A stretch of 64,000 nt of DNA, taken from NCBI GenBank assembly GCA_029571215.1, contig JAKPTE010000028.1:1-64000 (forward strand), read 5' to 3'. Shown here one piece after another: positions 1 through 64,000 of this stretch. Each line of letters starts with the position of its first letter. Position 1 is the stretch's first letter. The notes below the pieces were generated by a model. The model had not been told where the DNA came from and searched no databases. It worked only from the letters and a program-made list of their open reading frames with translations. Origin of the DNA: Bacteroidota bacterium (GTDB lineage Bacteria > Bacteroidota > Bacteroidia > Bacteroidales > JAAYUG01). Both the position numbers and the translations under genes were made by a program.

Positions 1-444
1 AGGTCACTGCAGCAGGCACAGGAGGCTGGTTATTCCACGGCGCTCTATCTCGACGCCAAAGAAAAAAAATATATTGATGAATGCGGGCCAGCTAATTTCT
101 TTGCCATCAGAAACAATACTTACATTACTCCCGATTCACGGTCAATTCTGCCGTCCATTACCAACAAGAGCTTGAAAGAACTGGCTACGCATCTGGGATT
201 GAAAGTGGAATGCCGACCTGTTCCGCTTGAAGAGCTGCCGACATTTGAAGAAGCAGGAGAATGTGGTACAGCTGCCGTTATTACTCCCATTGACAAGATT
301 TTTGATCCGAAAACGGGTACGATTTACTCATTTTGCAAAAACGGACAACCAGGGCCGGTTTCAACGATGCTATACAGAAAGCTCACCGGAATCCAGTTTG
401 GAGAAGAACCAGACCCGTTTGGTTGGATGGAAATTATCGACTAA
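1..444 (+). CDS. ilvE: Branched-chain amino acid aminotransferase, C-terminal part (5' end outside window)
   Basis: The reading frame is open from the first base and ends in TAA, giving 147 C-terminal residues. The enzyme is a PLP-dependent fold-type IV transaminase that makes Leu, Ile and Val from their 2-oxo acids in the cytosol. The stretches DECGPANFFAI, TPDSRSILPSIT and AGECGTAAVITPI match the BCAT C-terminal domain, including the Gly-Thr-Ala loop that contacts the cofactor phosphate. The usual length is about 340-360 residues, so a little over half is missing at the window edge. The lysine that forms the Schiff base lies in the missing part. The frame itself looks intact. Confidence 0.9.
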   Translation, partial: RSLQQAQEAGYSTALYLDAKEKKYIDECGPANFFAIRNNTYITPDSRSILPSITNKSLKELATHLGLKVECRPVPLEELPTFEEAGECGTAAVITPIDKIFDPKTGTIYSFCKNGQPGPVSTMLYRKLTGIQFGEEPDPFGWMEIID

Positions 445-468
445 ATTTGCCGTCCGATTCCGGACTTC

Positions 469-1347
469 ATGAAGACAACCGAAACGCGTGCCAGCCGACG
501 CCGGCTTCGCAGTTCTTATTTTACATCGGTTATCAGCATCATGCTGTTGCTGCTAATGCTGGGCTTGTTGGGTTTTGTAATCCTCAATACTAAGAAGATA
601 AGCGATTATGTGCGTCAGAATATAGGATTCAGCATCATGTTTTCCGAGACGGCAAGGGAAAGCGACATCCTGCGTCTTCAGAAGTATATTGATGCCCAGC
701 CTTATACCAAAAGTACCCGGTTTATTCCCCCGGAAGAAGCCTTGAAGGAACTGGAGAAGGAACTGGGAGAAGATTTCATGTCCTTTCTGGGGTACAATCC
801 GTTACAACCTATCATTGAAGTCAAAATTCATCCCGACTGGGCTTTAGCCGATAGCCTGGAAAAGATTGTACGTTATATGGGAACACAGCCGGGGGTTGAA
901 CAGACCTACTATGAGCAGTCACTGCTGGAGAAAGTCAATCAGAATGTAAAAAAAATCAGCATTTTTATGCTTTCTTTTACAGGATTGCTTTTCCTCATAT
1001 CGTTGGCTCTTATAAACAATACAATTCGGCTTGCTGTTTATTCGAAAAGGTTTCTGATTCGTACGATGCAACTGGTAGGAGCAACGGATTCCTTTATCCG
1101 AAGGCCGTTTGTATTGAGAAGTATGCTGCATGGGCTCTATGCAGGCCTGGCTGCATCGGCTTTACTAACAATTATTATTTATTATGGTACCAGAGATTTT
1201 AAGGATATATATGAATTATTCGATCTGAGGATTATGGCATTTCTTTATCCGGTGCTTATCGGCATTGGTGTAGGAATGAATGCGATATCTTCCTTCTTCT
1301 CAGTTAACCGTTATTTACGTATGAACAAGGATGAATTGTACTTTTAA
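469..1347 (+). CDS. ftsX: FtsX-like cell division ABC transporter permease
   Basis: The 292-residue protein has the FtsX layout: a short cytoplasmic N-terminus, TM1 near residues 20-42, an external domain of about 120 residues, then three TM segments near 163-186, 222-245 and 258-280. FtsX pairs with the ATPase FtsE at the septum and transmits ATP hydrolysis to cell-wall hydrolases. No ftsE lies next to it, which is common in Bacteroidetes. The ATG start sits 24 bases after the ilvE stop. The gene heads the chain ftsX, DUF3098, uppP, truB, queA, which ties envelope growth to RNA modification genes and is a recurring order in this phylum. Confidence 0.85.
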   Translation: MKTTETRASRRRLRSSYFTSVISIMLLLLMLGLLGFVILNTKKISDYVRQNIGFSIMFSETARESDILRLQKYIDAQPYTKSTRFIPPEEALKELEKELGEDFMSFLGYNPLQPIIEVKIHPDWALADSLEKIVRYMGTQPGVEQTYYEQSLLEKVNQNVKKISIFMLSFTGLLFLISLALINNTIRLAVYSKRFLIRTMQLVGATDSFIRRPFVLRSMLHGLYAGLAASALLTIIIYYGTRDFKDIYELFDLRIMAFLYPVLIGIGVGMNAISSFFSVNRYLRMNKDELYF

Positions 1348-1358
1348 ATTACAACAAT

Positions 1359-1625
1359 ATGGCAAAGAAACAGGAAGACAAGAAACAGGCTGATTTTGCT
1401 CTGGGTCCGGAAAATTACCGATTGCTGCTGATTGGTTTTGCAATCATTGTACTGGGATTTATCCTTATGACAGGAGGAAAAGCTCCGAGTCCGGATGTAT
1501 TCAATGAGAAGGAAATTTTCAGTTTTCGCCGGATTACTCTGGCTCCTATGGTTGTGCTGGCAGGGTTTATTTTTGAAATCTACGCCATCATGAAAAAGCC
1601 AAAAAATTCGCAGCCGGAAGAGTAA
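1359..1625 (+). CDS. DUF3098 small membrane protein
   Basis: This 88-residue protein has a charged N-terminus (MAKKQEDKKQ) and two predicted TM helices near residues 22-42 and 62-80, joined by a short loop containing SPDVFNEKEIFSFRR. It matches what I know of DUF3098, a Bacteroidetes family of unknown function that typically sits between ftsX and uppP. It starts 11 bases after the ftsX stop, so cotranscription is very likely. The position suggests a role in envelope growth or division, but nothing in the sequence shows a mechanism. Confidence 0.8.
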   Translation: MAKKQEDKKQADFALGPENYRLLLIGFAIIVLGFILMTGGKAPSPDVFNEKEIFSFRRITLAPMVVLAGFIFEIYAIMKKPKNSQPEE

Positions 1626-1649
1626 CATCGATTCTATATTGAGGATTTC

Positions 1650-2435
1650 ATGGAGTATTTGGAGTCGGTGTTATTGGGAATTTTGCAGGGATTGACAGAG
1701 TTCCTTCCGGTGAGCAGCAGCGGACATCTGGAAATCGGAAAAGCGCTGTTTGGGGACAATATCTTTAATAATCTTTATTTCACCATAGTGGTGCATAGTG
1801 CAACGGTTTTAAGTACCCTGGTTGTTTTCCGGCGGGAAATCATCCAGCTTACGACCGGTTTTTTCCGTTTTCAGAAAAGCTATGAGATGCGCTTTGTTTC
1901 GGCAATTCTAATTTCTTTGATTCCGGTAGGTCTGGTTGGTTTTTTTCTTGCCGACAAAGTTGAGGCGTTGTTTACCGGCAGGTTGCAGCTCGTTGGTTTT
2001 ATGTTGCTGATTACTGCAGCACTGAATGCATTTGCCCATTATTCAAAAGACCGTGGACGGGAAATAGGGATGATAGAAGGACTGGTGATTGGTGTGGCAC
2101 AGGCAATAGCTGTTATTCCGGGAATAAGCCGTTCCGGAGCGACCATTGCCACCGGGTTGCTCCTGGGAGCCAGGCGAACAGAAGTTGCCCGTTTTTCTTT
2201 TCTTATGGTAATCATACCGGTATTAGGAGCCATGGTAAAAGATCTGGCTTCCACCAACGGCATGGTATCAGGAGCATTGACTCCCGGCGTTCTGATTGTT
2301 GGTTTTCTCTCAGCTTTCCTCACTGGACTGTTGGCATGTCGCATGATGGTCCGGATAGTTCAAAAAGCCAGTTTGCTTGGATTTGCCGTATACTGTGCCA
2401 TAGCAGGAATGGTGACTATTTTGTTAAGTATGTAA
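1650..2435 (+). CDS. uppP: Undecaprenyl-diphosphatase (BacA/UppP type)
   Basis: The 261-residue integral membrane enzyme dephosphorylates undecaprenyl pyrophosphate to recycle the lipid carrier of peptidoglycan and surface polysaccharides. Both family signatures are present: GLTEFLPVSSSGHLEIG near residues 13-29 (Glu and the SSSGH motif) and PGISRSGATIATG near residues 156-168. Length and hydrophobic profile (about eight TM helices) are normal for the family. It lies 24 bases after the DUF3098 gene and 3 bases before truB, so it is inside the operon. The surface-polysaccharide genes further along would draw on the same carrier pool. Confidence 0.95.
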   Translation: MEYLESVLLGILQGLTEFLPVSSSGHLEIGKALFGDNIFNNLYFTIVVHSATVLSTLVVFRREIIQLTTGFFRFQKSYEMRFVSAILISLIPVGLVGFFLADKVEALFTGRLQLVGFMLLITAALNAFAHYSKDRGREIGMIEGLVIGVAQAIAVIPGISRSGATIATGLLLGARRTEVARFSFLMVIIPVLGAMVKDLASTNGMVSGALTPGVLIVGFLSAFLTGLLACRMMVRIVQKASLLGFAVYCAIAGMVTILLSM

Positions 2436-2438
2436 TCA

Positions 2439-3140
2439 GTGGAAAAATACGATTTTCAGGAAGGAAGAATTATTCTGATCAATAAACCCTTGCGCTGGAC
2501 GTCGTTTGATGCAGTGAACAAAATACGGTTTATTCTGAAACACAGGTTTGGATATTCGTCACTTAAAATTGGTCATGCCGGCACACTGGATCCTCTTGCC
2601 ACAGGGCTTTTAATTATCTGCACCGGGAAGAAGACGAAAGAAATTGCATCGTTGCAGGAGCATGATAAGGAATACGAAGCAAGGATAGTTTTTGGCAAAA
2701 CGACGCCATCATTTGATTTGGAAACCCAGTTTGACAGGGAATATCCTGCTGAACACATTACCAGGGAACTGATTGAAGAGAAAATACAGGAATTTCGTGG
2801 ATCTATCCTGCAGGAGCCTCCGTTGCACTCGGCACGGCATATTAATGGGAAACGAGCCTATGATCTGGCCAGAAAAGGGAAAATAAAAACACTTAGTCCG
2901 CACCAGGTAACAATTCATGCCATTGAACTGCGTCAGTTTGTTTTCCCGGAAGCAACCCTTTACGTGAAATGCAGCAAAGGAACCTATATTCGTTCCCTTG
3001 CAAGGGATCTGGGAAGGGCCTGCGGGAGCGGAGCATATCTCTCCGGGCTTGTAAGGATTGCTATTGGGCCATATCGTTTAGAAAATGCAATGACAATTGA
3101 AGATTTTGAAAAAAGTATATGTAATTTTGAAACTTTTTAG
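2439..3140 (+). CDS. truB: tRNA pseudouridine(55) synthase
   Basis: TruB makes the universal pseudouridine 55 in the T-loop of tRNA. The catalytic block GHAGTLDPLATGLLI is complete, with the nucleophilic Asp at residue 51, and KCSKGTYIRSLARDLG near 178-193 is the second conserved block. The protein has 233 residues, shorter than the roughly 300 of E. coli TruB, because the C-terminal PUA-like part is absent; short TruB forms are common in Bacteroidetes. The likely start is GTG, three bases after the uppP stop, since no ATG lies before the conserved NKPLRWTSFD motif. Tight spacing indicates translation from the uppP message. Confidence 0.93.
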   Translation: MEKYDFQEGRIILINKPLRWTSFDAVNKIRFILKHRFGYSSLKIGHAGTLDPLATGLLIICTGKKTKEIASLQEHDKEYEARIVFGKTTPSFDLETQFDREYPAEHITRELIEEKIQEFRGSILQEPPLHSARHINGKRAYDLARKGKIKTLSPHQVTIHAIELRQFVFPEATLYVKCSKGTYIRSLARDLGRACGSGAYLSGLVRIAIGPYRLENAMTIEDFEKSICNFETF

Positions 3141-3182
3141 AATAATCATCGTATAAACGCCCTGTTGATTGAATGACACATT

Positions 3183-4238
3183 ATGAACATGAAACTATCT
3201 CAGTATAAGTACAATCTGCCTTCTGATCTGATTGCGAAGTTTCCGGCTGAAAAGCGGGATGAATCAAGATTAATGGTGCTTCATCGGAAGGATCAGACGA
3301 TAGAGCACCGTATTTTTAAGGATATCATTGAGTATGTAGATGATAAGGATGTAATGGTATTTAACAATACCAAGGTTTTTCCTGCCCGGTTGTATGGAAA
3401 CAAAGAAAAGACCGGTGCTGAAATTGAGGTTTTTCTCCTGAGAGAACTGAACAAGGAACAGCGGTTGTGGGATGTTCTGGTCGATCCAGCCCGGAAGATC
3501 CGCATAGGGAACAAGTTGTACTTTGGTGAAAATGATGCCCTGGTAGCTGAAGTCATCGATAATACAACGTCGCGGGGACGTACCCTTCGTTTTCTGTATG
3601 ATGGTGATTACGAGGATTTTAAACGCACATTATACAGTCTGGGAGAAACCCCGTTGCCCAAATTCATTAAACGTGAAGTTCTTCCGGAGGACAGGGAACG
3701 GTATCAGACCATTTTTGCCAAGCACGAAGGGGCGGTCGCAGCTCCTACGGCTGGTCTTCATTTTAGCCGTGAATTGCTGAAACGATTGGAAATCAAAGGT
3801 GTAGAATTTGCAGAAATTACGCTTCATGTGGGATTAGGAAACTTCAGAACGGTTGATGTGGAAGATCTCACGAAGCATAAGATGGATTCAGAAAGGTACA
3901 TCATTACCGAAGAGGCTGTGAAAATCATCAATGCCGCAAAAGAGCGCAGGAGCAATATTGTTGCGGTTGGGACAACCGTTGTACGGGCGCTTGAAAGTTC
4001 GGTCACAACAACAGGCATGCTTAAACCGGCTGACGGTTGGACCAATAAGTTTATCTTCCCGCCTTATGATTTCAAGATACCTACCATGATGGTTACGAAT
4101 TTCCATCTGCCTCTTTCCACTCTCCTGATGCAGGTGTCGGCTTTTGCGGGGTATGATTTTCTGTTCAAGGCCTACAAGATTGCTGTAAAGGAAAAATACA
4201 GGTTCGGGACTTACGGTGATGCCATGCTGATAATTTAG
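3183..4238 (+). CDS. queA: S-adenosylmethionine:tRNA ribosyltransferase-isomerase
   Basis: QueA transfers the ribosyl part of SAM to preQ1 in tRNA, making epoxyqueuosine at the wobble position. The 351-residue protein shows the family blocks [21 protein letters not shown] at the start, [27 protein letters not shown] and [18 protein letters not shown]. Length is normal. The reading frame opens MNMK, so either the ATG used here or the one two codons later could be the real start. It follows truB by 42 bases and extends the tRNA-modification section of this operon. Confidence 0.95.
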
Positions 4239-4274
4239 TTATATTTACAGGGCAGCCCCCAATGCCTGAGCAAT

Positions 4275-5846
4275 ATGCCTGTAATAAACAGTATTGTCAG
4301 ATGGTTGAACCTGAAACGGCTTCATCAGATAGATCTTTTCAGGAAATATCCCGATGAGGTACAGAAAGAAATGCTGTTCCAGCTTCTCCGGAAAGCTGAG
4401 AATACTGAATGGGGTATTCAGCATGGCTTTAAGGATATTACATCGCTGAAACAATTTCAGGAGAGAAATCCGGTTCAGAAGTATGAGGAGGTCAGCCCTT
4501 TTGTAAAAAGAATAATGAACGGGAAACAGAACGTTCTCTGGCCTTCTGAGGTGAAATGGTTTGCCAGGTCGTCCGGCACCACCGGTGAAAAAAGCAAGTT
4601 TATTCCAGTAACTTATGAATCTCTTGAGGAATGCCATTACCGGGGAGGGAAGGATATTCTTGCCTTCTATTTTTCGAGTTATCCCGATACGGCTGTTTTA
4701 ACCGGAAAAAGTCTGACACTTGGCGGGAGCCATCAGATAAATCCGGTCGGAGCCAATTCCTATTATGGGGATTTATCGGCCATATTGATTGATAATCTAC
4801 CATTCTGGGCCGATCTGATCAAAACTCCGCCTCAGGAAATTGCCCTTATGGCCAAATGGGAAGAAAAACTTGAAAAACTCAGCAGCGTAACGGTGTCGGA
4901 AAATGTTACCAGCATTGCCGGAGTTCCTTCCTGGATGCTGGTTCTCTTGCGATATATTCTGGAAAAGACCGGCAAGAAAACAATTCCTGAAGTGTGGCCC
5001 AATCTGGAGCTTTTTGTTCACGGGGGGGTAAGTTTTCGTCCATACAGGGATCAGTACTTTCAGCTTATTCCTTCCAAGAAGATGCATTACATGGAGACCT
5101 ATAATGCTTCGGAAGGTTTTTTTGCCATTCAGGATGATCCTCTGCGGGATGATCTGTTGCTTATGCTGGATTACGGAATTTTCTACGAGTTTATTCCGGT
5201 AGATCAGCTGAATAGCGGGAATGCGAAAGCTTACACCATCGGGGAAGTGGAGACGGGGAAAAATTACGCTATGGTGATTTCGACCAACGGAGGATTATGG
5301 CGGTATCTGATAGGGGATACAATCCAGTTCACATCCCTGTATCCGCATAAAATAAAGATTACAGGACGCACAAAACTATACCTGAATGTTTTTGGTGAGG
5401 AAATAGTGATAGAGAATGCTGAAAAGGCGGTGGAGGATGCTTGCCGGGAAACCGGGGCTGTTATTACGGAATATACCGCAGGTCCGGTATATATGGAGGG
5501 GAACAGGCGGGGTCGGCATGAATGGCTTATTGAATGTGAGTGCCTTCCTTCCGATAGGGAGCTGTTTGCAAAAACCCTTGATAAGACACTTCAGGCAGTT
5601 AATTCCGATTATGAAGCCAAACGATACCACGACATAACTCTTGAACCGCCTCTCATCAGGTTTGTGGCAAAAGGAACATTTTACGAATGGATGAGGCGAA
5701 CGGGGAGACTTGGCGGACAGAACAAGGTCCCCCGGCTTTGGAACGACAGAAAATATATAGATGAGCTGACAGAAATCCACATGAAAATTTCATCAGGAGG
5801 TTTTTGGCCCGATGCATCATCAACCTTAACATCGCAGGAAAACTAA
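4275..5846 (+). CDS. GH3 auxin-responsive-promoter family acyl-adenylating enzyme
   Basis: The 523-residue protein belongs to the GH3 branch of the adenylate-forming (ANL) superfamily. In plants these enzymes conjugate amino acids to auxin or jasmonate, but the substrates of bacterial members are unknown. Visible motifs are RSSGTTGEKSKFIPVT (ATP/phosphate loop, residues 98-113), YNASEGFFAIQ, the ATP-binding block LWRYLIGDTIQFT and KITGRTKLYLNVFGEE near the hinge. Length is normal for bacterial GH3 (about 500). It starts 36 bases after queA and is followed after three bases by the nucleoside kinase. Such genes are widespread in Bacteroidetes, so recent transfer from plants is not indicated. 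Confidence 0.85.
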   Translation: MPVINSIVRWLNLKRLHQIDLFRKYPDEVQKEMLFQLLRKAENTEWGIQHGFKDITSLKQFQERNPVQKYEEVSPFVKRIMNGKQNVLWPSEVKWFARSSGTTGEKSKFIPVTYESLEECHYRGGKDILAFYFSSYPDTAVLTGKSLTLGGSHQINPVGANSYYGDLSAILIDNLPFWADLIKTPPQEIALMAKWEEKLEKLSSVTVSENVTSIAGVPSWMLVLLRYILEKTGKKTIPEVWPNLELFVHGGVSFRPYRDQYFQLIPSKKMHYMETYNASEGFFAIQDDPLRDDLLLMLDYGIFYEFIPVDQLNSGNAKAYTIGEVETGKNYAMVISTNGGLWRYLIGDTIQFTSLYPHKIKITGRTKLYLNVFGEEIVIENAEKAVEDACRETGAVITEYTAGPVYMEGNRRGRHEWLIECECLPSDRELFAKTLDKTLQAVNSDYEAKRYHDITLEPPLIRFVAKGTFYEWMRRTGRLGGQNKVPRLWNDRKYIDELTEIHMKISSGGFWPDASSTLTSQEN

Positions 5847-5848
5847 TT

Positions 5849-6490
5849 ATGGGTATGGAGAAAAAATCTGCTATGCACATCGCTATTGCCGGTAATATAG
5901 GTTCAGGAAAAACTACACTGGCCGGACTTTTGGCAAGACATTACGGGTGGGTTCCTCATTTCGAGGATGTCGATGAAAATCCCTACCTGAATGATTTTTA
6001 TGAAGATATGCAACGGTGGTCGTTCAATCTTCAGATTTATTTTCTCAATACGCGCTTCAATCAGATTGTTCAGATCAGGAAGTCGGGGAAAACGGTGGTT
6101 CAGGACCGCACGATCTATGAAGATGCTTACATTTTTGCACCCAATCTGCACAGCATGGGGCTGATGTCGACCCGAGACTTTGAAAACTATTTCACTCTGT
6201 TCAATCTGATCAGTTCGCTTGTAATGCCACCTGATCTGGTGATTTATTTACGGGCGAGCATACCCACGCTTGTAAAGCAGATACAGCAAAGGGGACGGAA
6301 ATTTGAAAACAATATTCGCCTCGATTATCTGAAAAAACTGAACGACCGGTATGATGCCTGGGCCAGCGCCTATAATCTGGGGAAAATCATCACGGTTGAC
6401 GTTGATACATGCAATTTTGCAGAAAGCCAGGAGCATCTGAGCGTAGTAATTGATAAGGTCAACGCGGAATTACACGGGTTGTTCAGGTAA
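5849..6490 (+). CDS. Deoxynucleoside kinase (dNK / dGK-dAK family)
   Basis: This enzyme phosphorylates deoxynucleosides for salvage. The P-loop AGNIGSGKTTLA is near residues 14-25, followed by EDVDENPYL, the substrate-site block VQDRTIYEDAYIF and the lid region QQRGRKFE. With the ATG chosen here, two bases after the GH3 stop, the protein has about 213 residues, normal for the family. An in-frame start 45 bases upstream would overlap the end of the GH3 gene, and a later ATG at 5873 is also possible. The 3' end overlaps the convergent methyltransferase gene by 21 bases. The exact nucleoside specificity cannot be read from the sequence. Confidence 0.85.
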   Translation: MGMEKKSAMHIAIAGNIGSGKTTLAGLLARHYGWVPHFEDVDENPYLNDFYEDMQRWSFNLQIYFLNTRFNQIVQIRKSGKTVVQDRTIYEDAYIFAPNLHSMGLMSTRDFENYFTLFNLISSLVMPPDLVIYLRASIPTLVKQIQQRGRKFENNIRLDYLKKLNDRYDAWASAYNLGKIITVDVDTCNFAESQEHLSVVIDKVNAELHGLFR

Positions 6491-7198
6491 AGGTTCAGAT
6501 TTCTGCAGAAGAGCGTATAAGTTCTGCCTGCCAATTTTTCCGCATTCAAAGCGGCAGTTATCAGAATTTTTCATAATAAAATGTTCCCAGCTTTCGGGAC
6601 TCCAGAAATTGATATGGCCTTCGAAATAATCCTTTCGGCCGTCGGGGACGGTGATGAGTATCCATCCGTTATCTGCCGTCATGTCGATCAAGTTTTTTAG
6701 GGCAAGTTCAGGATTTAGAAGGTGCTCAATTACCTCTGTACAGATTGTCAGGAAAAAGTTCCCTGGGAAGGAATCGTAAACATTGTACTGAAAATATTTT
6801 GCGCCGGGGAAAATTTTTTCCGCCACTTTGAGAGATTCTTCAGAAAAATCAAATCCAATAAAATTGTTACCCTGCAATTTTTCAGCAAGGACTAGAAAAA
6901 GTGCACCGCTGCCGCATCCAACATCGGCAACGGGCTTGTCCATAATCTCAATGTTTCTGAATTGAAGGAGTTTTACAATTTCCTCGAAAAACTCTATTCT
7001 TTCCTTTTTAAGGAATTTTTTTGCCTTACGGGGGTCTTTCCAGTTTATATTACTGAACAGTTCAGAGTTCATTTGGATTGCTGATTCATGATGTTTTTTT
7101 TCAATAAGATGAATGTCAATGCCTAATTTGTTGACCATGCGTCGGAGGAACTTAAGAAAACGGATGAAAGGATTCATAGGAGAGAAATCTATAAACAC
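6470..7198 (-). CDS. Class I SAM-dependent methyltransferase
   Basis: The 242-residue protein has a Rossmann methyltransferase core. VADVGCGSGALFLVLAEKL near residues 89-107 is motif I, FIGFDFSEESLKVAEKIF is the acidic motif II, and FFLTICTEVIEHLLNPE is the UbiG-like post-motif. The order fits the Methyltransf_11/23 group. The substrate is unknown; because it stands divergent to a Wzx flippase it may modify a sugar or lipid-linked intermediate. A TAGATTTG box on the minus strand (7208 down to 7201) touches the chosen ATG. If it is a true -7 box, translation would begin at the ATG seven codons later (7177, MNPFIRF). Confidence 0.75.
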   Translation of the reverse strand: MFIDFSPMNPFIRFLKFLRRMVNKLGIDIHLIEKKHHESAIQMNSELFSNINWKDPRKAKKFLKKERIEFFEEIVKLLQFRNIEIMDKPVADVGCGSGALFLVLAEKLQGNNFIGFDFSEESLKVAEKIFPGAKYFQYNVYDSFPGNFFLTICTEVIEHLLNPELALKNLIDMTADNGWILITVPDGRKDYFEGHINFWSPESWEHFIMKNSDNCRFECGKIGRQNLYALLQKSEPLPEQPV

Positions 7199-7295
7199 TG
7201 CAAATCTAACTATTTACGGAAATACAGCATTGAAGTACCAGGTATTCTTTTAAAGTACGAAATTTTGTAATTTCTTTGTTGAAGAATATTTGCCA

Positions 7296-8783
7296 ATGGG
7301 TATTGTTATTCGGCAAAGTTTCAGAAGCACACTAATCACCTATGCCGGGGCAGCATTAGGGGCTATGACTGTTGTCTGGCTTTTTCCAAAAGTTCTTACA
7401 CCGGAACAGATAGGACTGACAAGACTTTTGCTGGAAACATCAGTCATTTTTGCTTTTTTCGCGCAGTTAGGCACAGCCAATGCAGTTGTAAGATACTTCC
7501 CGTATTTCAAAGACAATTCCGGCCGGCATCAGGGAATCATTATATATGCAGCTTTTGTTCCGTTCATTGGATTCTTATTGGTTACGGCAGTATATTTCAT
7601 TTTCCGGACAGCCATTTCATCCTATTTTGAAAAGCAGTCAGCCTTGTTTGTTACTTACCTTTTTTTTCTTCTGCCGTTGACTTTTTTTAATGTTTATTTA
7701 TCGGTTGCAGAGGCTCTTTCGTCAACGTTTCTGCGCATCGTAATTCCGCGGTTGATAAGAGAGGTTGGAATCCGTGTCATGATGATTCTTATTACTGTTT
7801 TTTTTTCAGTATTTGGCTTTGATTTTACCACCTATCTTTATTTATATGTTGGTGTCTACGGAATAGCACTTCTGGTTAACACCTTTTATTTGCTGAAGCA
7901 AATCAAGAAGCCATTTCAATGGATATTGCCGGCAGATATTCCGAAAAATACATGGAAGGAAATGGGTTCTTTCCTTGTTTTCATGATCCTTGCAGGATTA
8001 GGATCGACTCTTGTCACAAAGATTGACATCATCATGATTAGTGGTATGCTGGGACTATCATTCACCGGTATTTATTCCATTGCCTTTTTCATGGCAGCTG
8101 CTATTGAAATGCCTGCCCGATCTGTAGTTCAGATTACTTCCCCGATTCTTTCAGAGCATATAAAACAGGAAGAATGGAATCAGGTTGAAAAGTTGTACAA
8201 ACAGGTAACGCTTAACCAATTCATTGTTGGTGGTTTTTTGTTTCTTTTATTATGGATAAATATTGATAACATCTTTGAGATTATTCCCAAGGGGCACATA
8301 TATAGCCAGGGTAAATATGTCGTTTTATTTGTTGGTCTTGCCAAGCTTTTTGACGTAATTACCGGGATAAACCTCAGTATTATTGCCTACTCAAAATACT
8401 TCAGGTTTTCTTTGTTCCTTGTAGTTTTCCTCCTCGTACTCACCATTATTACAAACAAATTGTTTATTCCTTTATGGGGAATTTCGGGAGCTGCATTTGC
8501 CACTGCCCTTTCGGTATTTCTGAATAACCTGGCAGCGCTCATTATTGTATACTTGAAAAGCAGAATTCATCCTTTTAGCGTGAATAACCTGAAAACTCTT
8601 TTGCTGGTAGTTGTTTGCATTGTCGCAGGTTATCTGATTCCTGCGTTTTCAAATCCCTGGGTGGATCTAATAATCCGTTCAGGAATTTTAGGTGCAATCT
8701 ATTTTTTTGGCGTACTGGGATTAAATTTGTCGGATGATATTTCCCGGGCATTTCAGAGCCTTTTCCATATCAGGGTAAGATGA
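7296..8783 (+). CDS. Polysaccharide flippase, Wzx/MATE-like (oligosaccharyl transporter)
   Basis: The protein has about 495 residues and 12-14 predicted TM helices, in the MVF/MOP exporter superfamily used to flip undecaprenyl-linked repeat units. The N-terminus (QSFRSTLITYAGAALGAMTV, then LTPEQIGLTRLLLE) matches the Polysacc_synt family. A TTG two codons upstream is a possible but less likely start than the ATG used here. The gene opens a plus-strand block of glycosyltransferases and UDP-sugar epimerases, which supports a role in O-antigen or capsule assembly. No repeat-unit polymerase or initiating phosphoglycosyltransferase is in this block. Confidence 0.85.
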   Translation: MGIVIRQSFRSTLITYAGAALGAMTVVWLFPKVLTPEQIGLTRLLLETSVIFAFFAQLGTANAVVRYFPYFKDNSGRHQGIIIYAAFVPFIGFLLVTAVYFIFRTAISSYFEKQSALFVTYLFFLLPLTFFNVYLSVAEALSSTFLRIVIPRLIREVGIRVMMILITVFFSVFGFDFTTYLYLYVGVYGIALLVNTFYLLKQIKKPFQWILPADIPKNTWKEMGSFLVFMILAGLGSTLVTKIDIIMISGMLGLSFTGIYSIAFFMAAAIEMPARSVVQITSPILSEHIKQEEWNQVEKLYKQVTLNQFIVGGFLFLLLWINIDNIFEIIPKGHIYSQGKYVVLFVGLAKLFDVITGINLSIIAYSKYFRFSLFLVVFLLVLTIITNKLFIPLWGISGAAFATALSVFLNNLAALIIVYLKSRIHPFSVNNLKTLLLVVVCIVAGYLIPAFSNPWVDLIIRSGILGAIYFFGVLGLNLSDDISRAFQSLFHIRVR

Positions 8784-8787
8784 TTAT

Positions 8788-10053
8788 ATGACAAACAACG
8801 GAAAAAATCTGTCGGATAAAAGGATAAAAGTGCTGTTTACTTTTGGCGGAATGCCGCATTACCTAAAGGCATTGCTGAGAAACATTCAACGGAAGGGGAT
8901 CGATATAGTGGTGGCCTTGCCCGATAAGGGAAAGGGAAGGAGCATAGGGGCCGGCGTTTATATCCCTGACGAGGAATATGATTTCAAGGTATTTTACCTG
9001 AAAGAATGTACGGGTTGGTATGGAAAACCCTTTCTTAAGGGGCTTAAGAACCTGATTGTTCAGGAGCGTCCTGATATCCTCGTATTTATATGGCCTTATA
9101 TACTGCAGATTGTTTTTGATCCTTTCCTATACAAAACGTTACGAAAGCTGGATGTATCGATTCTTTTACGGGAAATTCCCTTTCAGGTGCCACCAAAAGG
9201 GGAAATTGCGGGCTATTTCAGGCGCAATCCCTATATGACTGAAAGCGGAACGTATCTTAAGCATCCCGGGATCCTTTTTATAATAAGGCAATATATGTTG
9301 TCGTTCGTTCGGCAAACTTATTATGCTAGGGTTACCGGTGTATTGCACTATGCAGAAGGGAATGAGAATATACCCGTTTCCTACGGTGTGCCACCAGACA
9401 GAATATGGCCTACGTTTAATTCACCTGATACGACTGCCCTCCTGGAAGCATATGAGATTCTTAAAGAAACAGAAAACATAACCAAAAATGGCAGAAAGAT
9501 CATCCATATAGGCAGGCTTGTTCCGTGGAAGAAAACGGATCTGCTTATCAGGGCCGTTTCAGTTCTTATTAAGGACATTCCCGATATCAGCCTGGTGATT
9601 GTTGGAGATGGTCCCCAGAGAAAAGAACTCGAAAATCTCGCAAAAGAACTGGGTGTGGCAGCAAACGTTCAATTCGCAGGTGCAGTATATAAACCTCTGG
9701 AACTGGGAAAATACCTGATGGAGGCGGATGTATATGTGCTGGCAGGGATGGGAGGGTTAAGCATCAATGAAGCAATGGCATTTGGCAAGCCTGTTATCTG
9801 CTCTGTATGCGATGGTACGGAAAAGGATCTTGTTCTGGATTCGATAAACGGTTATTTTTTCCGACCCGATGATGTTTATGATCTGGCCGATAAAATACGG
9901 CAACTGATACTCCATCCGGAGCGTATTAAAAAAATGGGGGAAGCATCGCAGAAGATTATTCGGGAGAAGATAAATATAAATACAGTTTCAGATCGTTTTG
10001 TTGAGGCCTTCAGAAAAGTAACTGCCATCAAGAACAGCATGGAAGAAAAATAG
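8788..10053 (+). CDS. Glycosyltransferase, GT4 (GT-B fold)
   Basis: The 421-residue cytosolic or membrane-associated enzyme adds a sugar to a growing lipid-linked oligosaccharide. The C-terminal half carries the Glycos_transf_1 pattern: IHIGRLVPWKKTDLLIRAV, VIVGDGPQRKELENLA, then GGLSINEAMAFGKPVICS with the conserved glutamate of the nucleotide-sugar site. The N-terminal acceptor half (residues 1-220) is divergent, as usual in this family. It begins 4 bases after the flippase stop. Donor and acceptor sugars cannot be assigned from sequence. Confidence 0.85.
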   Translation: MTNNGKNLSDKRIKVLFTFGGMPHYLKALLRNIQRKGIDIVVALPDKGKGRSIGAGVYIPDEEYDFKVFYLKECTGWYGKPFLKGLKNLIVQERPDILVFIWPYILQIVFDPFLYKTLRKLDVSILLREIPFQVPPKGEIAGYFRRNPYMTESGTYLKHPGILFIIRQYMLSFVRQTYYARVTGVLHYAEGNENIPVSYGVPPDRIWPTFNSPDTTALLEAYEILKETENITKNGRKIIHIGRLVPWKKTDLLIRAVSVLIKDIPDISLVIVGDGPQRKELENLAKELGVAANVQFAGAVYKPLELGKYLMEADVYVLAGMGGLSINEAMAFGKPVICSVCDGTEKDLVLDSINGYFFRPDDVYDLADKIRQLILHPERIKKMGEASQKIIREKININTVSDRFVEAFRKVTAIKNSMEEK

Positions 10054-10129
10054 ACAAAAAATAGTTTCAATGTTAAAAGTCAGACGACAACAGCAAAAAG
10101 AAACAGATTGGAAAACAAACTGAGCAGAC

Positions 10130-11230
10130 ATGAAGATTATCAATGTAGTGGGTGCAAGGCCCAATTTTATGAAGATAGCACCTTTGCTGAAGGAGATGAA
10201 AGAAGAAAAATTGCTGGAGCCGCTTCTTCTTCACACGGGTCAGCATTATGACCAGAGTATGTCAGAAAATTTCTTCCGGGAACTGATGATACCGGAGCCT
10301 GATATTTATCTGGGGGTAGGTTCCGATACCCATGCAAAACAGGTTGCCAAAATAATGTCGAAATTTGAGGATGTTTGTCTGGAGGAAAAACCGGATGCTG
10401 TTCTGGTTGTAGGGGATGTCAATTCTACCATGGCTTGCTCATTGGTTGCTTCAAAGATGGGAATTAAAGTGGTGCATATGGAAGCAGGGTTGCGAAGTTT
10501 TGACCGCAGCATGCCGGAGGAAATCAACAGGATTGTAACTGACGCCCTGGCTGATTTGTTGCTCACACCATCGGAAGATGCTGACAGAAACCTTCTGCAT
10601 GAAGGAATACCCGAACACAAAATCCGAAGGGTGGGGAATATTATGATTGATACTCTTTTTCATTTTCTTCCTCTGGCAGAAAAACGCACGATTCTTCAAA
10701 AACATCATCTTGAACCGAAGAATTATGTTCTGGTAACGTTGCACCGTCCTTCCAATGTAGATGATCCTGATAGGTTGCGAAGCGTCATGGAAGCACTATC
10801 CAATATTTCAGACTGGCTTCCGGTTATTTTTCCCGTGCATCCACGCACACTAAAAAACATGGTCGAGTTCGGGATTCTGGATAACTATTCTCAGAAAAAG
10901 GGAATGATTCTGGAAGAAGCGCTCGGGTACCTTGATTTTCAGAAGCTGATGAAGGATTCGAAGCTGGTAATTACTGACTCGGGTGGTATTCAGGAAGAAA
11001 CTACCGTACTGGGAATCCCTTGCATAACTCTGAGAGAAAATACTGAGCGTCCGGTTACGGTTGAGCTGGGAACAAATGAGCTGGCAGGTCATGATATGGG
11101 TCGTTTACTTTCTCTTGCCCGTAAGGCTATTGAAGGAAGCTGGAAAAAAGGTACAATACCCCCGTTGTGGGACGGAAAAACTTCTAAAAGAGCAGTGAGC
11201 GCAATTTGTGAGATGTTTATTAAAAATTAA
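10130..11230 (+). CDS. wecB: UDP-N-acetylglucosamine 2-epimerase, non-hydrolysing
   Basis: This 366-residue enzyme converts UDP-GlcNAc to UDP-ManNAc for surface polysaccharide synthesis. Family blocks are GARPNFMKIAPLL at the N-terminus, HTGQHYDQSMS, VVGDVNSTMACSL, HMEAGLRSFDRSMPEEINR, TLHRPSNVD, and the UDP-binding block TDSGGIQEETTVLGIPC followed by LRENTERPVT. The last block is the classic WecB form. It lies 76 bases after the glycosyltransferase and 3 bases before the FkbM gene. A second, more divergent 2-epimerase lies about 3 kb further on in the same block. Confidence 0.9.
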   Translation: MKIINVVGARPNFMKIAPLLKEMKEEKLLEPLLLHTGQHYDQSMSENFFRELMIPEPDIYLGVGSDTHAKQVAKIMSKFEDVCLEEKPDAVLVVGDVNSTMACSLVASKMGIKVVHMEAGLRSFDRSMPEEINRIVTDALADLLLTPSEDADRNLLHEGIPEHKIRRVGNIMIDTLFHFLPLAEKRTILQKHHLEPKNYVLVTLHRPSNVDDPDRLRSVMEALSNISDWLPVIFPVHPRTLKNMVEFGILDNYSQKKGMILEEALGYLDFQKLMKDSKLVITDSGGIQEETTVLGIPCITLRENTERPVTVELGTNELAGHDMGRLLSLARKAIEGSWKKGTIPPLWDGKTSKRAVSAICEMFIKN

Positions 11231-11233
11231 AGA

Positions 11234-11947
11234 ATGTACTGGAAGGAAAGTAAGCCAGTTTCTCTTTTTCTGATGAAGTTAGGATATTGGTGGAAGGTGC
11301 TACAAAAGAAGGAAGTCTATTATCCGCTTCAGATCCGGAAAAACAGGTTCCGCTCCGGAAATGCATTTTCTTCGTGGACGGTTTGTCCTGATGAACTCGG
11401 TCCGGATTCCCTGATTCTTTCTTTCGGGGCTGGGAAAGATGTTTCATGGGAGACCGCACTTTCGGAGAAATATGGTTGTCGTATTTTACTATTTGATCCG
11501 ACACCAGCTTCGATTGAATGGATCAGCCGGCAGGACCTACCCCGGAATATAACCTTTTATTCTTATGGGATATCGGATCACGACGGGACAGAAAGGTTTT
11601 ATCTTCCTTCTGACAGTAACTTTGTTTCGGCCAGTGTTTTTCCCGGAGGGAGCAGTCAAAGGTTTTTTGAGGCTGAGGTTCATACGCTGTCCTGGATTAT
11701 TGGCATGACCGGAATAAAAAGGGCTGATATTCTGAAAATGGATATCGAAGGTGCCGAATATAAAGTAATACGAAATTTACAGACGCTGGATTTCCGTCCA
11801 CAGCAGATATTAATTGAATTTCATCATCGTTTTCCGGGAATCCGTTTAAGCGACACGAGGGATGCTATCAAAACTCTCAATGAAATGGGATACAGAATTT
11901 TTTATATTTCACCCAACGGAGAGGAATATTCTTTTTTCAGGGGCTAA
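11234..11947 (+). CDS. FkbM-family methyltransferase
   Basis: The 237-residue SAM-dependent methyltransferase resembles FkbM, whose members O-methylate sugars or polyketides. The SAM region is seen as LILSFGAGKDVSWETALSEK followed by CRILLFDPTP, and the FkbM signature as ADILKMDIEGAEYKVIRNL near residues 165-183, with IEFHHRF after it. It begins 3 bases after the epimerase stop, so it is cotranscribed. In this setting it most likely methylates a sugar of the repeat unit or caps the chain; the target position cannot be read. Confidence 0.8.
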   Translation: MYWKESKPVSLFLMKLGYWWKVLQKKEVYYPLQIRKNRFRSGNAFSSWTVCPDELGPDSLILSFGAGKDVSWETALSEKYGCRILLFDPTPASIEWISRQDLPRNITFYSYGISDHDGTERFYLPSDSNFVSASVFPGGSSQRFFEAEVHTLSWIIGMTGIKRADILKMDIEGAEYKVIRNLQTLDFRPQQILIEFHHRFPGIRLSDTRDAIKTLNEMGYRIFYISPNGEEYSFFRG

Positions 11948-11962
11948 TTTGGACCCATTGTT

Positions 11963-13234
11963 ATGCCTAAAGTTGTTCATATCAGCAAATCTCTTGTAAC
12001 GGGTGGAGCAGCCCTTGCTGCCTATCGTTTGTTTGCGGGGCAAAAGAAGCTGGGACAATTTGATTACCGGTTTTTTACGCAGCAAAATGAAAAAAGAGAT
12101 GCCGAAGAAGGAATAGTATCGGCAGGGAATGGGTATCTGTGGGATAAATTGGGTCTGGCGCGGCTTGCACTTGAAAAATTTCAATTTCTTTTGTATGAGA
12201 GGGATTCAGGAATCCGTTTCCAGTACTCCATGGGAACTACAGGTCTTGATCCTTCGCGGTATTCAGTGTTGGAGGAAGCGGATCTTTATCATTTGCACTG
12301 GATTTGCCAGGGGTTCCTGAGTTTGCGGGGACTGAAATCACTGTTTCGAAGAAGGAAGCCGATAGTGTGGACGCTCCATGATATGTGGCCCTTTACAGGA
12401 GGGTGTCATTACGCAGCCGATTGCATAAGGCTTGGTGAAGGCTGTGGGAAGTGTCCCTTATTGAGAATTGCAGGTGAAAATGACATTTCGCGCTGGCAGT
12501 GTAGAGAAAAAGAATCCATTTATCAAAACCAGAAAATGGTTTTTGTTGCACCGAGTACCTGGATGGCCCAAAAGGCCGGTTCGTCCTATCTTGGCCGAAA
12601 GATACCTTGCGTTGTTATACCCAATGCATTGAATACCGATGTTTTTACCCGTTTCCCAATGTCGGAAGCCCGGAAAAAGATGGGATTACCCGAAAAAGGA
12701 TTCTGCCTGCTCTTTGGTGCCGCCAATGTTACCGAGGAGCGAAAAGGTTTTTCCAAGCTGTTGCAAGCAATTGAGTATCTGAAAAAGGATTTTCCCGGAC
12801 TGTCGGGCAAAATTTTTCTGGCAGTTTTTGGTAAATCAAGAGAGCAATATACCTTACCTTTTCCAGTTCATTCGTTTCAGTATATTTCAGACACTGACAA
12901 GCTGGTTGCTCTGTACAATGCAGCCAATGTTTTTCTTTTGCCTTCGCTGGAGGATAATTTGCCCAATACGGTTATGGAAGCTTTGTCATGCGGTACTCCT
13001 GTAGTTGCCTTTCGCTCGGGTGGGGTAACGGAGATGGTGGATCATCTGGATACGGGTTATCTCGTGCAGAATGGGGATGTGAGAGAATTTGCTCAGGGGA
13101 TTGCCGCGGTATTGAATGAGAAAAACTATGAAGTGATGAGGGAAAGATGCCGGAAAAAAGTCATAGAAAATTACAGTGAAAGGATCGTCGTAAAAAAATA
13201 CGACGATTTGTACCGCCAATTAGTTGAAAAATGA
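11963..13234 (+). CDS. Glycosyltransferase, GT4 (WcaC-like)
   Basis: The 423-residue GT-B enzyme starts with VVHISKSLVTGGAALAAYRL, the N-terminal form seen in WcaC-like colanic-acid-type transferases. WTLHDMWPFTGGCHYA and the Cys-rich CIRLGEGCGKCPLL (four cysteines near residues 153-169) are also typical of that group. The C-terminal donor half has LLPSLEDNLPNTVMEALSCG, in which the glutamate contacts the donor. It starts 15 bases after the FkbM stop and ends overlapping the next gene by four bases (ATGA). Sugar specificity is unknown. Confidence 0.83.
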   Translation: MPKVVHISKSLVTGGAALAAYRLFAGQKKLGQFDYRFFTQQNEKRDAEEGIVSAGNGYLWDKLGLARLALEKFQFLLYERDSGIRFQYSMGTTGLDPSRYSVLEEADLYHLHWICQGFLSLRGLKSLFRRRKPIVWTLHDMWPFTGGCHYAADCIRLGEGCGKCPLLRIAGENDISRWQCREKESIYQNQKMVFVAPSTWMAQKAGSSYLGRKIPCVVIPNALNTDVFTRFPMSEARKKMGLPEKGFCLLFGAANVTEERKGFSKLLQAIEYLKKDFPGLSGKIFLAVFGKSREQYTLPFPVHSFQYISDTDKLVALYNAANVFLLPSLEDNLPNTVMEALSCGTPVVAFRSGGVTEMVDHLDTGYLVQNGDVREFAQGIAAVLNEKNYEVMRERCRKKVIENYSERIVVKKYDDLYRQLVEK

Positions 13235-13980
13235 ATATTCCAAAATGTTCCATCATTACGGTAGTTTACAATGGCGAATCAGTCCTTCCATTGACATTGC
13301 AGAGTATTATTTGCCAGACTTTTAAGAGCTATGAGTACATTGTAATTGATGGTGCGTCCGTTGATGGCACAATAGATTTTATTCGTAATAATCAGATGCA
13401 TATCGGGAAGTGGATAAGTGAGAAAGATCAGGGACTTTATGATGCGATGAATAAGGGACTTGCCCTGGCACAAGGGGAATATGTATGGTTTCTGAATGCC
13501 GGTGACAGAATTTTTGACGAACAAACCCTGGAGAGAACTTTCGCGGAAGCTCCGCCAGATGCAGACATAATTTACGGAGATACCATGATAGCGGATGATC
13601 AGGGCAAGGATATTGGTCCGCGCAGGCTAAAACCTCCTGAGAATCTGAGCTGGAAGAGCTTACGTGACGGAATGGTTGTCTGCCATCAGTCGGTGATTGT
13701 GAAGAGGTCTCTGGCAGAAACCTATGATATAAGGTACAAAGTTGCCGGAGATTATGAATGGCTGATCAGAGTGCTTAAAAAAGCCAAAACTGCTTACTAT
13801 ACGGGCTTTTATGTTTGCAGGTTTCTTGAAGGGGGGATCAACAAAAAGCGAATCATTAAAGCACTTGCAGAGCGGTTTGAAGTAATGGTAAGACATTTTG
13901 GACTGCTGCCTACCCTGCTGAGGCATTTTGTTATCGGATGGCGATTCATTACCTATGTTGTAAAAAACAGAAGATTTTAA
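13231..13980 (+). CDS. Glycosyltransferase, GT2 (GT-A fold)
   Basis: The 249-residue enzyme begins with SIITVVYNGESVLPLTLQSI, the GT2 nucleotide-binding start, followed by IVIDGASVDGT. EKDQGLYDAMNKGLALAQG and WFLNAGDRI contain the acidic residues that bind metal and UDP-sugar, and VVCHQSVIVKR matches the acceptor loop of WcaA-like transferases. The start codon overlaps the preceding stop as ATGA, so the two transferases are probably translationally coupled. Like its neighbours it should extend a lipid-linked oligosaccharide on the cytoplasmic face of the membrane. Confidence 0.85.
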   Translation: MNIPKCSIITVVYNGESVLPLTLQSIICQTFKSYEYIVIDGASVDGTIDFIRNNQMHIGKWISEKDQGLYDAMNKGLALAQGEYVWFLNAGDRIFDEQTLERTFAEAPPDADIIYGDTMIADDQGKDIGPRRLKPPENLSWKSLRDGMVVCHQSVIVKRSLAETYDIRYKVAGDYEWLIRVLKKAKTAYYTGFYVCRFLEGGINKKRIIKALAERFEVMVRHFGLLPTLLRHFVIGWRFITYVVKNRRF

Positions 13981-13998
13981 TAAAGAAAATTCAGTCTG

Positions 13999-15144
13999 AT
14001 GATACATTTGATCAATGTTATCGGAGCAAGGCCTCAGATTATTAAGGCGGCTGCCATCCACAGAGCCATAGCAAATCATTTCAGGGAGCAGATCCGGGAA
14101 GTTATTGTGCATACAGGTCAGCACTATGATCATAACATGTCACGGGTCTTTTTTGAGGAGTTGGGTATTCCTCAAGAAGATGTGAATCTGGAGGTAGGGT
14201 CTTTAAGTCACGCAAAACAAACGGCTGCCATTATGACCCGTATGGAAGATTTATTACTGGAAGGAAAGCCCGATGCTGTGGTAGTTTATGGTGACACAAA
14301 TTCTACTCTTGCAGCTTCTCTTGCTGCTGCCAAAATACATATTCCCGTTATACACATTGAGGCCGGACTGCGTTCCTTCAATAAAACAATGCCAGAAGAA
14401 ATCAACCGGTTAGTATGTGACCAGGTTTCCACTCTTCTATTTGCTCCTACGAAAACTGCCGTTGACAATTTAGTTCATGAAGGATTTGAAATAGAAAGCG
14501 GAAAGCCATATAGCATTGATCGTCCCGGCATTTTTCTATCAGGTGATGTTATGTTTGACAATACCCTGTATTTTGGAACACTTGCCGAACAGCACGAAGG
14601 CAAACTGAATACTTTTGGTCTCAGGAAAGGGGAGTACGCTCTGGTAACCATTCACAGAGATAACAATACGGATGATCCGAGACGTCTCTCACAAATTTTT
14701 CAAGGAATACTTGAACTAAGTGAGACGGCGCAATTACGATGTCTTGTTCCTCTCCACCCCCGTACGGCTAAGATTCTCAACAGCAGTTTTAATGAAGACT
14801 TGCTGAAAAATATCAGAAACAGCCGATGGATTAGAATTACTGAACCGCTTTCTTTTCTGGAAATGTCATTATGTGAAAAATATGCACGCATTGTTCTTAC
14901 TGATTCGGGAGGTGTGCAGAAAGAAGCCTTTTTTCACAGGAAGCCCTGCGTGATTTTGCGGAGTGAAACGGAATGGGTTGAAATAGTTGCTTCAGGTACT
15001 GCTGCTCTGGCTGATGCTGACAGCCGAAAAATTGTAGAACTTTCACTTGGCTTTCTGAAGAACCCACCGCAGGAATTCCCGGCTTTTTTTGGAGAAGGCG
15101 ATTCAGCCGGCTTTATCTGCAGAAAAATTATTGATTCTTTTTGA
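13999..15144 (+). CDS. UDP-GlcNAc 2-epimerase family protein, WbpI-like variant
   Basis: The 381-residue protein is a second non-hydrolysing 2-epimerase. It keeps HTGQHYDHNMSRVFFEELGI, VYGDTNSTLAASLA and HIEAGLRSFNKTMPEEINR. Its UDP-site block reads TDSGGVQKEAFFHRKPC followed by LRSETEWVEIV, the form I associate with WbpI-type enzymes acting on other N-acetylated UDP-sugars, unlike the NTERPVT form of the WecB paralogue upstream. It closes the plus-strand polysaccharide block and overlaps the end of the convergent YfhO gene by 17 bases. The substrate assignment is inference; the family assignment is firm. Confidence 0.85.
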   Translation: MIHLINVIGARPQIIKAAAIHRAIANHFREQIREVIVHTGQHYDHNMSRVFFEELGIPQEDVNLEVGSLSHAKQTAAIMTRMEDLLLEGKPDAVVVYGDTNSTLAASLAAAKIHIPVIHIEAGLRSFNKTMPEEINRLVCDQVSTLLFAPTKTAVDNLVHEGFEIESGKPYSIDRPGIFLSGDVMFDNTLYFGTLAEQHEGKLNTFGLRKGEYALVTIHRDNNTDDPRRLSQIFQGILELSETAQLRCLVPLHPRTAKILNSSFNEDLLKNIRNSRWIRITEPLSFLEMSLCEKYARIVLTDSGGVQKEAFFHRKPCVILRSETEWVEIVASGTAALADADSRKIVELSLGFLKNPPQEFPAFFGEGDSAGFICRKIIDSF

Positions 15145-17647
15145 AACGGATCTGGTAAAAACCTAGACCGAGGACAAGCAAAACAATAAGCACCGAGCCT
15201 GCAAGAGCAATACGGCGGCCCATATAAAATGACCTGGGCTCAAAACGGAATTCAATTTCATGCTCTCCTGCAGGAATTACCATTGCACGCAATATATAGT
15301 TTGCTCTGAGATAATTGGTTTTTTTGCCATCCAGGTAGGCATCCCAGCCTTTGCTGTAGTAGATTTCCGAAAAAACAGCCAGCCGGTTGCTCCTTGCAGA
15401 GGCCTTATAAGTAAGTTGGTTTGGCTGATAATGCAGCAAAAGAATTGAATCAGGACCGTTAAGGGTATCGGCACTCTCCAGTGCCTTAAGCTGATCAGAA
15501 AACTGCTGATCTACAGCAGGTATGTGAGGTGAATTTTGATTGCAACTGGCAGCAAGTTCTTCACTGGCTCCGTTGACCAGAGTATAATTATTGGCAAACC
15601 ATGCATTTCCGAGCCGTTTTGTGTTTTCGAGAGGCGGAGAATCGGGATGGTATATAATGTACTTGGTATTCAGCATATTGATCATGGGCAAATTTTCCAG
15701 CAATGCGTTGATCTGATCAAAAGAGGAAATTCTGGAAAGTCCGTTCTGCAGGATTGCGATTTCACGGCTGAGGCAGCTGTCAATTACATCCTGATAGCGA
15801 CGGAGCTTTGCACCATGGTAACCGCCGACGGATTTATGGAAATAAGGGGTATATCCATCGTTGAAAACGCTCCGTGTCAGATTCAGTACTCTGAAATCAG
15901 GGTCCTTGTCGGAAAGAATATACTCGTCAGCTTTCGAAGGTTTGAAAACATTTTTTGCCGCATTCTGTCTCACAAACATATCGCTATTCAGGTACCGTTT
16001 ATCAACCGCCCAGAGATCAATGAGGATCAGGATGATCATTCCGGGAAGAAAATATTTTGCCTTGATGGCATTGGCAAGGAAAGCCCATGCAGAACCTGCA
16101 GCGAGGGCAATAAATACCAGCGAGCGGAAGGCGTCTTTGCGGAGCATGGAAGCCCTGTCATCTGCCATAGCCGAAGAAAGACGGTTGATAATATCCTGCG
16201 GCCAGCCGGCAGCCGATAACCGGGCAAAAAGATTCTGATCGGATGCAGATTGAAAATCAAAGAAAAACCCCGGAAATACTATGAAAACCAAAAGGAGACC
16301 TCCCGTTATATAAAATGAATATTGCAGTGAACGGAGCAACTTTTTGCGATTGAGATTTTCCTGAATGAGTTCCCTTAGAGTAAAAGCGGCCATGAGAACG
16401 AAGGCAAAATTGGCGATGACAAGGATCATGGAAACGGTGCGGAACTTATTGTACATAGGGAAATAGTAAAAGAAGAGGTCGGTGAACCACTCGAAATTTT
16501 TCCCCCATGAAAGGAAAATGGAAAGAACTGAAGCAGCAACCAGCCACCATTTGTATTTTGCAGGAACAATAAAAAGACCGAGAACAAAAAGAAAACAGAT
16601 CACTGCTCCGAAATAGACCGGCCCGGAAGTAAAGGGCTGTTCGCCCCAGTAGGAAGGGAGAGAAGCGGCAATCTGAGCGGCATCCTTTACTCCTGCATCC
16701 CGGAGCACTTTTGCCGTTTCACTGTTGACGCCAAATCCTTCTGAACCACCTCCTTTAAAATTAGGAACGAGCAGGGTAAAGGTTTCCGACTTCCCGTAAC
16801 TCCATGCGAGGGCATAATCTTTATCAAGACCCGAGGTGCCGGGTTGGTCTTTTACCAGTTCAGAGGGTCCTCTGATGGTGTCTTTCCCGTATTCGTAAGT
16901 GATCCACAAGCTGGTAATATTGGGAAGCAAGGCAAGGACAGCCGCTATTCCAAGAAAAACCAAAGCCCGGATGAATTCTTTCATCAGTTTTCCGCGAACT
17001 GCATAGATAAGTTCAAATACAAGATAAACAAGAACGGAAAGGAAAAGATAATAAGTAATCTGGGGGTGATTGCATGAAATCTGAATTCCCAGGGCAATGG
17101 CCGTAATAATGGCGCCAACATAGGGTTTCCCCCGGAAGATCATAAAAATGCCGGCAAAAACAAGAGGAAAGTATCCTATGGCGTAGGCTTTGGAAATATG
17201 TCCGGCAGCAATAATAATGATGTTATAGGATGCGAAGGCAAATCCTAAGGCTCCGGCAATACATATCCACCGGTCCATTTTCAGGGAAACAAGGAGCAAA
17301 TAAAATCCCGCGAGAAGAATAAAAAGGATTGCCACTGTTGTGTAAGGCATTCCAAAACGGAAAAACCTCTGTAACCCCAGGTATATGTTGTTAACAGGCC
17401 CGGATTTAATCTGGTAGGCAGGCATTCCGCCAAACATGCTGTTGGTCCAGAGACTGTATTCTCCCGGGTGGGTTTTTTCGAAATCAACCAGTTCCTTTGA
17501 CATTCCCAGAGCATGTTCATAATCCATCTGCCGTAATTGTTTCCCTTCAAAAATCGGTGAGAAATACAGGAAACTGATGGCTACAAATGCCAGCAGAATA
17601 ATAATATGTTCCCGGAAAGGTTTCAGGATTTCAGCCGTTTTTTTCAT
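15128..17647 (-). CDS. YfhO family multi-spanning membrane protein
   Basis: The protein has about 839 residues from the ATG chosen here (MKKTAEILKPFREH); a TTG nine codons earlier is possible but less likely. The first 470 residues contain about 12 TM helices and a large external loop, with one more group near 525-570 and a last TM near 815-835 just before the C-terminal FKKNQ. The C-terminal soluble part includes YSKGWDAYLDGKKTNYLRANYILRA, matching the YfhO/DUF2142-like C-terminal beta domain. YfhO proteins resemble GT-C glycosyltransferases; Gram-positive homologues glycosylate lipoteichoic acid. Here it lies against the polysaccharide block, so a sugar-transfer role is plausible. It follows glyS by 36 bases. 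Confidence 0.82.
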   Translation of the reverse strand: MKKTAEILKPFREHIIILLAFVAISFLYFSPIFEGKQLRQMDYEHALGMSKELVDFEKTHPGEYSLWTNSMFGGMPAYQIKSGPVNNIYLGLQRFFRFGMPYTTVAILFILLAGFYLLLVSLKMDRWICIAGALGFAFASYNIIIIAAGHISKAYAIGYFPLVFAGIFMIFRGKPYVGAIITAIALGIQISCNHPQITYYLFLSVLVYLVFELIYAVRGKLMKEFIRALVFLGIAAVLALLPNITSLWITYEYGKDTIRGPSELVKDQPGTSGLDKDYALAWSYGKSETFTLLVPNFKGGGSEGFGVNSETAKVLRDAGVKDAAQIAASLPSYWGEQPFTSGPVYFGAVICFLFVLGLFIVPAKYKWWLVAASVLSIFLSWGKNFEWFTDLFFYYFPMYNKFRTVSMILVIANFAFVLMAAFTLRELIQENLNRKKLLRSLQYSFYITGGLLLVFIVFPGFFFDFQSASDQNLFARLSAAGWPQDIINRLSSAMADDRASMLRKDAFRSLVFIALAAGSAWAFLANAIKAKYFLPGMIILILIDLWAVDKRYLNSDMFVRQNAAKNVFKPSKADEYILSDKDPDFRVLNLTRSVFNDGYTPYFHKSVGGYHGAKLRRYQDVIDSCLSREIAILQNGLSRISSFDQINALLENLPMINMLNTKYIIYHPDSPPLENTKRLGNAWFANNYTLVNGASEELAASCNQNSPHIPAVDQQFSDQLKALESADTLNGPDSILLLHYQPNQLTYKASARSNRLAVFSEIYYSKGWDAYLDGKKTNYLRANYILRAMVIPAGEHEIEFRFEPRSFYMGRRIALAGSVLIVLLVLGLGFYQIRFKKNQ

Positions 17648-17683
17648 GGGAATGGGGATTTCTTTCTGTATCAAAGTTCGAAC

Positions 17684-19237
17684 TTACAGTAATTTTTTCA
17701 AAAGATTTTTCATACTGAGTTTTTCGGAGATTATGGTTTCCAGATTATCAACCGGTATTCTTTCCTGATCCATGGAATCGCGGTATCTGATTGTTACGGT
17801 ATTATCCGCGAGTGTCTGGTGATCGATGGTGATGCAGTAGGGTGTTCCGATAGCATCCTGACGGCGGTAACGTCGTCCGATACTGTCTTTTTCATCGTAC
17901 TGGCAATTGTATTCGAAACGAAGCCGGCTGATGATTTCTCTGGCCTTTTCGGGCAGTCCGTCTTTTTTTACCAGGGGCAGGACGGCAATCTGAACCGGAG
18001 CAATCACAGGAGGTATCCTTAGAACGACCCGTTCGTCTTCCGTACCATCTTCCTTGACGATTTTTTCTTCCGTATAGGCATTTGAAATAACCGAAAGAAA
18101 CATACGGTCGAGTCCAATGGATGTTTCGATAACATAAGGCACATAGCTCTGGTTCAGATCCGGGTCAAAGTATTGAAGTTTTTTTCCGCTGTATTTCTGA
18201 TGGTTTCCAAGGTCAAAATCAGTACGGCTGTGGATACCTTCCACTTCCTTGAATCCGAAGGGGAAATGGAATTCGATATCACAGGCTGCGTTGGCATAGT
18301 GAGCCAGTTTATCATGATCGTGGAAGCGGTATTTCTCATCGCCCATTCCAAGTGCCTTATGCCATTTCATGCGCTGTTCTTTCCAGAAATTATACCAGGT
18401 CAATTCTTCTCCCGGTTTTACAAAGAATTGCATTTCCATTTGTTCGAATTCACGCATTCGGAAAATGAACTGGCGGGCCACAATTTCATTCCGAAAGGCT
18501 TTCCCCGTTTGGGCAATGCCAAAAGGTATCTTCATCCTGCCCGTTTTTTGTACGTTAAGAAAATTGACAAAAATCCCCTGAGCAGTTTCCGGACGCAGAT
18601 AGATAGTGCTGGCTTCTTCAGCAACCGAACCGATTTTTGTTTCGAACATCAGGTTGAATTTTCTTACTTCGGTCCAGTTACGGGTGCCTGAAACCGGACA
18701 AACTATTCCTTCATCAAGAATAATTTGCCTCAATTCCGCCAGGTCGTCTTTTTCAAGAGCTTTTACATACCTTGCCCTTAGGGCTTCTCCTTTGGCACTC
18801 AGTTCAAGAATTTTAGGGTTGGTGGTGCGGTAGAGATGTTCATCAAAGGAAGAACCAAAACGTTTGGCTGCTTTCTCGATTTCTTTTTCAATTTTCTCAT
18901 CGATTTTTTGAAGGTGTTCTTCAATAAGATTATCGGCTCTGTATCGTTTTCTTGAATCTTTATTGTCAATCAAAGGATCATTGAAAGCATCCACATGGCC
19001 CGAAGCTTTCCAGACAGTGGGGTGCATAAAGATGGCAGCATCAATACCAACGATATTTTCATGCAAACGTGTCATGGCATCCCACCAGTAGCGCCGGATA
19101 TTGTTCTTCAGTTCAACTCCGTACTGGCCATAGTCATATACAGCGCTTAAACCATCATAAATTTCGCTGGAGGGGAAAATAAACCCATATTCCTTGCAGT
19201 GGGCAATCAGCTTCTTAAACAGTTCTTCCTGATTCAT
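17684..19237 (-). CDS. glyS: Glycyl-tRNA synthetase, single-chain class II
   Basis: The 517-residue enzyme charges tRNA-Gly. It is the eukaryote/archaea-like homodimeric type. Motif blocks are present: IYLRPETAQGIFVNF, motif 2 as GKAFRNEIVARQFIFRMREF, EQMEMQFFVKPG, and motif 3 as ETSIGLDRMFLSVI; the anticodon-binding domain occupies roughly residues 410-510. Length is normal for the bacterial single-chain form. A very good Bacteroidetes-type promoter lies 35 bases upstream. The following YfhO gene is 36 bases downstream and may be read from the same transcript. Confidence 0.95.
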   Translation of the reverse strand: MNQEELFKKLIAHCKEYGFIFPSSEIYDGLSAVYDYGQYGVELKNNIRRYWWDAMTRLHENIVGIDAAIFMHPTVWKASGHVDAFNDPLIDNKDSRKRYRADNLIEEHLQKIDEKIEKEIEKAAKRFGSSFDEHLYRTTNPKILELSAKGEALRARYVKALEKDDLAELRQIILDEGIVCPVSGTRNWTEVRKFNLMFETKIGSVAEEASTIYLRPETAQGIFVNFLNVQKTGRMKIPFGIAQTGKAFRNEIVARQFIFRMREFEQMEMQFFVKPGEELTWYNFWKEQRMKWHKALGMGDEKYRFHDHDKLAHYANAACDIEFHFPFGFKEVEGIHSRTDFDLGNHQKYSGKKLQYFDPDLNQSYVPYVIETSIGLDRMFLSVISNAYTEEKIVKEDGTEDERVVLRIPPVIAPVQIAVLPLVKKDGLPEKAREIISRLRFEYNCQYDEKDSIGRRYRRQDAIGTPYCITIDHQTLADNTVTIRYRDSMDQERIPVDNLETIISEKLSMKNLLKKLL

Positions 19238-19271
19238 AAATTGTTAATACGCATTATTACCATTAAATGGC

Positions 19272-19302
19272 CAAAAATAGGAAAAGAATCATGTTCAGCA
19301 AA
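19272..19302 (-). promoter_or_regulatory. Bacteroidetes-type promoter of glyS
   Basis: On the minus strand the sequence reads TTTG (19302-19299), a 19-base spacer, then TATTTTTG (19279-19272). This is an exact match to the TTTG / TAnnTTTG promoter described for Bacteroidetes with the expected spacing. Transcription should start near 19265, leaving a leader of about 28 bases before the glyS ATG. Confidence 0.7.
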
Positions 19303-19307
19303 ATATT

Positions 19308-20108
19308 TCATCCTACCGTCAGGTTGACAACATATCCCTGATGAGCCCTGACATTAAATACCGTACCATCCTTAAAAATTAGGTATTGGCCTCTGATACC
19401 GGTAAGAATTCCCTTAAAAACAGAAGTATTGGGGAGATTTAGCTGATGGACAGACGAAGGATACGAAGAAACCGGATATTCTATGGTCGTTATCGTGTCA
19501 TCGCCGTAAAAAAAAGGTACCAGGTCATCCGGAATCCATTTAAGAGCAGCAGTTTTTATTTCCCGGAGGTCTATTTCAGTCGCCTTTTTGTCAGTGAGCA
19601 TATGTCTCCAGTTGGTTTTATCGGGGAGGTGGTTTTTAAGGGCAACTTCCATTAGTCCTGCTGTATATCGATTGGGCGTCCGGGCCAAACGGATTGCTTT
19701 CCAGGCACCCTGATCAATCCACCTTTCAGGAATCTGGGATGAGCGGGTTACCCCTATTTTCACTGCGCTGGTAAGGGCAAGGTAAACAAAGTGGTCCTGA
19801 AGGCAATGGTCTTTTGACCACTCCATGTCACGTGAAATTCCTAAATGTGCCTGGCACAGTTCAGGTCGTAAAACACATTCGCTGGTTTCAGGAACCGAAA
19901 GAAAACAGGGATAACAATATCCCTGACCATAGGTCTTTTTTACTTGCCTGCCACAATGTATGCAGTGAATTTCTCCTGAAAAAACGATTTCCAGAGGTAA
20001 GTCTACCCAATTGTTCAAAGGAATTTCCTCCCCAACACTCCTGAGAAAGTATTGAACAGGTGTACCATGAATTGCCTTCATTTTATGTAACTGGACCGTC
20101 AATTGCAT
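19308..20108 (-). CDS. DUF2797 family protein with N-terminal zinc ribbon
   Basis: The 266-residue protein has a treble of metal-ligand-like cysteines: CIHCGRQVKK followed by GQGYCYPCF (residues 55-75), then a CVLRPELCQ pair near 87-95. The central HFVYLALTSAVKIGVTR and WIDQGAWKAIRLARTPNRY are typical of DUF2797, which has a GIY-YIG-like region. The function is unknown, although the GIY-YIG resemblance and zinc ribbon suggest nucleic-acid contact. It lies 70 bases upstream of glyS, with the glyS promoter in between, so it is probably a separate transcription unit. A possible weak -7 box (TACCTTTA, 20200 to 20193) lies upstream. Confidence 0.75.
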   Translation of the reverse strand: MQLTVQLHKMKAIHGTPVQYFLRSVGEEIPLNNWVDLPLEIVFSGEIHCIHCGRQVKKTYGQGYCYPCFLSVPETSECVLRPELCQAHLGISRDMEWSKDHCLQDHFVYLALTSAVKIGVTRSSQIPERWIDQGAWKAIRLARTPNRYTAGLMEVALKNHLPDKTNWRHMLTDKKATEIDLREIKTAALKWIPDDLVPFFYGDDTITTIEYPVSSYPSSVHQLNLPNTSVFKGILTGIRGQYLIFKDGTVFNVRAHQGYVVNLTVG

Positions 20109-20272
20109 ACGTCAATTTATTCGTTTGCCCGGGTTTTGACAATTGTTTGACAGGCAGCCGGTTGTTAGTTCTGAAATGGACCTTTTCTGTTATAAAGGTA
20201 GTATAAAGAAAAAAGAAGGAATTTTTTTAGAAAAAATAATACCATGTATAACATAGTAATAAAAAAATAATA

Positions 20273-20280
20273 TATCTTTG
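20273..20280 (+). promoter_or_regulatory. -7 box TATCTTTG of the PspC-PadR-PspC unit
   Basis: The box is an exact TAnnTTTG match, 36 bases before the ATG of the first PspC gene. No convincing TTTG at -33 is visible because the upstream DNA is a run of A and T. The 208-base gap between DUF2797 and this gene holds this box and AT-rich DNA, and no other gene was recognised in it. Confidence 0.55.
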
Positions 20281-20316
20281 CAATGAATTTAAGTATGCAT
20301 AAAAAAGTATTGAAAA

Positions 20317-20913
20317 ATGAAAAAAACAAATCATGTAAATATCGGTGGCATGGTATTTACCATCGATGAAGATGCGTACCAGCGCCTGGCAGGTTATCTG
20401 GATGCCATTGAGGCCCATTTCAGGGACAGTGGGGAACGACAGGAAATAATAGGAGATATTGAGAGTCGGATAGCTGAGTTGTTGCGGAAGAGAATGGGGA
20501 GTAGCCGGGAAGTAGTTGTAATGGAAGATGTTGTGGAAATCATCCGGATACTTGGTGATCCGGAAGAATTTGGAGACGGCAGTGACGGCAAGGCAGGCAC
20601 ATGGAAGGAACCCCATAGTAGGTATTACAGGAGGATGTACCGCGATCCTGATCATCGGATTCTGGGAGGTGTCTGTGCCGGTATGGGCGCTTACTGGCAC
20701 ATTGATCCTGTTTTATTGCGGATTGCTTTTCTTATTGCCTTTTTTGGTTTTGGGATAGGTATTCTGATCTACCTTTTGCTCTGGATTGTTTTGCCACCGG
20801 CAAGAACTACGGCAGAAAAGCTGGAAATGAGAGGAGAGCCTGTGACGTTTGAAAACATCGGGAAGTTTGTGAAGGAAGAATTCGGGCAGGTTAAAAAGAA
20901 TATGAAGTTTTAA
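20317..20913 (+). CDS. PspC domain membrane protein (short paralogue)
   Basis: The 198-residue protein has an N-terminal domain (residues 1-90: VNIGGMVFTIDEDAYQRL, IGDIESRIAELL, EIIRILGDPEEF) followed by the PspC domain at about residues 105-170, with DHRILGGVCAGMGAYWHID and a long TM helix ending LPPART. PspC proteins sense or relay envelope stress. It is an evident paralogue of the first 195 residues of the 528-residue protein two genes downstream. It stops shortly after the TM helix, lacking the large C-terminal part, and looks complete rather than truncated because the tail and spacing are orderly. It is followed after 12 bases by a PadR regulator. Confidence 0.82.
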   Translation: MKKTNHVNIGGMVFTIDEDAYQRLAGYLDAIEAHFRDSGERQEIIGDIESRIAELLRKRMGSSREVVVMEDVVEIIRILGDPEEFGDGSDGKAGTWKEPHSRYYRRMYRDPDHRILGGVCAGMGAYWHIDPVLLRIAFLIAFFGFGIGILIYLLLWIVLPPARTTAEKLEMRGEPVTFENIGKFVKEEFGQVKKNMKF

Positions 20914-20925
20914 ATACATAACGAG

Positions 20926-21276
20926 ATGGAAAAGATAAATCTGGATAATGTTCAGGCACAGATGCGGAAAGGAGTCCTGGAGTACTGCATTTTGCTTGTG
21001 CTTTCGCAGCGGGATGCATACGCATCCGATCTGATTGAGATACTGAAAGAATCGCGCATCATTGTTGTAGAAGGAACATTGTATCCGTTGCTTATGCGGC
21101 AGAAAAATGCGGGTCTGCTCAGTTACCGGTGGGAGGAATCACCCCAGGGGCCTCCCCGGAAATACTACTCTTTAACAGAAAAAGGGCGGGAATTTCTGAA
21201 AGAGCTCGATCAGTCCTGGAGGGACCTGGTACTTACTGTTAATACACTTCGAGAAAAAATGCATTCTGAATCATAA
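20926..21276 (+). CDS. PadR family transcriptional regulator
   Basis: The 116-residue winged-helix protein matches PadR: MRKGVLEYCILLVLSQRDAY, the recognition region IIVVEGTLYPLLMRQKNAGL, and the wing PRKYYSLTEKGREFLKEL. PadR repressors commonly control neighbouring membrane stress or efflux genes. It is sandwiched between two PspC genes, with gaps of 12 and 16 bases, so it probably autoregulates the three-gene unit. The C-terminus (LVLTVNTLREKMHSES) is short, placing it in the small PadR-s1 group without the long coiled-coil arm. Confidence 0.88.
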   Translation: MEKINLDNVQAQMRKGVLEYCILLVLSQRDAYASDLIEILKESRIIVVEGTLYPLLMRQKNAGLLSYRWEESPQGPPRKYYSLTEKGREFLKELDQSWRDLVLTVNTLREKMHSES

Positions 21277-21292
21277 GAAAAATAACAACACC

Positions 21293-22879
21293 ATGAAAAA
21301 GACCATCAAAGTGAATATAGGCGGAACAGTGTTTCATCTTGATGAAGATGCCTATGCCCGTATGAAAGAATATCTCGATAGTTTGAGCCGCCGGTTTGGA
21401 ACCAGTCCGACAGGGAAGGAGATCATGGAGGACATCGAGCTGCGTATTGCGGAACTTTTAAACAAACAACTTAAAGGGAGGGAATGCGTCAGCCTAGATG
21501 ATGTTCGGGAGGTTACTGAAATTCTGGGCGCTCCGGAAGATTTTGAGGGGGAAGAAGCAGGAGAACCTTCGGAAAAAGACGAAACTGGCAGACGTGCAAA
21601 GCCAATTCGAAGGTTATACCGGGATATTGATCACGGAGTTTTTGGAGGTGTATGCGCAGGGTTAGGAGCCTACTTTAATGTTGATCCCTTGCTGTTCAGG
21701 ATTTTGTTTGTTGCTTTTCTTATTGCATATGGTTCAACGGCAATTATTTATCTGATTTTCTGGTTAGTTGTTCCTCCGGCCCGGACCATGGCGCAAAAAC
21801 TGGAAATGGCCGGGAAACCTGTTACCGTTGACAATATTGAAAATGCCTTGCGGGAAGAATGGGATGCAATACGGGAAAACGTTAAGAAGATGGATGTCCC
21901 TTCATGGGGAAGAAGGGTGGTTCTGTTTCTTGAAGAAGTAGTCCGCGTGGTGCTGGTCTTTCTCGGCAAGCTATTGCAGTTTCTTGCCATCCTGGCAGGA
22001 GGTTTTTTCATTCTGCTCGGTTCCTTGCTTCTTATTGTTGCCCTCTGGACCTTTTTTGTTCAAAAACCGTTATATACCGGAGTGTTTGACGATATGCGTT
22101 TCAGGCTTTCTGATCTTACGACGATATTTTTCCCGTCGACCGATCCGGTTATTCTGGCTATCGGGGTGGGTTTATTTATTGGTATACCGATAATGGCCAT
22201 GCTTTACTGGGGTATTAAACTGGTCTTTCGGTTTAAGACTGAAAACAAGGCAATTGGGATCACAGCTACCATAGCATGGGTATTCAGCTTATGCTTGCTG
22301 CTGATGATTGGCTTAACGGAAGCTCAGGACTATCAGCGCACGGGAACGCAAGAAGAACGATACCTGCTGGACACATTGCATGAAAGTACCTACATACTTG
22401 CAGTTGATACATCAGGGATGGCAGAAATTAAGCGGAATGCGATTTATTTGGAAAAAGACCAGTTTGGGTTGTATTACAAACAGGATGAAAAAAGATTCAT
22501 CGGTAGGCCTTTTCTGGACATCGTCAGATCAGAGGATGGGAAGGCGTATCTGGTTGTGACAAAGGAAGTGCAGGGAAGAAGTGAAAAAGAGGCGGGAGAA
22601 ACGGTCCGCAAAATTGACTATGCATGGTCTGTCAAAGGTAACAGGATCACACTGGGGTCTTCATTTTATCTTCCATCCGGCATTCAATGGAAAGGGGCAC
22701 GCGTAAACGTAAAGTTATATCTTCCCGAGGGGAAAAAGGTCTATATCCCTGAAACGGCAATGAATGTACTTAATTATTATGAACAGTGTGAATCCTTCAG
22801 CCGTCGGGAAATTGTCGGAAAGACATGGGAAATGGAAGAAAGCGGGCTTTGTAACCCTGAACAGGAAACCGGTTTTTAG
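21293..22879 (+). CDS. PspC domain membrane protein (long paralogue)
   Basis: The 528-residue protein repeats the layout of the short PspC gene upstream: VNIGGTVFHLDEDAYARMKE, IMEDIELRIAELLNK and EILGAPEDF, then PspC at about residues 100-165 (DHGVFGGVCAGLGAYFNVD). It continues with TM helices near 210-260, 285-310 and 320-345, and a soluble C-terminal domain (residues 350-528) containing ILAVDTSGMAEIKRN and RVNVKLYLPEGKKVYIP, which resembles an envelope-stress adhesin-like beta domain. It probably acts at the inner membrane as a stress sensor or regulator paired with PadR. The function is inferred from domains only. Confidence 0.82.
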   Translation: MKKTIKVNIGGTVFHLDEDAYARMKEYLDSLSRRFGTSPTGKEIMEDIELRIAELLNKQLKGRECVSLDDVREVTEILGAPEDFEGEEAGEPSEKDETGRRAKPIRRLYRDIDHGVFGGVCAGLGAYFNVDPLLFRILFVAFLIAYGSTAIIYLIFWLVVPPARTMAQKLEMAGKPVTVDNIENALREEWDAIRENVKKMDVPSWGRRVVLFLEEVVRVVLVFLGKLLQFLAILAGGFFILLGSLLLIVALWTFFVQKPLYTGVFDDMRFRLSDLTTIFFPSTDPVILAIGVGLFIGIPIMAMLYWGIKLVFRFKTENKAIGITATIAWVFSLCLLLMIGLTEAQDYQRTGTQEERYLLDTLHESTYILAVDTSGMAEIKRNAIYLEKDQFGLYYKQDEKRFIGRPFLDIVRSEDGKAYLVVTKEVQGRSEKEAGETVRKIDYAWSVKGNRITLGSSFYLPSGIQWKGARVNVKLYLPEGKKVYIPETAMNVLNYYEQCESFSRREIVGKTWEMEESGLCNPEQETGF

Positions 22880-22904
22880 ATTCCGGGTGAATTTATTACT
22901 TTTG
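22873..22904 (+). promoter_or_regulatory. Promoter of tRNA-Gln
   Basis: TTTTT at 22873-22877 is followed after 19 bases by TACTTTTG at 22897-22904, an exact TAnnTTTG box. Transcription should start near 22911, about 25 bases before the mature tRNA 5' end. The -33 element overlaps the stop codon region of the preceding PspC gene. The -33 match is weak (no final G). Confidence 0.55.
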
Positions 22905-22935
22905 CGCTCCGGTATCCGGAATATGGATATGAGTT

Positions 22936-23006
22936 TGTCCGATGGTGTAACGGTAGCACTGCAGATTTTGGTTCTGCCTGTCCAGGTTCGAATCCTGGTC
23001 GGACAA
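22936..23006 (+). tRNA. tRNA-Gln (anticodon TTG)
   Basis: A full cloverleaf folds by eye. The acceptor TGTCCGA (22936-22942) pairs with TCGGACA (22999-23005), followed by discriminator A. The D-stem is GTGT/GCAC. The anticodon stem GCAGA/TCTGC encloses the loop TTTTGGT, with anticodon TTG at 22968-22970. The variable loop has four bases, and the T-stem CCAGG/CCTGG encloses TTCGAAT. The 71-base length and weak first base pair fit bacterial tRNA-Gln. CCA is not encoded (the sequence continues CGAAGG), so it is added after transcription. Confidence 0.95.
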
Positions 23007-23020
23007 CGAAGGAGATAAGC

Positions 23021-23063
23021 TTTAGGGGATGTAGAAAAGTAAGTTTTTTCAACATCCCCTAAA
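23021..23063 (+). terminator. Long hairpin after tRNA-Gln, probable terminator
   Basis: TTTAGGGGATGT (23021-23032) and ACATCCCCTAAA (23052-23063) are perfect inverted arms. After one A/A mismatch the stem continues as GAAAA/TTTTC around a 7-base loop. The stem therefore spans 17 pairs and is followed by an AT-rich tail (TATTTTATATTTT). Its position 15 bases after the tRNA suggests intrinsic termination, though the tail is not a pure T run. It is nearly symmetrical and could also act on the opposite strand. Confidence 0.6.
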
Positions 23064-23080
23064 TATTTTATATTTTAGCT

Positions 23081-23101
23081 GGTTGATGGTGCACATCAAC
23101 C
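23081..23101. other. Inverted repeat upstream of cstA (hairpin or operator)
   Basis: GGTTGATG (23081-23088) and CATCAACC (23094-23101) are perfect 8-base arms around GTGCA. It lies between the tRNA terminator and cstA, about 95 bases before the ATG. It could be a dimeric regulator site for the carbon-starvation gene or a second weak hairpin; it has no T-run. Confidence 0.35.
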
Positions 23102-23195
23102 CATTTTGGTATGTCGGGATGTACGGGGCTAAACTAAATAGTTGTATTTTTAAGCCAGTTCGTTAAGTATTCTTCATCCAATAAGAGTAATTGTC

Positions 23196-24653
23196 ATGGT
23201 TACTTTTGGAATTTCTCTATTGTTTCTCATTGTTGGATATATTGTATATGGGAAGATTGTTGAAAGGATTTTTGGAGCTGATCCGCAGAAGCAGACTCCG
23301 GCATACACCCGACAGGATGGGGTTGATTATGTGCCTTTGTCATGGGAAAAAGCGTTTCTGATTGAATTTCTCAACATAGCGGGATTAGGTCCAATTTTTG
23401 GAGCGGTAGCCGGTGCCATGTGGGGGCCGGTTGCTTTTCTCTGGATTGTATTTGGCTGCATTTTTGCAGGTGCTGTGCACGATTATTTTTCGGGCATGAT
23501 ATCCATGCGGCAGGGTGGTCTGAGCATACCGGAAATTGTAGGTAAATATCTGGGAAGCGGAATAAAACAATTTATGAGGCTATTCACCGTATTGCTTATG
23601 ATTATAGTAGGAGCAGTTTTTATCACCGGGCCTGCAGGAATTCTGGGAAACATGACAAAGGGTGCATTGTCTGTGAATTTTTGGGTGGCGGTTGTCCTCA
23701 TCTACTATGTAATAGCAACATTGCTTCCTATTGATAAGATAATAGGGAAAATCTACCCTTTTTTTGGGATTGCATTGCTTTTTATGGCGGTTGGGATTAG
23801 TATCGGACTTTTAGCGGAAGGATACCGGATTCCGGAGCTAACGGCAGATACATTCCGGAACATGCATTCTGATCCAGGCCGTTTTCCTGTTTTTCCTCTT
23901 ATGTTCATCACCATTGCCTGCGGGGCTATCTCTGGTTTTCATTCCACGCAGGCTCCTCTCATGGCGCGTTGTCTTACCAATGAAAGGCTGGGAAGAAGGG
24001 TTTTTTACGGGGCCATGGTAGCCGAAGGGATCGTAGCTCTGATATGGGCTGCAGCAGGAATGGCATTTTTCGGAGGGGTTGGTCCCCTGAATGAAGTGAT
24101 GAATGCTCACCAGGGGAATGCGGCATGGGCAGTAAATGAAATTGCCAATACCTTGCTCGGCAAAGTCGGAGCTATTCTTGCCCTGTTGGGAGTTGTTGCG
24201 GCACCTATTACCTCCGGAGATACGGCCTTCCGGAGTGCCCGTCTGATCGTTGCCGATTTTCTGGGAAGCAATCAAAAAAAGATCAGAAACAGATTGTACA
24301 TCAGTATTCCCTTGTTTGCCGTTGGTTTTTTCCTGAGTCAGATTGATTTTGCCATCATCTGGAGGTACATGGCCTGGAGTAACCAGACCCTGGCGACCAT
24401 TGTTTTGTGGGCTATAACAGCCTATCTTGTCTCGGAAAAGAAATTTTTCTGGATAACCTTTTTGCCAGCTTTGTTTATGACAGTAGTAACTACCAGCTAT
24501 ATATTGGTAGCACCCGAAGATTTTCGCTTACCTTTGTTCCCCTCAACCATTGCAGGAATTATTATTTCGCTGGGCTTAGGATTACTGTTCCTGCATTATG
24601 CTTTTGGAGGAACTTTTGCCCTGGCAAGGTCTTCCTTCAGGAAAAAAAGCTGA
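23196..24653 (+). CDS. cstA: Carbon starvation protein CstA (pyruvate/peptide transporter family)
   Basis: The 485-residue membrane protein has about 13 TM helices and the CstA N-terminal signature: LIVGYIVYGKIVERIFGAD, then DGVDYVPLSWEKAFLIEFLN and GLGPIFGAVAGAMWGP, plus FSGMISMRQGGLSIPEIVG and SGFHSTQAPLMARC. CstA proteins take up pyruvate or peptides during carbon limitation. The length fits the shorter CstA type, as opposed to the roughly 700 residues of the E. coli form. The ATG follows an AT-rich leader with an inverted repeat. A SIS-domain gene starts 7 bases after the stop and is very likely cotranscribed. Confidence 0.92.
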   Translation: MVTFGISLLFLIVGYIVYGKIVERIFGADPQKQTPAYTRQDGVDYVPLSWEKAFLIEFLNIAGLGPIFGAVAGAMWGPVAFLWIVFGCIFAGAVHDYFSGMISMRQGGLSIPEIVGKYLGSGIKQFMRLFTVLLMIIVGAVFITGPAGILGNMTKGALSVNFWVAVVLIYYVIATLLPIDKIIGKIYPFFGIALLFMAVGISIGLLAEGYRIPELTADTFRNMHSDPGRFPVFPLMFITIACGAISGFHSTQAPLMARCLTNERLGRRVFYGAMVAEGIVALIWAAAGMAFFGGVGPLNEVMNAHQGNAAWAVNEIANTLLGKVGAILALLGVVAAPITSGDTAFRSARLIVADFLGSNQKKIRNRLYISIPLFAVGFFLSQIDFAIIWRYMAWSNQTLATIVLWAITAYLVSEKKFFWITFLPALFMTVVTTSYILVAPEDFRLPLFPSTIAGIIISLGLGLLFLHYAFGGTFALARSSFRKKS

Positions 24654-24660
24654 ATCAGCC

Positions 24661-25599
24661 ATGACGAAAGAGGGCTTTCGTAGTATGATTTCCGAAATAA
24701 AGGAAATCCCTCAGTATGCTGAAAAAATTCTATTGGCCGACCCGGAGTATTATTTACCGCCCCGTGTTCCCTATATCGGTATTGGTTCATCGTATTTTGC
24801 TCCGCTGGCTTTGCAATTGGCCGGATATCCGGTTTATGCCTTTCCCGCCTCTGAATTTTTTCATGTTCATCAGGGGAATAGTTTCCCGATGGGTGTTCTT
24901 GTTTCGCAGTCTGGTAAGAGCTCTGAAGTTTTATGGTGCAGCAAATTGTTCCGCGAGTATATTGCATTGACCAACGAAGGAGGAAGTTCCCTGGCCGGTA
25001 ATGCCAATTGCTCAAAAAAGCTGCTCATTCATGCCGGAAAGGAAGAATTCTCTTCTTCGAAAACCTATATTAACACTTTACTGGTTTTACTCAGGGGGTT
25101 TCAATACGATATTGGGCCATTAGTAACTTTTATCAGGGAGTACATGCCGGAGGCCGAAAAAGCTGGACGTGAGTTGGCCGATTTTATTTCTGAAAAATAT
25201 GCAAAAGGATCTCTGAAGGGGATTTTTATTCTGGGAGCTGGCTGCGCAACTGCTACAGCATTGCAAGCCTCCCTCATCTGCAGTGAATCAACAAGGCTCG
25301 TATTTACAGGAATGCCCTTGGCCTGGTACGATCATGGATACAAAGAGACAGCTGAAAATACCGCGGTAATTTTCATTGCTCCTGATTCGAAAACCGATGT
25401 GAGACGGTCAGAAAAGATAGCAGATATGGTAAGGAAAGCCGGCGGATATCCTTACTTTACCAGAACACTACCGGGAGGCATGTTCAGACCGGTTTTGGAA
25501 ATAATTCCCTTCAATTTTCTGGCTGCCTATCTGTCAGAATATCTTGGGAGGAATGATTTTTTTACTATAGGAGGAAAAGTAACAGAAACCGATTTGTAA
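24661..25599 (+). CDS. Double-SIS-domain sugar isomerase-like protein
   Basis: The 312-residue protein resembles the isomerase half of GlmS and AgaS-type enzymes, which act on phospho-amino-sugars. The first SIS domain has YIGIGSSYFAPLALQLAG and VSQSGKSSEVLWCSKLF (phosphate-binding Ser/Thr loop). The second has IFILGAGCATATALQASLI and a C-terminal DFFTIGGKVTETDL that resembles the GlmS tail. The ATG used lies 7 bases after the cstA stop; a longer reading frame begins inside cstA but would overlap it by 56 bases. No glutaminase domain is present, so it is not a full GlmS. Substrate unknown; linkage to cstA suggests carbon or amino-sugar use. Confidence 0.72.
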   Translation: MTKEGFRSMISEIKEIPQYAEKILLADPEYYLPPRVPYIGIGSSYFAPLALQLAGYPVYAFPASEFFHVHQGNSFPMGVLVSQSGKSSEVLWCSKLFREYIALTNEGGSSLAGNANCSKKLLIHAGKEEFSSSKTYINTLLVLLRGFQYDIGPLVTFIREYMPEAEKAGRELADFISEKYAKGSLKGIFILGAGCATATALQASLICSESTRLVFTGMPLAWYDHGYKETAENTAVIFIAPDSKTDVRRSEKIADMVRKAGGYPYFTRTLPGGMFRPVLEIIPFNFLAAYLSEYLGRNDFFTIGGKVTETDL

Positions 25600-25629
25600 C
25601 TCTTCTTTGCATGGTAACATCCTGTAAAA

Positions 25630-26358
25630 ATGGAATGCAGGCAAGTACAACTGGATTACAAATGGTTGAAGAAGCAGGGCGACAGAATATTTCCTCCTGC
25701 AGAAGAGGCAGATGAACAGGGCCTTCTGGCATACGGGGGTGAACTAACCAAAGAATTGCTTCTGATTGCCTATGCGCGCGGTTTATTCCCATGGTATACG
25801 CCAGGGGAGCCCATTTTGTGGTGGTGTCCCAATCCAAGGATGATTCTCCAGCCGGAGTGGTTCAACCCGTCAAAGTCGCTGAGAAGGAAGGTCCGGTCAG
25901 GAATATTTGAAATACGTTCTGATACCTGCTTTGATGAGGTTATCCGGTATTGTGCCAGAGTTCCAAGACCCGGCCAGGAAGGAACCTGGATTACGCCAGA
26001 AATGGAACGTGCCTATATTTCCTTGCACAATGAAGGTTTTGCGCATTCTATTGAGGCCTTCCATAAAGGCAGATTGGTGGGCGGGCTATACGGAGTATCA
26101 CTGGGAAAGGCCTTTTTCGGTGAATCGATGTTTTACCTTGTTTCGGATGCCTCAAAAGTAGCGTTTTATCATCTGGTTGAATTTCTTAAAAAAAAGGAAT
26201 TTCATTTGATTGATGCCCAGGTTACCACTGCCCACCTGACAAGCCTGGGGGGACAGGAAGTATCAAGGGAGACTTTTCTCGGGATGCTAGAAAAAGCACT
26301 CCAGTTCCCAACCTTACAGGGCAAATGGAAAATTTCCGGTTTGGATAAAGAAAGGTAA
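25630..26358 (+). CDS. aat: Leucyl/phenylalanyl-tRNA-protein transferase
   Basis: Aat attaches Leu or Phe to the N-terminus of proteins bearing Lys or Arg, marking them for ClpAP through the N-end rule. Signatures are FPPAEEADEQGLLAYGGEL, YARGLFPWYTPGEPILWWC and PNPRMIL in the first 90 residues, and GGLYGVSLGKAFFGESMFY near 154-172 with LIDAQVTTAHLTSLGG after it. The 242-residue length is normal. It begins 30 bases after the SIS gene and may share its transcript. It ends convergent with frr, with 242 bases between them. Confidence 0.93.
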   Translation: MECRQVQLDYKWLKKQGDRIFPPAEEADEQGLLAYGGELTKELLLIAYARGLFPWYTPGEPILWWCPNPRMILQPEWFNPSKSLRRKVRSGIFEIRSDTCFDEVIRYCARVPRPGQEGTWITPEMERAYISLHNEGFAHSIEAFHKGRLVGGLYGVSLGKAFFGESMFYLVSDASKVAFYHLVEFLKKKEFHLIDAQVTTAHLTSLGGQEVSRETFLGMLEKALQFPTLQGKWKISGLDKER

Positions 26359-26524
26359 GGATAATGGAATGACAGGGCCGGGTTGTACATCAGAAAGAGC
26401 AAGCCACAAACAGGTAATGGAAAGTAAAAAGGTCAGAACCCAGGTTGATCTTGCCCCAAAGAGGCAAAATCTGCCTGTCGGACAAATTCTCCATGGGAAA
26501 ATGCAGCATACTTGTTATAAAAAG

Positions 26525-26557
26525 TGAAAGTGCCACAGAAAAACTGCAGCACTTTCA
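26525..26557 (-). terminator. Rho-independent terminator of pyrH-frr
   Basis: TGAAAGTGC (26525-26533) pairs with GCACTTTCA (26549-26557). Inside, CAG pairs with CTG around AAAAA, with a small internal loop. Read on the minus strand the stem is followed by CTTTTTAT, a proper T-run, about 43 bases after the frr stop. The rest of the gap between aat and frr shows no further gene or element that I can recognise. Confidence 0.7.
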
Positions 26558-26600
26558 TCTGAACACAGGTTAGTATTAGTTAGTACAGGGTTGCCTATCT

Positions 26601-27164
26601 TTATACGGTCAGTATTTCCTGTTCTTTTTTAGCAAATATATCATCAATTCTTTTAATATGCTGATCGGTGATTTTTTCAAGTTCCGTTTCGCCCTTTTTT
26701 ATTTCATCTTCAGGTATATGTTCTTTTTGCAGCTTTTTTAATTCCTCCATAGCTTCTCTTCTGGCAGTACGGATTCCCACTCTGGCTGTTTCGCATTCAT
26801 GTTTAACCTGTTTAACCAGTTCCTTTCTGCGTTCTTCGGTTAGCTGGGGCACAACAAGCCGAATTACCTCACCGTTGTTGGCGGGAGTGATTCCAATGTT
26901 TGCCTGGAGGATGGCCTTTTCAATTGGGCCGATCATAGATTTTTCCCAGGGTTGGATCAGAATGGTTCTGGCATCAGTGGTACTGATATTTGATACCTGA
27001 TTCAGAGGTGTATTGACACCATAATAATCCACATGAATGCCATCCAGAAGATGGGGATTTGCTCTTCCTGCGCGAAGTTTAAGTAATTCTCCGTCAAGGT
27101 ACTTAACCGTCTTTTCCATTTTTTCTTTTGCCACCTCAAGTACCAATTGAACGTCTTCGTGCAT
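26601..27164 (-). CDS. frr: Ribosome recycling factor
   Basis: RRF splits post-termination ribosomes together with EF-G. The 187-residue protein has the normal length and blocks: LRAGRANPHLLDGIHVDYYG, TPLNQVSNISTTDARTILIQ, PWEKSMIGPIEKAI, and NIGITPANNGEVIRLVVPQLTEERRKELVKQ. It follows pyrH by 114 bases on the same strand, the usual pyrH-frr order, and ends before a clear intrinsic terminator. No frame problems are seen. Confidence 0.96.
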   Translation of the reverse strand: MHEDVQLVLEVAKEKMEKTVKYLDGELLKLRAGRANPHLLDGIHVDYYGVNTPLNQVSNISTTDARTILIQPWEKSMIGPIEKAILQANIGITPANNGEVIRLVVPQLTEERRKELVKQVKHECETARVGIRTARREAMEELKKLQKEHIPEDEIKKGETELEKITDQHIKRIDDIFAKKEQEILTV

Positions 27165-27278
27165 AAACAGAAAGGTTTTTAAAAGCGTACGAAATATAGT
27201 TATTTTTTTTAATTCACAAACAGGTTTGATGATTTTTCATTCTTTCATCTTTTAAGGGAGAGGAATGTGAGAATCCTG

Positions 27279-28007
27279 TTATTCCGGAACTACCAGTGTT
27301 CCAATGCTTTCTCCTTTGATAATTCGCAGGAGGTTTCCCTGGTTATTTATATTAAAAACAACAAGAGGAAGATGGTTTTCGCGGCAAAGGGTGTAAGCTG
27401 TCAGATCCATTACGGCCAATCCTTTGCTATAAGCTTCAGTAAATGTTATCCGGTCAAATTTCACGGCATCAGGCTTTTTCTCCGGATCATCGGAATAAAC
27501 GCCATCCACTCTGGTAGCTTTAAGGAGCAGGTCGGCTTTCATTTCAACAGCTCTTAAAGCAGCGGCTGTGTCGGTTGTAAAGAAAGGGTTTCCGGTACCG
27601 GCAACAAAGATGACAACCTTTTTTTCTGCAAAAGCTTCTTCAACCTTTTCGCGGCTGTATTTTTCGGCGGCAGGTTCCATTCCTATGGCGCTGAGAATGC
27701 GGCATCCAACGCCCATGTTTTCGAGTACGGACTGCATGGCCAGTCCGTTGATTACAGTTGAAAGCATTCCCATATAGTCGCCACGGATGCGGTCAACACC
27801 CTTGCCGGTTCCCGGTAACCCCCTGAAAATATTTCCGCCCCCGACAACAAGACCAATATGGACTCCTGCCAGCCAGGCTTCCTTAATGTCATTCATATAG
27901 GCTTCAATACGTGCATAATCAAATGTTCTGTTGGTGTTTCCGGCTAAGGCTTCTCCTGAAAGTTTCAGAAGAATTCGTTTGTACTTGACATCCATAATTG
28001 ATTTCAT
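27279..28007 (-). CDS. pyrH: UMP kinase
   Basis: PyrH makes UDP from UMP in the cytosol. It is an amino-acid-kinase-fold enzyme, 242 residues. Visible blocks are YKRILLKLSGEALAG (ATP site), VGLVVGGGNIFRG, DRIRGDYMGMLSTVINGLA, FVAGTGNPFFTTDTAAALRA and LLKATRVDGVYSDDP. The frame opens MKSIMDVKYK; the second Met (27995) is an alternative start. Unlike the arrangement in many bacteria, it is separated from tsf by a hairpin terminator and has its own promoter box upstream. Confidence 0.96.
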   Translation of the reverse strand: MKSIMDVKYKRILLKLSGEALAGNTNRTFDYARIEAYMNDIKEAWLAGVHIGLVVGGGNIFRGLPGTGKGVDRIRGDYMGMLSTVINGLAMQSVLENMGVGCRILSAIGMEPAAEKYSREKVEEAFAEKKVVIFVAGTGNPFFTTDTAAALRAVEMKADLLLKATRVDGVYSDDPEKKPDAVKFDRITFTEAYSKGLAVMDLTAYTLCRENHLPLVVFNINNQGNLLRIIKGESIGTLVVPE

Positions 28008-28061
28008 TTAGATCAAATGGGACAATCATTTACTTTATGGTCAGTTCTTGCAGTCGGCTTT

Positions 28062-28069
28062 CAAAGATA
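28062..28069 (-). promoter_or_regulatory. -7 box TATCTTTG of pyrH-frr
   Basis: On the minus strand TATCTTTG (28069-28062) is an exact -7 match, with CTTG about 20 bases further upstream (28093-28090) as a possible -33 element. It gives a start near 28055 and a leader of about 48 bases. Together with the hairpin after tsf it makes pyrH-frr a separate transcription unit. Confidence 0.55.
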
Positions 28070-28146
28070 TGGAATAGGTTGAAGGGGTGCAAGGAGACAA
28101 TGCAAAACTTCTTTCTACTGGCATTTCCGGCAGGAATAAAATATAT

Positions 28147-28177
28147 CAGCCGGTTAGTGCAAAGAGCTAACCGGCTG
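28147..28177 (-). terminator. Terminator after tsf
   Basis: CAGCCGGTTAG (28147-28157) and CTAACCGGCTG (28167-28177) form a perfect 11-pair, GC-rich stem with a 9-base loop. On the minus strand it follows the tsf stop by about 42 bases and is trailed by ATATATTTTA. It should end the rplM-rpsI-rpsB-tsf transcript. Confidence 0.7.
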
Positions 28178-28218
28178 TTTAAACATCAGATATCAAAGAG
28201 TCTTCTTTATCACAAAAT

Positions 28219-29061
28219 TTATTGTACAAGGGTAAACCGGATGAACCGGGTTACTTTGAGGTCTTTGTCTGATTTTTCGAGGTATTGACGTACAGTAAGT
28301 TTTGAATCCTTGATAAATTCCTGGTTGAGCAGAGTATTTTCCTTCAGGAACTTTTCCAGTTTCCCTTCGGCAATTTTTTCGATGATGTTGGCAGGTTTGC
28401 CGGCATTTTTGGGATCGAGTTTTGTCTGATCGATTGCGATTTCACGTTCTTTGGCCAATTTATCAGCCGGAACATCGTCTTTATCGATCGAGACGGGATT
28501 CATGGCAGCCACCTGCATGGCAATGTCCTTATAAATTTGCAGATCCGATCCGGCTTTGTTAAATCCGACAACCGACGCCAGTTTATTTCCGGGATGCACA
28601 TAAGCTATGACATAAGGAGCCTGGACGTTATCGTAGTAAGAAAGTTCCATTTTTTCACCGATGATTCCGATTTTTTCGGTCACAAGATCAGCAACGGTTT
28701 TTCCTTCAAGGGTAAGATTTTTAAGGGCGTCGAGATTGGCAGGCTTCTTTTCAATGGCGACAGAGAGGATTTTTTCAGCAAGAGTTATAAAATCTTGATT
28801 TTTGGCAACAAAGTCGGTTTCGCAATTGAGGCAAATCATAGCTCCAAACGAACCGGATTCATCAATTTTGGCAAGAACCACTCCTTCATTTGCTTCGCGG
28901 TCAGCCCGTTTTGCCGCCACGAGTTGTCCTTTTTTGCGAATGATTTCAATGGCTTTTTCGTAATCGCCGTTGGCTTCTTCGAGTGCTTTCTTACAGTCCA
29001 TCATGCCAGCGCCTGTCATTTTGCGCAGTTTCTGGACATCAGTAGCAGATATCTGGGTCAT
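28219..29061 (-). CDS. tsf: Translation elongation factor Ts
   Basis: EF-Ts recycles EF-Tu by GDP release. The 280-residue protein starts with the UBA-like part (VQKLRKMTGAGMMDCKKALE, then NGDYEKAIEIIRKKGQ) and the contact motif TDFVAKNQDF near residues 81-90. The dimerisation core follows, with AMQVAAMNPVSIDKDDVP and LLNQEFIKDSKLTVRQYLE at the C-terminal end. Length is normal for Bacteroidetes. It follows rpsB by 26 bases, the universal rpsB-tsf pair, and is followed by a strong hairpin. Confidence 0.96.
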   Translation of the reverse strand: MTQISATDVQKLRKMTGAGMMDCKKALEEANGDYEKAIEIIRKKGQLVAAKRADREANEGVVLAKIDESGSFGAMICLNCETDFVAKNQDFITLAEKILSVAIEKKPANLDALKNLTLEGKTVADLVTEKIGIIGEKMELSYYDNVQAPYVIAYVHPGNKLASVVGFNKAGSDLQIYKDIAMQVAAMNPVSIDKDDVPADKLAKEREIAIDQTKLDPKNAGKPANIIEKIAEGKLEKFLKENTLLNQEFIKDSKLTVRQYLEKSDKDLKVTRFIRFTLVQ

Positions 29062-29087
29062 AGTTAATTTCTTTAAATAGTTCGTAA

Positions 29088-30065
29088 TTATTTTTTCTGA
29101 CTACGGGTTTTCCTGGCAGGAGTAACATCGGAAGATTCATCGTCGGGCAGGGAAGGGGATTCAGGTTCTTCTGATGCATCTTCTTCCTGTTCAGTTTCTT
29201 CATCAGTAATTTCTACTTCTTCTGTTTCTTCTTCTGATTCCTCTTCCTCTTCTTCGATTTCATCGGTTACCTCTTCCATTTCTTCTGCTTCTTCTTCCGC
29301 TACAGATTCAGGAGCAGGAGTCTTCTTGCGGGCGGTTTTTCCTTTCTCAGATTTTTCGGGTTCGGTATCCTTTTCAATTTTTCTTTCGCTGAGGCCTTCT
29401 TCAATAGCGCTGCAGATAGCATCAACAATAAGAGCTATGGATTTGGAAGCGTCGTCGTTTGCCGGTATGGGGAAGTCGACAAGATTCGGATCGGAATTCG
29501 TATCGACCATGGCAAAGACTGGAATATTGAGCCTGCGGGCTTCCTTGACAGCAATATGTTCTTTCAGGATATCGACAACGAAAATAGCAGCAGGAAGTCG
29601 GGAGAGATCAGCGATAGAACCGAGGTTTTTTTCCAGTTTTGCTCTCTGACGGGCTATCTGAAGTTTCTCTCTTTTGCTCAGGTTATCGAATGTGCCGTCG
29701 GCAGCCATTTTATCAATAGAAGCCATTTTCTTGACCGCTTTCCGGATAGTGGGGAAATTGGTAAGCATACCACCGGGCCAGCGTTCTGTAACATATGGCA
29801 TATTGATTTTTTTAACCCGTTCAGCAACAATGTCTTTAGCCTGTTTTTTTGTGGCAACGAAAAGAATTTTTCTTCCCGATTTGGCTATTTGTTTGATAGC
29901 CTGACAGGCTTCATTCAGTTTGATTGCTGTTTTATGAAGGTCAATAATGTGGATCCCGTTCTTTTCCATGAAAATATACGGGGCCATTGCCGGGTTCCAT
30001 TTGCGTTTAAGGTGGCCGAAATGTACACCGGCTTCAAGAAGTTGTTCGAATGTTACGTTATTCAT
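29088..30065 (-). CDS. rpsB: 30S ribosomal protein S2 with long acidic C-terminal tail
   Basis: Residues 1-225 are ordinary S2: EAGVHFGHLKRKWNPAMAPYIF, KKQAKDIVAERVKKINMPYV, ERWPGGMLTNFPTIRK and DTNSDPNLVDFPIPANDDA. After about residue 226 the protein runs on for roughly 100 residues of low-complexity sequence, first Lys-rich, then almost pure Glu/Asp with a few Thr and Ser, ending in basic TPARKTRSQKK. Normal S2 has 230-270 residues, against 325 here. The frame is continuous and is followed by tsf at the usual distance, so the tail looks real. Its role is unknown; it could alter docking on the ribosome or RNA contacts. Confidence 0.95.
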   Translation of the reverse strand: MNNVTFEQLLEAGVHFGHLKRKWNPAMAPYIFMEKNGIHIIDLHKTAIKLNEACQAIKQIAKSGRKILFVATKKQAKDIVAERVKKINMPYVTERWPGGMLTNFPTIRKAVKKMASIDKMAADGTFDNLSKREKLQIARQRAKLEKNLGSIADLSRLPAAIFVVDILKEHIAVKEARRLNIPVFAMVDTNSDPNLVDFPIPANDDASKSIALIVDAICSAIEEGLSERKIEKDTEPEKSEKGKTARKKTPAPESVAEEEAEEMEEVTDEIEEEEEESEEETEEVEITDEETEQEEDASEEPESPSLPDDESSDVTPARKTRSQKK

Positions 30066-30169
30066 GTGCTTTATTTTGAATTGTTAACTTTCCGTGCAAT
30101 CAACCGCATGGTAGCCGGCTAACACCGGGTCCAAGCAGTTTGGATACGAAACAATCCGGTAGAGGTACC

Positions 30170-30556
30170 TTATCGTTTGCTGAACTGGAAGCGTTTGCGT
30201 GCTCCGGGACGTCCGGGTTTTTTGCGTTCCACTTCACGCGGATCGCGGGTAAGGAATCCCTGGGCCTTCAGTGCCGGACGGTAATCCGGATTTATTTTTA
30301 CCAGCGCACGGGCAATGGCAAGGCGAAGAGCTTCGGCCTGTCCTGTAATGCCCCCGCCATCCAGATTTACGCGGATATCAAATCCATTAGCAAGGTTCAG
30401 GGCCTGAAGGGGTTGAGTTGCTTTATACTGCAAAATTTCATCAGGAAAATATTCCTTGAATTCCCTGTCATTGATGATAATATTTCCGGAGCCTTCTTTA
30501 ACGAAAATACGTGCTACGGCACTTTTTCTTCGTCCAACAGCATTTACAATGTCCAT
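30170..30556 (-). CDS. rpsI: 30S ribosomal protein S9
   Basis: S9 is a 128-residue protein of the small-subunit head whose C-terminal tail touches P-site tRNA. Blocks present are VNAVGRRKSAVARIFV at the start, GGGITGQAEALRLAIARALV in the middle and the basic tail RKKPGRPGARKRFQFSKR. Length is normal. It lies 5 bases after rplM and 104 bases before rpsB. The 104-base leader before rpsB could hold autoregulatory RNA, but I see no convincing fold in it. Confidence 0.97.
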   Translation of the reverse strand: MDIVNAVGRRKSAVARIFVKEGSGNIIINDREFKEYFPDEILQYKATQPLQALNLANGFDIRVNLDGGGITGQAEALRLAIARALVKINPDYRPALKAQGFLTRDPREVERKKPGRPGARKRFQFSKR

Positions 30557-30561
30557 GGATA

Positions 30562-31017
30562 TTATTTGAGTGTGTTAATGTCAAATGGTTTTGGATTCTG
30601 GCCGGCTTGTTTGTGCTCAGGACCAGCATAAACATAAAGGTTTTTGAAAATTGCTCTTCCCAATCTGTTCTTGGGGAGCATTCCGCGTACTGATTCTTCA
30701 ATCAGAGAAGCGGGATTCTTTTTCAGCATTTCCTCCGGAGTCACTTCAATCTGGCTTCCCGGATAGCCGCTGTGTCTAAAATGCACCCTGTCGGTCCATT
30801 TCTTCCCCGTCAGTTTGATTTTATCGGCGTTGATTACAATGACATTATCACCGCAATCAATATGGGGTGTAAAATATGGTTTATGTTTGCCACGCAGCAG
30901 CCGGGCAACTTTTGAGCAGAATCTTCCCAGAATCTGGTCTGTGGCATCAACAACCAGCCATTCCTTCTGAACAGAAGCTTTGTTGGCAGAAACTGTTTTA
31001 AAACTTAATGTATCCAC
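30562..31017 (-). CDS. rplM: 50S ribosomal protein L13
   Basis: L13 is an early assembly protein of the large subunit. The 151-residue product has WLVVDATDQILGRFCSKVA, LLRGKHKPYFTPHIDCGD, VIVINADKIKLTGKKW and GMLPKNRLGRAIFKNLYVY, all typical of L13. It is first in the rplM-rpsI-rpsB-tsf operon, the common Bacteroidetes order, and has its own promoter facing away from the O-antigen ligase gene. Confidence 0.97.
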   Translation of the reverse strand: MDTLSFKTVSANKASVQKEWLVVDATDQILGRFCSKVARLLRGKHKPYFTPHIDCGDNVIVINADKIKLTGKKWTDRVHFRHSGYPGSQIEVTPEEMLKKNPASLIEESVRGMLPKNRLGRAIFKNLYVYAGPEHKQAGQNPKPFDINTLK

Positions 31018-31067
31018 AACAATGATTATGTTTAACTTTTTAAATTCACAACTTCAATAGCGGGTTG

Positions 31068-31097
31068 CAAAAATACAATTTATTTTTATTCTGCAAT
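31068..31097 (-). promoter_or_regulatory. Promoter of the rplM-rpsI-rpsB-tsf operon
   Basis: On the minus strand ATTG (31097-31094), an 18-base spacer, and TATTTTTG (31075-31068) make a good Bacteroidetes promoter. Transcription would begin near 31061, leaving a leader of about 44 bases before rplM. It lies back to back with the promoter of the divergent ligase gene, about 20 bases apart. Confidence 0.65.
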
Positions 31098-31113
31098 AAG
31101 GGAATGTGGAAAA

Positions 31114-31143
31114 TTTGAAATATATTCATAATCAATAAGTTTG
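31114..31143 (+). promoter_or_regulatory. Promoter of the O-antigen ligase-like gene
   Basis: TTTG at 31114-31117, an 18-base spacer and TAAGTTTG at 31136-31143 fit the TTTG / TAnnTTTG consensus. The transcript should begin near 31150. This rules out the GTG codon that overlaps the box (31143) as the start and points to the ATG at 31176. Confidence 0.65.
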
Positions 31144-31175
31144 TGAAATCAGGAATAAATTGGCAGATTTGGGAC

Positions 31176-32729
31176 ATGGTTAAGGTGCCTATAACGTGGC
31201 ATAATATATTTCTTTTTTTCCTTATAATCACGGTAGGGGCACTACCTCTTTCTCCTTTTTTTGTCAGTGTAGGAATAATAGGATCGTTGGTGGCATGGCT
31301 TTTTATTGGAGATTTCAAAGGAAGAATAGCCGGTTTACTTCAATCGTATGATGTATGGCTTTTCCTCGGAATTTATTTATTGCATTTAGCCGGATTGCTT
31401 TATACATCTGATTTTGCCTATGCTTTTCAGGACCTCAAGGTAAAACTGCCTCTTCTGGTGCTTCCGGTAATGCTTGTTACGGCGGGTCCCCTGACATACT
31501 CAGAAAGAAAAATAGTTCTGATTTTTTTTACTGCAGCTGTTGTCATCAGCACATTTATCAGTGCTTTTATTTTATTGATGCCCGGGAGGATGAACGGGGA
31601 AGATGTCAGGCAGATGGCACCGTTTATTTCCCACATACGGTTATCGCTGATGGTTATCCTGGCCATCTTTACAGCATTTTCATTTGGACTTACTGCTCAC
31701 AGACGATGGGAAAGATACCTGCTGTTTGTGGCCGGAGCATGGCTCGTTGTTTTCCTTTTCCTTCTGAAGTCATTTACTGGTCTGATTCTTTTCCTTATCT
31801 GTTTGTTTATTCTGGTTCCTTTGTATCAGCACAGAATTCCTTCATTCTTCTGGCGAAAGTCCATTGTAATTTTAAGTATTGTTATACCTTTTGTTTCGCT
31901 GATCTATCTGTTTGGGTCAGTAAAAAGGTATTATTCGATTGATGATACGGATCCCCACAAGATTGCTGTTTTTACGCAGGGGGGAAGGGCATACCGGCAT
32001 GATTTCCGTGCAAGGGATGTTGAGAACGGGCATTATGTGTGGCAAAACGTATGTGAGGATGAACTTCGTATAGCCTGGCCGCTGCGCAGCCGAATCCCTT
32101 ATGACGGTCTGGATCGTAAAGGTAATCCCATTCGGTTTACCCTTATCAGGTATCTGACGTCAAAAGGTTTGCCAAAGGATTCTCTTTCTGTGATGCAGCT
32201 TGCCGATGATGAGATCTGCAGCATTGAAAACGGAGTGGCAAACTATCTTTACAGAAACAAGCTGGCTCTTTATCCTTATGTTTACAGGGTTCTATGGGAA
32301 CTGGATTCCTATGCACGGGGTAATAATCCGTCAGGGCATTCGGTGGCTCAAAGGATCATTTACTGGAAAGCGGCTCTGGCTATCATCAGGGAAAACATCT
32401 GGTTCGGTGTTGGCACGGGGGATGTGCAGCAGGCATTTAATGATTACTATGAAAGGAATGAGGTAAATCTGCAGAGAAAATTCTGGCTGAGAGCACATAA
32501 TCAGTACCTTACGTTCATGGTAACCTTTGGAATACCAGGATTTTTGATCATAATGACCGGGTTGCTCTTCCCCTGTTTCAGGAAAATCAGGTACACTCCT
32601 TTTCTTGCTGCAGTTTTTCTGATGGTTTCCTTTTTAAGTATGCTTCCTGAAGATACGCTGGAAACACAGGCGGGAGTGACCTTTTTTGCCTTTTTCTACA
32701 GTTTTTTTATTCTTGCCAACCTTGAATAA
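31176..32729 (+). CDS. O-antigen ligase / Wzy polymerase-like membrane protein
   Basis: The protein has about 517 residues from the ATG used here; a GTG start 33 bases earlier overlaps the promoter box and is unlikely. It has about 10-12 TM helices and a Wzy_C-type region with WFGVGTGDVQQAF and RAHNQYLTFMVTFGIPG near residues 410-460, where the conserved histidine lies. A soluble loop of roughly 150 residues (about 255-405) sits between the TM groups. It could polymerise or ligate surface polysaccharide; ligase and polymerase cannot be told apart by sequence. It lies 16 kb from the main polysaccharide block. Confidence 0.8.
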   Translation: MVKVPITWHNIFLFFLIITVGALPLSPFFVSVGIIGSLVAWLFIGDFKGRIAGLLQSYDVWLFLGIYLLHLAGLLYTSDFAYAFQDLKVKLPLLVLPVMLVTAGPLTYSERKIVLIFFTAAVVISTFISAFILLMPGRMNGEDVRQMAPFISHIRLSLMVILAIFTAFSFGLTAHRRWERYLLFVAGAWLVVFLFLLKSFTGLILFLICLFILVPLYQHRIPSFFWRKSIVILSIVIPFVSLIYLFGSVKRYYSIDDTDPHKIAVFTQGGRAYRHDFRARDVENGHYVWQNVCEDELRIAWPLRSRIPYDGLDRKGNPIRFTLIRYLTSKGLPKDSLSVMQLADDEICSIENGVANYLYRNKLALYPYVYRVLWELDSYARGNNPSGHSVAQRIIYWKAALAIIRENIWFGVGTGDVQQAFNDYYERNEVNLQRKFWLRAHNQYLTFMVTFGIPGFLIIMTGLLFPCFRKIRYTPFLAAVFLMVSFLSMLPEDTLETQAGVTFFAFFYSFFILANLE

Positions 32730-32765
32730 TCAGGCTGTGACGCTCAGGTTGAAAGTTCAGAAACA

Positions 32766-33296
32766 ATGAATCAGAATGTGAATCAGAGGCTTGGGAAGAA
32801 TTTTTTTATACGGGATGCTACTGAGGTTGCTCCCGCATTGGTAGGAAAGATCCTTGCCAGAAATTTTTCTGATGGAAGAATTATTCGGCGATTGATCACG
32901 GAAGTGGAAATTTATCGGGGTGAAGAAGACGAAGCCTGCCACGCCAGCAAAGGAATGACACGGCGTACCAGAGTAATGTATTCCGAAGGGGGACGGATAT
33001 ATGTATATTTAATTTACGGCATGTACTGGATGCTGAATTTTGTGACTGGTCCTGAGGGGCATCCCCAGGCTGTATTGATCAGGGGTATCGAGGGGTTTGA
33101 TGGTCCCGGCAAATTGACCCGCGCCCTGGAAATTGACGGTACCTTTTATGGCGAAGACCTGACACGATCAGAGCGCATCTGGATCGAAGAGAACAGAAGA
33201 AAATTCAGAATTGGCAAAGGAACACGAATAGGGATTGATTATGCCGGAGAAGAATGGCGATCAAAGCCCTGGCGCTATTTTCTCAAAAATACTTAG
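32766..33296 (+). CDS. DNA-3-methyladenine glycosylase (AAG/MPG family)
   Basis: The 176-residue protein belongs to the AAG family that removes alkylated purines and hypoxanthine from DNA. Visible blocks are APALVGKILARN, RRLITEVEIYRGEEDEACHA (with the catalytic glutamate in EVEIY), KGMTRRTRVMY, GGRIYVYLIYGMYWMLNFV and GPGKLTRALEID. The length is slightly below the usual 190-200, and the C-terminus ends in WRSKPWRYFLKN, which matches the family end, so it looks complete. It starts 36 bases after the ligase gene and ends 3 bases from the convergent coiled-coil gene. Confidence 0.92.
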   Translation: MNQNVNQRLGKNFFIRDATEVAPALVGKILARNFSDGRIIRRLITEVEIYRGEEDEACHASKGMTRRTRVMYSEGGRIYVYLIYGMYWMLNFVTGPEGHPQAVLIRGIEGFDGPGKLTRALEIDGTFYGEDLTRSERIWIEENRRKFRIGKGTRIGIDYAGEEWRSKPWRYFLKNT

Positions 33297-33299
33297 TTA

Positions 33300-33881
33300 T
33301 TATTTTTTCTTCTTTGCGGACGATTTTTCCTGCGAGGGATTTTTCATCGCATCCAGCTTTGCCTGTGCTGCCTCCAGTGCTGCTTTAGCTTTTTTCAAAC
33401 CTTCTCCTGCAGTCTTTTTCATGTTTTTTCCCTTTTCAATGTTTTTTGATCCATCAGCTGATTTTTTGGTGGCTTCCTTCAGGCGGAGATCGGCATGTTT
33501 TATGTCCTGTTTGTACTGGTTATCAAGAGACTTGAGATCAGCTTTTGCAGCAGCCGCTTCTTCTTTGTTTTTTGAAGCGGTTTTCTTTTCGAGGCCTTTT
33601 TTGCTGGCAAGGTATTCTTTCTCAATCTTTTTTCTGTCATTTTCTGCTGATTTCATCTCACTTTTGGCTTCGGTAATCATCTGATTTCCAACGCTTATCA
33701 AAGAATCGGCCACTGTCAGTTGGGTTTCATACTTGTCTACATTTGCCTGTGCTGCTGCTACAGCGGCCTCCTGTTTTTTCAATGCTGATTCGTCGGTGGT
33801 TTGTTGAGCAATCATTGCTGATGTGCCCGACAAAAAAAACAAATACAGGAAAAGAGTTTTTCTAAATGGAGAAGGTTTCAT
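33300..33881 (-). CDS. Exported coiled-coil protein of unknown function
   Basis: The 193-residue protein has a signal peptide (MKPSPFRKTLFLYLFFLSG, likely cleaved after ...MIAQ) and then an almost continuous alpha-helical, Lys/Ala/Glu-rich coiled coil to the end, with a poly-lysine C-terminus (SSAKKKK). No enzymatic motif is visible. Such proteins in Bacteroidetes often sit in the periplasm. Composition is biased but heptad spacing of Ala and Leu is seen throughout. A weak TACCTTTA box (33909 to 33902) lies upstream. It is convergent with the glycosylase gene. Confidence 0.6.
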   Translation of the reverse strand: MKPSPFRKTLFLYLFFLSGTSAMIAQQTTDESALKKQEAAVAAAQANVDKYETQLTVADSLISVGNQMITEAKSEMKSAENDRKKIEKEYLASKKGLEKKTASKNKEEAAAAKADLKSLDNQYKQDIKHADLRLKEATKKSADGSKNIEKGKNMKKTAGEGLKKAKAALEAAQAKLDAMKNPSQEKSSAKKKK

Positions 33882-34006
33882 AAACTAAATATTTTGCTAC
33901 GTAAAGGTAGTCAAAAAACGGAATGTTGATCTCTATTTACCGTATAACAGAAAGTGAAATGCATTCCGCAGATTTTTACATTGGCGTGTGCAGGATAAAA
34001 TCTTGT

Positions 34007-34014
34007 TATCTTTG
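34007..34014 (+). promoter_or_regulatory. -7 box TATCTTTG of purD
   Basis: This exact TAnnTTTG match lies 33 bases before the purD ATG. The only possible -33 element (ATTG at 33980) is 23 bases upstream, longer than ideal. Confidence 0.5.
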
Positions 34015-34047
34015 CCGATATACCTAACAGATTAAAGCTTGTAAGCC

Positions 34048-35319
34048 ATGAACATACTTTTGCTGGGTTCGGGAGGCCGAGAGCATGCCCTGGCATGGAA
34101 AATCAGGCAAAGCAGCCTCTGTGAAGCACTCTACATTGCTCCCGGAAATGCAGGTACTCTCAAGGAAGGCACCAATGTTGGACTCAATATGCTCGATTTT
34201 GCTTTGGTGGGCGATTTTTGCCGGGATAAGAACATACAGATGGTAGTGGTGGGACCGGAAGAACCTTTAGTAAAAGGGATAGCAGATTATCTCAGGTCGC
34301 GGAAAGATTTACCCGGCATTATGGTTATCGGCCCCGATAAAGCCGGTGCAAGGCTGGAAGGGAGCAAAGATTTTGCCAAGCATTTCATGATGAAATACAA
34401 AATTCCAACGGCGGCATACAAAACATTCACTCCGGAAGAATACGAAGCCGGAGTTCAGTTTCTCAGGAGCCTGAAGCCTCCCTATGTCATCAAAGCGGAT
34501 GGTCTGGCGGCAGGGAAAGGCGTTTCTGTATTGCATGATCTGAAGGAAGCTGAGCAGGAACTGGAACAAATGCTGAGCGGAAAGTTTGGGGAAGCAAGCA
34601 ACCGTGTTGTTGTTGAAGAATTCCTCAAGGGAATAGAGCTTTCTGTATTTGTAGTTACCGACGGTACTACTTACAGATTGTTACCTGAGGCAAAAGATTA
34701 CAAACGTGCAGGGGAGGGCGATACAGGTCAAAATACCGGGGGAATGGGAGCTGTTTCTCCTGTTCCGTTTGCTGACAAGGTTTTCATGAAGAAGGTTGAG
34801 GAACGTATCATCATACCTACTATCCTTGGGTTGAAAGAGGAAGGTATTCGTTATCAAGGTTTTATATTCTTCGGTCTGATGAATGTTGACGGGAATCCTT
34901 ATGTAATCGAATACAATGTGCGGTTGGGTGATCCCGAAAGTGAGGCTATTCTTCCGCGCCTGGAAAATGATATTGTCCGGCTTTTTGAGGCAATGGCTAC
35001 CGGAAAGTTACGCGAGGAAACAATCCGGATTTCGTCTGATGTTGTGGCCACTGTGATGTTGGTTTCCGGAGGGTATCCCGGTGTTTACCGGAAGGGGTTT
35101 GAAATAAGCGGGCTTGATGAGGTGAGAGGGAGTATGGTTTTTCACGCCGGCACGGCAATGCTGAACGGGAAAGTTGTTACCTCCGGGGGGCGGGTTCTTG
35201 CGGTAAGTTCATCAGGACGTACCATGGAAGAAGCGCTTGAAATGTCGTATGCAAATGCCCGTTCCATTTCGTTTGAAGGGATGTATTACAGGCGTGACAT
35301 AGGTTTTGATCTGAAATAA
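34048..35319 (+). CDS. purD: Phosphoribosylamine-glycine ligase
   Basis: PurD catalyses the second step of purine synthesis, joining glycine to phosphoribosylamine with ATP. The 423-residue ATP-grasp enzyme shows LLLGSGGREHALAWKI at the N-terminus, VVVGPEEPLVKGIADYL, GSKDFAKHFMMKYKIPTA, PYVIKADGLAAGKGVSVL, and the ATP/metal block GFIFFGLMNVDGNPYVIEYN, followed by VRLGDPESEAILPRL. Length is normal. The start fits the promoter box upstream. It is followed after 20 bases by a DUF6427 membrane protein gene. Confidence 0.96.
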   Translation: MNILLLGSGGREHALAWKIRQSSLCEALYIAPGNAGTLKEGTNVGLNMLDFALVGDFCRDKNIQMVVVGPEEPLVKGIADYLRSRKDLPGIMVIGPDKAGARLEGSKDFAKHFMMKYKIPTAAYKTFTPEEYEAGVQFLRSLKPPYVIKADGLAAGKGVSVLHDLKEAEQELEQMLSGKFGEASNRVVVEEFLKGIELSVFVVTDGTTYRLLPEAKDYKRAGEGDTGQNTGGMGAVSPVPFADKVFMKKVEERIIIPTILGLKEEGIRYQGFIFFGLMNVDGNPYVIEYNVRLGDPESEAILPRLENDIVRLFEAMATGKLREETIRISSDVVATVMLVSGGYPGVYRKGFEISGLDEVRGSMVFHAGTAMLNGKVVTSGGRVLAVSSSGRTMEEALEMSYANARSISFEGMYYRRDIGFDLK

Positions 35320-35339
35320 TCTGCTAATTCTTTTGAAAG

Positions 35340-36323
35340 GTGTTGCTCAGACTGCTCAGGTTGAATTCGGTTTGGATCAGTTTTGTTTTCATTCTGATTT
35401 GGGGGATTGTTTGGTTTACTATTGGGGCCGGATTATCCTATCCGGCGGGTCCTTATGAAGGAATGCCTCTGTACAGGCTGGTAGCATCTCTTATCTTTTC
35501 AGGTGCTATTCTTCAACAAACAGCTAGTTTTGCGTTCATACTAATAACTGGCTTATATGCGGTAAGTATGAATACCAGATACCTGTTTCTGGGAAGTCGG
35601 TCGCAGATGCCGTTTGTATTTTTTGTCATGATGGCAGGAAGCAGGCCAGGTGATTCTGATATTTATCCGGTTCTGATGGCTCTTCCTTTCATACTTTGGT
35701 CAGTTGACAGGCTGATTTCCTCCTATCGTGTGCAGAAAAATGCCTATCATCCTTTTGAAGCCGGACTTTTGATTGGTGTTGCATCTTTTTTCTATGCTCC
35801 TGCCATGGTTTTTATTATTCTGATTTTGGTGGGCGTTTATTTATTCCGCCAGGCAGGTTTGAGGGAGTATCTGCTTGCAATAACCGGATATCTTCTGCCA
35901 TTTGGTTTCTATTTTGCCGGGTTGTTTATTCTGGATAAGCCGGTGAATGATGCAATTCGTCAGATAATTTCATGTTTGCTGAGACCTGACAGGGAAGTTT
36001 TTTCCCTAACTGAAGCAATCTGGACAGGATGCTATTTCTTTGTTCTGCTGATATCCAGTTATTTCATGATATTTCGTTTCCAGACAAGGAAAATCATTGT
36101 AAGGAGGTCATTTACACTTTTTTTCTGGTGGTTTGCTCTGACTGTTACCATATATTTTCTGGTTCCTTCAGCCGGTAAAGAAATTATAGTTTTGCCGGCG
36201 GTTCCGGTAGCGTATCTTTTTTCGGAATTTTACCTCAATACACAGAATAAAAAATGGGGAGAAATATTGTTATGGCTAATGGTAGTCTCCTTGATATTGT
36301 ATCTGAGGTTTCAGATTTTCTGA
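35340..36323 (+). CDS. DUF6427 family membrane protein
   Basis: The 327-residue protein has about eight to nine TM helices. The pattern RLNSVWISFVFILIWGIVWF, SRSQMPFVFFVMMAGSRPG and FEAGLLIGVASFFYAPAMVF is what I recognise as DUF6427, a Bacteroidetes family that resembles the membrane part of GT-C or DUF2723-like proteins and has no known function. The start is GTG (VLLRLLRLNS); no ATG lies close upstream. It follows purD by 20 bases. It ends convergent with the next gene. Confidence 0.68.
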   Translation: MLLRLLRLNSVWISFVFILIWGIVWFTIGAGLSYPAGPYEGMPLYRLVASLIFSGAILQQTASFAFILITGLYAVSMNTRYLFLGSRSQMPFVFFVMMAGSRPGDSDIYPVLMALPFILWSVDRLISSYRVQKNAYHPFEAGLLIGVASFFYAPAMVFIILILVGVYLFRQAGLREYLLAITGYLLPFGFYFAGLFILDKPVNDAIRQIISCLLRPDREVFSLTEAIWTGCYFFVLLISSYFMIFRFQTRKIIVRRSFTLFFWWFALTVTIYFLVPSAGKEIIVLPAVPVAYLFSEFYLNTQNKKWGEILLWLMVVSLILYLRFQIF

Positions 36324-36343
36324 GAAGAAAGCCTCTTCCATTT

Positions 36344-36799
36344 TTATTTTGTTTCCACATAGGAGAGGATAGCTGCAGCTTCCCCTGGAGTGCCATCAGG
36401 AAATTCAATAAACAGATGATATACTCCGGTTTTTGTGCAGGCAAAATCGAATCCGGGGTAATCCTTGCCGGTTGCGGGATTAAAAGTTGTGCCCATCAGG
36501 CGGTTTTCGTCATATAGTTTCAGGACAACTTTTCCAGCAAACGAAGGACTTTTACAGACGGTAAAGCGGTAACGGACATTCTTTTTAAGAAGCATAGTGA
36601 ATTTGGCCGGGATAAGCTTTCCGTCGGCATTGAATTGCGGTTTACCGGCTTTAAAATCCTGAAGGTAGACGGCATCATTTCCAGCGTTCAGTGCACAATC
36701 CTGAATTTCTTTGCTCAGGTCCTGGCCTGAAAGCTGGCAGGGAAGAAGGATAGACGTCAGGAAGACCAACAGGCGGATTATTTTGAATAGTTGCTTCAT
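36344..36799 (-). CDS. Small exported protein of unknown function
   Basis: The 151-residue protein has a signal peptide (FKIIRLLVFLTSILLPCQLSG, cleaved near residue 25). The mature part is mostly beta-strand-like, with two cysteines (CKSPSF near 82 and FACTKTG near 118) and the pattern GVYHLFIEFPDGTPGEAAAI near the end. I do not recognise a named family; it may be a periplasmic beta-sandwich. It starts 15 bases after the lipoprotein gene upstream, so the two are probably cotranscribed. Confidence 0.6.
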   Translation of the reverse strand: MKQLFKIIRLLVFLTSILLPCQLSGQDLSKEIQDCALNAGNDAVYLQDFKAGKPQFNADGKLIPAKFTMLLKKNVRYRFTVCKSPSFAGKVVLKLYDENRLMGTTFNPATGKDYPGFDFACTKTGVYHLFIEFPDGTPGEAAAILSYVETK

Positions 36800-36814
36800 A
36801 TTTCCAGGTTCTTG

Positions 36815-37708
36815 TCAGAGAGACAAAAGATTATTGCGCAGTTTTTTTGTTTCATCCAGAATTTTTGGAAGAACATCCGGTTTTATTTCCACGTGGCTTT
36901 TTTCGTTTTGTTTAATCACCAGCATGCCGTTTTCTTCAACCATTTCCGGTTCACCGAGTTCATAGGTAATTGTAACCTGATCAAAGAGTTTTTTGATAGG
37001 TTCCATCAATTCGATAAGGGAATTAAAATAAGGATCTCTTTTATAGTTTTTCAGAACCAGAAGGAGGTCAGCGAGCACGATTTTTTGTTCTCCGATTCGT
37101 TCCGCAAGATCAGGGTGGGGTTTTTGGTTGTACATGGTAGTGGCCAGGTAAAGGCCTTCAATCCAGGTTCCGGTTATGATCAGTGCGCTCAGGTTTCCTC
37201 TTTTGTTGGTTCTCAGATAATCGTCCATCTGATTAAATGAATGAACCGATATAAAAATGAGGGAATCCAGATTTTTGTCATTTGTGGCAAGACGTTTCAG
37301 GGTAACGAAGTCGAAAAACTGACCTATGCGCAGGTCTTCTGAGAGGTTTTTTATGGCGGTGAGGTAATCTACAACCGACGTGCGTTTGTTGTAAATATTC
37401 AGGTAGCCAAGATCTGCCCCATAGATTCCCAGATGGAGAGCCTGTTGGTTTTCGGTGGTTATCCGGGAAAGATCATTCGGATTGGCAAGAGAGCCCTGTG
37501 AAAATGGAGCACCGACTTTTTTCAGCAAAGCAGCAATTTCAACCGGAGAAGAGAGGTTGTCGATGATTTCAGCCATAGCCTGCTGTGAAATAGCCATGCT
37601 TTCTGACAATAACGAATCAGATATTTCACCAAAATCGGTTCTGGAACTCTTTCTTCCGCAACCTGCCAAAACAAAAGCAATGATAAGGACAATCGCTAGT
37701 TTATGCAT
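36815..37708 (-). CDS. Lipoprotein of unknown function
   Basis: The 297-residue protein carries a lipobox, LAGC with the lipidated cysteine at residue 17, so it is anchored in the outer or inner membrane. The mature part is predicted to be mostly alpha-helical, with blocks NAIKNLSEDLRIGQFFDFVT-like in the middle and ELVLADLLLVLKNYKRD-like further on. No enzyme motif is visible. An exact -7 box lies 27 bases upstream, so it may start its own unit after the ABC gene. It is followed by a small exported protein, which suggests an envelope pair. Confidence 0.65.
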   Translation of the reverse strand: MHKLAIVLIIAFVLAGCGRKSSRTDFGEISDSLLSESMAISQQAMAEIIDNLSSPVEIAALLKKVGAPFSQGSLANPNDLSRITTENQQALHLGIYGADLGYLNIYNKRTSVVDYLTAIKNLSEDLRIGQFFDFVTLKRLATNDKNLDSLIFISVHSFNQMDDYLRTNKRGNLSALIITGTWIEGLYLATTMYNQKPHPDLAERIGEQKIVLADLLLVLKNYKRDPYFNSLIELMEPIKKLFDQVTITYELGEPEMVEENGMLVIKQNEKSHVEIKPDVLPKILDETKKLRNNLLSL

Positions 37709-37734
37709 TGTAAGTTTGCATTAGTTGATCATCC

Positions 37735-37742
37735 CAAATTTA
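37735..37742 (-). promoter_or_regulatory. -7 box TAAATTTG upstream of the lipoprotein gene
   Basis: On the minus strand TAAATTTG (37742-37735) is an exact TAnnTTTG match, 27 bases before the ATG of the lipoprotein gene. No -33 element with correct spacing is apparent. The rest of the 204-base gap between the ABC gene and this one holds no recognised gene. Confidence 0.45.
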
Positions 37743-37912
37743 TGAAATAAAACCAATCTTTGCATGATAAAATTTCGCTGCCGTCCGGATGACAAGTTTC
37801 AATAAGGATAATGTCATAGGGCCGTTTCAAAGCCTCGTTTTTTTGACCTCCCGTAAAGAATTTATTTTTGATCTGATGCTCCTAAATCAAGAAAACAGGT
37901 GTTCATGAAAAT

Positions 37913-40900
37913 TCAGCGGAGTGAGAGCAGATTTTTTCTTTTTTTCCGCAATGAAGATATCCGATTCAATAGCTTCAGAAGAAGGTCAAAGTAAAGAATG
38001 GCATACAACAGCAATCCATAACAAACGATAAACAGGACATTAAACCAGTAGGTATCAATCAGAAAGCCGGCAAAATATTTGCGCGGAGCGAAAAAATGGG
38101 ATCGGAAATCTAAAGGACCGGAAGGTTCAGGGTCGCGGTAAACAGGGTCAAACTGTTGATATAAATGGTGTTCGTATTCGAGGATCTTTTTCTTTTCGAA
38201 TATTTTTCTCACCTGATCGGATACACTTTCATTAAAATAAGAGTCATACAGATAATAATACCTTTCCCTGTTCCGGGCCAGCATGAGACTGACCAGGTTT
38301 TCCTTCATGGCATTGTATTTCAGAAATATCCTGTTGTAGAATGAGTCCAGCGAATCGAAATACTGCCTGGCAGCTTTCAGCATATCATCAGTGAACTTTT
38401 CAGGGGAGGGCAATGAAGGAGCGGGAAATCGTACATCGGGAGTAAGCCGGATTTGTTTCCGGATCTCATTTGAAACCAGCAGCAGGTCAGAATTGATACC
38501 CGAAGAATCCTTTATGGAAATTTCTTGGTTCTCTGCACGATCCAGCCTTTTTCTCAATTCGGGGATATAATACCCCTGCATAAAATCGGCATGACTGATT
38601 TCCTTTTCAAGCGGATAAAAGTATTGCTGATAGCGGTTATCTTTATATTGGTGAACCATCAGTGCTTCGTACGACCATTTGGTTGGCATGAATTCGGCCA
38701 GGAGGGGGGTTTTGTCTACGCGTGTAATCAGTCGGTTCAGTTTGTCAAATGGGAACATTGCGCCGCTGAGCACCATCATAGGAATAATGAGCAGGGGAAT
38801 CATAATGTAAATTGTCACCACCGAATTAAACGAGGAAGACACAATTAGCCCCATCAGATTGGAACAGGCGGCAGTGACAAAGAAAGCCAGCCAGTAATAG
38901 AAGGTCATTTCCCTTATGGAAAGCATATTGTTGCCAATCAGAATAAATACGATTGCCTGTAAAGCAGAAATAGCCAGCAGGATAAATATTTTCGACATCA
39001 GATAGCTTGAGCGGCTGAGGTGTAGGAATTGCTCGCGTTTCAGGATTTTCCGGTCGTGGAAGATTTCTTCAGCGCTGAGGGTAAGTCCCAGAAAGACAGC
39101 AACGATCAGGATCATGAAAATATAGATGGGAATATTTTCATTCTCGCGGTATATATATGTGCTGGATCCGGGGTTGGCAATATATCGTATCAGGAAGGAA
39201 AGCAGAAGTGCAAGGGCAGGGGTTTCTATAAGGTTGAGTGCAATGTATTGTTTATTATGGAGTTTGGCAATAATGTCTCTTTTCAGGTAAATGCTGAATT
39301 GCCGGAACCATGATGGGACGGCAAGAATCCGGGGAGGTGGTTCTGATACAGGAGGTAATGATTCAGGAGCAATATTTTCAAGGTATAGCTGATGCCACTG
39401 TTCCGGAGAAACCTTTCGCTTTCCCGTATATTGCCCGTATTCGTTAACAACTTCAGCCTCAATGATGGAGAAAATCTGTTCGGGATTTACGTTTCCGCAC
39501 AGGGGGCATTCACCTATTTCACTGTTGATTTGTTTATCCAATCGTTTGAAGTACATCACTGATTCCACCGGATTTCCGTAGTAGACCAAATATCCGCCCG
39601 TATCAAGGATCAGGATTTTGTCAAACATTTTGAATATTTCGGAGGAGGGCTGATGGATGACCACAAAAACTAGTTTTCCTTTTTGCGACAATTCCCTGAG
39701 GAGGTCCATCACATTCTCGGAATCGCGAGAAGACAAACCGGAAGTTGGTTCGTCTACAAAGAGCACCGAAGGTTCACGTATGAGTTCAAGAGCAATGTTG
39801 AGGCGTTTTCGCTGACCACCTGAAATTTCCCTGTTCAGAACGGATCCCACTTTCAGATGGCTGTATTCCAGAAGGCCAAGGTTTTTCAGCACCTGATTGG
39901 TAAGTGCTGTAATTTCATCCGTTGATTTGTTTCTGAAGCACTGGCATGCAGCAAACCAAAGGTTCTGGAATACAGTAAGTTCTTCAATCAGCAGGTCATC
40001 CTGCGGAATAACGCCAATTATTCCTTCCAGCTCTTTTTTTCTTTTATGGAGGTCGAGACCGTTAATGTAAATTTCTCCCTGAAAAGGTTTCTCAATACCT
40101 GAGAGAACATTCAGAAGGGTTGTTTTTCCTGCTCCGCTTGCTCCCATAATTCCAATCAGCCGACCCTGTGGTTCGGCAAAGCTGATATCCCGTAGTCCGA
40201 ATTCACCGTTCGGGAAACGAAAGGAAATGTTTCGTGCTTCAAAGAGGATCTGCTGACCAGGTATCAGGGGTTGAAACCGGGAAGAAACATCGCTGTAGTA
40301 AACAGGTTTGCTTTTAGGAAAACGCAGGGCACTCCCGCTGGCAAACAGGTAAATTCTGTCAGGAAAAACCTCCATTCCGTTCAGGGTTACCAGATCCTTA
40401 CCCGAATATTTCAAAAAGTACAAATCAACGGAAGGAATTCTCAGGATAAATACTTCACCGGAAACGGATTCGCGGCTGATAAAGGTAATTTGATCCGGCC
40501 CGGGCGCAGAAGAACCAATGATGACCAGGTTGGGGTCGGGATGAACAGTAGGGGAAGGCAATGCGGCAAAACGACGGATGCTTTCAAATTCATCGGTTGA
40601 GATATTAAAGACTTCGGCCACTGTGTTGATGATGGCCATCCGCTGAGCGCTGTATCTTTTGTTGATATTGATCAGTTCAAAAAGGCGGATTAAAACGATA
40701 ATTTTCTGCTCGCGGGTGAGGGTTTTGTTGATTTTACGACAGATACTGAGAATTTTCACAGAATCCCTGACGGAAGTAAGCCGGTATTGTCTGGCTGAGA
40801 TATCTTTCTTATCAGAATCATATGAAGGGATTTCTGCTATTTTTTCAAAGAGATGAAAATATTCGTTGACCTTCTCATGGCTGAGCTGACGACTGAGAAA

Positions 40901-40999
40901 TTCCCTGATAAAATTCAGTTCATCGGAGGCAATACCCTCGTCCTGTTTGGCAATAATGCCAAAGAGCTGCATCAGGGCTTTCAGAATTTCTTCGCTCAT
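37913..40999 (-). CDS. Large ABCG-type ABC transporter with TerB-like N-terminal domain
   Basis: The 1028-residue protein is a fused ATPase and permease. Residues 1-140 are helical and TerB-like (LFGIIAKQDEGIASDELNFI); residues 155-235 look like a small beta-domain, possibly a degenerate FHA fold (LVTLNGMEVFPDRIYL). The ABC domain follows at 255-480: Walker A GASGAGKTT at 286-294, signature ISGGQRKRLN at 393-402, Walker B VLFVDEP. A CPLCG motif (498-502) precedes an ABCG-like permease with about six TM helices (585-760), a 200-residue soluble part and a last TM near 985-1010. It ends the signalling operon 24 bases after the SiaC-like gene. Substrate unknown. Confidence 0.82.
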   Translation of the reverse strand: MSEEILKALMQLFGIIAKQDEGIASDELNFIREFLSRQLSHEKVNEYFHLFEKIAEIPSYDSDKKDISARQYRLTSVRDSVKILSICRKINKTLTREQKIIVLIRLFELININKRYSAQRMAIINTVAEVFNISTDEFESIRRFAALPSPTVHPDPNLVIIGSSAPGPDQITFISRESVSGEVFILRIPSVDLYFLKYSGKDLVTLNGMEVFPDRIYLFASGSALRFPKSKPVYYSDVSSRFQPLIPGQQILFEARNISFRFPNGEFGLRDISFAEPQGRLIGIMGASGAGKTTLLNVLSGIEKPFQGEIYINGLDLHKRKKELEGIIGVIPQDDLLIEELTVFQNLWFAACQCFRNKSTDEITALTNQVLKNLGLLEYSHLKVGSVLNREISGGQRKRLNIALELIREPSVLFVDEPTSGLSSRDSENVMDLLRELSQKGKLVFVVIHQPSSEIFKMFDKILILDTGGYLVYYGNPVESVMYFKRLDKQINSEIGECPLCGNVNPEQIFSIIEAEVVNEYGQYTGKRKVSPEQWHQLYLENIAPESLPPVSEPPPRILAVPSWFRQFSIYLKRDIIAKLHNKQYIALNLIETPALALLLSFLIRYIANPGSSTYIYRENENIPIYIFMILIVAVFLGLTLSAEEIFHDRKILKREQFLHLSRSSYLMSKIFILLAISALQAIVFILIGNNMLSIREMTFYYWLAFFVTAACSNLMGLIVSSSFNSVVTIYIMIPLLIIPMMVLSGAMFPFDKLNRLITRVDKTPLLAEFMPTKWSYEALMVHQYKDNRYQQYFYPLEKEISHADFMQGYYIPELRKRLDRAENQEISIKDSSGINSDLLLVSNEIRKQIRLTPDVRFPAPSLPSPEKFTDDMLKAARQYFDSLDSFYNRIFLKYNAMKENLVSLMLARNRERYYYLYDSYFNESVSDQVRKIFEKKKILEYEHHLYQQFDPVYRDPEPSGPLDFRSHFFAPRKYFAGFLIDTYWFNVLFIVCYGLLLYAILYFDLLLKLLNRISSLRKKRKNLLSLR

Positions 41000-41023
41000 C
41001 TATGTAGTATTAAGGGACTTTGC

Positions 41024-41398
41024 CTAATAAGGCAGGTGATCAAAAGGAATATCAACAATCTCAGAATATTCGATGCCGGCGTCGGCCATATCTTCATCGT
41101 TTTTTGGGTAGTGCCATCTGATGCGAACATTTTTTCCTTCGGCGGAAAGTTTTTCAAGCCGAAGAAGGATATCGAGGATGATTTTGGAAGAAGCCGTATT
41201 GAAATACGACATCTGAAAATCAACGACTGTGTTTTCAGCCGGTGAGGCAAGATATTCATCAAGCCAATGCAATACCGGACTATAAAAATTGGATACATCT
41301 TCGGGCAAGGATCTGCCGGAAAATTTGAAATTTCCTGTTTCCGGGTTCAGGAAAATTTCAGGTGTATCTTCTTTTGCTGGTATGTGCATCATGTTCAT
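41024..41398 (-). CDS. DUF1987 / SiaC-like regulatory phosphoprotein
   Basis: The 124-residue protein matches DUF1987, the family of Pseudomonas aeruginosa SiaC. Family blocks are TPEIFLNPETGNFKFSGRSLPED near residues 12-34 and FQMSYFNTASSKIILDILLRLE near 61-82. SiaC is phosphorylated on a threonine by SiaB and dephosphorylated by SiaA; the equivalent threonine here appears to be Thr68 in FNTASSK. Unphosphorylated SiaC activates the diguanylate cyclase SiaD in Pseudomonas, but no such cyclase is in this window. It follows the SiaB-like kinase by 11 bases. Confidence 0.85.
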   Translation of the reverse strand: MNMMHIPAKEDTPEIFLNPETGNFKFSGRSLPEDVSNFYSPVLHWLDEYLASPAENTVVDFQMSYFNTASSKIILDILLRLEKLSAEGKNVRIRWHYPKNDEDMADAGIEYSEIVDIPFDHLPY

Positions 41399-41409
41399 AG
41401 GGAACGGTA

Positions 41410-41982
41410 TTATAATTTCCTTGGAATGAAGGCAGTAAACAGAAAGAAGTACATGTTTTTTTCAACAGGCACAAAACTGTAATCGAATTTCTTACCTGTT
41501 TTGCGGCGGATATCAATAAATCCAAGTCCAGCTCCGCCTCTTTGGGAAACATGTCCCTGAAGGATCTGGTTTTTGTAAAGGTTGTCCAGTTCGCTGCGCG
41601 TAAGATGATTAATATTGTTCAGGAGGGTTGATATTTCCTCCTTTTTGGCAGATGTAACCAGGTTTCCTGTAGTGATGGAGTATTCCCCGGGGCTTCTTGC
41701 AACAACAAATATTCCCCTACTGTCTTTTTGTGAGGAAATTTCGTTTTCATCGGAGTGCTTGCTGATGTTCTGAAGGGTTTCGACCAATACATGGAATACT
41801 CTCTGTTGAATGGTTTGAGGGTCATCGGGTTTTGTAATGCTTGTTTCGGTGAGTTCGGCGAATGTTTTGATCAAACCATGTGTAATGATTCCTTCGTAAA
41901 CCAAAAAAATCTCAAATGATTTCATGGACTTGTACACAGAGTAAACAAATTCCTGAAAACGGGTATTGTCTGTCTGAACCAT
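41410..41982 (-). CDS. SiaB family protein kinase (HATPase fold)
   Basis: The 190-residue protein resembles SiaB/DUF6272, an ATP-binding kinase of the GHKL fold related to anti-sigma kinases. The N-box is HVLVETLQNISKHS with Glu68 and Asn72; the G-motif is RGGAGLGFIDIRRKTG (148-163), and FDYSFVPVEKNMYFFLF ends the fold. It should phosphorylate the DUF1987 protein encoded 11 bases downstream. It has no membrane segment and no sensor domain, so control must come from partners such as the phosphatase 11 bases upstream. The gene set is the kinase-phosphoprotein core of a partner switch. Confidence 0.82.
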   Translation of the reverse strand: MVQTDNTRFQEFVYSVYKSMKSFEIFLVYEGIITHGLIKTFAELTETSITKPDDPQTIQQRVFHVLVETLQNISKHSDENEISSQKDSRGIFVVARSPGEYSITTGNLVTSAKKEEISTLLNNINHLTRSELDNLYKNQILQGHVSQRGGAGLGFIDIRRKTGKKFDYSFVPVEKNMYFFLFTAFIPRKL

Positions 41983-41993
41983 CTGGCTGGCTG

Positions 41994-44615
41994 TTAAAAT
42001 TCTATACCAATCATTAACACATCATCAAGTTGTTTTTCATTTCCTGTCCATTCCCTGAAATCACGGGCAAAGAGGTCGCTATATTCAGGCATGGTATAGC
42101 CGCGATACTGCAGAATGAGTTCCCTTACACGGTTGTTCCCATACTTGGATTTATCGGGGCCTCCGAGCTGATCAGTAAGGCCGTCGGTGAAAAAGAAGAT
42201 GCGATCGCCTTTGAGAACCTTAAAGGCATAGTTGGTAAAGGGTTTTTCTGTTTTCTTACCGACGGGGATGCCTCCAATAGCTTTCAAATCACCTTTGAAC
42301 TGAGTTATTTCCCCACTTCGCAGCAGGTAAAGGGGACGATGTGCTCCGGCAAACTGAACTTCCTGGGTATTCAGGTGGATCCGGACCAGCGCTACGTCCA
42401 TTCCATCCCGGGCGTCTGTATCAGTAGAGTGCTGGCGCAAAGTATTTCTGACTTCTTCATGCAGCAAATCAAGCAGGTGGGAGGCTGAAATTTCCTTTTC
42501 GCGTGTGGCAATATTGTTTAAAAGGAAATAGGCAATAAAGGATAGCATGGCTCCGGGAACTCCATGGCCTGTGCAATCAATTGCTGCCAGGTACAGGATG
42601 TCTTCCTGCCGGAAGAGCCATGGGAAATCGCCACTTACTACATCTTTAGCCTGGTAAAGCAGGAACGATTTAGGCAAGTGCTGCCGCAGCATCTTATTGT
42701 CGGGAATGATTGACTGCTGGATACGACGGGCATAGTTGATACTGTCCTGAATTTTCCGGTTTTTTTCTTCGATTTCCCGGTGCGTATTTTTAACTTCGGT
42801 AACATCATGTCCGACAAGCAAAACGGATTCCAGCTCATTGTCGGCAAATTCTGGAATCACATCAAAACTGATATACATGTAAGTGTCATTGCCACGAGAA
42901 TCATTTGCCAGAGCCACTTCACGGGTATATTTGCCAGGTGATTCCTTCATTTCGCTAATGGCAGACCGGAAAAAGACAAGCAATACCTCATTAAGACCGA
43001 TGTCTTCGATAGTTCTGCCGGTAACCTCTTTGGGAGTAAGGCCGGTATATTTTTCAATCATGGGATTGACATAGAAAAACTGTCCAGAAGGGCTGAGGCG
43101 CAAAATGAGGTCGGGTGAGTTTTCGGAAAGGGATTGCATTTTGCTTTTCAGGCGTTCTTCCTTTTCAGCCTTTTTGCGGGCAGTTATATCGCGGGTGTTC
43201 ATGAGAATTCCCTGGATAGCAGGATCATCCAGGAGATTACGTCCGGTAGTTTCGAGAAAGATTCTTTCCCCGTCTTTTTTCATGTAGGTATACTGGAGTG
43301 TCTGGGGCTGGGAAGGATTTTTGATCAGCTCGCTGAACATTGTACGCAGTTCGGCCTCCCCCCGGCGGGTTATGCGCTGCAGGTCTTTCCCTTTCATCAT
43401 TTCATTGGGTGTATATCCCAGGATGCGGGTTACCGAGGGACTGACGAATTTAAGCATCATGTTTTCATCATAAATAAATATGATTTCAGAAGCATTTTCG
43501 AGAAGTGAGTGAAGCCTTTTCTGGGCATTTTCCACTTCGCGTATCTGTGCTTCTAGCTTTTTGTTAGTAATTTGAAGCTGTTCCTGCGTGGCCTGCATTT
43601 CTTCCGCACTCATCCGCAACTGCTCTTCGCTTTCGCGGAGTTCTTCGGTAATTTTCTGTGCCTGGCGGAGCAGGTTTTCGGTTTGCTGGTTTACCCGTAG
43701 GTTAAACAGGGTACGGGCAATGATTTCTGCCAGTTCGCGCATGAACCGGATGGTCAGGTCGGGAATATGGTCTTCGAGGGAGGCTACTTCGATAACCCCT
43801 TGCAGCTTTTCGTCGATTATCAAAGGCACAATCAGGAGGCTCCGTGGTTTCCTGTCACCAAGAATACCGGATGTAATGGTCATATAGTCATCAGGGATTT
43901 CGGTACGGTAAATGAAATCCTTTTCATAGGCGCATTGTCCAATCAGTCCTTGTCCAATCCGAAATTCCTTCTGAACATATTTCTTCCGGTTATATGCGTA
44001 GGTGGCAACATTGATAAGGAGTTTCTTTTCTTCGTCATAAAAATACAGTGCTCCCTGAATGGCGTTGATGTACTTGATCAGATTGGTAATTACCTCATTG
44101 GATAGTTCCTCTATTTTGTTATGAATACGGAGAATATCAGATATTAGTTCTTTCCCTTCTGCAATCCAGTTTTGTTCCTGTTCCTTCCGGGAGTTGGCAA
44201 GGAGGTTATCGCGCATAACAAGAAGGGCTTTCCCCAGGATGTCATCTTCGCCGCTAAGGGTGTACTGAAAATGAAAATTGCCGGAACCAATTTCTTTGGC
44301 GAATGTTGCGTTGCATGAGTAGTTCTCTTCCAGCTTCCGGAGGTGTTCATGGAATGATTTACGGTCAGCATTCCTTTTGCGTATTTCCCCAAGAGTAATA
44401 AGGGCAAAAAGGAAAGGGAAAAGATCAACCAGAAAGTGGATGGGATTTCTGAGGTGGGATGCTCCGATGGTTTTGAATGTCAGCATTTCATTATGAATAC
44501 CTGCATCAAGAACCCATGCCATAAACGGGAAAAGCAACCCGGCGGCAAATGCGGCCATTATTCTTGTAGCAACAAAGCTGGAAGAAAGTTTATTATAAAC
44601 AGTTGAAATTTTCAT
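41994..44615 (-). CDS. GAF-PAS-PAS-SpoIIE/PP2C phosphatase, SiaA-like
   Basis: The 873-residue protein is a membrane-bound serine/threonine phosphatase. It has two TM helices (about 18-38 and 60-77), a HAMP-like stretch (GNFHFQYTL, then DDILGKALLVM), a GAF domain (150-310), a coiled coil (310-370), PAS (368-485), PAS (495-610) and a SpoIIE PP2C domain (640-873). Metal-site motifs are complete: VVSGDF (659-664), DCTGHGVPGAMLS (680-692), DGMDVAL, TDGLTDQ (810-816) and LDDVLMIGI near the end. By analogy with SiaA it should dephosphorylate the DUF1987 protein. It starts 5 bases after the GAF gene. Unlike SiaA, its sensing part is mainly cytoplasmic. Confidence 0.88.
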   Translation of the reverse strand: MKISTVYNKLSSSFVATRIMAAFAAGLLFPFMAWVLDAGIHNEMLTFKTIGASHLRNPIHFLVDLFPFLFALITLGEIRKRNADRKSFHEHLRKLEENYSCNATFAKEIGSGNFHFQYTLSGEDDILGKALLVMRDNLLANSRKEQEQNWIAEGKELISDILRIHNKIEELSNEVITNLIKYINAIQGALYFYDEEKKLLINVATYAYNRKKYVQKEFRIGQGLIGQCAYEKDFIYRTEIPDDYMTITSGILGDRKPRSLLIVPLIIDEKLQGVIEVASLEDHIPDLTIRFMRELAEIIARTLFNLRVNQQTENLLRQAQKITEELRESEEQLRMSAEEMQATQEQLQITNKKLEAQIREVENAQKRLHSLLENASEIIFIYDENMMLKFVSPSVTRILGYTPNEMMKGKDLQRITRRGEAELRTMFSELIKNPSQPQTLQYTYMKKDGERIFLETTGRNLLDDPAIQGILMNTRDITARKKAEKEERLKSKMQSLSENSPDLILRLSPSGQFFYVNPMIEKYTGLTPKEVTGRTIEDIGLNEVLLVFFRSAISEMKESPGKYTREVALANDSRGNDTYMYISFDVIPEFADNELESVLLVGHDVTEVKNTHREIEEKNRKIQDSINYARRIQQSIIPDNKMLRQHLPKSFLLYQAKDVVSGDFPWLFRQEDILYLAAIDCTGHGVPGAMLSFIAYFLLNNIATREKEISASHLLDLLHEEVRNTLRQHSTDTDARDGMDVALVRIHLNTQEVQFAGAHRPLYLLRSGEITQFKGDLKAIGGIPVGKKTEKPFTNYAFKVLKGDRIFFFTDGLTDQLGGPDKSKYGNNRVRELILQYRGYTMPEYSDLFARDFREWTGNEKQLDDVLMIGIEF

Positions 44616-44620
44616 AGCAA

Positions 44621-45415
44621 TCAGGCTCTGTTGTTTGTGTTGAAATTGCTGATCAGGATTTTTGCGACCAATTTACCAAGTTGTGTCAGTACCTGGAAAT
44701 CGTTTTCGCTAAAAGGTTTGAAGGCGGCAATTTCAATAAATCCGAGTTTTTTATCTTCTTCGGTAATCGGAAGGATGAGAAGAAATCCGGGATCTGAGCT
44801 GCCAAGGCCTGAGATGACAGTAAGATAATTTTTTGGCACATGGGTAACATAGAGTATGCGCCTGTCTTTAACTGCCTGCCCCGGCAAAGATTCCCCAAGT
44901 CGAATTTCGGGAGGCGGATCCGGAGAATACCAGGCATAGCGGGCAACGGGTCTGAATACGTCAGAATCTGGTACCGAAGAATAAAAAAGTCCGGTAACGA
45001 TTTCGAATTTCTGAGCGAGGTGGCTCAGAACTCCTTCGGCAAACAATTCCAATTTTTCCGGGATGGCGGCAGGGAGAAGATTCTCAGCATCTGCATGAAC
45101 CGACACAGTTGAATCGGATATTTCCCGGGTATTTTCCGAAGAAGAGAGCGATTCATTTACATTGATGGCAGGGGAGTTCGTTTCTGCTTCCGTATTAATG
45201 GTCTCGTCTTCAGAGATATTTTTTTGTACTGCCGAAAGAAAAAGAAAAAAAGAAAAAACACCCGCCAGAAGGATACCTGCAACAAAAGCAACTGTGAGGG
45301 TTTGGGAAGGAAGATTTTCCATTCTCTGAAAGAGGGAATACAGTAAGAGAAAATCGGCCAGAAGCAATATGAATAAAATAAAAATAGTCAACCTGTTATG
45401 TAAAAATTGCGTCAT
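44621..45415 (-). CDS. Membrane-anchored GAF domain protein
   Basis: The 264-residue protein has two N-terminal TM helices (about 9-29 and 38-62), an acidic Ser/Thr-rich linker (residues 65-118), and a single GAF domain (residues 120-258). The GAF domain carries RLGESLPGQAVKDRRILYV, HVPKNYLTVISGLGSSDPG and LGFIEIAAFKPF, the same subtype as in the phosphatase downstream and the sensor upstream. There is no kinase, cyclase or other output domain, so it probably works by binding a ligand and a partner protein. It lies 6 bases after cheB and 5 bases before the phosphatase gene. Confidence 0.78.
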   Translation of the reverse strand: MTQFLHNRLTIFILFILLLADFLLLYSLFQRMENLPSQTLTVAFVAGILLAGVFSFFLFLSAVQKNISEDETINTEAETNSPAINVNESLSSSENTREISDSTVSVHADAENLLPAAIPEKLELFAEGVLSHLAQKFEIVTGLFYSSVPDSDVFRPVARYAWYSPDPPPEIRLGESLPGQAVKDRRILYVTHVPKNYLTVISGLGSSDPGFLLILPITEEDKKLGFIEIAAFKPFSENDFQVLTQLGKLVAKILISNFNTNNRA

Positions 45416-45421
45416 TGTGAA

Positions 45422-45979
45422 TCAGGTTAAATTTGTCAGGAAATTTACAATTTGTTCCGGACTTAGCACAAAATCAGGATCCAATAATTTCAGTGCCGCT
45501 TCGGGCATTGTTTTGACTTCGCATGAAGCGGGTTCCTGTACAATGGTTATTCCTCCAAGTTCTTTAATTTTTGATATTCCGAGGGCTCCATCCTGATTTG
45601 CACCCGAAAGAAGTACTCCAATCAGGTGGTTGCGATATGCACGTGCGGCAGTAAGAAATGCAAGATCAATCGATGGGCGGGCATGATGGACGGGAGGCTC
45701 CGTACTGAGAGAAATGGTCTGATAGTTTTCGATCAGCATATGGTAATTGGCCGGTGCAAGGTATGCTGTTCCGGGAAGGATGACTTCCTTGTCAAACGGT
45801 TCTTTGATCGGAATGGACGCCTGTATGGAAAGTGCTTCCACAAAACCGGATCGGACATTCTTTAGACGGTGCAGACAAAGAAAGATTGGGAAAGATAAAG
45901 GAAAATGGAATGCATGCAGAATATTGACAACCGTTCTGAAACTGCCGGCGGATCCTCCGATGATGATCGCTTTATCCAT
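45422..45979 (-). CDS. cheB: CheB-type methylesterase, catalytic domain only
   Basis: The 185-residue protein is a stand-alone CheB esterase domain that lacks the receiver domain. The triad is intact: Ser10 in IIGGSAGSF, His37 in LCLHRL and Asp130 in LLSGANQDGALG. LPGTAYLAPANYHMLIE and HHARPSIDLAFLTAA are standard CheB blocks. CheB removes methyl (and amide) groups from chemoreceptors, but no receptor is seen here. It lies 3 bases after the degenerate cheR and 6 bases before the GAF gene. Without a receiver domain its control must be by expression or by protein partners. Confidence 0.88.
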   Translation of the reverse strand: MDKAIIIGGSAGSFRTVVNILHAFHFPLSFPIFLCLHRLKNVRSGFVEALSIQASIPIKEPFDKEVILPGTAYLAPANYHMLIENYQTISLSTEPPVHHARPSIDLAFLTAARAYRNHLIGVLLSGANQDGALGISKIKELGGITIVQEPASCEVKTMPEAALKLLDPDFVLSPEQIVNFLTNLT

Positions 45980-45982
45980 ACG

Positions 45983-46813
45983 TCATTTTTTCCGGTATAT
46001 TTTTTCTTCTGCATTAACAATCAGATAATTCTCGGCAAAAAAGGAAAGATCGATTTGTTCTTTATGTCCGATAACAAGAATACCCCCCTGATGAAGATTC
46101 TGGTGGAAGAATGATAGCGTCAGGTTCTGAAGATGTTTGCCAAAGTATAGCAATTGATTTCTGAAAAGTATCAGATCAAACGATGCGGAAAGTTTTTTTT
46201 CGGAAGGTAAAAAGGATACATCAAAATCAACATGGCTGTCCATAGGAAGGGTTTTATAGTACAAGATACCCTTGCTGGTGAAATAGTCAGTAAGCTGGTT
46301 TTTTCCGCCTGCAAGAAGATAATTTTCATTACTGGAAACGATTTTATCGCGCCGGGTAATGCCGGATAGGACATGTTCGAGGTTTTTTTGGCTGGGACAT
46401 GTGGCCAGTATCCGTACATTCGACAGAACTTCCATTTCATGGAGAAGAATGATAAGGGAATAAAGTTCATCTCCCGAAACGCAGGAAGGCACCCATATTT
46501 TTATATTACCCTTTTTACTGATGAGTTCAGGGAGGAGAGTTTCTCTTAAAAGGAGCCACATACCCGGATCACGGAAGAATTCGGTTGATTCCACCATGAG
46601 ATCAGCAAAGAATGTGTCGGTAAAAAGGGGGTCTTCACGGATCCGGGCAACGAGCATATCAGGAAAACGAAAATTGTGAAGCTGGATGCAACGGGTAAGC
46701 CTTCGACGTAAGGATGCTGTTGCAAACTCTCCCAGATCAACTCCGGTGATTTCCCTGACCTGCCGGACAAGGTTCATATAATCAACAAGACTTATTTCGT
46801 TGAGGAGGTTCAT
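45983..46813 (-). CDS. CheR-like protein with degenerate SAM-binding motifs
   Basis: The 276-residue protein has the CheR layout: N-terminal helical domain with FATASLRRRLTRCI, then VESTEFFRDPGMW, matching the other CheR of the operon in spacing. The SAM motif I, which reads IWDIGCSTGQE in that CheR (residues 106-116), reads IWVPSCVSGDE here. The following acidic strand ATDLNSE is ATCPSQK, and the FCRN motif is LFRN. These changes remove residues that normally hold SAM, so it may be a pseudoenzyme. The first bases overlap the end of the sensor gene by four, indicating translational coupling. It could be a scaffold or regulator. Confidence 0.78.
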   Translation of the reverse strand: MNLLNEISLVDYMNLVRQVREITGVDLGEFATASLRRRLTRCIQLHNFRFPDMLVARIREDPLFTDTFFADLMVESTEFFRDPGMWLLLRETLLPELISKKGNIKIWVPSCVSGDELYSLIILLHEMEVLSNVRILATCPSQKNLEHVLSGITRRDKIVSSNENYLLAGGKNQLTDYFTSKGILYYKTLPMDSHVDFDVSFLPSEKKLSASFDLILFRNQLLYFGKHLQNLTLSFFHQNLHQGGILVIGHKEQIDLSFFAENYLIVNAEEKIYRKK

Positions 46814-49455
46814 CTTCCGGTTTCTTTCCAGAGCAGGTTTCTCAGCCGTTCAATTTCTTTGTTGGCTTCTTCCAGCAACTTGTATTTAAGTCTTTTTTCG
46901 GTAATATCCTGTGCCAGGAAGTAAACCTTATAAATTCTTCCATTTTCATCTTTCAGTGGGGTAAAACCAGACATGAGCCAGATTTCTTCACCTGTGGGTT
47001 TGGTTCTTTTCAGTACTCCCGAATAGGATTTTTCTTTCATCAGTTCGTTCCAGATTTTTACGAACTGGTCCAACTCATCGGATTTCAGAAAATTTCTGTA
47101 ATTTTTTCCGATTACTTCTTTTCGTGCATATCCGGTTGTTCTGAGATAGTTTTCGTTAGCATCGGAAATGATGCCATCGGGTTGCAGGATGCAACGTATA
47201 AGGGATTCATCGACAGCGTGATACAAGGTTTCCAGTTCGAGGTTTTTGCGCAACAGTTCGCGTGTTTTTTCCTGAAGTACAATTTCCTGTTGTTTGGATT
47301 CCGTGATATCGGATGCTATGCATAAGATTCTGTTTATCTGCTGATTCATATCGGCAAGCGGGGTAAAGCTCATGCTGAGCCATATTTCCCGTCCACCGGC
47401 AAGACGGATGGATTCAACAGAATGCCTGGGTTTTCCGTTATTAAGATCATTCCATAGTTGCTGGTAGGAATCAGATGTTATATCAAGGTTCATCAGGGTT
47501 GCGTAACGTTTTCCGGTTACCAGCTGTGGTTTGGTTCCGATGAGCTGGCAGAAGCGTTCATTTACAGAAAGAATGCGGGAATCAGTATCGAGTTCAAGAA
47601 CAAGGGATGATTGGTTGATTGCTTTGAGAATACCGGTAATTTCGCGTTCACGACGGGTAGCTTCTTCCTGGGCAACCTGCAGCATTTCAATATTCTGGCG
47701 CATTTTTCTGTCCTGTTCTGCCAGTTCATGGGCCTGTTGTTGCGATTTTTCAAGAAGGATCCGGTTGCGGGTATTGATCTGAACCATCGAAAGGGCGGAG
47801 GCAATGCTTTCAGCCGATTTTTCTAGGAATTCACGGAAATGAGGTTCCGGTTCCTTCAGGCTTGCTATCTCCAGAACTCCCAGAACATGGTTATTCGTCA
47901 TTAGCGGAATGAGGATCAGGCATCCGGGTTTTGATTCACCCAAACCGGAAGTTATTTTAATGTAATTAGCCGGAATATCGGTGAGATAAATGCTGTTTTT
48001 CTCAAGAGCACAGGTGCCTACCAGACCCTCCCCGAAATAAAATGTGCGGCTTATGTATTTTTTTCGGTTGTAGGCAAAAGCGGATACCAGACGCAACAAG
48101 GGTTTTGAGTCACTTTCCGTATCCGAAAGGAACAAGGCTCCCTGGCTTGCTCCGATATCACGAACGATAAACCGAACCACCTGATCAGATAACGTTGTCA
48201 CATCGGTGCTCGATAATCTGATAACTTCAGCAAGCCGGGCAAGAGCTTCCGAGGTCCAACGGCGTTTCTTTTCTTCCTTTTCGAATTCCTTTCTTGTGTT
48301 TTCTGCCCTTTTAAGGCCATGTCCAAGGTTCAGAAGAGCATTACCTAATAAATCATGGTCGCTGAGTGGTGTGTATTCCGCAGAATAGTTGCCTTCAGCA
48401 ATGGCATTGGCGAAGTGTACCTTCTTCCGTAAATCTTCGGCATATGAATTAAGAATTTGATAAATTTCTTTTGTGTCAGAGACTCCTCCGGGCGGAATGG
48501 GCTCCGGAATATGCCCGTTGTACAGTTCCGAAAGATACCGTTTGAGTGTATTGAAAATAAAACGGACTTTCCGGCTGTATAAAGAAAACACAAGGAACAC
48601 CAGAGAAAATAAAAAGAGCCCCGCCGCCAGACCAGAGAAGTACAAACGTTGCAGTTGTTTGTTGGTCATTTCATTTGAAAGTCGAGCAAGCAGGTCAGTT
48701 GCACCCAGACAATCCGCAAGGAGGTCCCTCACAGCCTTTTCCTGTCCTGAGATCGATTGATAAATTTGAATCAGAATCGCTGATTCATCAGCCAGATTCC
48801 GGCTGATACCCGTTGAAAGGAACCCGGGAGAAGAAAGAATTGTATGTATTTTATAAAGGGACGGAAGATCTTCTGTTGTTACCCAGTTATGGTAGCTGAT
48901 CAGGTAATCGGCGGTGGTTTTTTTGTCAGGGATAATCTGAATGATTGAATTTTCAAGGCTGTCAAGTTTCTTTTCAAATTGCAATGAACGTTTTTCTGCT
49001 TCGATGATATCAGGAAGGATTTGTATGAATCCGGTGCGAAACTTTGTGTAATCATCAAGAAAATCATCCAGCGCTTTCGAAAGAGAAGGGAAACGGGCTA
49101 TACCATTCTTTATTTCAGACTGGGACAGGGTTTTATCAACCGAGCCAAGAAAATCCGGCAATTTATCATAGTCAGGGTGCCTGGTTGTTGGTACACCTGC
49201 AGCGGGGAATGCTGACAGGTCCCCATCCTTTTTTAATGCCCGGTACAGTATGGTAAGGTTTTTTCGTATTGTTTGAAATGAACGGTCAATTTTCTGCAGT
49301 TCTTCAAGCTGGTTGACTGAGTTCAGGAAAAGTGCAGTAAGCACAATACAGGTCACCGCAAACAAGGAGTAAATTACCAGGGTAAGATTTCTGAAAGTAA
49401 GCGTTTTCACCTTCCTGACCATTGTCTGTCTCATCAGATGGAAAGGGATATGCAT
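46810..49455 (-). CDS. Membrane sensor HAMP-GAF-PAS-PAS without output domain
   Basis: The 881-residue protein has TM1 (24-46), a periplasmic helical region of about 220 residues, TM2 (270-294), a HAMP-like region (295-385), a GAF domain (405-560), a coiled coil (560-612), and two PAS domains (613-725 and 745-855). It then ends in a short helix (KEIERLRNLLWKETGR). There is no histidine kinase, cyclase, phosphatase or receiver domain. The GAF block FGEGLVGTCALEKNSIYL and IPANYIKITSGLGESKPG match the other GAF proteins of the operon. The stop overlaps the next gene's start by four bases. It may signal by contact with CheR/CheB or the phosphatase. Confidence 0.83.
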   Translation of the reverse strand: MHIPFHLMRQTMVRKVKTLTFRNLTLVIYSLFAVTCIVLTALFLNSVNQLEELQKIDRSFQTIRKNLTILYRALKKDGDLSAFPAAGVPTTRHPDYDKLPDFLGSVDKTLSQSEIKNGIARFPSLSKALDDFLDDYTKFRTGFIQILPDIIEAEKRSLQFEKKLDSLENSIIQIIPDKKTTADYLISYHNWVTTEDLPSLYKIHTILSSPGFLSTGISRNLADESAILIQIYQSISGQEKAVRDLLADCLGATDLLARLSNEMTNKQLQRLYFSGLAAGLFLFSLVFLVFSLYSRKVRFIFNTLKRYLSELYNGHIPEPIPPGGVSDTKEIYQILNSYAEDLRKKVHFANAIAEGNYSAEYTPLSDHDLLGNALLNLGHGLKRAENTRKEFEKEEKKRRWTSEALARLAEVIRLSSTDVTTLSDQVVRFIVRDIGASQGALFLSDTESDSKPLLRLVSAFAYNRKKYISRTFYFGEGLVGTCALEKNSIYLTDIPANYIKITSGLGESKPGCLILIPLMTNNHVLGVLEIASLKEPEPHFREFLEKSAESIASALSMVQINTRNRILLEKSQQQAHELAEQDRKMRQNIEMLQVAQEEATRREREITGILKAINQSSLVLELDTDSRILSVNERFCQLIGTKPQLVTGKRYATLMNLDITSDSYQQLWNDLNNGKPRHSVESIRLAGGREIWLSMSFTPLADMNQQINRILCIASDITESKQQEIVLQEKTRELLRKNLELETLYHAVDESLIRCILQPDGIISDANENYLRTTGYARKEVIGKNYRNFLKSDELDQFVKIWNELMKEKSYSGVLKRTKPTGEEIWLMSGFTPLKDENGRIYKVYFLAQDITEKRLKYKLLEEANKEIERLRNLLWKETGR

Positions 49456-49471
49456 TTAGTCCATAACAGGA

Positions 49472-50341
49472 TTAAGGCAGAGGATTTTTTATAAAATAAA
49501 CCATGTCTTTCTTTTCGAAATGAGAAGAGAAGGGTCCGAGAATGCTTTCATGAAGACCAAGTACAAGGCAGCCTGACTCATGAAGGGAGCCATGAAAGGT
49601 CTTGAAAACTTTGTTCTGCAGATTGAAATTAAAGTAAATAATTACATTCCGGCAAAAAATAAGATCGAACTTACGGGACCAGATGTTACCTTGCTGAACG
49701 AGGTCATGTTTGCGAAAAACAGGTTTGGAAGTCAGAAAAGGTTTCATACGGATCAGGTCCCTGTTGTTATCAATCTCAAAATATTTTTCGTAGGGAACAT
49801 CGTAATGAATGGCCGTATTGTAAGGATTTTCCCTGATCACCTTGTCAAAATTATCCAGGTAACTGATATTGAAACGGTATCTATAAACTCCTTTTGAAGC
49901 AGCTGAGAGCACTTCCGAATTTAAATCGGTAGCATAGACATTGGTTTTTTCAAACAAGCCCAGTTCGTTGAGCAGGATGAGAAGGGAGTATACTTCCTGA
50001 CCGGTGGAGCATCCGATATCCCAGATATTGATAACGGGAAGATGGGCATACAGGGGGAGTACTTTGTAACGGAGCATATGCCAGACCTGGGGATCACGGA
50101 AAAGTTCCGTTGTATTGACGGTAACTTCGCGCACTATTTTTTCGGCAAATCCTTCATCCTGTTCAATGGCATGAAGCAACTGGGGAAGCGACATTTTGTG
50201 ATCTACCAGAATTTTGGCAATTCTTCTCCGGAGAGATTTATCTGAGTATTCCGAAAAGTCATAATCTGAAGCCTGGCGCAATGCAGAGATGAACATGCCA
50301 AGTTCCTGGTCTGATACTTCCATTGTAAGCGAAGATAACAC
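49472..50341 (-). CDS. cheR: CheR-type protein-glutamate methyltransferase
   Basis: The 289-residue protein is a conventional CheR. It has the N-terminal substrate domain (EYSDKSLRRRIAKIL), VNTTELFRDPQVW, and the SAM-binding motif INIWDIGCSTGQEVYSLLI (104-122) followed by YATDLNSEVLSAASKG and KFDLIFCRNVIIYFN (224-238). CheR methylates glutamates of chemoreceptors; here the target is unknown and could be the sensor encoded 16 bases downstream. It is the first gene of the signalling operon. A possible weak -7 box (TATATTTA, 50368 to 50361) lies 20 bases upstream of the ATG. Confidence 0.9.
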   Translation of the reverse strand: MLSSLTMEVSDQELGMFISALRQASDYDFSEYSDKSLRRRIAKILVDHKMSLPQLLHAIEQDEGFAEKIVREVTVNTTELFRDPQVWHMLRYKVLPLYAHLPVINIWDIGCSTGQEVYSLLILLNELGLFEKTNVYATDLNSEVLSAASKGVYRYRFNISYLDNFDKVIRENPYNTAIHYDVPYEKYFEIDNNRDLIRMKPFLTSKPVFRKHDLVQQGNIWSRKFDLIFCRNVIIYFNFNLQNKVFKTFHGSLHESGCLVLGLHESILGPFSSHFEKKDMVYFIKNPLP

Positions 50342-50360
50342 GGGCAGATAATTATCCGGT

Positions 50361-50368
50361 TAAATATA
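50361..50368 (-). promoter_or_regulatory. Possible -7 box of the cheR-sensor-siaABC-like operon
   Basis: TATATTTA on the minus strand differs from TAnnTTTG in the last base, and no good -33 element is present. It is the only candidate in front of the operon, with the ATG 20 bases downstream. The 200-base gap up to the nitroreductase gene holds no other recognised gene. Confidence 0.25.
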
Positions 50369-50509
50369 GGCATTTTGTTTTAAATTGATGCATGTTCGCT
50401 TTGATGTTAGACCAAATTCTGCATATCCGCTGGCAAGCGGCAAAAAAACAGTAAGGCCAAAAGCAAATGGTATGGGTTATTCCGTCAATAACCACAGGCA
50501 ATTTTTTTG

Positions 50510-50517
50510 TATCTTTA
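50510..50517 (+). promoter_or_regulatory. Possible -7 box of the nitroreductase gene
   Basis: TATCTTTA lies 28 bases before the nitroreductase ATG. It matches TAnnTTTG except for the last base, and no -33 element is clear. Confidence 0.35.
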
Positions 50518-50544
50518 CATATATTAATTCTTAATCAGTTCGTT

Positions 50545-51162
50545 ATGGAATTCAGGGAAGTAGTGGAAAAACGGAGTAGTGTGCGGAGCTTCAGGGATGA
50601 GTCCGTTCCGCCTGATCATTTGCGGGAAATGATCAGGATTGCAGCCATGGCACCCAGCGTCAACAATTTTCAGCCCTGGAAGTTTATGGTAATAACTTCT
50701 CGCGATTTGCTGAGTAAAATGGCCAATATTGTATCGGAAAAGATACAATCGCTTCCTACAAATGAATCACTTGCGGCAGAAAATATCAAATCGCAGGTAG
50801 AGTTTTTTGCAACCTTTTTCAGAGATGCTCCTGCTCTCATTGTTTTGCTGATGGAGGAATATGAGTCGGTTCTTGAAAAAGGGGTCAGGATGACACATGA
50901 GGAAATCAACAAGGAGAGAAATTTTCCCGATTTGCAGAGTGCCGGTGCCTGTATCGAAAATCTGTTGCTGGCGGCTGTAGATATGGGATATGGAGCATGC
51001 TGGCTGAGCGCACCTCTCATGGCAGCCAATGAACTTGCTCAATTGCTGGAGGTTGAAAAGCCTTACCGCATCATTGCTTTTACAGCCGTCGGGAAACCCG
51101 CCCATAACCCTCTGCCCAAGAGCAGGAAAGAACTGGATGAGTTGATTATCTGGAAAGAATAA
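50545..51162 (+). CDS. Nitroreductase family protein
   Basis: The 205-residue FMN-dependent oxidoreductase shows VVEKRSSVRSFRDESVPPD (the RxSxR FMN-phosphate motif), MIRIAAMAPSVNNFQPWKF, and the C-terminal DMGYGACWLSAPLMAANELA with IAFTAVGKPAH. Nitroreductases reduce quinones, nitro compounds or flavins with NAD(P)H. A longer frame opens 78 bases earlier, but the ATG used here follows the probable promoter and starts at the usual MEFREVVEKR position. It is convergent with the lasso-B2-like gene, 5 bases apart. Confidence 0.9.
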   Translation: MEFREVVEKRSSVRSFRDESVPPDHLREMIRIAAMAPSVNNFQPWKFMVITSRDLLSKMANIVSEKIQSLPTNESLAAENIKSQVEFFATFFRDAPALIVLLMEEYESVLEKGVRMTHEEINKERNFPDLQSAGACIENLLLAAVDMGYGACWLSAPLMAANELAQLLEVEKPYRIIAFTAVGKPAHNPLPKSRKELDELIIWKE

Positions 51163-51166
51163 GCCG

Positions 51167-51619
51167 TTAAACAAATATTGAAACGACGGTGAATTTTTCA
51201 TGCCCTCTCCGGCCTGTTATTACCTGATTACCATATCGGAGCCATGCGTGGGCTTTCAGTTTACGGTTATTTTTTTCATGGGTTACCCCAAGATACAGGG
51301 CTGAAGGAATCCGCCTTCGGGCCAGCATTCTCTTTACAATAATTGCTTCTGTGAGACATTTTGCCGGAATTACAGAATACTTTACGGCTCTTCTGACGGC
51401 CAGACCTATCCGGGCAATTTCATCAGAAAAAGGCAGCTCAGTACCGGAAAAATCCTTCTGTGGTTTTCCCAGGTATCGGCTGTAATAGCGCAAAGGCACC
51501 ACAAAAGTCACAAACCTCCAGAAGAACAAGAGAAGAAATGCTTCAGTAAAAAGAAACCAATCCTTCAGAGGAACTTGCAGAACACGGACAAAAAACAGAT
51601 GAGAACGGTTACCCGTCAT
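51167..51619 (-). CDS. Lasso-peptide B2-like transglutaminase-fold protein
   Basis: The protein has 150 residues from the ATG placed one base after the PqqD stop; an earlier in-frame ATG (51652) would overlap the PqqD gene by 32 bases. An N-terminal hydrophobic stretch (WFLFTEAFLLLFFWRFVTFVV) precedes the core, which has VIPAKCLTEAIIVKRML and KAHAWLRYG. The cysteine (88) and histidine (124) match the catalytic pair of Transglut_core3/lasso B2 leader peptidases. The residues after HAW read LRYG where VExDG is frequent, so activity is not certain. Lasso B2 cuts leader peptides delivered by a PqqD-like protein, and that protein is encoded directly upstream. Confidence 0.78.
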   Translation of the reverse strand: MTGNRSHLFFVRVLQVPLKDWFLFTEAFLLLFFWRFVTFVVPLRYYSRYLGKPQKDFSGTELPFSDEIARIGLAVRRAVKYSVIPAKCLTEAIIVKRMLARRRIPSALYLGVTHEKNNRKLKAHAWLRYGNQVITGRRGHEKFTVVSIFV

Positions 51620-51620
51620 A

Positions 51621-51899
51621 TCAGGCAGGGACAATAAGTTGTTTTTCAGCAAGTATGTTCAGAAATTCCATCACATCCGAAAGGCAGGTTTCCTGTGGAA
51701 CCTCATATTCTTCGATCAGTTTTTGTGTAAGGGTTTCTGCTGACTCGGGATTTTCGAGCAATTGCCAGATACGGGAACCTACTTCATCCAGGCCGTAATA
51801 CTCTCCGTTCTGAATGCTCATCATTACCGTTTCGCCGTCCATATCGCTGAAAATCAGATCAGGATTCCGGCGGTAGAAAGTATTTTCCTGTATAGTCAT
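51621..51899 (-). CDS. PqqD-like RiPP recognition element protein (lasso B1-like)
   Basis: The 92-residue protein matches the PqqD family: YRRNPDLIFSDMDGETVMM, NGEYYGLDEVGSRIWQLLE, and EEYEVPQETCLSDVMEFL near the C-terminus. PqqD-like proteins bind leader peptides of ribosomally made, modified peptides (RiPPs) and pass them to the maturase. Here it lies just upstream of a B2-like protease and downstream of a HPr-kinase-like gene. It has its own probable promoter (-7 box at 51945-51938), which would start the PqqD-B2 pair. No precursor peptide is seen nearby. Confidence 0.85.
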   Translation of the reverse strand: MTIQENTFYRRNPDLIFSDMDGETVMMSIQNGEYYGLDEVGSRIWQLLENPESAETLTQKLIEEYEVPQETCLSDVMEFLNILAEKQLIVPA

Positions 51900-51937
51900 T
51901 CCGGGAATAAAGGTTTTTTCCGTTTGAATTTCAACTG

Positions 51938-51945
51938 CAAAGATA
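51938..51945 (-). promoter_or_regulatory. -7 box TATCTTTG of the PqqD-B2 pair
   Basis: On the minus strand TATCTTTG (51945-51938) is an exact TAnnTTTG match, about 39 bases before the PqqD ATG. TTTG occurs further upstream but with a spacing of about 26 bases, so the -33 element is not convincing. The 69-base gap holds no small gene. Confidence 0.5.
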
Positions 51946-51968
51946 AACAGTTTAATTTTCCGCCAGGT

Positions 51969-52871
51969 TCACAAACGGGAAATGAAAGCAGTAACAGCAT
52001 CGGCAGTTGTGTCGATCGGGATCTGGGGATTCCGGATGATCCGGTAAACAGACACCTTTTTTGCCAGGCTTGTAACCTGATTGAAATGGCTTTCTGTCAG
52101 ATTCATATAATGCAAAAGAGGGAAGCGATAGGTGTTATCTTTCAATGCATGAAATTTTTCAATCCCGGCAAGATGTTCAATACGGATCTCCTTTTCGGCT
52201 GGTTCAGGCTGAAGAATAAAGATCAGTTTGACAGGAAGCGGTTCAGCCTGAATTTTTTCAGTAAAAGACACACCGTATTTGGCCGTGACGGAGGAAAGTC
52301 TAACGGCAGACTCCGCAAAAAATTCAAGGTCAGGCAAGGCATCCTCCATAAGTTTCAGCTGAGGTATGGACGGAAGCAAAAAGAAATTGCCGCTAAGTTC
52401 CATGCGGAGTGGGCACAGGTCGTCGGCCAGAAAAGGGAAACCCTTTCGGATAAGCGCTCCGGCAATAGTTGATTTTCCGCTGCCCGAAGTTCCTGCAAAA
52501 ATGATAGCCTGATTTTCCAGGAGTATGGAACTGCCGTGCAAAACAAGAAATCCTTTCTGATGAAGTGCAATTCCAATAACCGGGCCGAGCAAAAACAGTC
52601 TAACTAGAGCTATTTCAGCATCCGGGGATGGTTCAGCGCAGATTTCCCGTCCGTCACTAACCAGGTAACGGACTACCTGTTCAATCCTGATCAGTACCTG
52701 AGAGGGGCTGATCTGGAAACTTTTTCCCTGATATAAAGCATCAGGGAGTTTTTCGGGAACGGGTTTGAGAGTAATGGTCAGATCGGGATTTTCTTCCTTT
52801 CCCGGCTCGCCCAGTTCGGGTAATTCGATATCCGAGCGGATGCGGAGACCAAAAGTGGAATAATGGTACAT
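51969..52871 (-). CDS. HPr-kinase-like P-loop protein (serine kinase family)
   Basis: The 300-residue protein resembles the HprK catalytic domain. The P-loop FAGTSGSGKSTIAGALI spans residues 125-141 and FLADDLCPL (residues 148-156) is the HprK-like ADDxC block. The N-terminal part (residues 1-110) is beta-rich, as in HprK-type proteins found with PqqD and asparagine synthetase in RiPP clusters, where they can phosphorylate a peptide. The true HPr substrate is not expected. Its ATG overlaps the stop of the deacetylase by one base (TAATG), so these are translated together. Confidence 0.78.
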   Translation of the reverse strand: MYHYSTFGLRIRSDIELPELGEPGKEENPDLTITLKPVPEKLPDALYQGKSFQISPSQVLIRIEQVVRYLVSDGREICAEPSPDAEIALVRLFLLGPVIGIALHQKGFLVLHGSSILLENQAIIFAGTSGSGKSTIAGALIRKGFPFLADDLCPLRMELSGNFFLLPSIPQLKLMEDALPDLEFFAESAVRLSSVTAKYGVSFTEKIQAEPLPVKLIFILQPEPAEKEIRIEHLAGIEKFHALKDNTYRFPLLHYMNLTESHFNQVTSLAKKVSVYRIIRNPQIPIDTTADAVTAFISRL

Positions 52872-53494
52872 TACTTTACCGGATTAGTGAGTGTGACCGT
52901 ATCAAACCCCATGCTCGTAATGGTATCCAGAAATTCCGGCAGGAAAGTGAGGAGGTTACGGGAAGCCATCCGAGTGTCGTGAAAGACAAAAACTGCTCCA
53001 TTTTGAAGATTCTGCAAGCAATGTTTCAGGCATTTTTCAGCGGTAAACCGGGGATGAAAATCGTACGATATTACATTCCAGAAAACGATACGGTAATTTT
53101 CCGAAAGAATTTTGTACTGCGACGGTGTGATGCGTCCGTAGGGTGGTCGGAACAATGAACTTTGGAGGATAACCTGTGCTTTTTCCACGTCCTCGACATA
53201 GGTTTTAGGGCTGGTAAAAAATCCGTTGCAGTGGCTGTAGGAGTGGTTTCCAACGGCGTGCCCCTGCTCTCTGATCTGTTGGACGAGGGAAGGATATTTC
53301 ACGGCTTTATTCCCCACACAGAAGAAAGTTGCCTGCCTGGCATATTGTGCAAGGATGGCCAGTACTTTTGGGGTTATTTCCGGTTCCGGGCCATCGTCAA
53401 AGGTAAGGGCAATTTCTTTCCGGGCAGTATTCAGCTTCCAGACGGCTCCCGGATATAGCCGCATACCAGCTTTCAGAATCCATGTATCGGTCAT
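52871..53494 (-). CDS. Polysaccharide deacetylase (CE4/NodB)
   Basis: The 207-residue protein contains a NodB domain. Motif 1 is IALTFDDGPEPEITPKVLA (Asp-Asp pair), motif 2 is AVGNHSYSHCNG with the HxxxH metal site, and motif 3 is FRPPYGRITPSQY, followed by VFWNVISYDFHPR and VFVFHDTRMASRN. All catalytic residues of the family are visible. It deacetylates N-acetylated sugars of cell wall or polysaccharide. There is no obvious signal peptide, so location is uncertain. It lies 3 bases after the DUF2723 gene and is coupled to the HprK-like gene. Confidence 0.88.
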   Translation of the reverse strand: MTDTWILKAGMRLYPGAVWKLNTARKEIALTFDDGPEPEITPKVLAILAQYARQATFFCVGNKAVKYPSLVQQIREQGHAVGNHSYSHCNGFFTSPKTYVEDVEKAQVILQSSLFRPPYGRITPSQYKILSENYRIVFWNVISYDFHPRFTAEKCLKHCLQNLQNGAVFVFHDTRMASRNLLTFLPEFLDTITSMGFDTVTLTNPVK

Positions 53495-53497
53495 TTT

Positions 53498-56400
53498 CTA
53501 TTCAGCAGGAATTCCGTAAAGCAAAGAAACAGTTTTCAGTTCGTCCTGTATTTTTTTGTTCAGTTCTTTCTGGTCGTATTTTTTAGTTAAGGCATCCAGT
53601 TCGCTCATCAGATAGAAATCGAGTCTTCGTTCATAGTCTGCTTCATTGGGGAATTTCTGGTTAAGATGGTAATAGTAATGCAGTTCATCCGAAAGGGTCT
53701 TCAGAAGGTCAGTAACGATCGACCCGGCCTTATCGGGCTGGTTGGTCCGGTAAAACATTTCAATAAGAGGCAGGCTGAAGAAATTGTGGGGTACTCTGGA
53801 AGAGGGAAGCAATTCCATGCAACGGTCAAGGACTTTACGGGCTGAATCGTTTTTCCCTTCGGCCAGAAGCGCTTCGGCAAGCCGGGCGAAATTGTTCCGC
53901 ATATTGAGCAGCATTCTCTGGTTGTTTTCATCGAGGTACACATGGGGGTTATCGATGCCACCCCAACGGAATTTGTTCATCATATTGTCGTACATAATAT
54001 CGGCGGCAACGGTTCCGGGACGTGCAATATCCGTAGATCCCCTGACAGGAAGAATCCGGTAGGCAAGGCCTTCGAGCCTGAGATAGGGATCAAGTCCGAG
54101 CCAGTTGTCGCGTGACACCGTTACTGCAAAATACAAAGGCCTTTTCCAGTTGCTGGTAGCCAGCATATCCAGAACCAGCATATCGCTTTTAGTGATATAG
54201 TTTTTGTCAATTTTGATGTCAACCGAGGAAACCATGGACGGTAATTCACGTTTTGTTAGAATTCCAGAGTTTCTGACGGCATTTGTATCGACAGCCAGAG
54301 TATAGTTTTTGGCAGGCAAATAATCAAATCTGCCCTGGTATCCGGGAATGGACTTGGTGCGCGGGTCATCGCTTCCAAGCCAATCGTAAAGAGCTTCTTT
54401 CAGTGGAAGTTTATCCTGGGTACGTTCCACTATGTAGATGATATCTCTTCGGCCCTGCCGGAACTGATCGCTGGTGAACTGAATAGGAAGGGGATCTGAG
54501 TCATAGACTTTCCGTTTCATCTGATCAATGTACCAGTCAGCGCCCAGATAGCTCAGATTCACAACGCGGACATCCGTTCTTATTCCTTCTACTTCCTGAA
54601 CGTACCAGAGAGGAAAGGTGTCGTTGTCGCCATTGGTAAAGACCACAGCGTTTGAATCGCACGACTGGAGATAGTTGATGGCGAAATCCCGGGCCGTGTA
54701 CCGACCGGAACGATCATGATCATCCCAGTTTTCTTCGGCCATTATTACCGGTACAGCAAGGGTACATAGGGCAAGACTTACAGACGCTCCGGCCACTGAA
54801 GGGAGAAATTTACGGAGTTGTTCATAAAGCGCCAGAACACCCAATCCTATCCAGATAGCGAAGGCGTAAAAAGAACCTGCGTAGGAATAATCCCTTTCTC
54901 TTGGTTCAAGCGGTTTCTGGTTCAGATATAATACGATGGCTATACCGGTCATGAAGAAGAGCCAGAATACGACCACTGTATCTTTGGGGTTTCTGAGGTA
55001 ATGATATACCAATCCAACCAAACCCAAAAGCAAAGGAAGGAGATAGTAAGTATTTCTTCCTCTGTTTTTGGCAAGGGTAGATGGCAGATTGTCCTGCGGG
55101 CCCAGGCGGGCTTCATCCAGAAACTTGATTCCCGAAATCCAGTTTCCGTAAAGTTTGTTCCCTTCACCAACAACCGATCCGTCGTTTCCCTGGATATCGT
55201 TCTGCCGGCCGGCAAAGTTCCACATAAAATAACGGAAGTACATCCATCCCAGCTGGTATCTCCAGAAAAACTTCAGGTTTTCACCAAAAGTAGGAACATA
55301 CTCTGTTTTGGTTTTGCCATCGTTACCCGTAATCCTGACTGGTTTGCCTTTGATCCCTGCCCAGTGTTTGTAAGCTTCGATGTGCCGGGGATCATCACTG
55401 TACATACGCGGGAATATCGTTGTAAAGCGTTCGTCGTAGACATAAACGGGTTTATAGCTTGTTTTTACATATTTCCGCCCTATAGGCGTATAAATGGCTT
55501 TTCCCTGTTTTGACTCAACCAGGGGAGCATTGTAGTATTGTCCTTTAAAAAGCGGTCTGTCACCGTACTGATCGCGGTTAAGATAGGAAAGGAGGGAGAA
55601 AACATTGGATGGGTTGTTTTCGTTCAGCGGAGGATTGGCCGCGGAGCGGATGACGATCATTCCATAGGAAAAATATCCCAGGAGGATTACCGCTACACCA
55701 GTGAGAATGGTATTCAAACCGACCATTTTCTTCCGGTAGGTGAGCCATACCAGCCAGATGGTCAATGCACTGAGCAGTACTACATAAAAAATAAGACCTG
55801 AATTGAACGGCAGTCCGAAACCATTGACAAAAATGAGCTCAAAAACCGAGGCAAGCCATGGGATGCCTGGGATAATAACATACAGAATGGCTCCAAGAAT
55901 AAGCACACTGACACCAAGGGCCTTAACAATACCCCAGCGCGTAACCTTGTACTTTTTGAAGTAATAGATAAAAACGAGAGCCGGAATAGCCAGCAGGTTG
56001 AGCAAATGTACTCCAATAGACAATCCCATGAGGAAGGCAATCAGAATAAGCCACCGGTTTGCATGGGGTTTGTCAGCTGCTTCTTCCCATTTCAGCATTA
56101 GCCAGAAAACCAAAGCAGTGAACAGGGTGGAAGTGGCGTACACTTCTGCTTCCACAGCGGAAAACCAGAATGAATCGGAAAAAGTATACGCCAGGGCACC
56201 GACAATGCCCGCAGCCATGATGGCGATCATATTTCCTACTGAAAGATCCTTTTCCTCCTTTATCAGGATTTTCCTTGCCAGATGCGTAATGCTCCAGAAC
56301 AGGAACAAAATGGTAAAAGCACTGGCCAGGGCCGACATGGAATTCATGCAGACAGCAACCTTGCTCAGGTTTTGACCAGCAAGAAGGGTAAAAAATCTTC

Positions 56401-56584
56401 CCATGATCATAAAAAAGGGAGCCCCCGGGGGGTGGCCGATCTGCTGTTTCATGGCCGTGGCAATAAATTCACCCGGATCCCAGAAGCTGGCGGTAGGTTC
56501 CATGGTAAGCAGGTACACAATTGCTGCTATGGCAAATATCACCCAACCGGTGATATTGTTAATCAGTGCATATTTTTTCATCAT
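53498..56584 (-). CDS. DUF2723 membrane protein (GT-C-like)
   Basis: The 1028-residue protein starts with WVIFAIAAIVYLLTMEPTAS, then FWDPGEFIATAMKQQIGHPP, which are typical of DUF2723. About 12-14 TM helices occupy residues 15-310 and 520-630, followed by a soluble C-terminal half with FTNGDNDTFPLWYVQEVEG and NLSYLGADWYIDQM. A TPR-like helical region lies near the end. DUF2723 members resemble protein O-mannosyltransferases (GT-C fold), so sugar transfer in the periplasm is plausible. In this family, Bacteroidetes members commonly exceed 900 residues. The gene starts this minus-strand run. Confidence 0.88.
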   Translation of the reverse strand: MMKKYALINNITGWVIFAIAAIVYLLTMEPTASFWDPGEFIATAMKQQIGHPPGAPFFMIMGRFFTLLAGQNLSKVAVCMNSMSALASAFTILFLFWSITHLARKILIKEEKDLSVGNMIAIMAAGIVGALAYTFSDSFWFSAVEAEVYATSTLFTALVFWLMLKWEEAADKPHANRWLILIAFLMGLSIGVHLLNLLAIPALVFIYYFKKYKVTRWGIVKALGVSVLILGAILYVIIPGIPWLASVFELIFVNGFGLPFNSGLIFYVVLLSALTIWLVWLTYRKKMVGLNTILTGVAVILLGYFSYGMIVIRSAANPPLNENNPSNVFSLLSYLNRDQYGDRPLFKGQYYNAPLVESKQGKAIYTPIGRKYVKTSYKPVYVYDERFTTIFPRMYSDDPRHIEAYKHWAGIKGKPVRITGNDGKTKTEYVPTFGENLKFFWRYQLGWMYFRYFMWNFAGRQNDIQGNDGSVVGEGNKLYGNWISGIKFLDEARLGPQDNLPSTLAKNRGRNTYYLLPLLLGLVGLVYHYLRNPKDTVVVFWLFFMTGIAIVLYLNQKPLEPRERDYSYAGSFYAFAIWIGLGVLALYEQLRKFLPSVAGASVSLALCTLAVPVIMAEENWDDHDRSGRYTARDFAINYLQSCDSNAVVFTNGDNDTFPLWYVQEVEGIRTDVRVVNLSYLGADWYIDQMKRKVYDSDPLPIQFTSDQFRQGRRDIIYIVERTQDKLPLKEALYDWLGSDDPRTKSIPGYQGRFDYLPAKNYTLAVDTNAVRNSGILTKRELPSMVSSVDIKIDKNYITKSDMLVLDMLATSNWKRPLYFAVTVSRDNWLGLDPYLRLEGLAYRILPVRGSTDIARPGTVAADIMYDNMMNKFRWGGIDNPHVYLDENNQRMLLNMRNNFARLAEALLAEGKNDSARKVLDRCMELLPSSRVPHNFFSLPLIEMFYRTNQPDKAGSIVTDLLKTLSDELHYYYHLNQKFPNEADYERRLDFYLMSELDALTKKYDQKELNKKIQDELKTVSLLYGIPAE

Positions 56585-56699
56585 AGACAGGATGCTCTTG
56601 ATGTATCAATGATAGTACAACTGAAATCAGCCGGCAAATTAAGCAGAAAAATCCGAAAAAAGAGTATTTTTAACATTCTTTGGGAAAGGCTTCCTGTGT

Positions 56700-57818
56700 A
56701 TGTTCAGAACATGTGTTTTCCTCTTCCTGTTGACCGGTTGCCTAGGTTATTCCCAGGTTGCTGATCCGATTTTCCGGCGGGGGGATTTTGCTCCACTGTC
56801 TGATACGGGTACGCTGACGCTTCGCCTTAATGCAACCGGTTTTTTCAGGAACAATGAATATTTTAATCCGCTTTACAAAGGTTATACTTTGATAGGAATG
56901 CATCTTACCCCTGTTCTGGAATGGAAAGCCGACCCGCATGTTTCATTGTTCGGAGGTTTTCATCTTCTGAAATACAGCGGACAGGAGCGATTGAACAAGT
57001 TTTTACCGGTCATTTCATTACAGGCTAATTTCAATGACAGGCTTAGCCTGGTAGCAGGGACCATAAAGGGTGCCGGTGAACACCGATTGCCTGAATCGTT
57101 GTACGGAACAGAACGCAACCTGAATGAGGTGATTGAAGACGGCCTGCAGATCCGCTATGAATCGCCTGTCTGTTTTTCCGATATATGGTTGCAATGGGAC
57201 CGTTTTCTGGAACGGGATGAAGCGAACCAGGAGCAACTGACATTTGGCTATTCGGGATGGTTTACCGGGCTTATTGGCCAGGGCAGACAAGAAATCCGGT
57301 TTCCCGTTTACGTTCTGGCAACCCACAGGGGAGGGCAGATTGATCAATCGGATCTTCCTATCCAGACTCTTTTTCATTTCGGAACAGGAGGGTACATTTC
57401 GTTTAGCACCGATCATGCTATTATTCAGAAACTTACGGCAGGTTTTACAGGTATTGGATTCCGTGATGTTTCACCAACCCCGCAGTTGCCGATGAAAAGC
57501 GGATATACGGTTTTCCCTTCGGTTTCCATAGGCGGTTCCGGAATGGAATGGGAAAATGGTTTCTGGCTGGCTAAAGATTTTTTTGCACCCAAAGGAGACC
57601 CGATATTCTGGTCATGGGCGTTTGATAAAGACTCCTATCAGCAAAACCGAAGGATGATTGTCAGCCGTTTATTTATCCGGAAGCAAATTTCTCCTTATCT
57701 GGTTTTAGGTCTCCGGGGGGATTTCTTTTTTGATCTTTTCTTTAAAGATCCGGATTATTCCTATGGGCTTTTTCTGAGGTTTTCAGCAAGGCAGAAGGTT
57801 TGGAATGTTGGAAAATAG
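56700..57818 (+). CDS. Exported protein of unknown function
   Basis: The 372-residue protein has a signal peptide (MFRTCVFLFLLTGCLGYSQ). The mature part is rich in aromatic residues and alternating beta-strands, with repeated patterns such as LRLNATGFFRNNEYF, GGFHLLKYSGQERL and LGLRGDFFFDLFFKD. The last segment, YSYGLFLRFSARQKVWNVG, resembles an outer-membrane beta-barrel end. I do not recognise a named family. It is divergent from the DUF2723 gene (115-base gap) and convergent with the DUF5916 gene 27 bases away. Confidence 0.65.
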   Translation: MFRTCVFLFLLTGCLGYSQVADPIFRRGDFAPLSDTGTLTLRLNATGFFRNNEYFNPLYKGYTLIGMHLTPVLEWKADPHVSLFGGFHLLKYSGQERLNKFLPVISLQANFNDRLSLVAGTIKGAGEHRLPESLYGTERNLNEVIEDGLQIRYESPVCFSDIWLQWDRFLERDEANQEQLTFGYSGWFTGLIGQGRQEIRFPVYVLATHRGGQIDQSDLPIQTLFHFGTGGYISFSTDHAIIQKLTAGFTGIGFRDVSPTPQLPMKSGYTVFPSVSIGGSGMEWENGFWLAKDFFAPKGDPIFWSWAFDKDSYQQNRRMIVSRLFIRKQISPYLVLGLRGDFFFDLFFKDPDYSYGLFLRFSARQKVWNVGK

Positions 57819-57844
57819 CTGTGGGAAAAGAACGTTTATTCGCC

Positions 57845-60541
57845 TCAGTTTCTGAACCGGTATGAAAACTTGATCAGCCACACGTTATGAGGCATTACAG
57901 AAAAAAGGTGGCTGGCATTTTCCCGGAAATCCCATTTGCCCAGTCCTGTAGTGTAATCGCGGTAATGTGACCAAACGAGGTACAAGGTCGAACCGGGTGT
58001 ATATTCCCAGCGAAACACCAGGTTTGATTTGAATTCATTCAGATTAAAGTTGGGATTATAGAACTGAAAGTCAATGCTTCCGTCATGGTTTTCATCAACC
58101 AGGTAGTAGTCGCCGGGTATTGATATTTCAGAAGGTACTGAATATAGCCGGAAGCGATTGCTGTATTCCTTTGCCAGGGGATCAGTGATTTCTTTAAACC
58201 GGGAGTAATTGACTGCGGCGAGGAAAGGCTGCCCCCAGAACTGAAGACTGAGATTGGGGGTAAAGCTCAGGTTAAGGCGGAGCGACATTTTCAGGATTTG
58301 CTGACCCACAGAAGCAAAAACGTACCGGTCGCCTGCAGAGAGTACCTTATGTGTTACGTACTGAAGTTCGCGCTGATTAAGAGTATATGCAGGTATAGCA
58401 GAAACCATGATGACGTCGGTGGGCCGGAAAGTAAAGGCCAGATTTAAATCGTACTGACGCAGCCAGTGATTTCCGCCAAACCGGTTGACATCCTGAAGGG
58501 TAATAAAGAATTTTTTTCTCTGATCTGTTGCCATCTGTAACCAGGTATTGACAGAAGGCGGTACAAGAAATGTCGGGCCTCCGCGCAGGAAGTAATTGGC
58601 TCTGGTTGGAGACTGCAATGTAACTCCTGCATAAAGGTTCCAGTAGTTTTTTAATTGAGTTGAAAGATTGAAATTGATTCCATTAACAATATTGTTGCCT
58701 CCGAAATCAAATTCGGAATACTGGCTAGCATTCAGGCTGAGTTTCCTGAAGAAGGAGAAAGGTTCCCAAATCCGGTAACTGATCCAAACTGTTTCATCAA
58801 TTACGTCGGTAAGCTGCACATATCCTGCGTCATTCACGTCAAAACCGGGAGATTTCCAGGTAAGTGTACCCGACCATCTCCAATGGCCTCCTCCTTCCTT
58901 GCCGATTTCAAAACGCCCGGCTATTCCGGCAAGGTTCGTGCGGGCTGAGTCAAAACGCACATAATCCATGTCAGGCCTCTGAAAATAGTGGGTTGAAGAA
59001 GTCTGAAGGCCGAGCATGGCATCGGCAGAACCATTAATCCGGCTGAAAAGGATCCGGCCTTTAACATAGTACTCTTTGTTTTTCCAGTAGCGGGTTACAT
59101 CTGCTCCACCGGAATAGGCTGCTGAAGGAAGAAATGAAAGTGCCGGATTATCCGTGTTTCTGTTGACCGCCGTGAACATACCTCCCCAGATAAGATTGCC
59201 CTTGTCGGAGTCTTTCTGCAATCGTGCCACAAAATAGTTGGTAAGGGGTTCAACAGGCTCTTTACTTCTGATTCCGGCCGAATCAATTTTCGCATACTCT
59301 TCCGAGGTGACGCTTTCCAGTATTCCCAGGGAAATGCCGTTTGAGGTTTTGCCAGTAATTTTTGCTGCGCCGAGAATTTTGGTATAGTCAGGTATGGAAG
59401 CATACATATCAGGAGATAGGTCCAGTTTTCGCTGGGGAGGGCGACCAATCCGCCTGCTGTAGAAGAGGTTTTCCTCTGAAGAACTTCCTTCGTCGGCAAT
59501 AACGGGAAAGTCGAATATATTTTTTCCTTCGATGAAAAAAGGTCTTTTTTCGACAAAGTAGGTTTCGTATGCGGTTAGGTTCACTTCAGAGGGATCGGCC
59601 TCCACCTGACCAAAATCGGGATTAATGGTCAGGTCCATGATGATATTGTTTGTAAGACCTATTTTACCGTCAACACCGAATTTTCCCCTGATATCCCTGC
59701 CTTTTGAAAACGGATTTTCCCTTTCGGCAGGGTAGGTTTCGGCCGATGCAACGACATAGGGCGCTATTTCAATCTGCCGGCGTGGTTTAATATGGTTTAT
59801 TCCTTCCAGTGTACCAAAGCGTCTTACCCACCCTGAGGCATCCCGTGGTATTGGTTGCCAGAGAGAAAGCTCCTGTTTGCGGTATAAATACCGAACAACC
59901 TGAAGACCCCAGATTTGCTCGTTCTGTGGTCCGAAACGAAGCTGACTGAGCGGAATCCGTATTTCTGCCGTCCAGCCTTCCGCATCAATGGTTGTTTTTA
60001 CATACCAGATGGGATCCCATGTATAATCTTCCTTTTGTCCATCTTCACTGAGGATATAATCTGTTTTTACTCCGGCAGCACTCACCATAAAAACAAAAGC
60101 TGTCCGGTGATCAAAGTAGCTGTCAATCTGTATGGCTGCCAGGTCTCCGTCCATGTCATCCTTGCGGGTAAGGCGGGTCTGAATGCTGTCGGGATGATCA
60201 AAGCAGCGGATCAGGGCATAGAAGTTGTTGTCGTCGTAGGCTGTTTTAAAAGCAGTTTGTTTGGTAGGCTGACGACCCTCATAGGGTTCGTACTGGGTAA
60301 ATCCATCGGCCCACTGTGTCTGGGCCCATACAGGGTCATTGTCTTTACCATCCAGTGTTACCGGATTCACAGAACGAACAGCTGTGTATGAACGAACAGA
60401 AATTTCCTGGGCTTCACTATCAATGAAAATAGTAACGGTCAGAAAAAGAACAGTCAGTCCTTTGAAAAAGGATAACAGGGATTCCTTTGAGGCAGACAAG
60501 GAATTTTCTGTATTTGAATAACTTACGCAGGCGTTTTCCAA
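57845..60541 (-). CDS. DUF5916 protein with CBM9-like N-terminal domain and barrel-like C-terminus
   Basis: The roughly 898-residue exported protein has a hydrophobic signal-like segment (GLTVLFLTVTIFIDSEAQ), then a CBM9-like domain at residues 55-235 (TLDGKDNDPVWAQTQWADGF, then AYDDNNFYALIRC). The family's DUF5916 block follows (EADPSEVNLTAYETYFVEKR, FFIEGKNIFDFP), then long beta-rich sequence ending SYRFRN, typical of an outer-membrane barrel. Function is unknown; the family is common in Bacteroidetes. No ATG precedes the signal segment, so the start appears to be TTG, either the one used here or one 14 codons later. Confidence 0.78.
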   Translation of the reverse strand: MENACVSYSNTENSLSASKESLLSFFKGLTVLFLTVTIFIDSEAQEISVRSYTAVRSVNPVTLDGKDNDPVWAQTQWADGFTQYEPYEGRQPTKQTAFKTAYDDNNFYALIRCFDHPDSIQTRLTRKDDMDGDLAAIQIDSYFDHRTAFVFMVSAAGVKTDYILSEDGQKEDYTWDPIWYVKTTIDAEGWTAEIRIPLSQLRFGPQNEQIWGLQVVRYLYRKQELSLWQPIPRDASGWVRRFGTLEGINHIKPRRQIEIAPYVVASAETYPAERENPFSKGRDIRGKFGVDGKIGLTNNIIMDLTINPDFGQVEADPSEVNLTAYETYFVEKRPFFIEGKNIFDFPVIADEGSSSEENLFYSRRIGRPPQRKLDLSPDMYASIPDYTKILGAAKITGKTSNGISLGILESVTSEEYAKIDSAGIRSKEPVEPLTNYFVARLQKDSDKGNLIWGGMFTAVNRNTDNPALSFLPSAAYSGGADVTRYWKNKEYYVKGRILFSRINGSADAMLGLQTSSTHYFQRPDMDYVRFDSARTNLAGIAGRFEIGKEGGGHWRWSGTLTWKSPGFDVNDAGYVQLTDVIDETVWISYRIWEPFSFFRKLSLNASQYSEFDFGGNNIVNGINFNLSTQLKNYWNLYAGVTLQSPTRANYFLRGGPTFLVPPSVNTWLQMATDQRKKFFITLQDVNRFGGNHWLRQYDLNLAFTFRPTDVIMVSAIPAYTLNQRELQYVTHKVLSAGDRYVFASVGQQILKMSLRLNLSFTPNLSLQFWGQPFLAAVNYSRFKEITDPLAKEYSNRFRLYSVPSEISIPGDYYLVDENHDGSIDFQFYNPNFNLNEFKSNLVFRWEYTPGSTLYLVWSHYRDYTTGLGKWDFRENASHLFSVMPHNVWLIKFSYRFRN

Positions 60542-60757
60542 CGTATCTGGTTCAATAAATTACGGTTTCTCCCTAAAGCTGAAAATACAAATAATTTGAA
60601 AAAATGCTACTGCTTATACAACATAAAATCTTTTGGAATTTTGAATTTAGTCAATTCCCAAACCGGACAGCTGATTCATGCTGATCCGGAGGTGTCTTCC
60701 GCTCGGCATGAATCGCCAAAAGCAGGAGGTATTGGAACCGGCAGGCCAACTTACGGT

Positions 60758-62395
60758 CTATTCCAGAACGACCTGGCGGTCTTTTGGATATTTCACTTCA
60801 TAAACCAGCCGTAAGGTTTTTGATTCAGAGGGAGCGAGTTTCAGGTTCCAGGTGATTTTTCCGGTTTGCTTTTCCAGATTTCCGTCCGAGATCTCAACAG
60901 GATCAACCGAGATATCCTTATTGACGGGCACCGGGATCTGATCCTGCAGGGTGAGGTTTACGGGAGCTTTTTTGTTGTTGCGAACGGTAATTTCAAATCC
61001 CCGGATGTCTTTACGTGCATTCCCCAGCGACTGGCGGCTGGTAAACTCTTTGATACGTTCACGGCGAAGGCTGATTCCCCTGTCGCGGCCCAGGGAAACA
61101 TCGAGGGTGTCGCCCATGGCCCCCGGATTCAGGTAGGATTTGCCGGTATACGTGCCTTCGAAAAAGACATTGGCATTTCCGGGAAGAAGGTTCAGCTTTT
61201 CCCAACCCGTAATTCTGGCTACCAGAAATGCATCGGGGTCGAGTTTTGGGGCGGCATAATGGATGAATACAGCATCCGGTTTCTCTTTTCGTATTTCAAC
61301 CTGCTGTGGCTTACCATCAGATGGAACCGTGGCAGGAACATTGATGGTATAAAGGAACATGGTCTGGTTTTCTGAAAAAGCTGTGTAGGATGAACCTGTA
61401 GCAGCTTCCTCCGCAACCGGTATTCTGCTTCTTGTTCCACGTACTGTGACAGCCACATCATCCATTTCAGCCACTTCCGGAACAATTTCACTTTTGGCCG
61501 ATTTAAGAATTCCGGCAGGCCGGGGATAAAAAAAATCGAGAAACCAGGTATTCAGTTCGGGTTTGTTTCCGCCCAGCGACGGATTTCCTGTTGAAAGAGT
61601 AATATTTACATTATTCCAGTCTTCACCTGTATTTTGCACAATGGATCCTTTATAAACCAGTTCGACGGGTTTTGTTGGTTCTCCGGCCCTGAGGTCATAC
61701 TCGGGAGTCCAGGATGCGTTGTTGACCAAGTAACTTAGTCGCAGAAGAGCTTTTGTCCTGACGGGAACCATTAGTTTGACCAGCACTTCACCGGTGGGCT
61801 GATTCTGGTTGCTGAGGTTGTTCAATTGGTTTGAAATGCGTGTGATCTGAAGGCTGAGATCGTTTATTTCTTTGGTAAGGCTGATGCGAAGCCGGCCGGT
61901 TTCCGCAAAACGTCCACGTATGAACTCATCAGCAGATTTCAGGTCGGCAATATTGACGCCGGTATTGGTTCCACCGATGGAACGGTTAGCTTTCAGAAAG
62001 GCTTCTTCCTCATCGCAGACGGCCAGTGCTGATTTTTTCAAACTTACCATATTCTGCAAAAGTTGGAGGGAATCCTGCAGGGCTTTGATTTGCTTGTTTT
62101 CTTCAGGGCTTTTCAGGTAATTGATCCGGTGGGTTACTGAGAGGATAGTAAAGTTCCCCGTTCCCTGAACCTGAATGCTTTGCTCACTTATTCCGGCGGG
62201 AAGGCCACTGAACAAGACTTCCTGGCTTCCGGGTTCAAGGGTAACACTTCCTTCTCTTGAAACCTGCGCTCCGTTGAGGAAGACCGTAACATCGGTAAGG
62301 GTTGAAACCACCGGAACCGGTTGAGCCACAACCGAAAAATGTAATATAAACAGAATTGTCAGAAATCCTGTTGGCAGAAGCATTTGTTTTTTCAT
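60758..62395 (-). CDS. Mucoidy inhibitor MuiA-like protein (DUF4140/DUF4139)
   Basis: The 545-residue protein has a signal peptide (MKKQMLLPTGFLTILFILHF, cleaved near VVAQ), the N-terminal DUF4140 region (VTVFLNGAQVSREGSVTLE and VLFSGLPAGISEQSIQVQG), a coiled coil (95-200), and the DUF4139 region with LSYLVNNASWTPEYDLRAG and ENQTMFLYTINVPATVPSDG. The C-terminal LRLVYEVKYPKDRQVVLE completes the domain. MuiA-type proteins are linked to envelope or capsule traits, but the mechanism is unknown. An exact -7 box lies 65 bases upstream. The 216-base gap to the DUF5916 gene downstream contains no recognised gene. Confidence 0.88.
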   Translation of the reverse strand: MKKQMLLPTGFLTILFILHFSVVAQPVPVVSTLTDVTVFLNGAQVSREGSVTLEPGSQEVLFSGLPAGISEQSIQVQGTGNFTILSVTHRINYLKSPEENKQIKALQDSLQLLQNMVSLKKSALAVCDEEEAFLKANRSIGGTNTGVNIADLKSADEFIRGRFAETGRLRISLTKEINDLSLQITRISNQLNNLSNQNQPTGEVLVKLMVPVRTKALLRLSYLVNNASWTPEYDLRAGEPTKPVELVYKGSIVQNTGEDWNNVNITLSTGNPSLGGNKPELNTWFLDFFYPRPAGILKSAKSEIVPEVAEMDDVAVTVRGTRSRIPVAEEAATGSSYTAFSENQTMFLYTINVPATVPSDGKPQQVEIRKEKPDAVFIHYAAPKLDPDAFLVARITGWEKLNLLPGNANVFFEGTYTGKSYLNPGAMGDTLDVSLGRDRGISLRRERIKEFTSRQSLGNARKDIRGFEITVRNNKKAPVNLTLQDQIPVPVNKDISVDPVEISDGNLEKQTGKITWNLKLAPSESKTLRLVYEVKYPKDRQVVLE

Positions 62396-62460
62396 AGCAG
62401 GGAAGTCATTTTAGTGCCTGTTAATTTCATACAGTTGAATATACGGCCGGACCTGTTGGT

Positions 62461-62468
62461 CAAAAATA
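62461..62468 (-). promoter_or_regulatory. -7 box TATTTTTG of the MuiA-like gene
   Basis: On the minus strand TATTTTTG (62468-62461) is an exact match, 66 bases before the ATG. No true TTTG at -33 is visible. Confidence 0.5.
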
Positions 62469-62524
62469 CTATTTCTTTCATAAAAATAAGGTAAGAACAC
62501 AAAGAACAACCTCAGATTATCCTG

Positions 62525-62532
62525 TATCTTTG
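62525..62532 (+). promoter_or_regulatory. -7 box TATCTTTG of the exported-protein gene
   Basis: This exact TAnnTTTG match lies 17 bases before the ATG at 62550. A -33 element is not clear. It faces the opposite way from the MuiA promoter about 60 bases away. Confidence 0.5.
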
Positions 62533-62549
62533 ATAAAAAACGTTGGCGT

Positions 62550-63248
62550 ATGAAACATTATTTTTTACTTCTTACAGTTTTTGCGGGTTTTATTGCTCCG
62601 GCCAAAACGAAAGCACAGGCCTGTGAACTTTATTATCCCGCAAAGGCAGGTACTGTTCTGGAAATGAAACATTATGATGCCAAAGGGAAGGAAACCGGGA
62701 CTTCAAAAACAGTGATTGTAAGCAGCAGGGAAATTCCCGGAGGAATGGAAATTACTGCCCGGAATGAATTTCCTCCCCGGAAAAAGGGCGAGCAGGCATA
62801 CTCAAATGAATACACCGTTCAATGTGTCAATGGTTTGGTTACGATTGATATGAAAAATTACATGAACGGTGAAGCCATGGCAGGTTTTGAAAACATGAAG
62901 ATGGAAGTGAGTGGTGACCAGCTTGATCTTCCCTCTCACCCGAAACCGGGAGAAATGCTGAAAGGGGGAGTGTTGTCGGTGAGAATTGTCAACGAATCCG
63001 GGATGCAGATCATGCAGATGACAACAAAGATCAGTAACCGCAAGGTTGAGGCAGTTGAACCGGTCACTACGCCGGCCGGAACATTCGAATGCATAAAAAT
63101 TTCCTACGACAGTGAAGCAAAAATGCTGTTTACTTTGCGTTCGCATGGAGTGGAATATTACAGCAAAAATGCCGGTCTGGTAAAATCGGAAACCTATGAT
63201 TCTAAAGGCAGGCTTACTGGTTATTCAGTGCTGACAAAAATCGAGTAG
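62550..63248 (+). CDS. Exported protein, TapB/DUF3108-like
   Basis: The 232-residue protein has a signal peptide (MKHYFLLLTVFAGFIAPAK, cleaved near TKAQ). The mature part opens with CELYYPAKAGTVLEMKHYDA and contains VEPVTTPAGTFECIKISYDS and EYYSKNAGLVKSETYDSKG, a pattern I associate with DUF3108/TapB-like periplasmic proteins of Bacteroidetes; this naming is tentative. No enzyme residues are evident. It is probably a single-gene unit with its own -7 box, convergent with the AlbA_2 gene. Confidence 0.6.
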   Translation: MKHYFLLLTVFAGFIAPAKTKAQACELYYPAKAGTVLEMKHYDAKGKETGTSKTVIVSSREIPGGMEITARNEFPPRKKGEQAYSNEYTVQCVNGLVTIDMKNYMNGEAMAGFENMKMEVSGDQLDLPSHPKPGEMLKGGVLSVRIVNESGMQIMQMTTKISNRKVEAVEPVTTPAGTFECIKISYDSEAKMLFTLRSHGVEYYSKNAGLVKSETYDSKGRLTGYSVLTKIE

Positions 63249-63335
63249 ATGTTTCTGAATGGTGTGGTTTCCGGGATTCGTACTGGGATTTCGGACGGTA
63301 TTCTTTTTCTTCCAGGAGACGGCAGAAGGCTTACA

Positions 63336-63968
63336 TTATAAGGGCTTCAGAAAAAAATGGGTTTGTTTTTCGGTCTGTTCAATATCCAGAATATCGGAAA
63401 CAATAAGATTTGCCAGGATATTTTCCGCTTCAAATCTTCTCAGGCGGGCCATGCGGGTGAATTTTGACAGGGTAATAAATTCGTTTTCCCTCAGGTACGA
63501 AAGCAGCATTTTTTCTTCGGAAGAATAACGAATGATGATTCCTTTCGGGCTGGATTTTCTTTTCCAGACCTTAACCCAGACAGGATGAGCCAGAATATTC
63601 TGATCCTTTACCCGCCGGTAGGCGCGCCATTTTCCCTCATCGTTCAGGGCATAGTATGGTTTTTCTGTTCCGGGAGGAATACGGATTTCGAGAACCGTTT
63701 TCCCTTCTACTGTCCATCTTTCCGTAGCAAAAGAAATTTCCGGCCGGCAATACATCCGGGCGGCAGCCTCGGCCATGTAATATTCTTCATCCGTTCGTAC
63801 CCCGGCTATCCGACCATTGTCCTTTACCCCAATCAGGAGAGTTCCTCCGTCGGTATTGGCAAATGCACAGAGGGTTCGGGCAATCTTGCGGGAATCACTG
63901 ATTTCAAACTTGAAATCAAGCTGTTGATTTTCCCCTTGTTCGATTAGTTTTTGTATATAGGTAGCCAC
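63336..63968 (-). CDS. AlbA_2 / Schlafen-like ATP-binding domain protein with winged helix
   Basis: The 210-residue protein starts with the AlbA_2 (formerly divergent AAA-4) domain: LDFKFEISDSRKIARTLCAF, then ANTDGGTLLIGVKDNGRIAG. Residues 100-140 form a beta segment (KTVLEIRIPPGTEKPYYALN, then WRAYRRVKDQN). The C-terminal part (150-210, LLSYLRENEFITLSKFTRMA) looks like a winged helix. Such proteins are often regulators or nucleic-acid-binding proteins, and the ATP-binding claim is historical and weak. It lies at the right edge; the start is an ATG with 32 bases of upstream DNA visible. Confidence 0.8.
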   Translation of the reverse strand: MATYIQKLIEQGENQQLDFKFEISDSRKIARTLCAFANTDGGTLLIGVKDNGRIAGVRTDEEYYMAEAAARMYCRPEISFATERWTVEGKTVLEIRIPPGTEKPYYALNDEGKWRAYRRVKDQNILAHPVWVKVWKRKSSPKGIIIRYSSEEKMLLSYLRENEFITLSKFTRMARLRRFEAENILANLIVSDILDIEQTEKQTHFFLKPL

Positions 63969-64000
63969 GGAATAAAAATCAGTCCGAAAATAGTAAAAGG

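Follow-up and report, generated by a model that had tools for sequence, protein, structure and literature searches.

An operon of Bacteroidota encoding CheR and CheB together with a SiaABC-type partner switch and an ABC protein

The locus described here encodes CheR and CheB in a single operon with a SpoIIE phosphatase, a SiaB-type kinase, a SiaC phosphoprotein and an ABC protein, which raises the question of what CheR and CheB might modify in such a setting and how this could bear on the switch and the ABC protein. In the window (the whole 64,000-nucleotide stretch of Bacteroidota DNA that was analysed) nine minus-strand open reading frames between 37,913 and 50,341 are separated by 16, -4, 3, 6, 5, 11, 11, and 24 bases, in agreement with a preliminary description of a nine-gene run with gaps of 24 bases or less and one four-base overlap. 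Pfam and PDB matches back all nine assignments made there, but the TerB domain of the ABC protein had been missed, as had the lipoprotein and secreted-protein genes; the operon is longer than nine genes, with a conserved block of about eleven that includes these two. Promoter and terminator scans gave results at chance level. The features are:

49472..50341, minus strand: CheR1 (Pfam CheR); GTG start at 50341, with an in-frame ATG at 50323
46810..49455, minus strand: outputless GAF-coil-PAS-PAS sensor of the 'Sens' family (Pfam GAF_2 and PAS, nothing else)
45983..46813, minus strand: CheRd, a CheR paralogue and predicted pseudo-methyltransferase (Pfam CheR, weaker and degenerate)
45422..45979, minus strand: CheB, methylesterase domain alone with no receiver domain (Pfam)
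44621..45415, minus strand: GAFm, a small protein with a single GAF domain (Pfam GAF_2; membrane anchor by eye)
41994..44615, minus strand: SiaA-like phosphatase with membrane anchor, GAF, coil, PAS, PAS, and SpoIIE/PP2C (Pfam)
43587..43604, minus strand: candidate CheR/CheB site EEMQAT, phosphatase coil residues 338-343 (match to the Tsr consensus)
41410..41982, minus strand: SiaB-type protein kinase (Pfam DUF6272; PDB relative 6kko_A)
41024..41398, minus strand: SiaC (DUF1987) phosphoprotein (PF09345, 3.6e-39; PDB 6kko_C)
37913..40999, minus strand: TerB, ABC_tran, and ABC2_membrane protein, an ABCG-like half transporter (Pfam)
36815..37708, minus strand: helical lipoprotein (Lip) with lipobox LAGC, 3' of the ABC gene in most relatives
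36344..36799, minus strand: small secreted beta-sandwich protein (Sm), 3' of the lipoprotein gene in Bacteroidales relatives

Conservation of the gene order

Among the best 80 of 560 loci, which were mapped for gene order, the same arrangement recurs in many Bacteroidales families and, more distantly, in Cytophagales, and a chance arrangement is therefore excluded. Loss of the order in relatives had been named beforehand as grounds for rejecting the proposal, and it is instead strongly kept in these two orders. The ABC protein is 49-58% identical to its orthologues, and the position of GAFm beside CheB is likewise conserved. The sensor is the variable gene, and is missing from many otherwise complete operons, among them L044, L047, L058, and a large number in Cytophagales. 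Splitting of the cluster has left its two halves in the same genome, with a GAF-coil sensor, often accompanied by CheR, next to the phosphatase half; in the split genomes L199-L205 it is Sens, often with CheR1, that adjoins SpoIIE-SiaB-SiaC-ABC-Lip-Sm. One genome (G028) keeps CheR/CheB and SiaBC-ABC without a linked phosphatase or sensor.

Methylation enzymes and their candidate substrates

CheR1 contains the motifs GCSTGQE, ATD, and CRN, with the Asp kept in 48 of 48 homologues, and judged by these catalytic residues it is an intact protein-glutamate methyltransferase. In CheRd the ATD motif has become ATC and the SAM-binding Asp is lost in all 50 Bacteroidales orthologues, despite retention of the RDP and RN motifs; by its residues it is a uniform pseudo-enzyme across Bacteroidales. 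The triad of CheB (Ser, His, Asp) can be aligned with 1chd and 1a2o and is present in 24 of 24 orthologues. Both CheR1 and CheB thus have the intact catalytic residues that a chemosensory pathway requires, and both are predicted to be active.

In the phosphatase and the outputless sensors alike, the coil linking GAF to PAS bears the CheR consensus E-E-x-x-A-[ST]. This is the methylation consensus of Tsr, whose sites 297, 304, and 311 are seven residues apart (PMC1079850). The motif is present in 62 of 84 phosphatases and in 68 of 86 sensors from a set partly retrieved using the motif itself, against 8 of 486 unrelated open reading frames. Another EE pair lies at +7 in 117 of 131 cases and at -7 in 82 of 131, and the phosphatase motif columns are conserved at E 84, E 92, A 77, and T 92%. 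With its heptad spacing and its place in a cytoplasmic coil, this consensus marks predicted methyl-accepting sites.

The preliminary description suggested that methylation (or amidation) of a sensor could feed the switch. Comparative data support the link between methylation and switch, but they point to a probable substrate that extends beyond the sensor encoded in the operon. We rejected the operon's sensor as the sole target because many operons lack one and the coil motif of the copy here is eroded (EMLQVAQEE). By eye, this sensor appears to be membrane-anchored. Outside the operon this genome encodes two further Sens members: L177 retains an intact EELRAT, and the motif of L178 is eroded. 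Every motif carrier outside the operon that was read is an outputless GAF-coil sensor; such standalone sensors number up to about 34 per genome, and in two samples of genomes their distribution closely matches that of the operon. The likely substrate of CheR/CheB is thus the coil common to the phosphatase and these dispersed sensors. A CheR substrate other than an MCP has a precedent in PhoP of Salmonella (PMC8546571), although in that case CheR acts on an arginine of a response regulator, whereas the candidate here is a glutamate-bearing coil in sensors and phosphatase.

The motif was found in 19 of 24 operon genomes, in 1 of 36 others, and in 0 of 10 genomes whose CheBs are all of other types. 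Across 247 phylum-wide genomes, 144 have some CheB, and the three with the motif are exactly the three with an operon-type CheB. The counts from both samples take no account of shared ancestry. One genome (G011, 88% complete) has the motif and no CheB that we could find, and in some phosphatase coils (L047, L058) the consensus is eroded though CheR/CheB are present.

An unlikely alternative, but the most serious one, is that the coil is an assembly code through which sensors and phosphatase co-assemble, conserved for coiled-coil contacts alone, with CheR/CheB modifying another part of the complex. The coil shows regular heptads whose L/M core positions are conserved, and conservation extends to surface Thr-Gln as well as Glu; coils are rich in glutamate anyway, and the CheR/CheB and SpoIIE halves of the operon are separable. 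However, conservation covers the exact CheR consensus and not merely Glu, the motif is restricted in both samples to genomes with an operon-type CheB, and CheR1 adjoins Sens-SpoIIE in the split genomes. We put at about even the chance that the outputless GAF-coil sensors are methyl-accepting receptors of a second class, independent of MCPs, which CheR1 and CheB tune with the pseudo-CheR as partner and which act via a PP2C/SiaABC-type switch rather than CheA, with an ABC output.

The partner switch and the ABC protein

The phosphatase has visible metal-binding Asp motifs. SiaB matches Pseudomonas aeruginosa SiaB (6kko_A) at 4.8e-9, and its N-box ETLQN..KH and GGAGLGFIDI box are conserved. In SiaC, the sequence FNTASSK aligns with P. 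aeruginosa LYLNTSSIK, such that its Thr, conserved in operon copies, is the equivalent of T68. The kinase and target roles of SiaB and SiaC are proven in P. aeruginosa, where kinase and phosphatase both act on SiaC (PMC7647112), and the presence of all three proteins in one operon suggests a SiaABC-type switch with a similar phosphotransfer. The two systems share a membrane-sensor PP2C phosphatase, the SiaB kinase, and a SiaC that has the Thr equivalent to T68, all encoded in one operon, but the phosphatase here is of GAF-coil-PAS-PAS architecture, the unit adds CheR/CheB and the ABC protein, and no operon-bearing genome tested encodes a SiaD/GGDEF protein. None of the 24 operon genomes checked, that of the window included, contains GGDEF, and the one of 60 genomes that has it lacks the operon. 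A c-di-GMP output as in SiaD was thus rejected, and SiaC therefore needs another partner.

The ABC protein has the NBD-TMD order and ABC2_membrane domain of an ABCG-type transporter, and ABCG1/CDR1 as PDB relatives. Unlike ABCG1-type half transporters, with which it shares an ATPase followed by an ABC2-type membrane domain, it has an N-terminal TerB domain and a stretch with no assigned domain, a long segment preceding the final helix, and linked lipoprotein and secreted-protein genes. The lipoprotein has no Pfam match, and its AF2 model (pLDDT 80) no PDB fold match; the small secreted protein also has no Pfam match, and its model (pLDDT 91) weakly resembles PliG/PPC-type beta sandwiches. The fold searches indicated no function for either. 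Only linkage supports the putative control of the ABC protein by the switch, as had been proposed, and 'export' was an assumption.

It is improbable that SiaC acts instead on an unlinked partner, and that the trio of ABC protein, lipoprotein and secreted protein is linked to it by co-transcription alone. Five more SiaC genes lie elsewhere in the same genome, in other contexts, and a STAS-like adaptor such as SiaC may have many partners (PMC8457831), but the SiaB-SiaC-ABC linkage is repeated in paralogous clusters (L007 and L182; a further one, L181, has Lip and ABC) and persists where the operon is split and, in L060, where the phosphatase is gone from the cluster. Action of SiaC on the linked ABC protein would also fit the proposal of the eLife authors that DUF1987 proteins act as modulators of the proteins next to them (PMC8457831).

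A proposed circuit apart from MCPs

On balance we favour a chemotaxis-like, MCP-free adaptation circuit that feeds a partner switch controlling the ABC machine. Variable membrane sensors, with Cache, HAMP, or other inputs followed by GAF, the conserved coil, optional PAS and no output domain, would share their GAF-coil module with the SpoIIE/PP2C phosphatase. CheR1 would methylate, and CheB demethylate or deamidate, glutamates of the E-E-x-x-A-T heptads and so set sensor gain, with CheRd, lacking the SAM-binding Asp, a putative regulatory or scaffold partner. Coil or GAF contacts could pass the state of the sensors to the phosphatase, which would reverse phosphorylation by SiaB of the conserved Thr of SiaC. 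In one of its two phosphorylation states SiaC may bind the TerB-ABC membrane protein, which presumably acts on the envelope together with the lipoprotein and secreted protein.

We found no description of such a system in the open-access literature, subscription papers lying outside our coverage. If this is correct, reversible glutamate methylation would provide sensory adaptation independently of MCPs and CheA, and a large group of Bacteroidota, including some that have no chemoreceptor, would have taken it over to serve a Ser/Thr partner switch. The circuit would also explain roles for orphan GAF/PAS sensors and orphan CheR/CheB, as well as for DUF1987/DUF6272 proteins, in these bacteria. The steps are directly testable, and culturable hosts include Marivirga and Flammeovirga.

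MCPs were ruled out as the general substrate of CheR/CheB because none was detected in 7 of the 24 operon-bearing genomes, six of the seven being 90-99% complete; the MCPsignal domain was found neither in the operon nor in the genome of the window (76% complete), G001, G016, G020, G028, G048, or G054. That CheR/CheB act on ordinary MCPs encoded at other sites, with their placement incidental, is very improbable and nearly refuted, since although many operon-bearing genomes do contain MCPs and one operon (L070) adjoins other che-like genes, many of the MCP-bearing genomes carry other, mostly receiver-length CheBs, the seven genomes have no detected MCP, and the order of genes is kept over two orders.

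With chemosensory pathways (Che, alternative-function, and Frz) the system shares a CheR and a CheB whose catalytic residues are intact, and many variable-input membrane sensors with a common coil and heptad-spaced E-E-x-x-A-[ST]. Unlike in those pathways, the sensors lack an MCP signalling domain, CheB has no receiver domain, no CheA or CheW gene was found by Pfam among the operon's open reading frames, and the predicted output is via a PP2C partner switch.

Gene content and conservation of the cluster

An ORF map confirmed the nine minus-strand ORFs at 37913-50341 and the short gaps between them that the preliminary description had claimed, and Pfam bore out each of the identities proposed: CheR (CheR1), an outputless GAF-PAS-PAS sensor protein, a weak second CheR (CheRd), a receiver-less CheB, a GAF protein (GAFm), a GAF-PAS-PAS-SpoIIE phosphatase, DUF6272 (SiaB), SiaC (the DUF1987 protein), and an ABC protein, which additionally has a TerB domain. 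The nine genes thus stand, but the cluster is larger than first described and includes two genes following the ABC gene:

36815-37708, minus strand, lipoprotein gene, after the ABC gene in the window and in relatives
36344-36799, minus strand, small secreted protein gene, after the lipoprotein gene in Bacteroidales

A gap of 204 bases separates these from the ABC gene in the window, but in several relatives it is only about 5-100 bases or the genes overlap, and by gene spacing both are therefore members of the cluster. The host assembly (Bacteroidota, 2.1 Mb, 76% complete) has six SiaC genes. Minus-strand genes at 51969-56584 encode a TMEM260-like O-mannosyltransferase (1028 aa), a polysaccharide deacetylase, and an HPr-kinase-C-like protein, and in a sister genome (L043) neighbours of equal size adjoin CheR1.

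Using the degenerate CheR as query we searched 60 genomes (the host and relatives) and mapped the matching loci, and found that the gene order recurs across many families. A scan of the GTDB contig set yielded 560 relatives, of which the best 80 loci were mapped; these come from Bacteroidales and Cytophagales, and the genera represented include Marivirga, Flammeovirga, Fulvivirga, Rhodocytophaga, Nafulsella, and Perlabentimonas. The conserved core is CheR-CheB-GAFm-SpoIIE-SiaB-SiaC-ABC-lipoprotein, with the GAF-coil sensor variably present. We found no account of this gene combination in the open-access literature, the scope of our search.

Several variants were seen. One locus (L060:8634-14356) has CheRd-CheB-SiaB-SiaC-ABC-lipoprotein-small protein and lacks phosphatase and sensor, and another (L051:12880-14059) has one CheR only, its phosphatase and SiaC being separated by a pair of SiaB kinases in tandem. 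In two loci (L047:1536-3040 and L046:14742-16257) a SiaB of 374-379 aa with an extra part is paired with SiaC directly upstream of the CheR-CheB cluster. At L070:11188-14816 further che-like genes adjoin the operon; one encodes a third CheR and another a longer CheB-like protein.

A candidate methylation site and its sensors

The Asp of the ATD motif is retained in 48/48 CheR1 copies and absent from 50/50 second CheR copies in Bacteroidales loci (counted after assignment of loci at contig ends), so that one CheR is predicted to be active beside a conserved pseudo-enzyme. Cytophagales-type loci have one CheR, with this Asp retained, and the CheB triad of Ser, His, and Asp is retained in 24/24.

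No PF00015 match was found in the host genome or in G001, G016, G020, G028, G048, and G054, all of which bear the operon. The phosphatase coil between GAF and PAS reads NAEEMxATQEEL (E338 conserved in 84%, E339 in 92%, A342 in 77%, and T343 in 92%), which contains the Tsr consensus E-E-x-x-A-[ST], where sites 297, 304, and 311 are spaced by seven (PMC1079850). This consensus is present in 62/84 phosphatases, a set selected independently of the motif, versus 8/486 unrelated ORFs. Among phosphatases and sensors, EE pairs lie at -7 in 82/131 and at +7 in 117/131. The GAF-coils are fairly likely to be CheR/CheB substrates.

DNA encoding EE[MLIF]xATQEE was found in 20/60 genomes: 19/24 with the operon versus 1/36 without it, and 0/10 with CheB but without the full operon. 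Across 247 genomes from the phylum, sampled independently of the first set, the three with the motif are precisely the three with operon-type CheB, some CheB being present in 144/247. All matches examined that lie outside the operon belong to standalone sensors, in which a Cache, HAMP, or other input is followed by GAF, coil, and often PAS, and a domain scan of 17 of them found no output domain. With profile A4 (GAF plus coil) at a strict cut-off, at least one sensor outside the operon was present in 22/24 operon genomes versus 1/36 others (Fisher p about 4e-13, uncorrected for ancestry; the operon's own phosphatase, which A4 counts may include, was allowed for), with weaker matches in three further genomes. 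G037 has about 34 copies; the host genome has two outside the operon, one retaining EELRAT. It is fairly likely that these sensors act on the phosphatase.

In genomes with a split cluster, each half is retained, and the phosphatase half has its own GAF-coil sensor, often with a divergent CheR1 immediately upstream (CheR1, sensor, SpoIIE, SiaB, SiaC, ABC, lipoprotein, small protein in L199-L205). Of the genomic arguments for joint action of methylation, sensor, and phosphatase, this independent juxtaposition is the strongest.

The phosphoswitch and its output

SiaC aligns along its length with that of P. aeruginosa, where the phosphorylation state of T68 is set by SiaA and SiaB (PMC7647112), and has the T68 equivalent; SiaB matches 6kko_A. 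A SiaABC-type phosphoswitch is very strongly suggested. No GGDEF protein was found in any operon genome tested, ruling out SiaD as the target here.

DUF1987 proteins have been suggested to modulate neighbouring proteins (PMC8457831), and SiaC lies beside an ABC gene again in a paralogous cluster of the host genome (L007) and in a sister genome (L182). SiaC may well act on the ABC protein. This protein resembles ABCG transporters, although export, as proposed in the preliminary description, is a doubtful function for it; the accompanying lipoprotein and secreted protein suggest a role at the envelope.

At L007:6862-10927 (contig C3) the ABC paralogue (945 bits) is convergent with a second SiaC-SiaB pair, an arrangement shared by L182. 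In G001 (L181, contig C115) a lipoprotein paralogue lies immediately upstream of another ABC paralogue, with SiaB and SiaC absent. Within residues 490-505 of the ABC protein (37913-40999), immediately C-terminal to the ATPase domain, is an invariant Cys pair, C498 and C501 (GECPxCG), possibly a metal or redox site.
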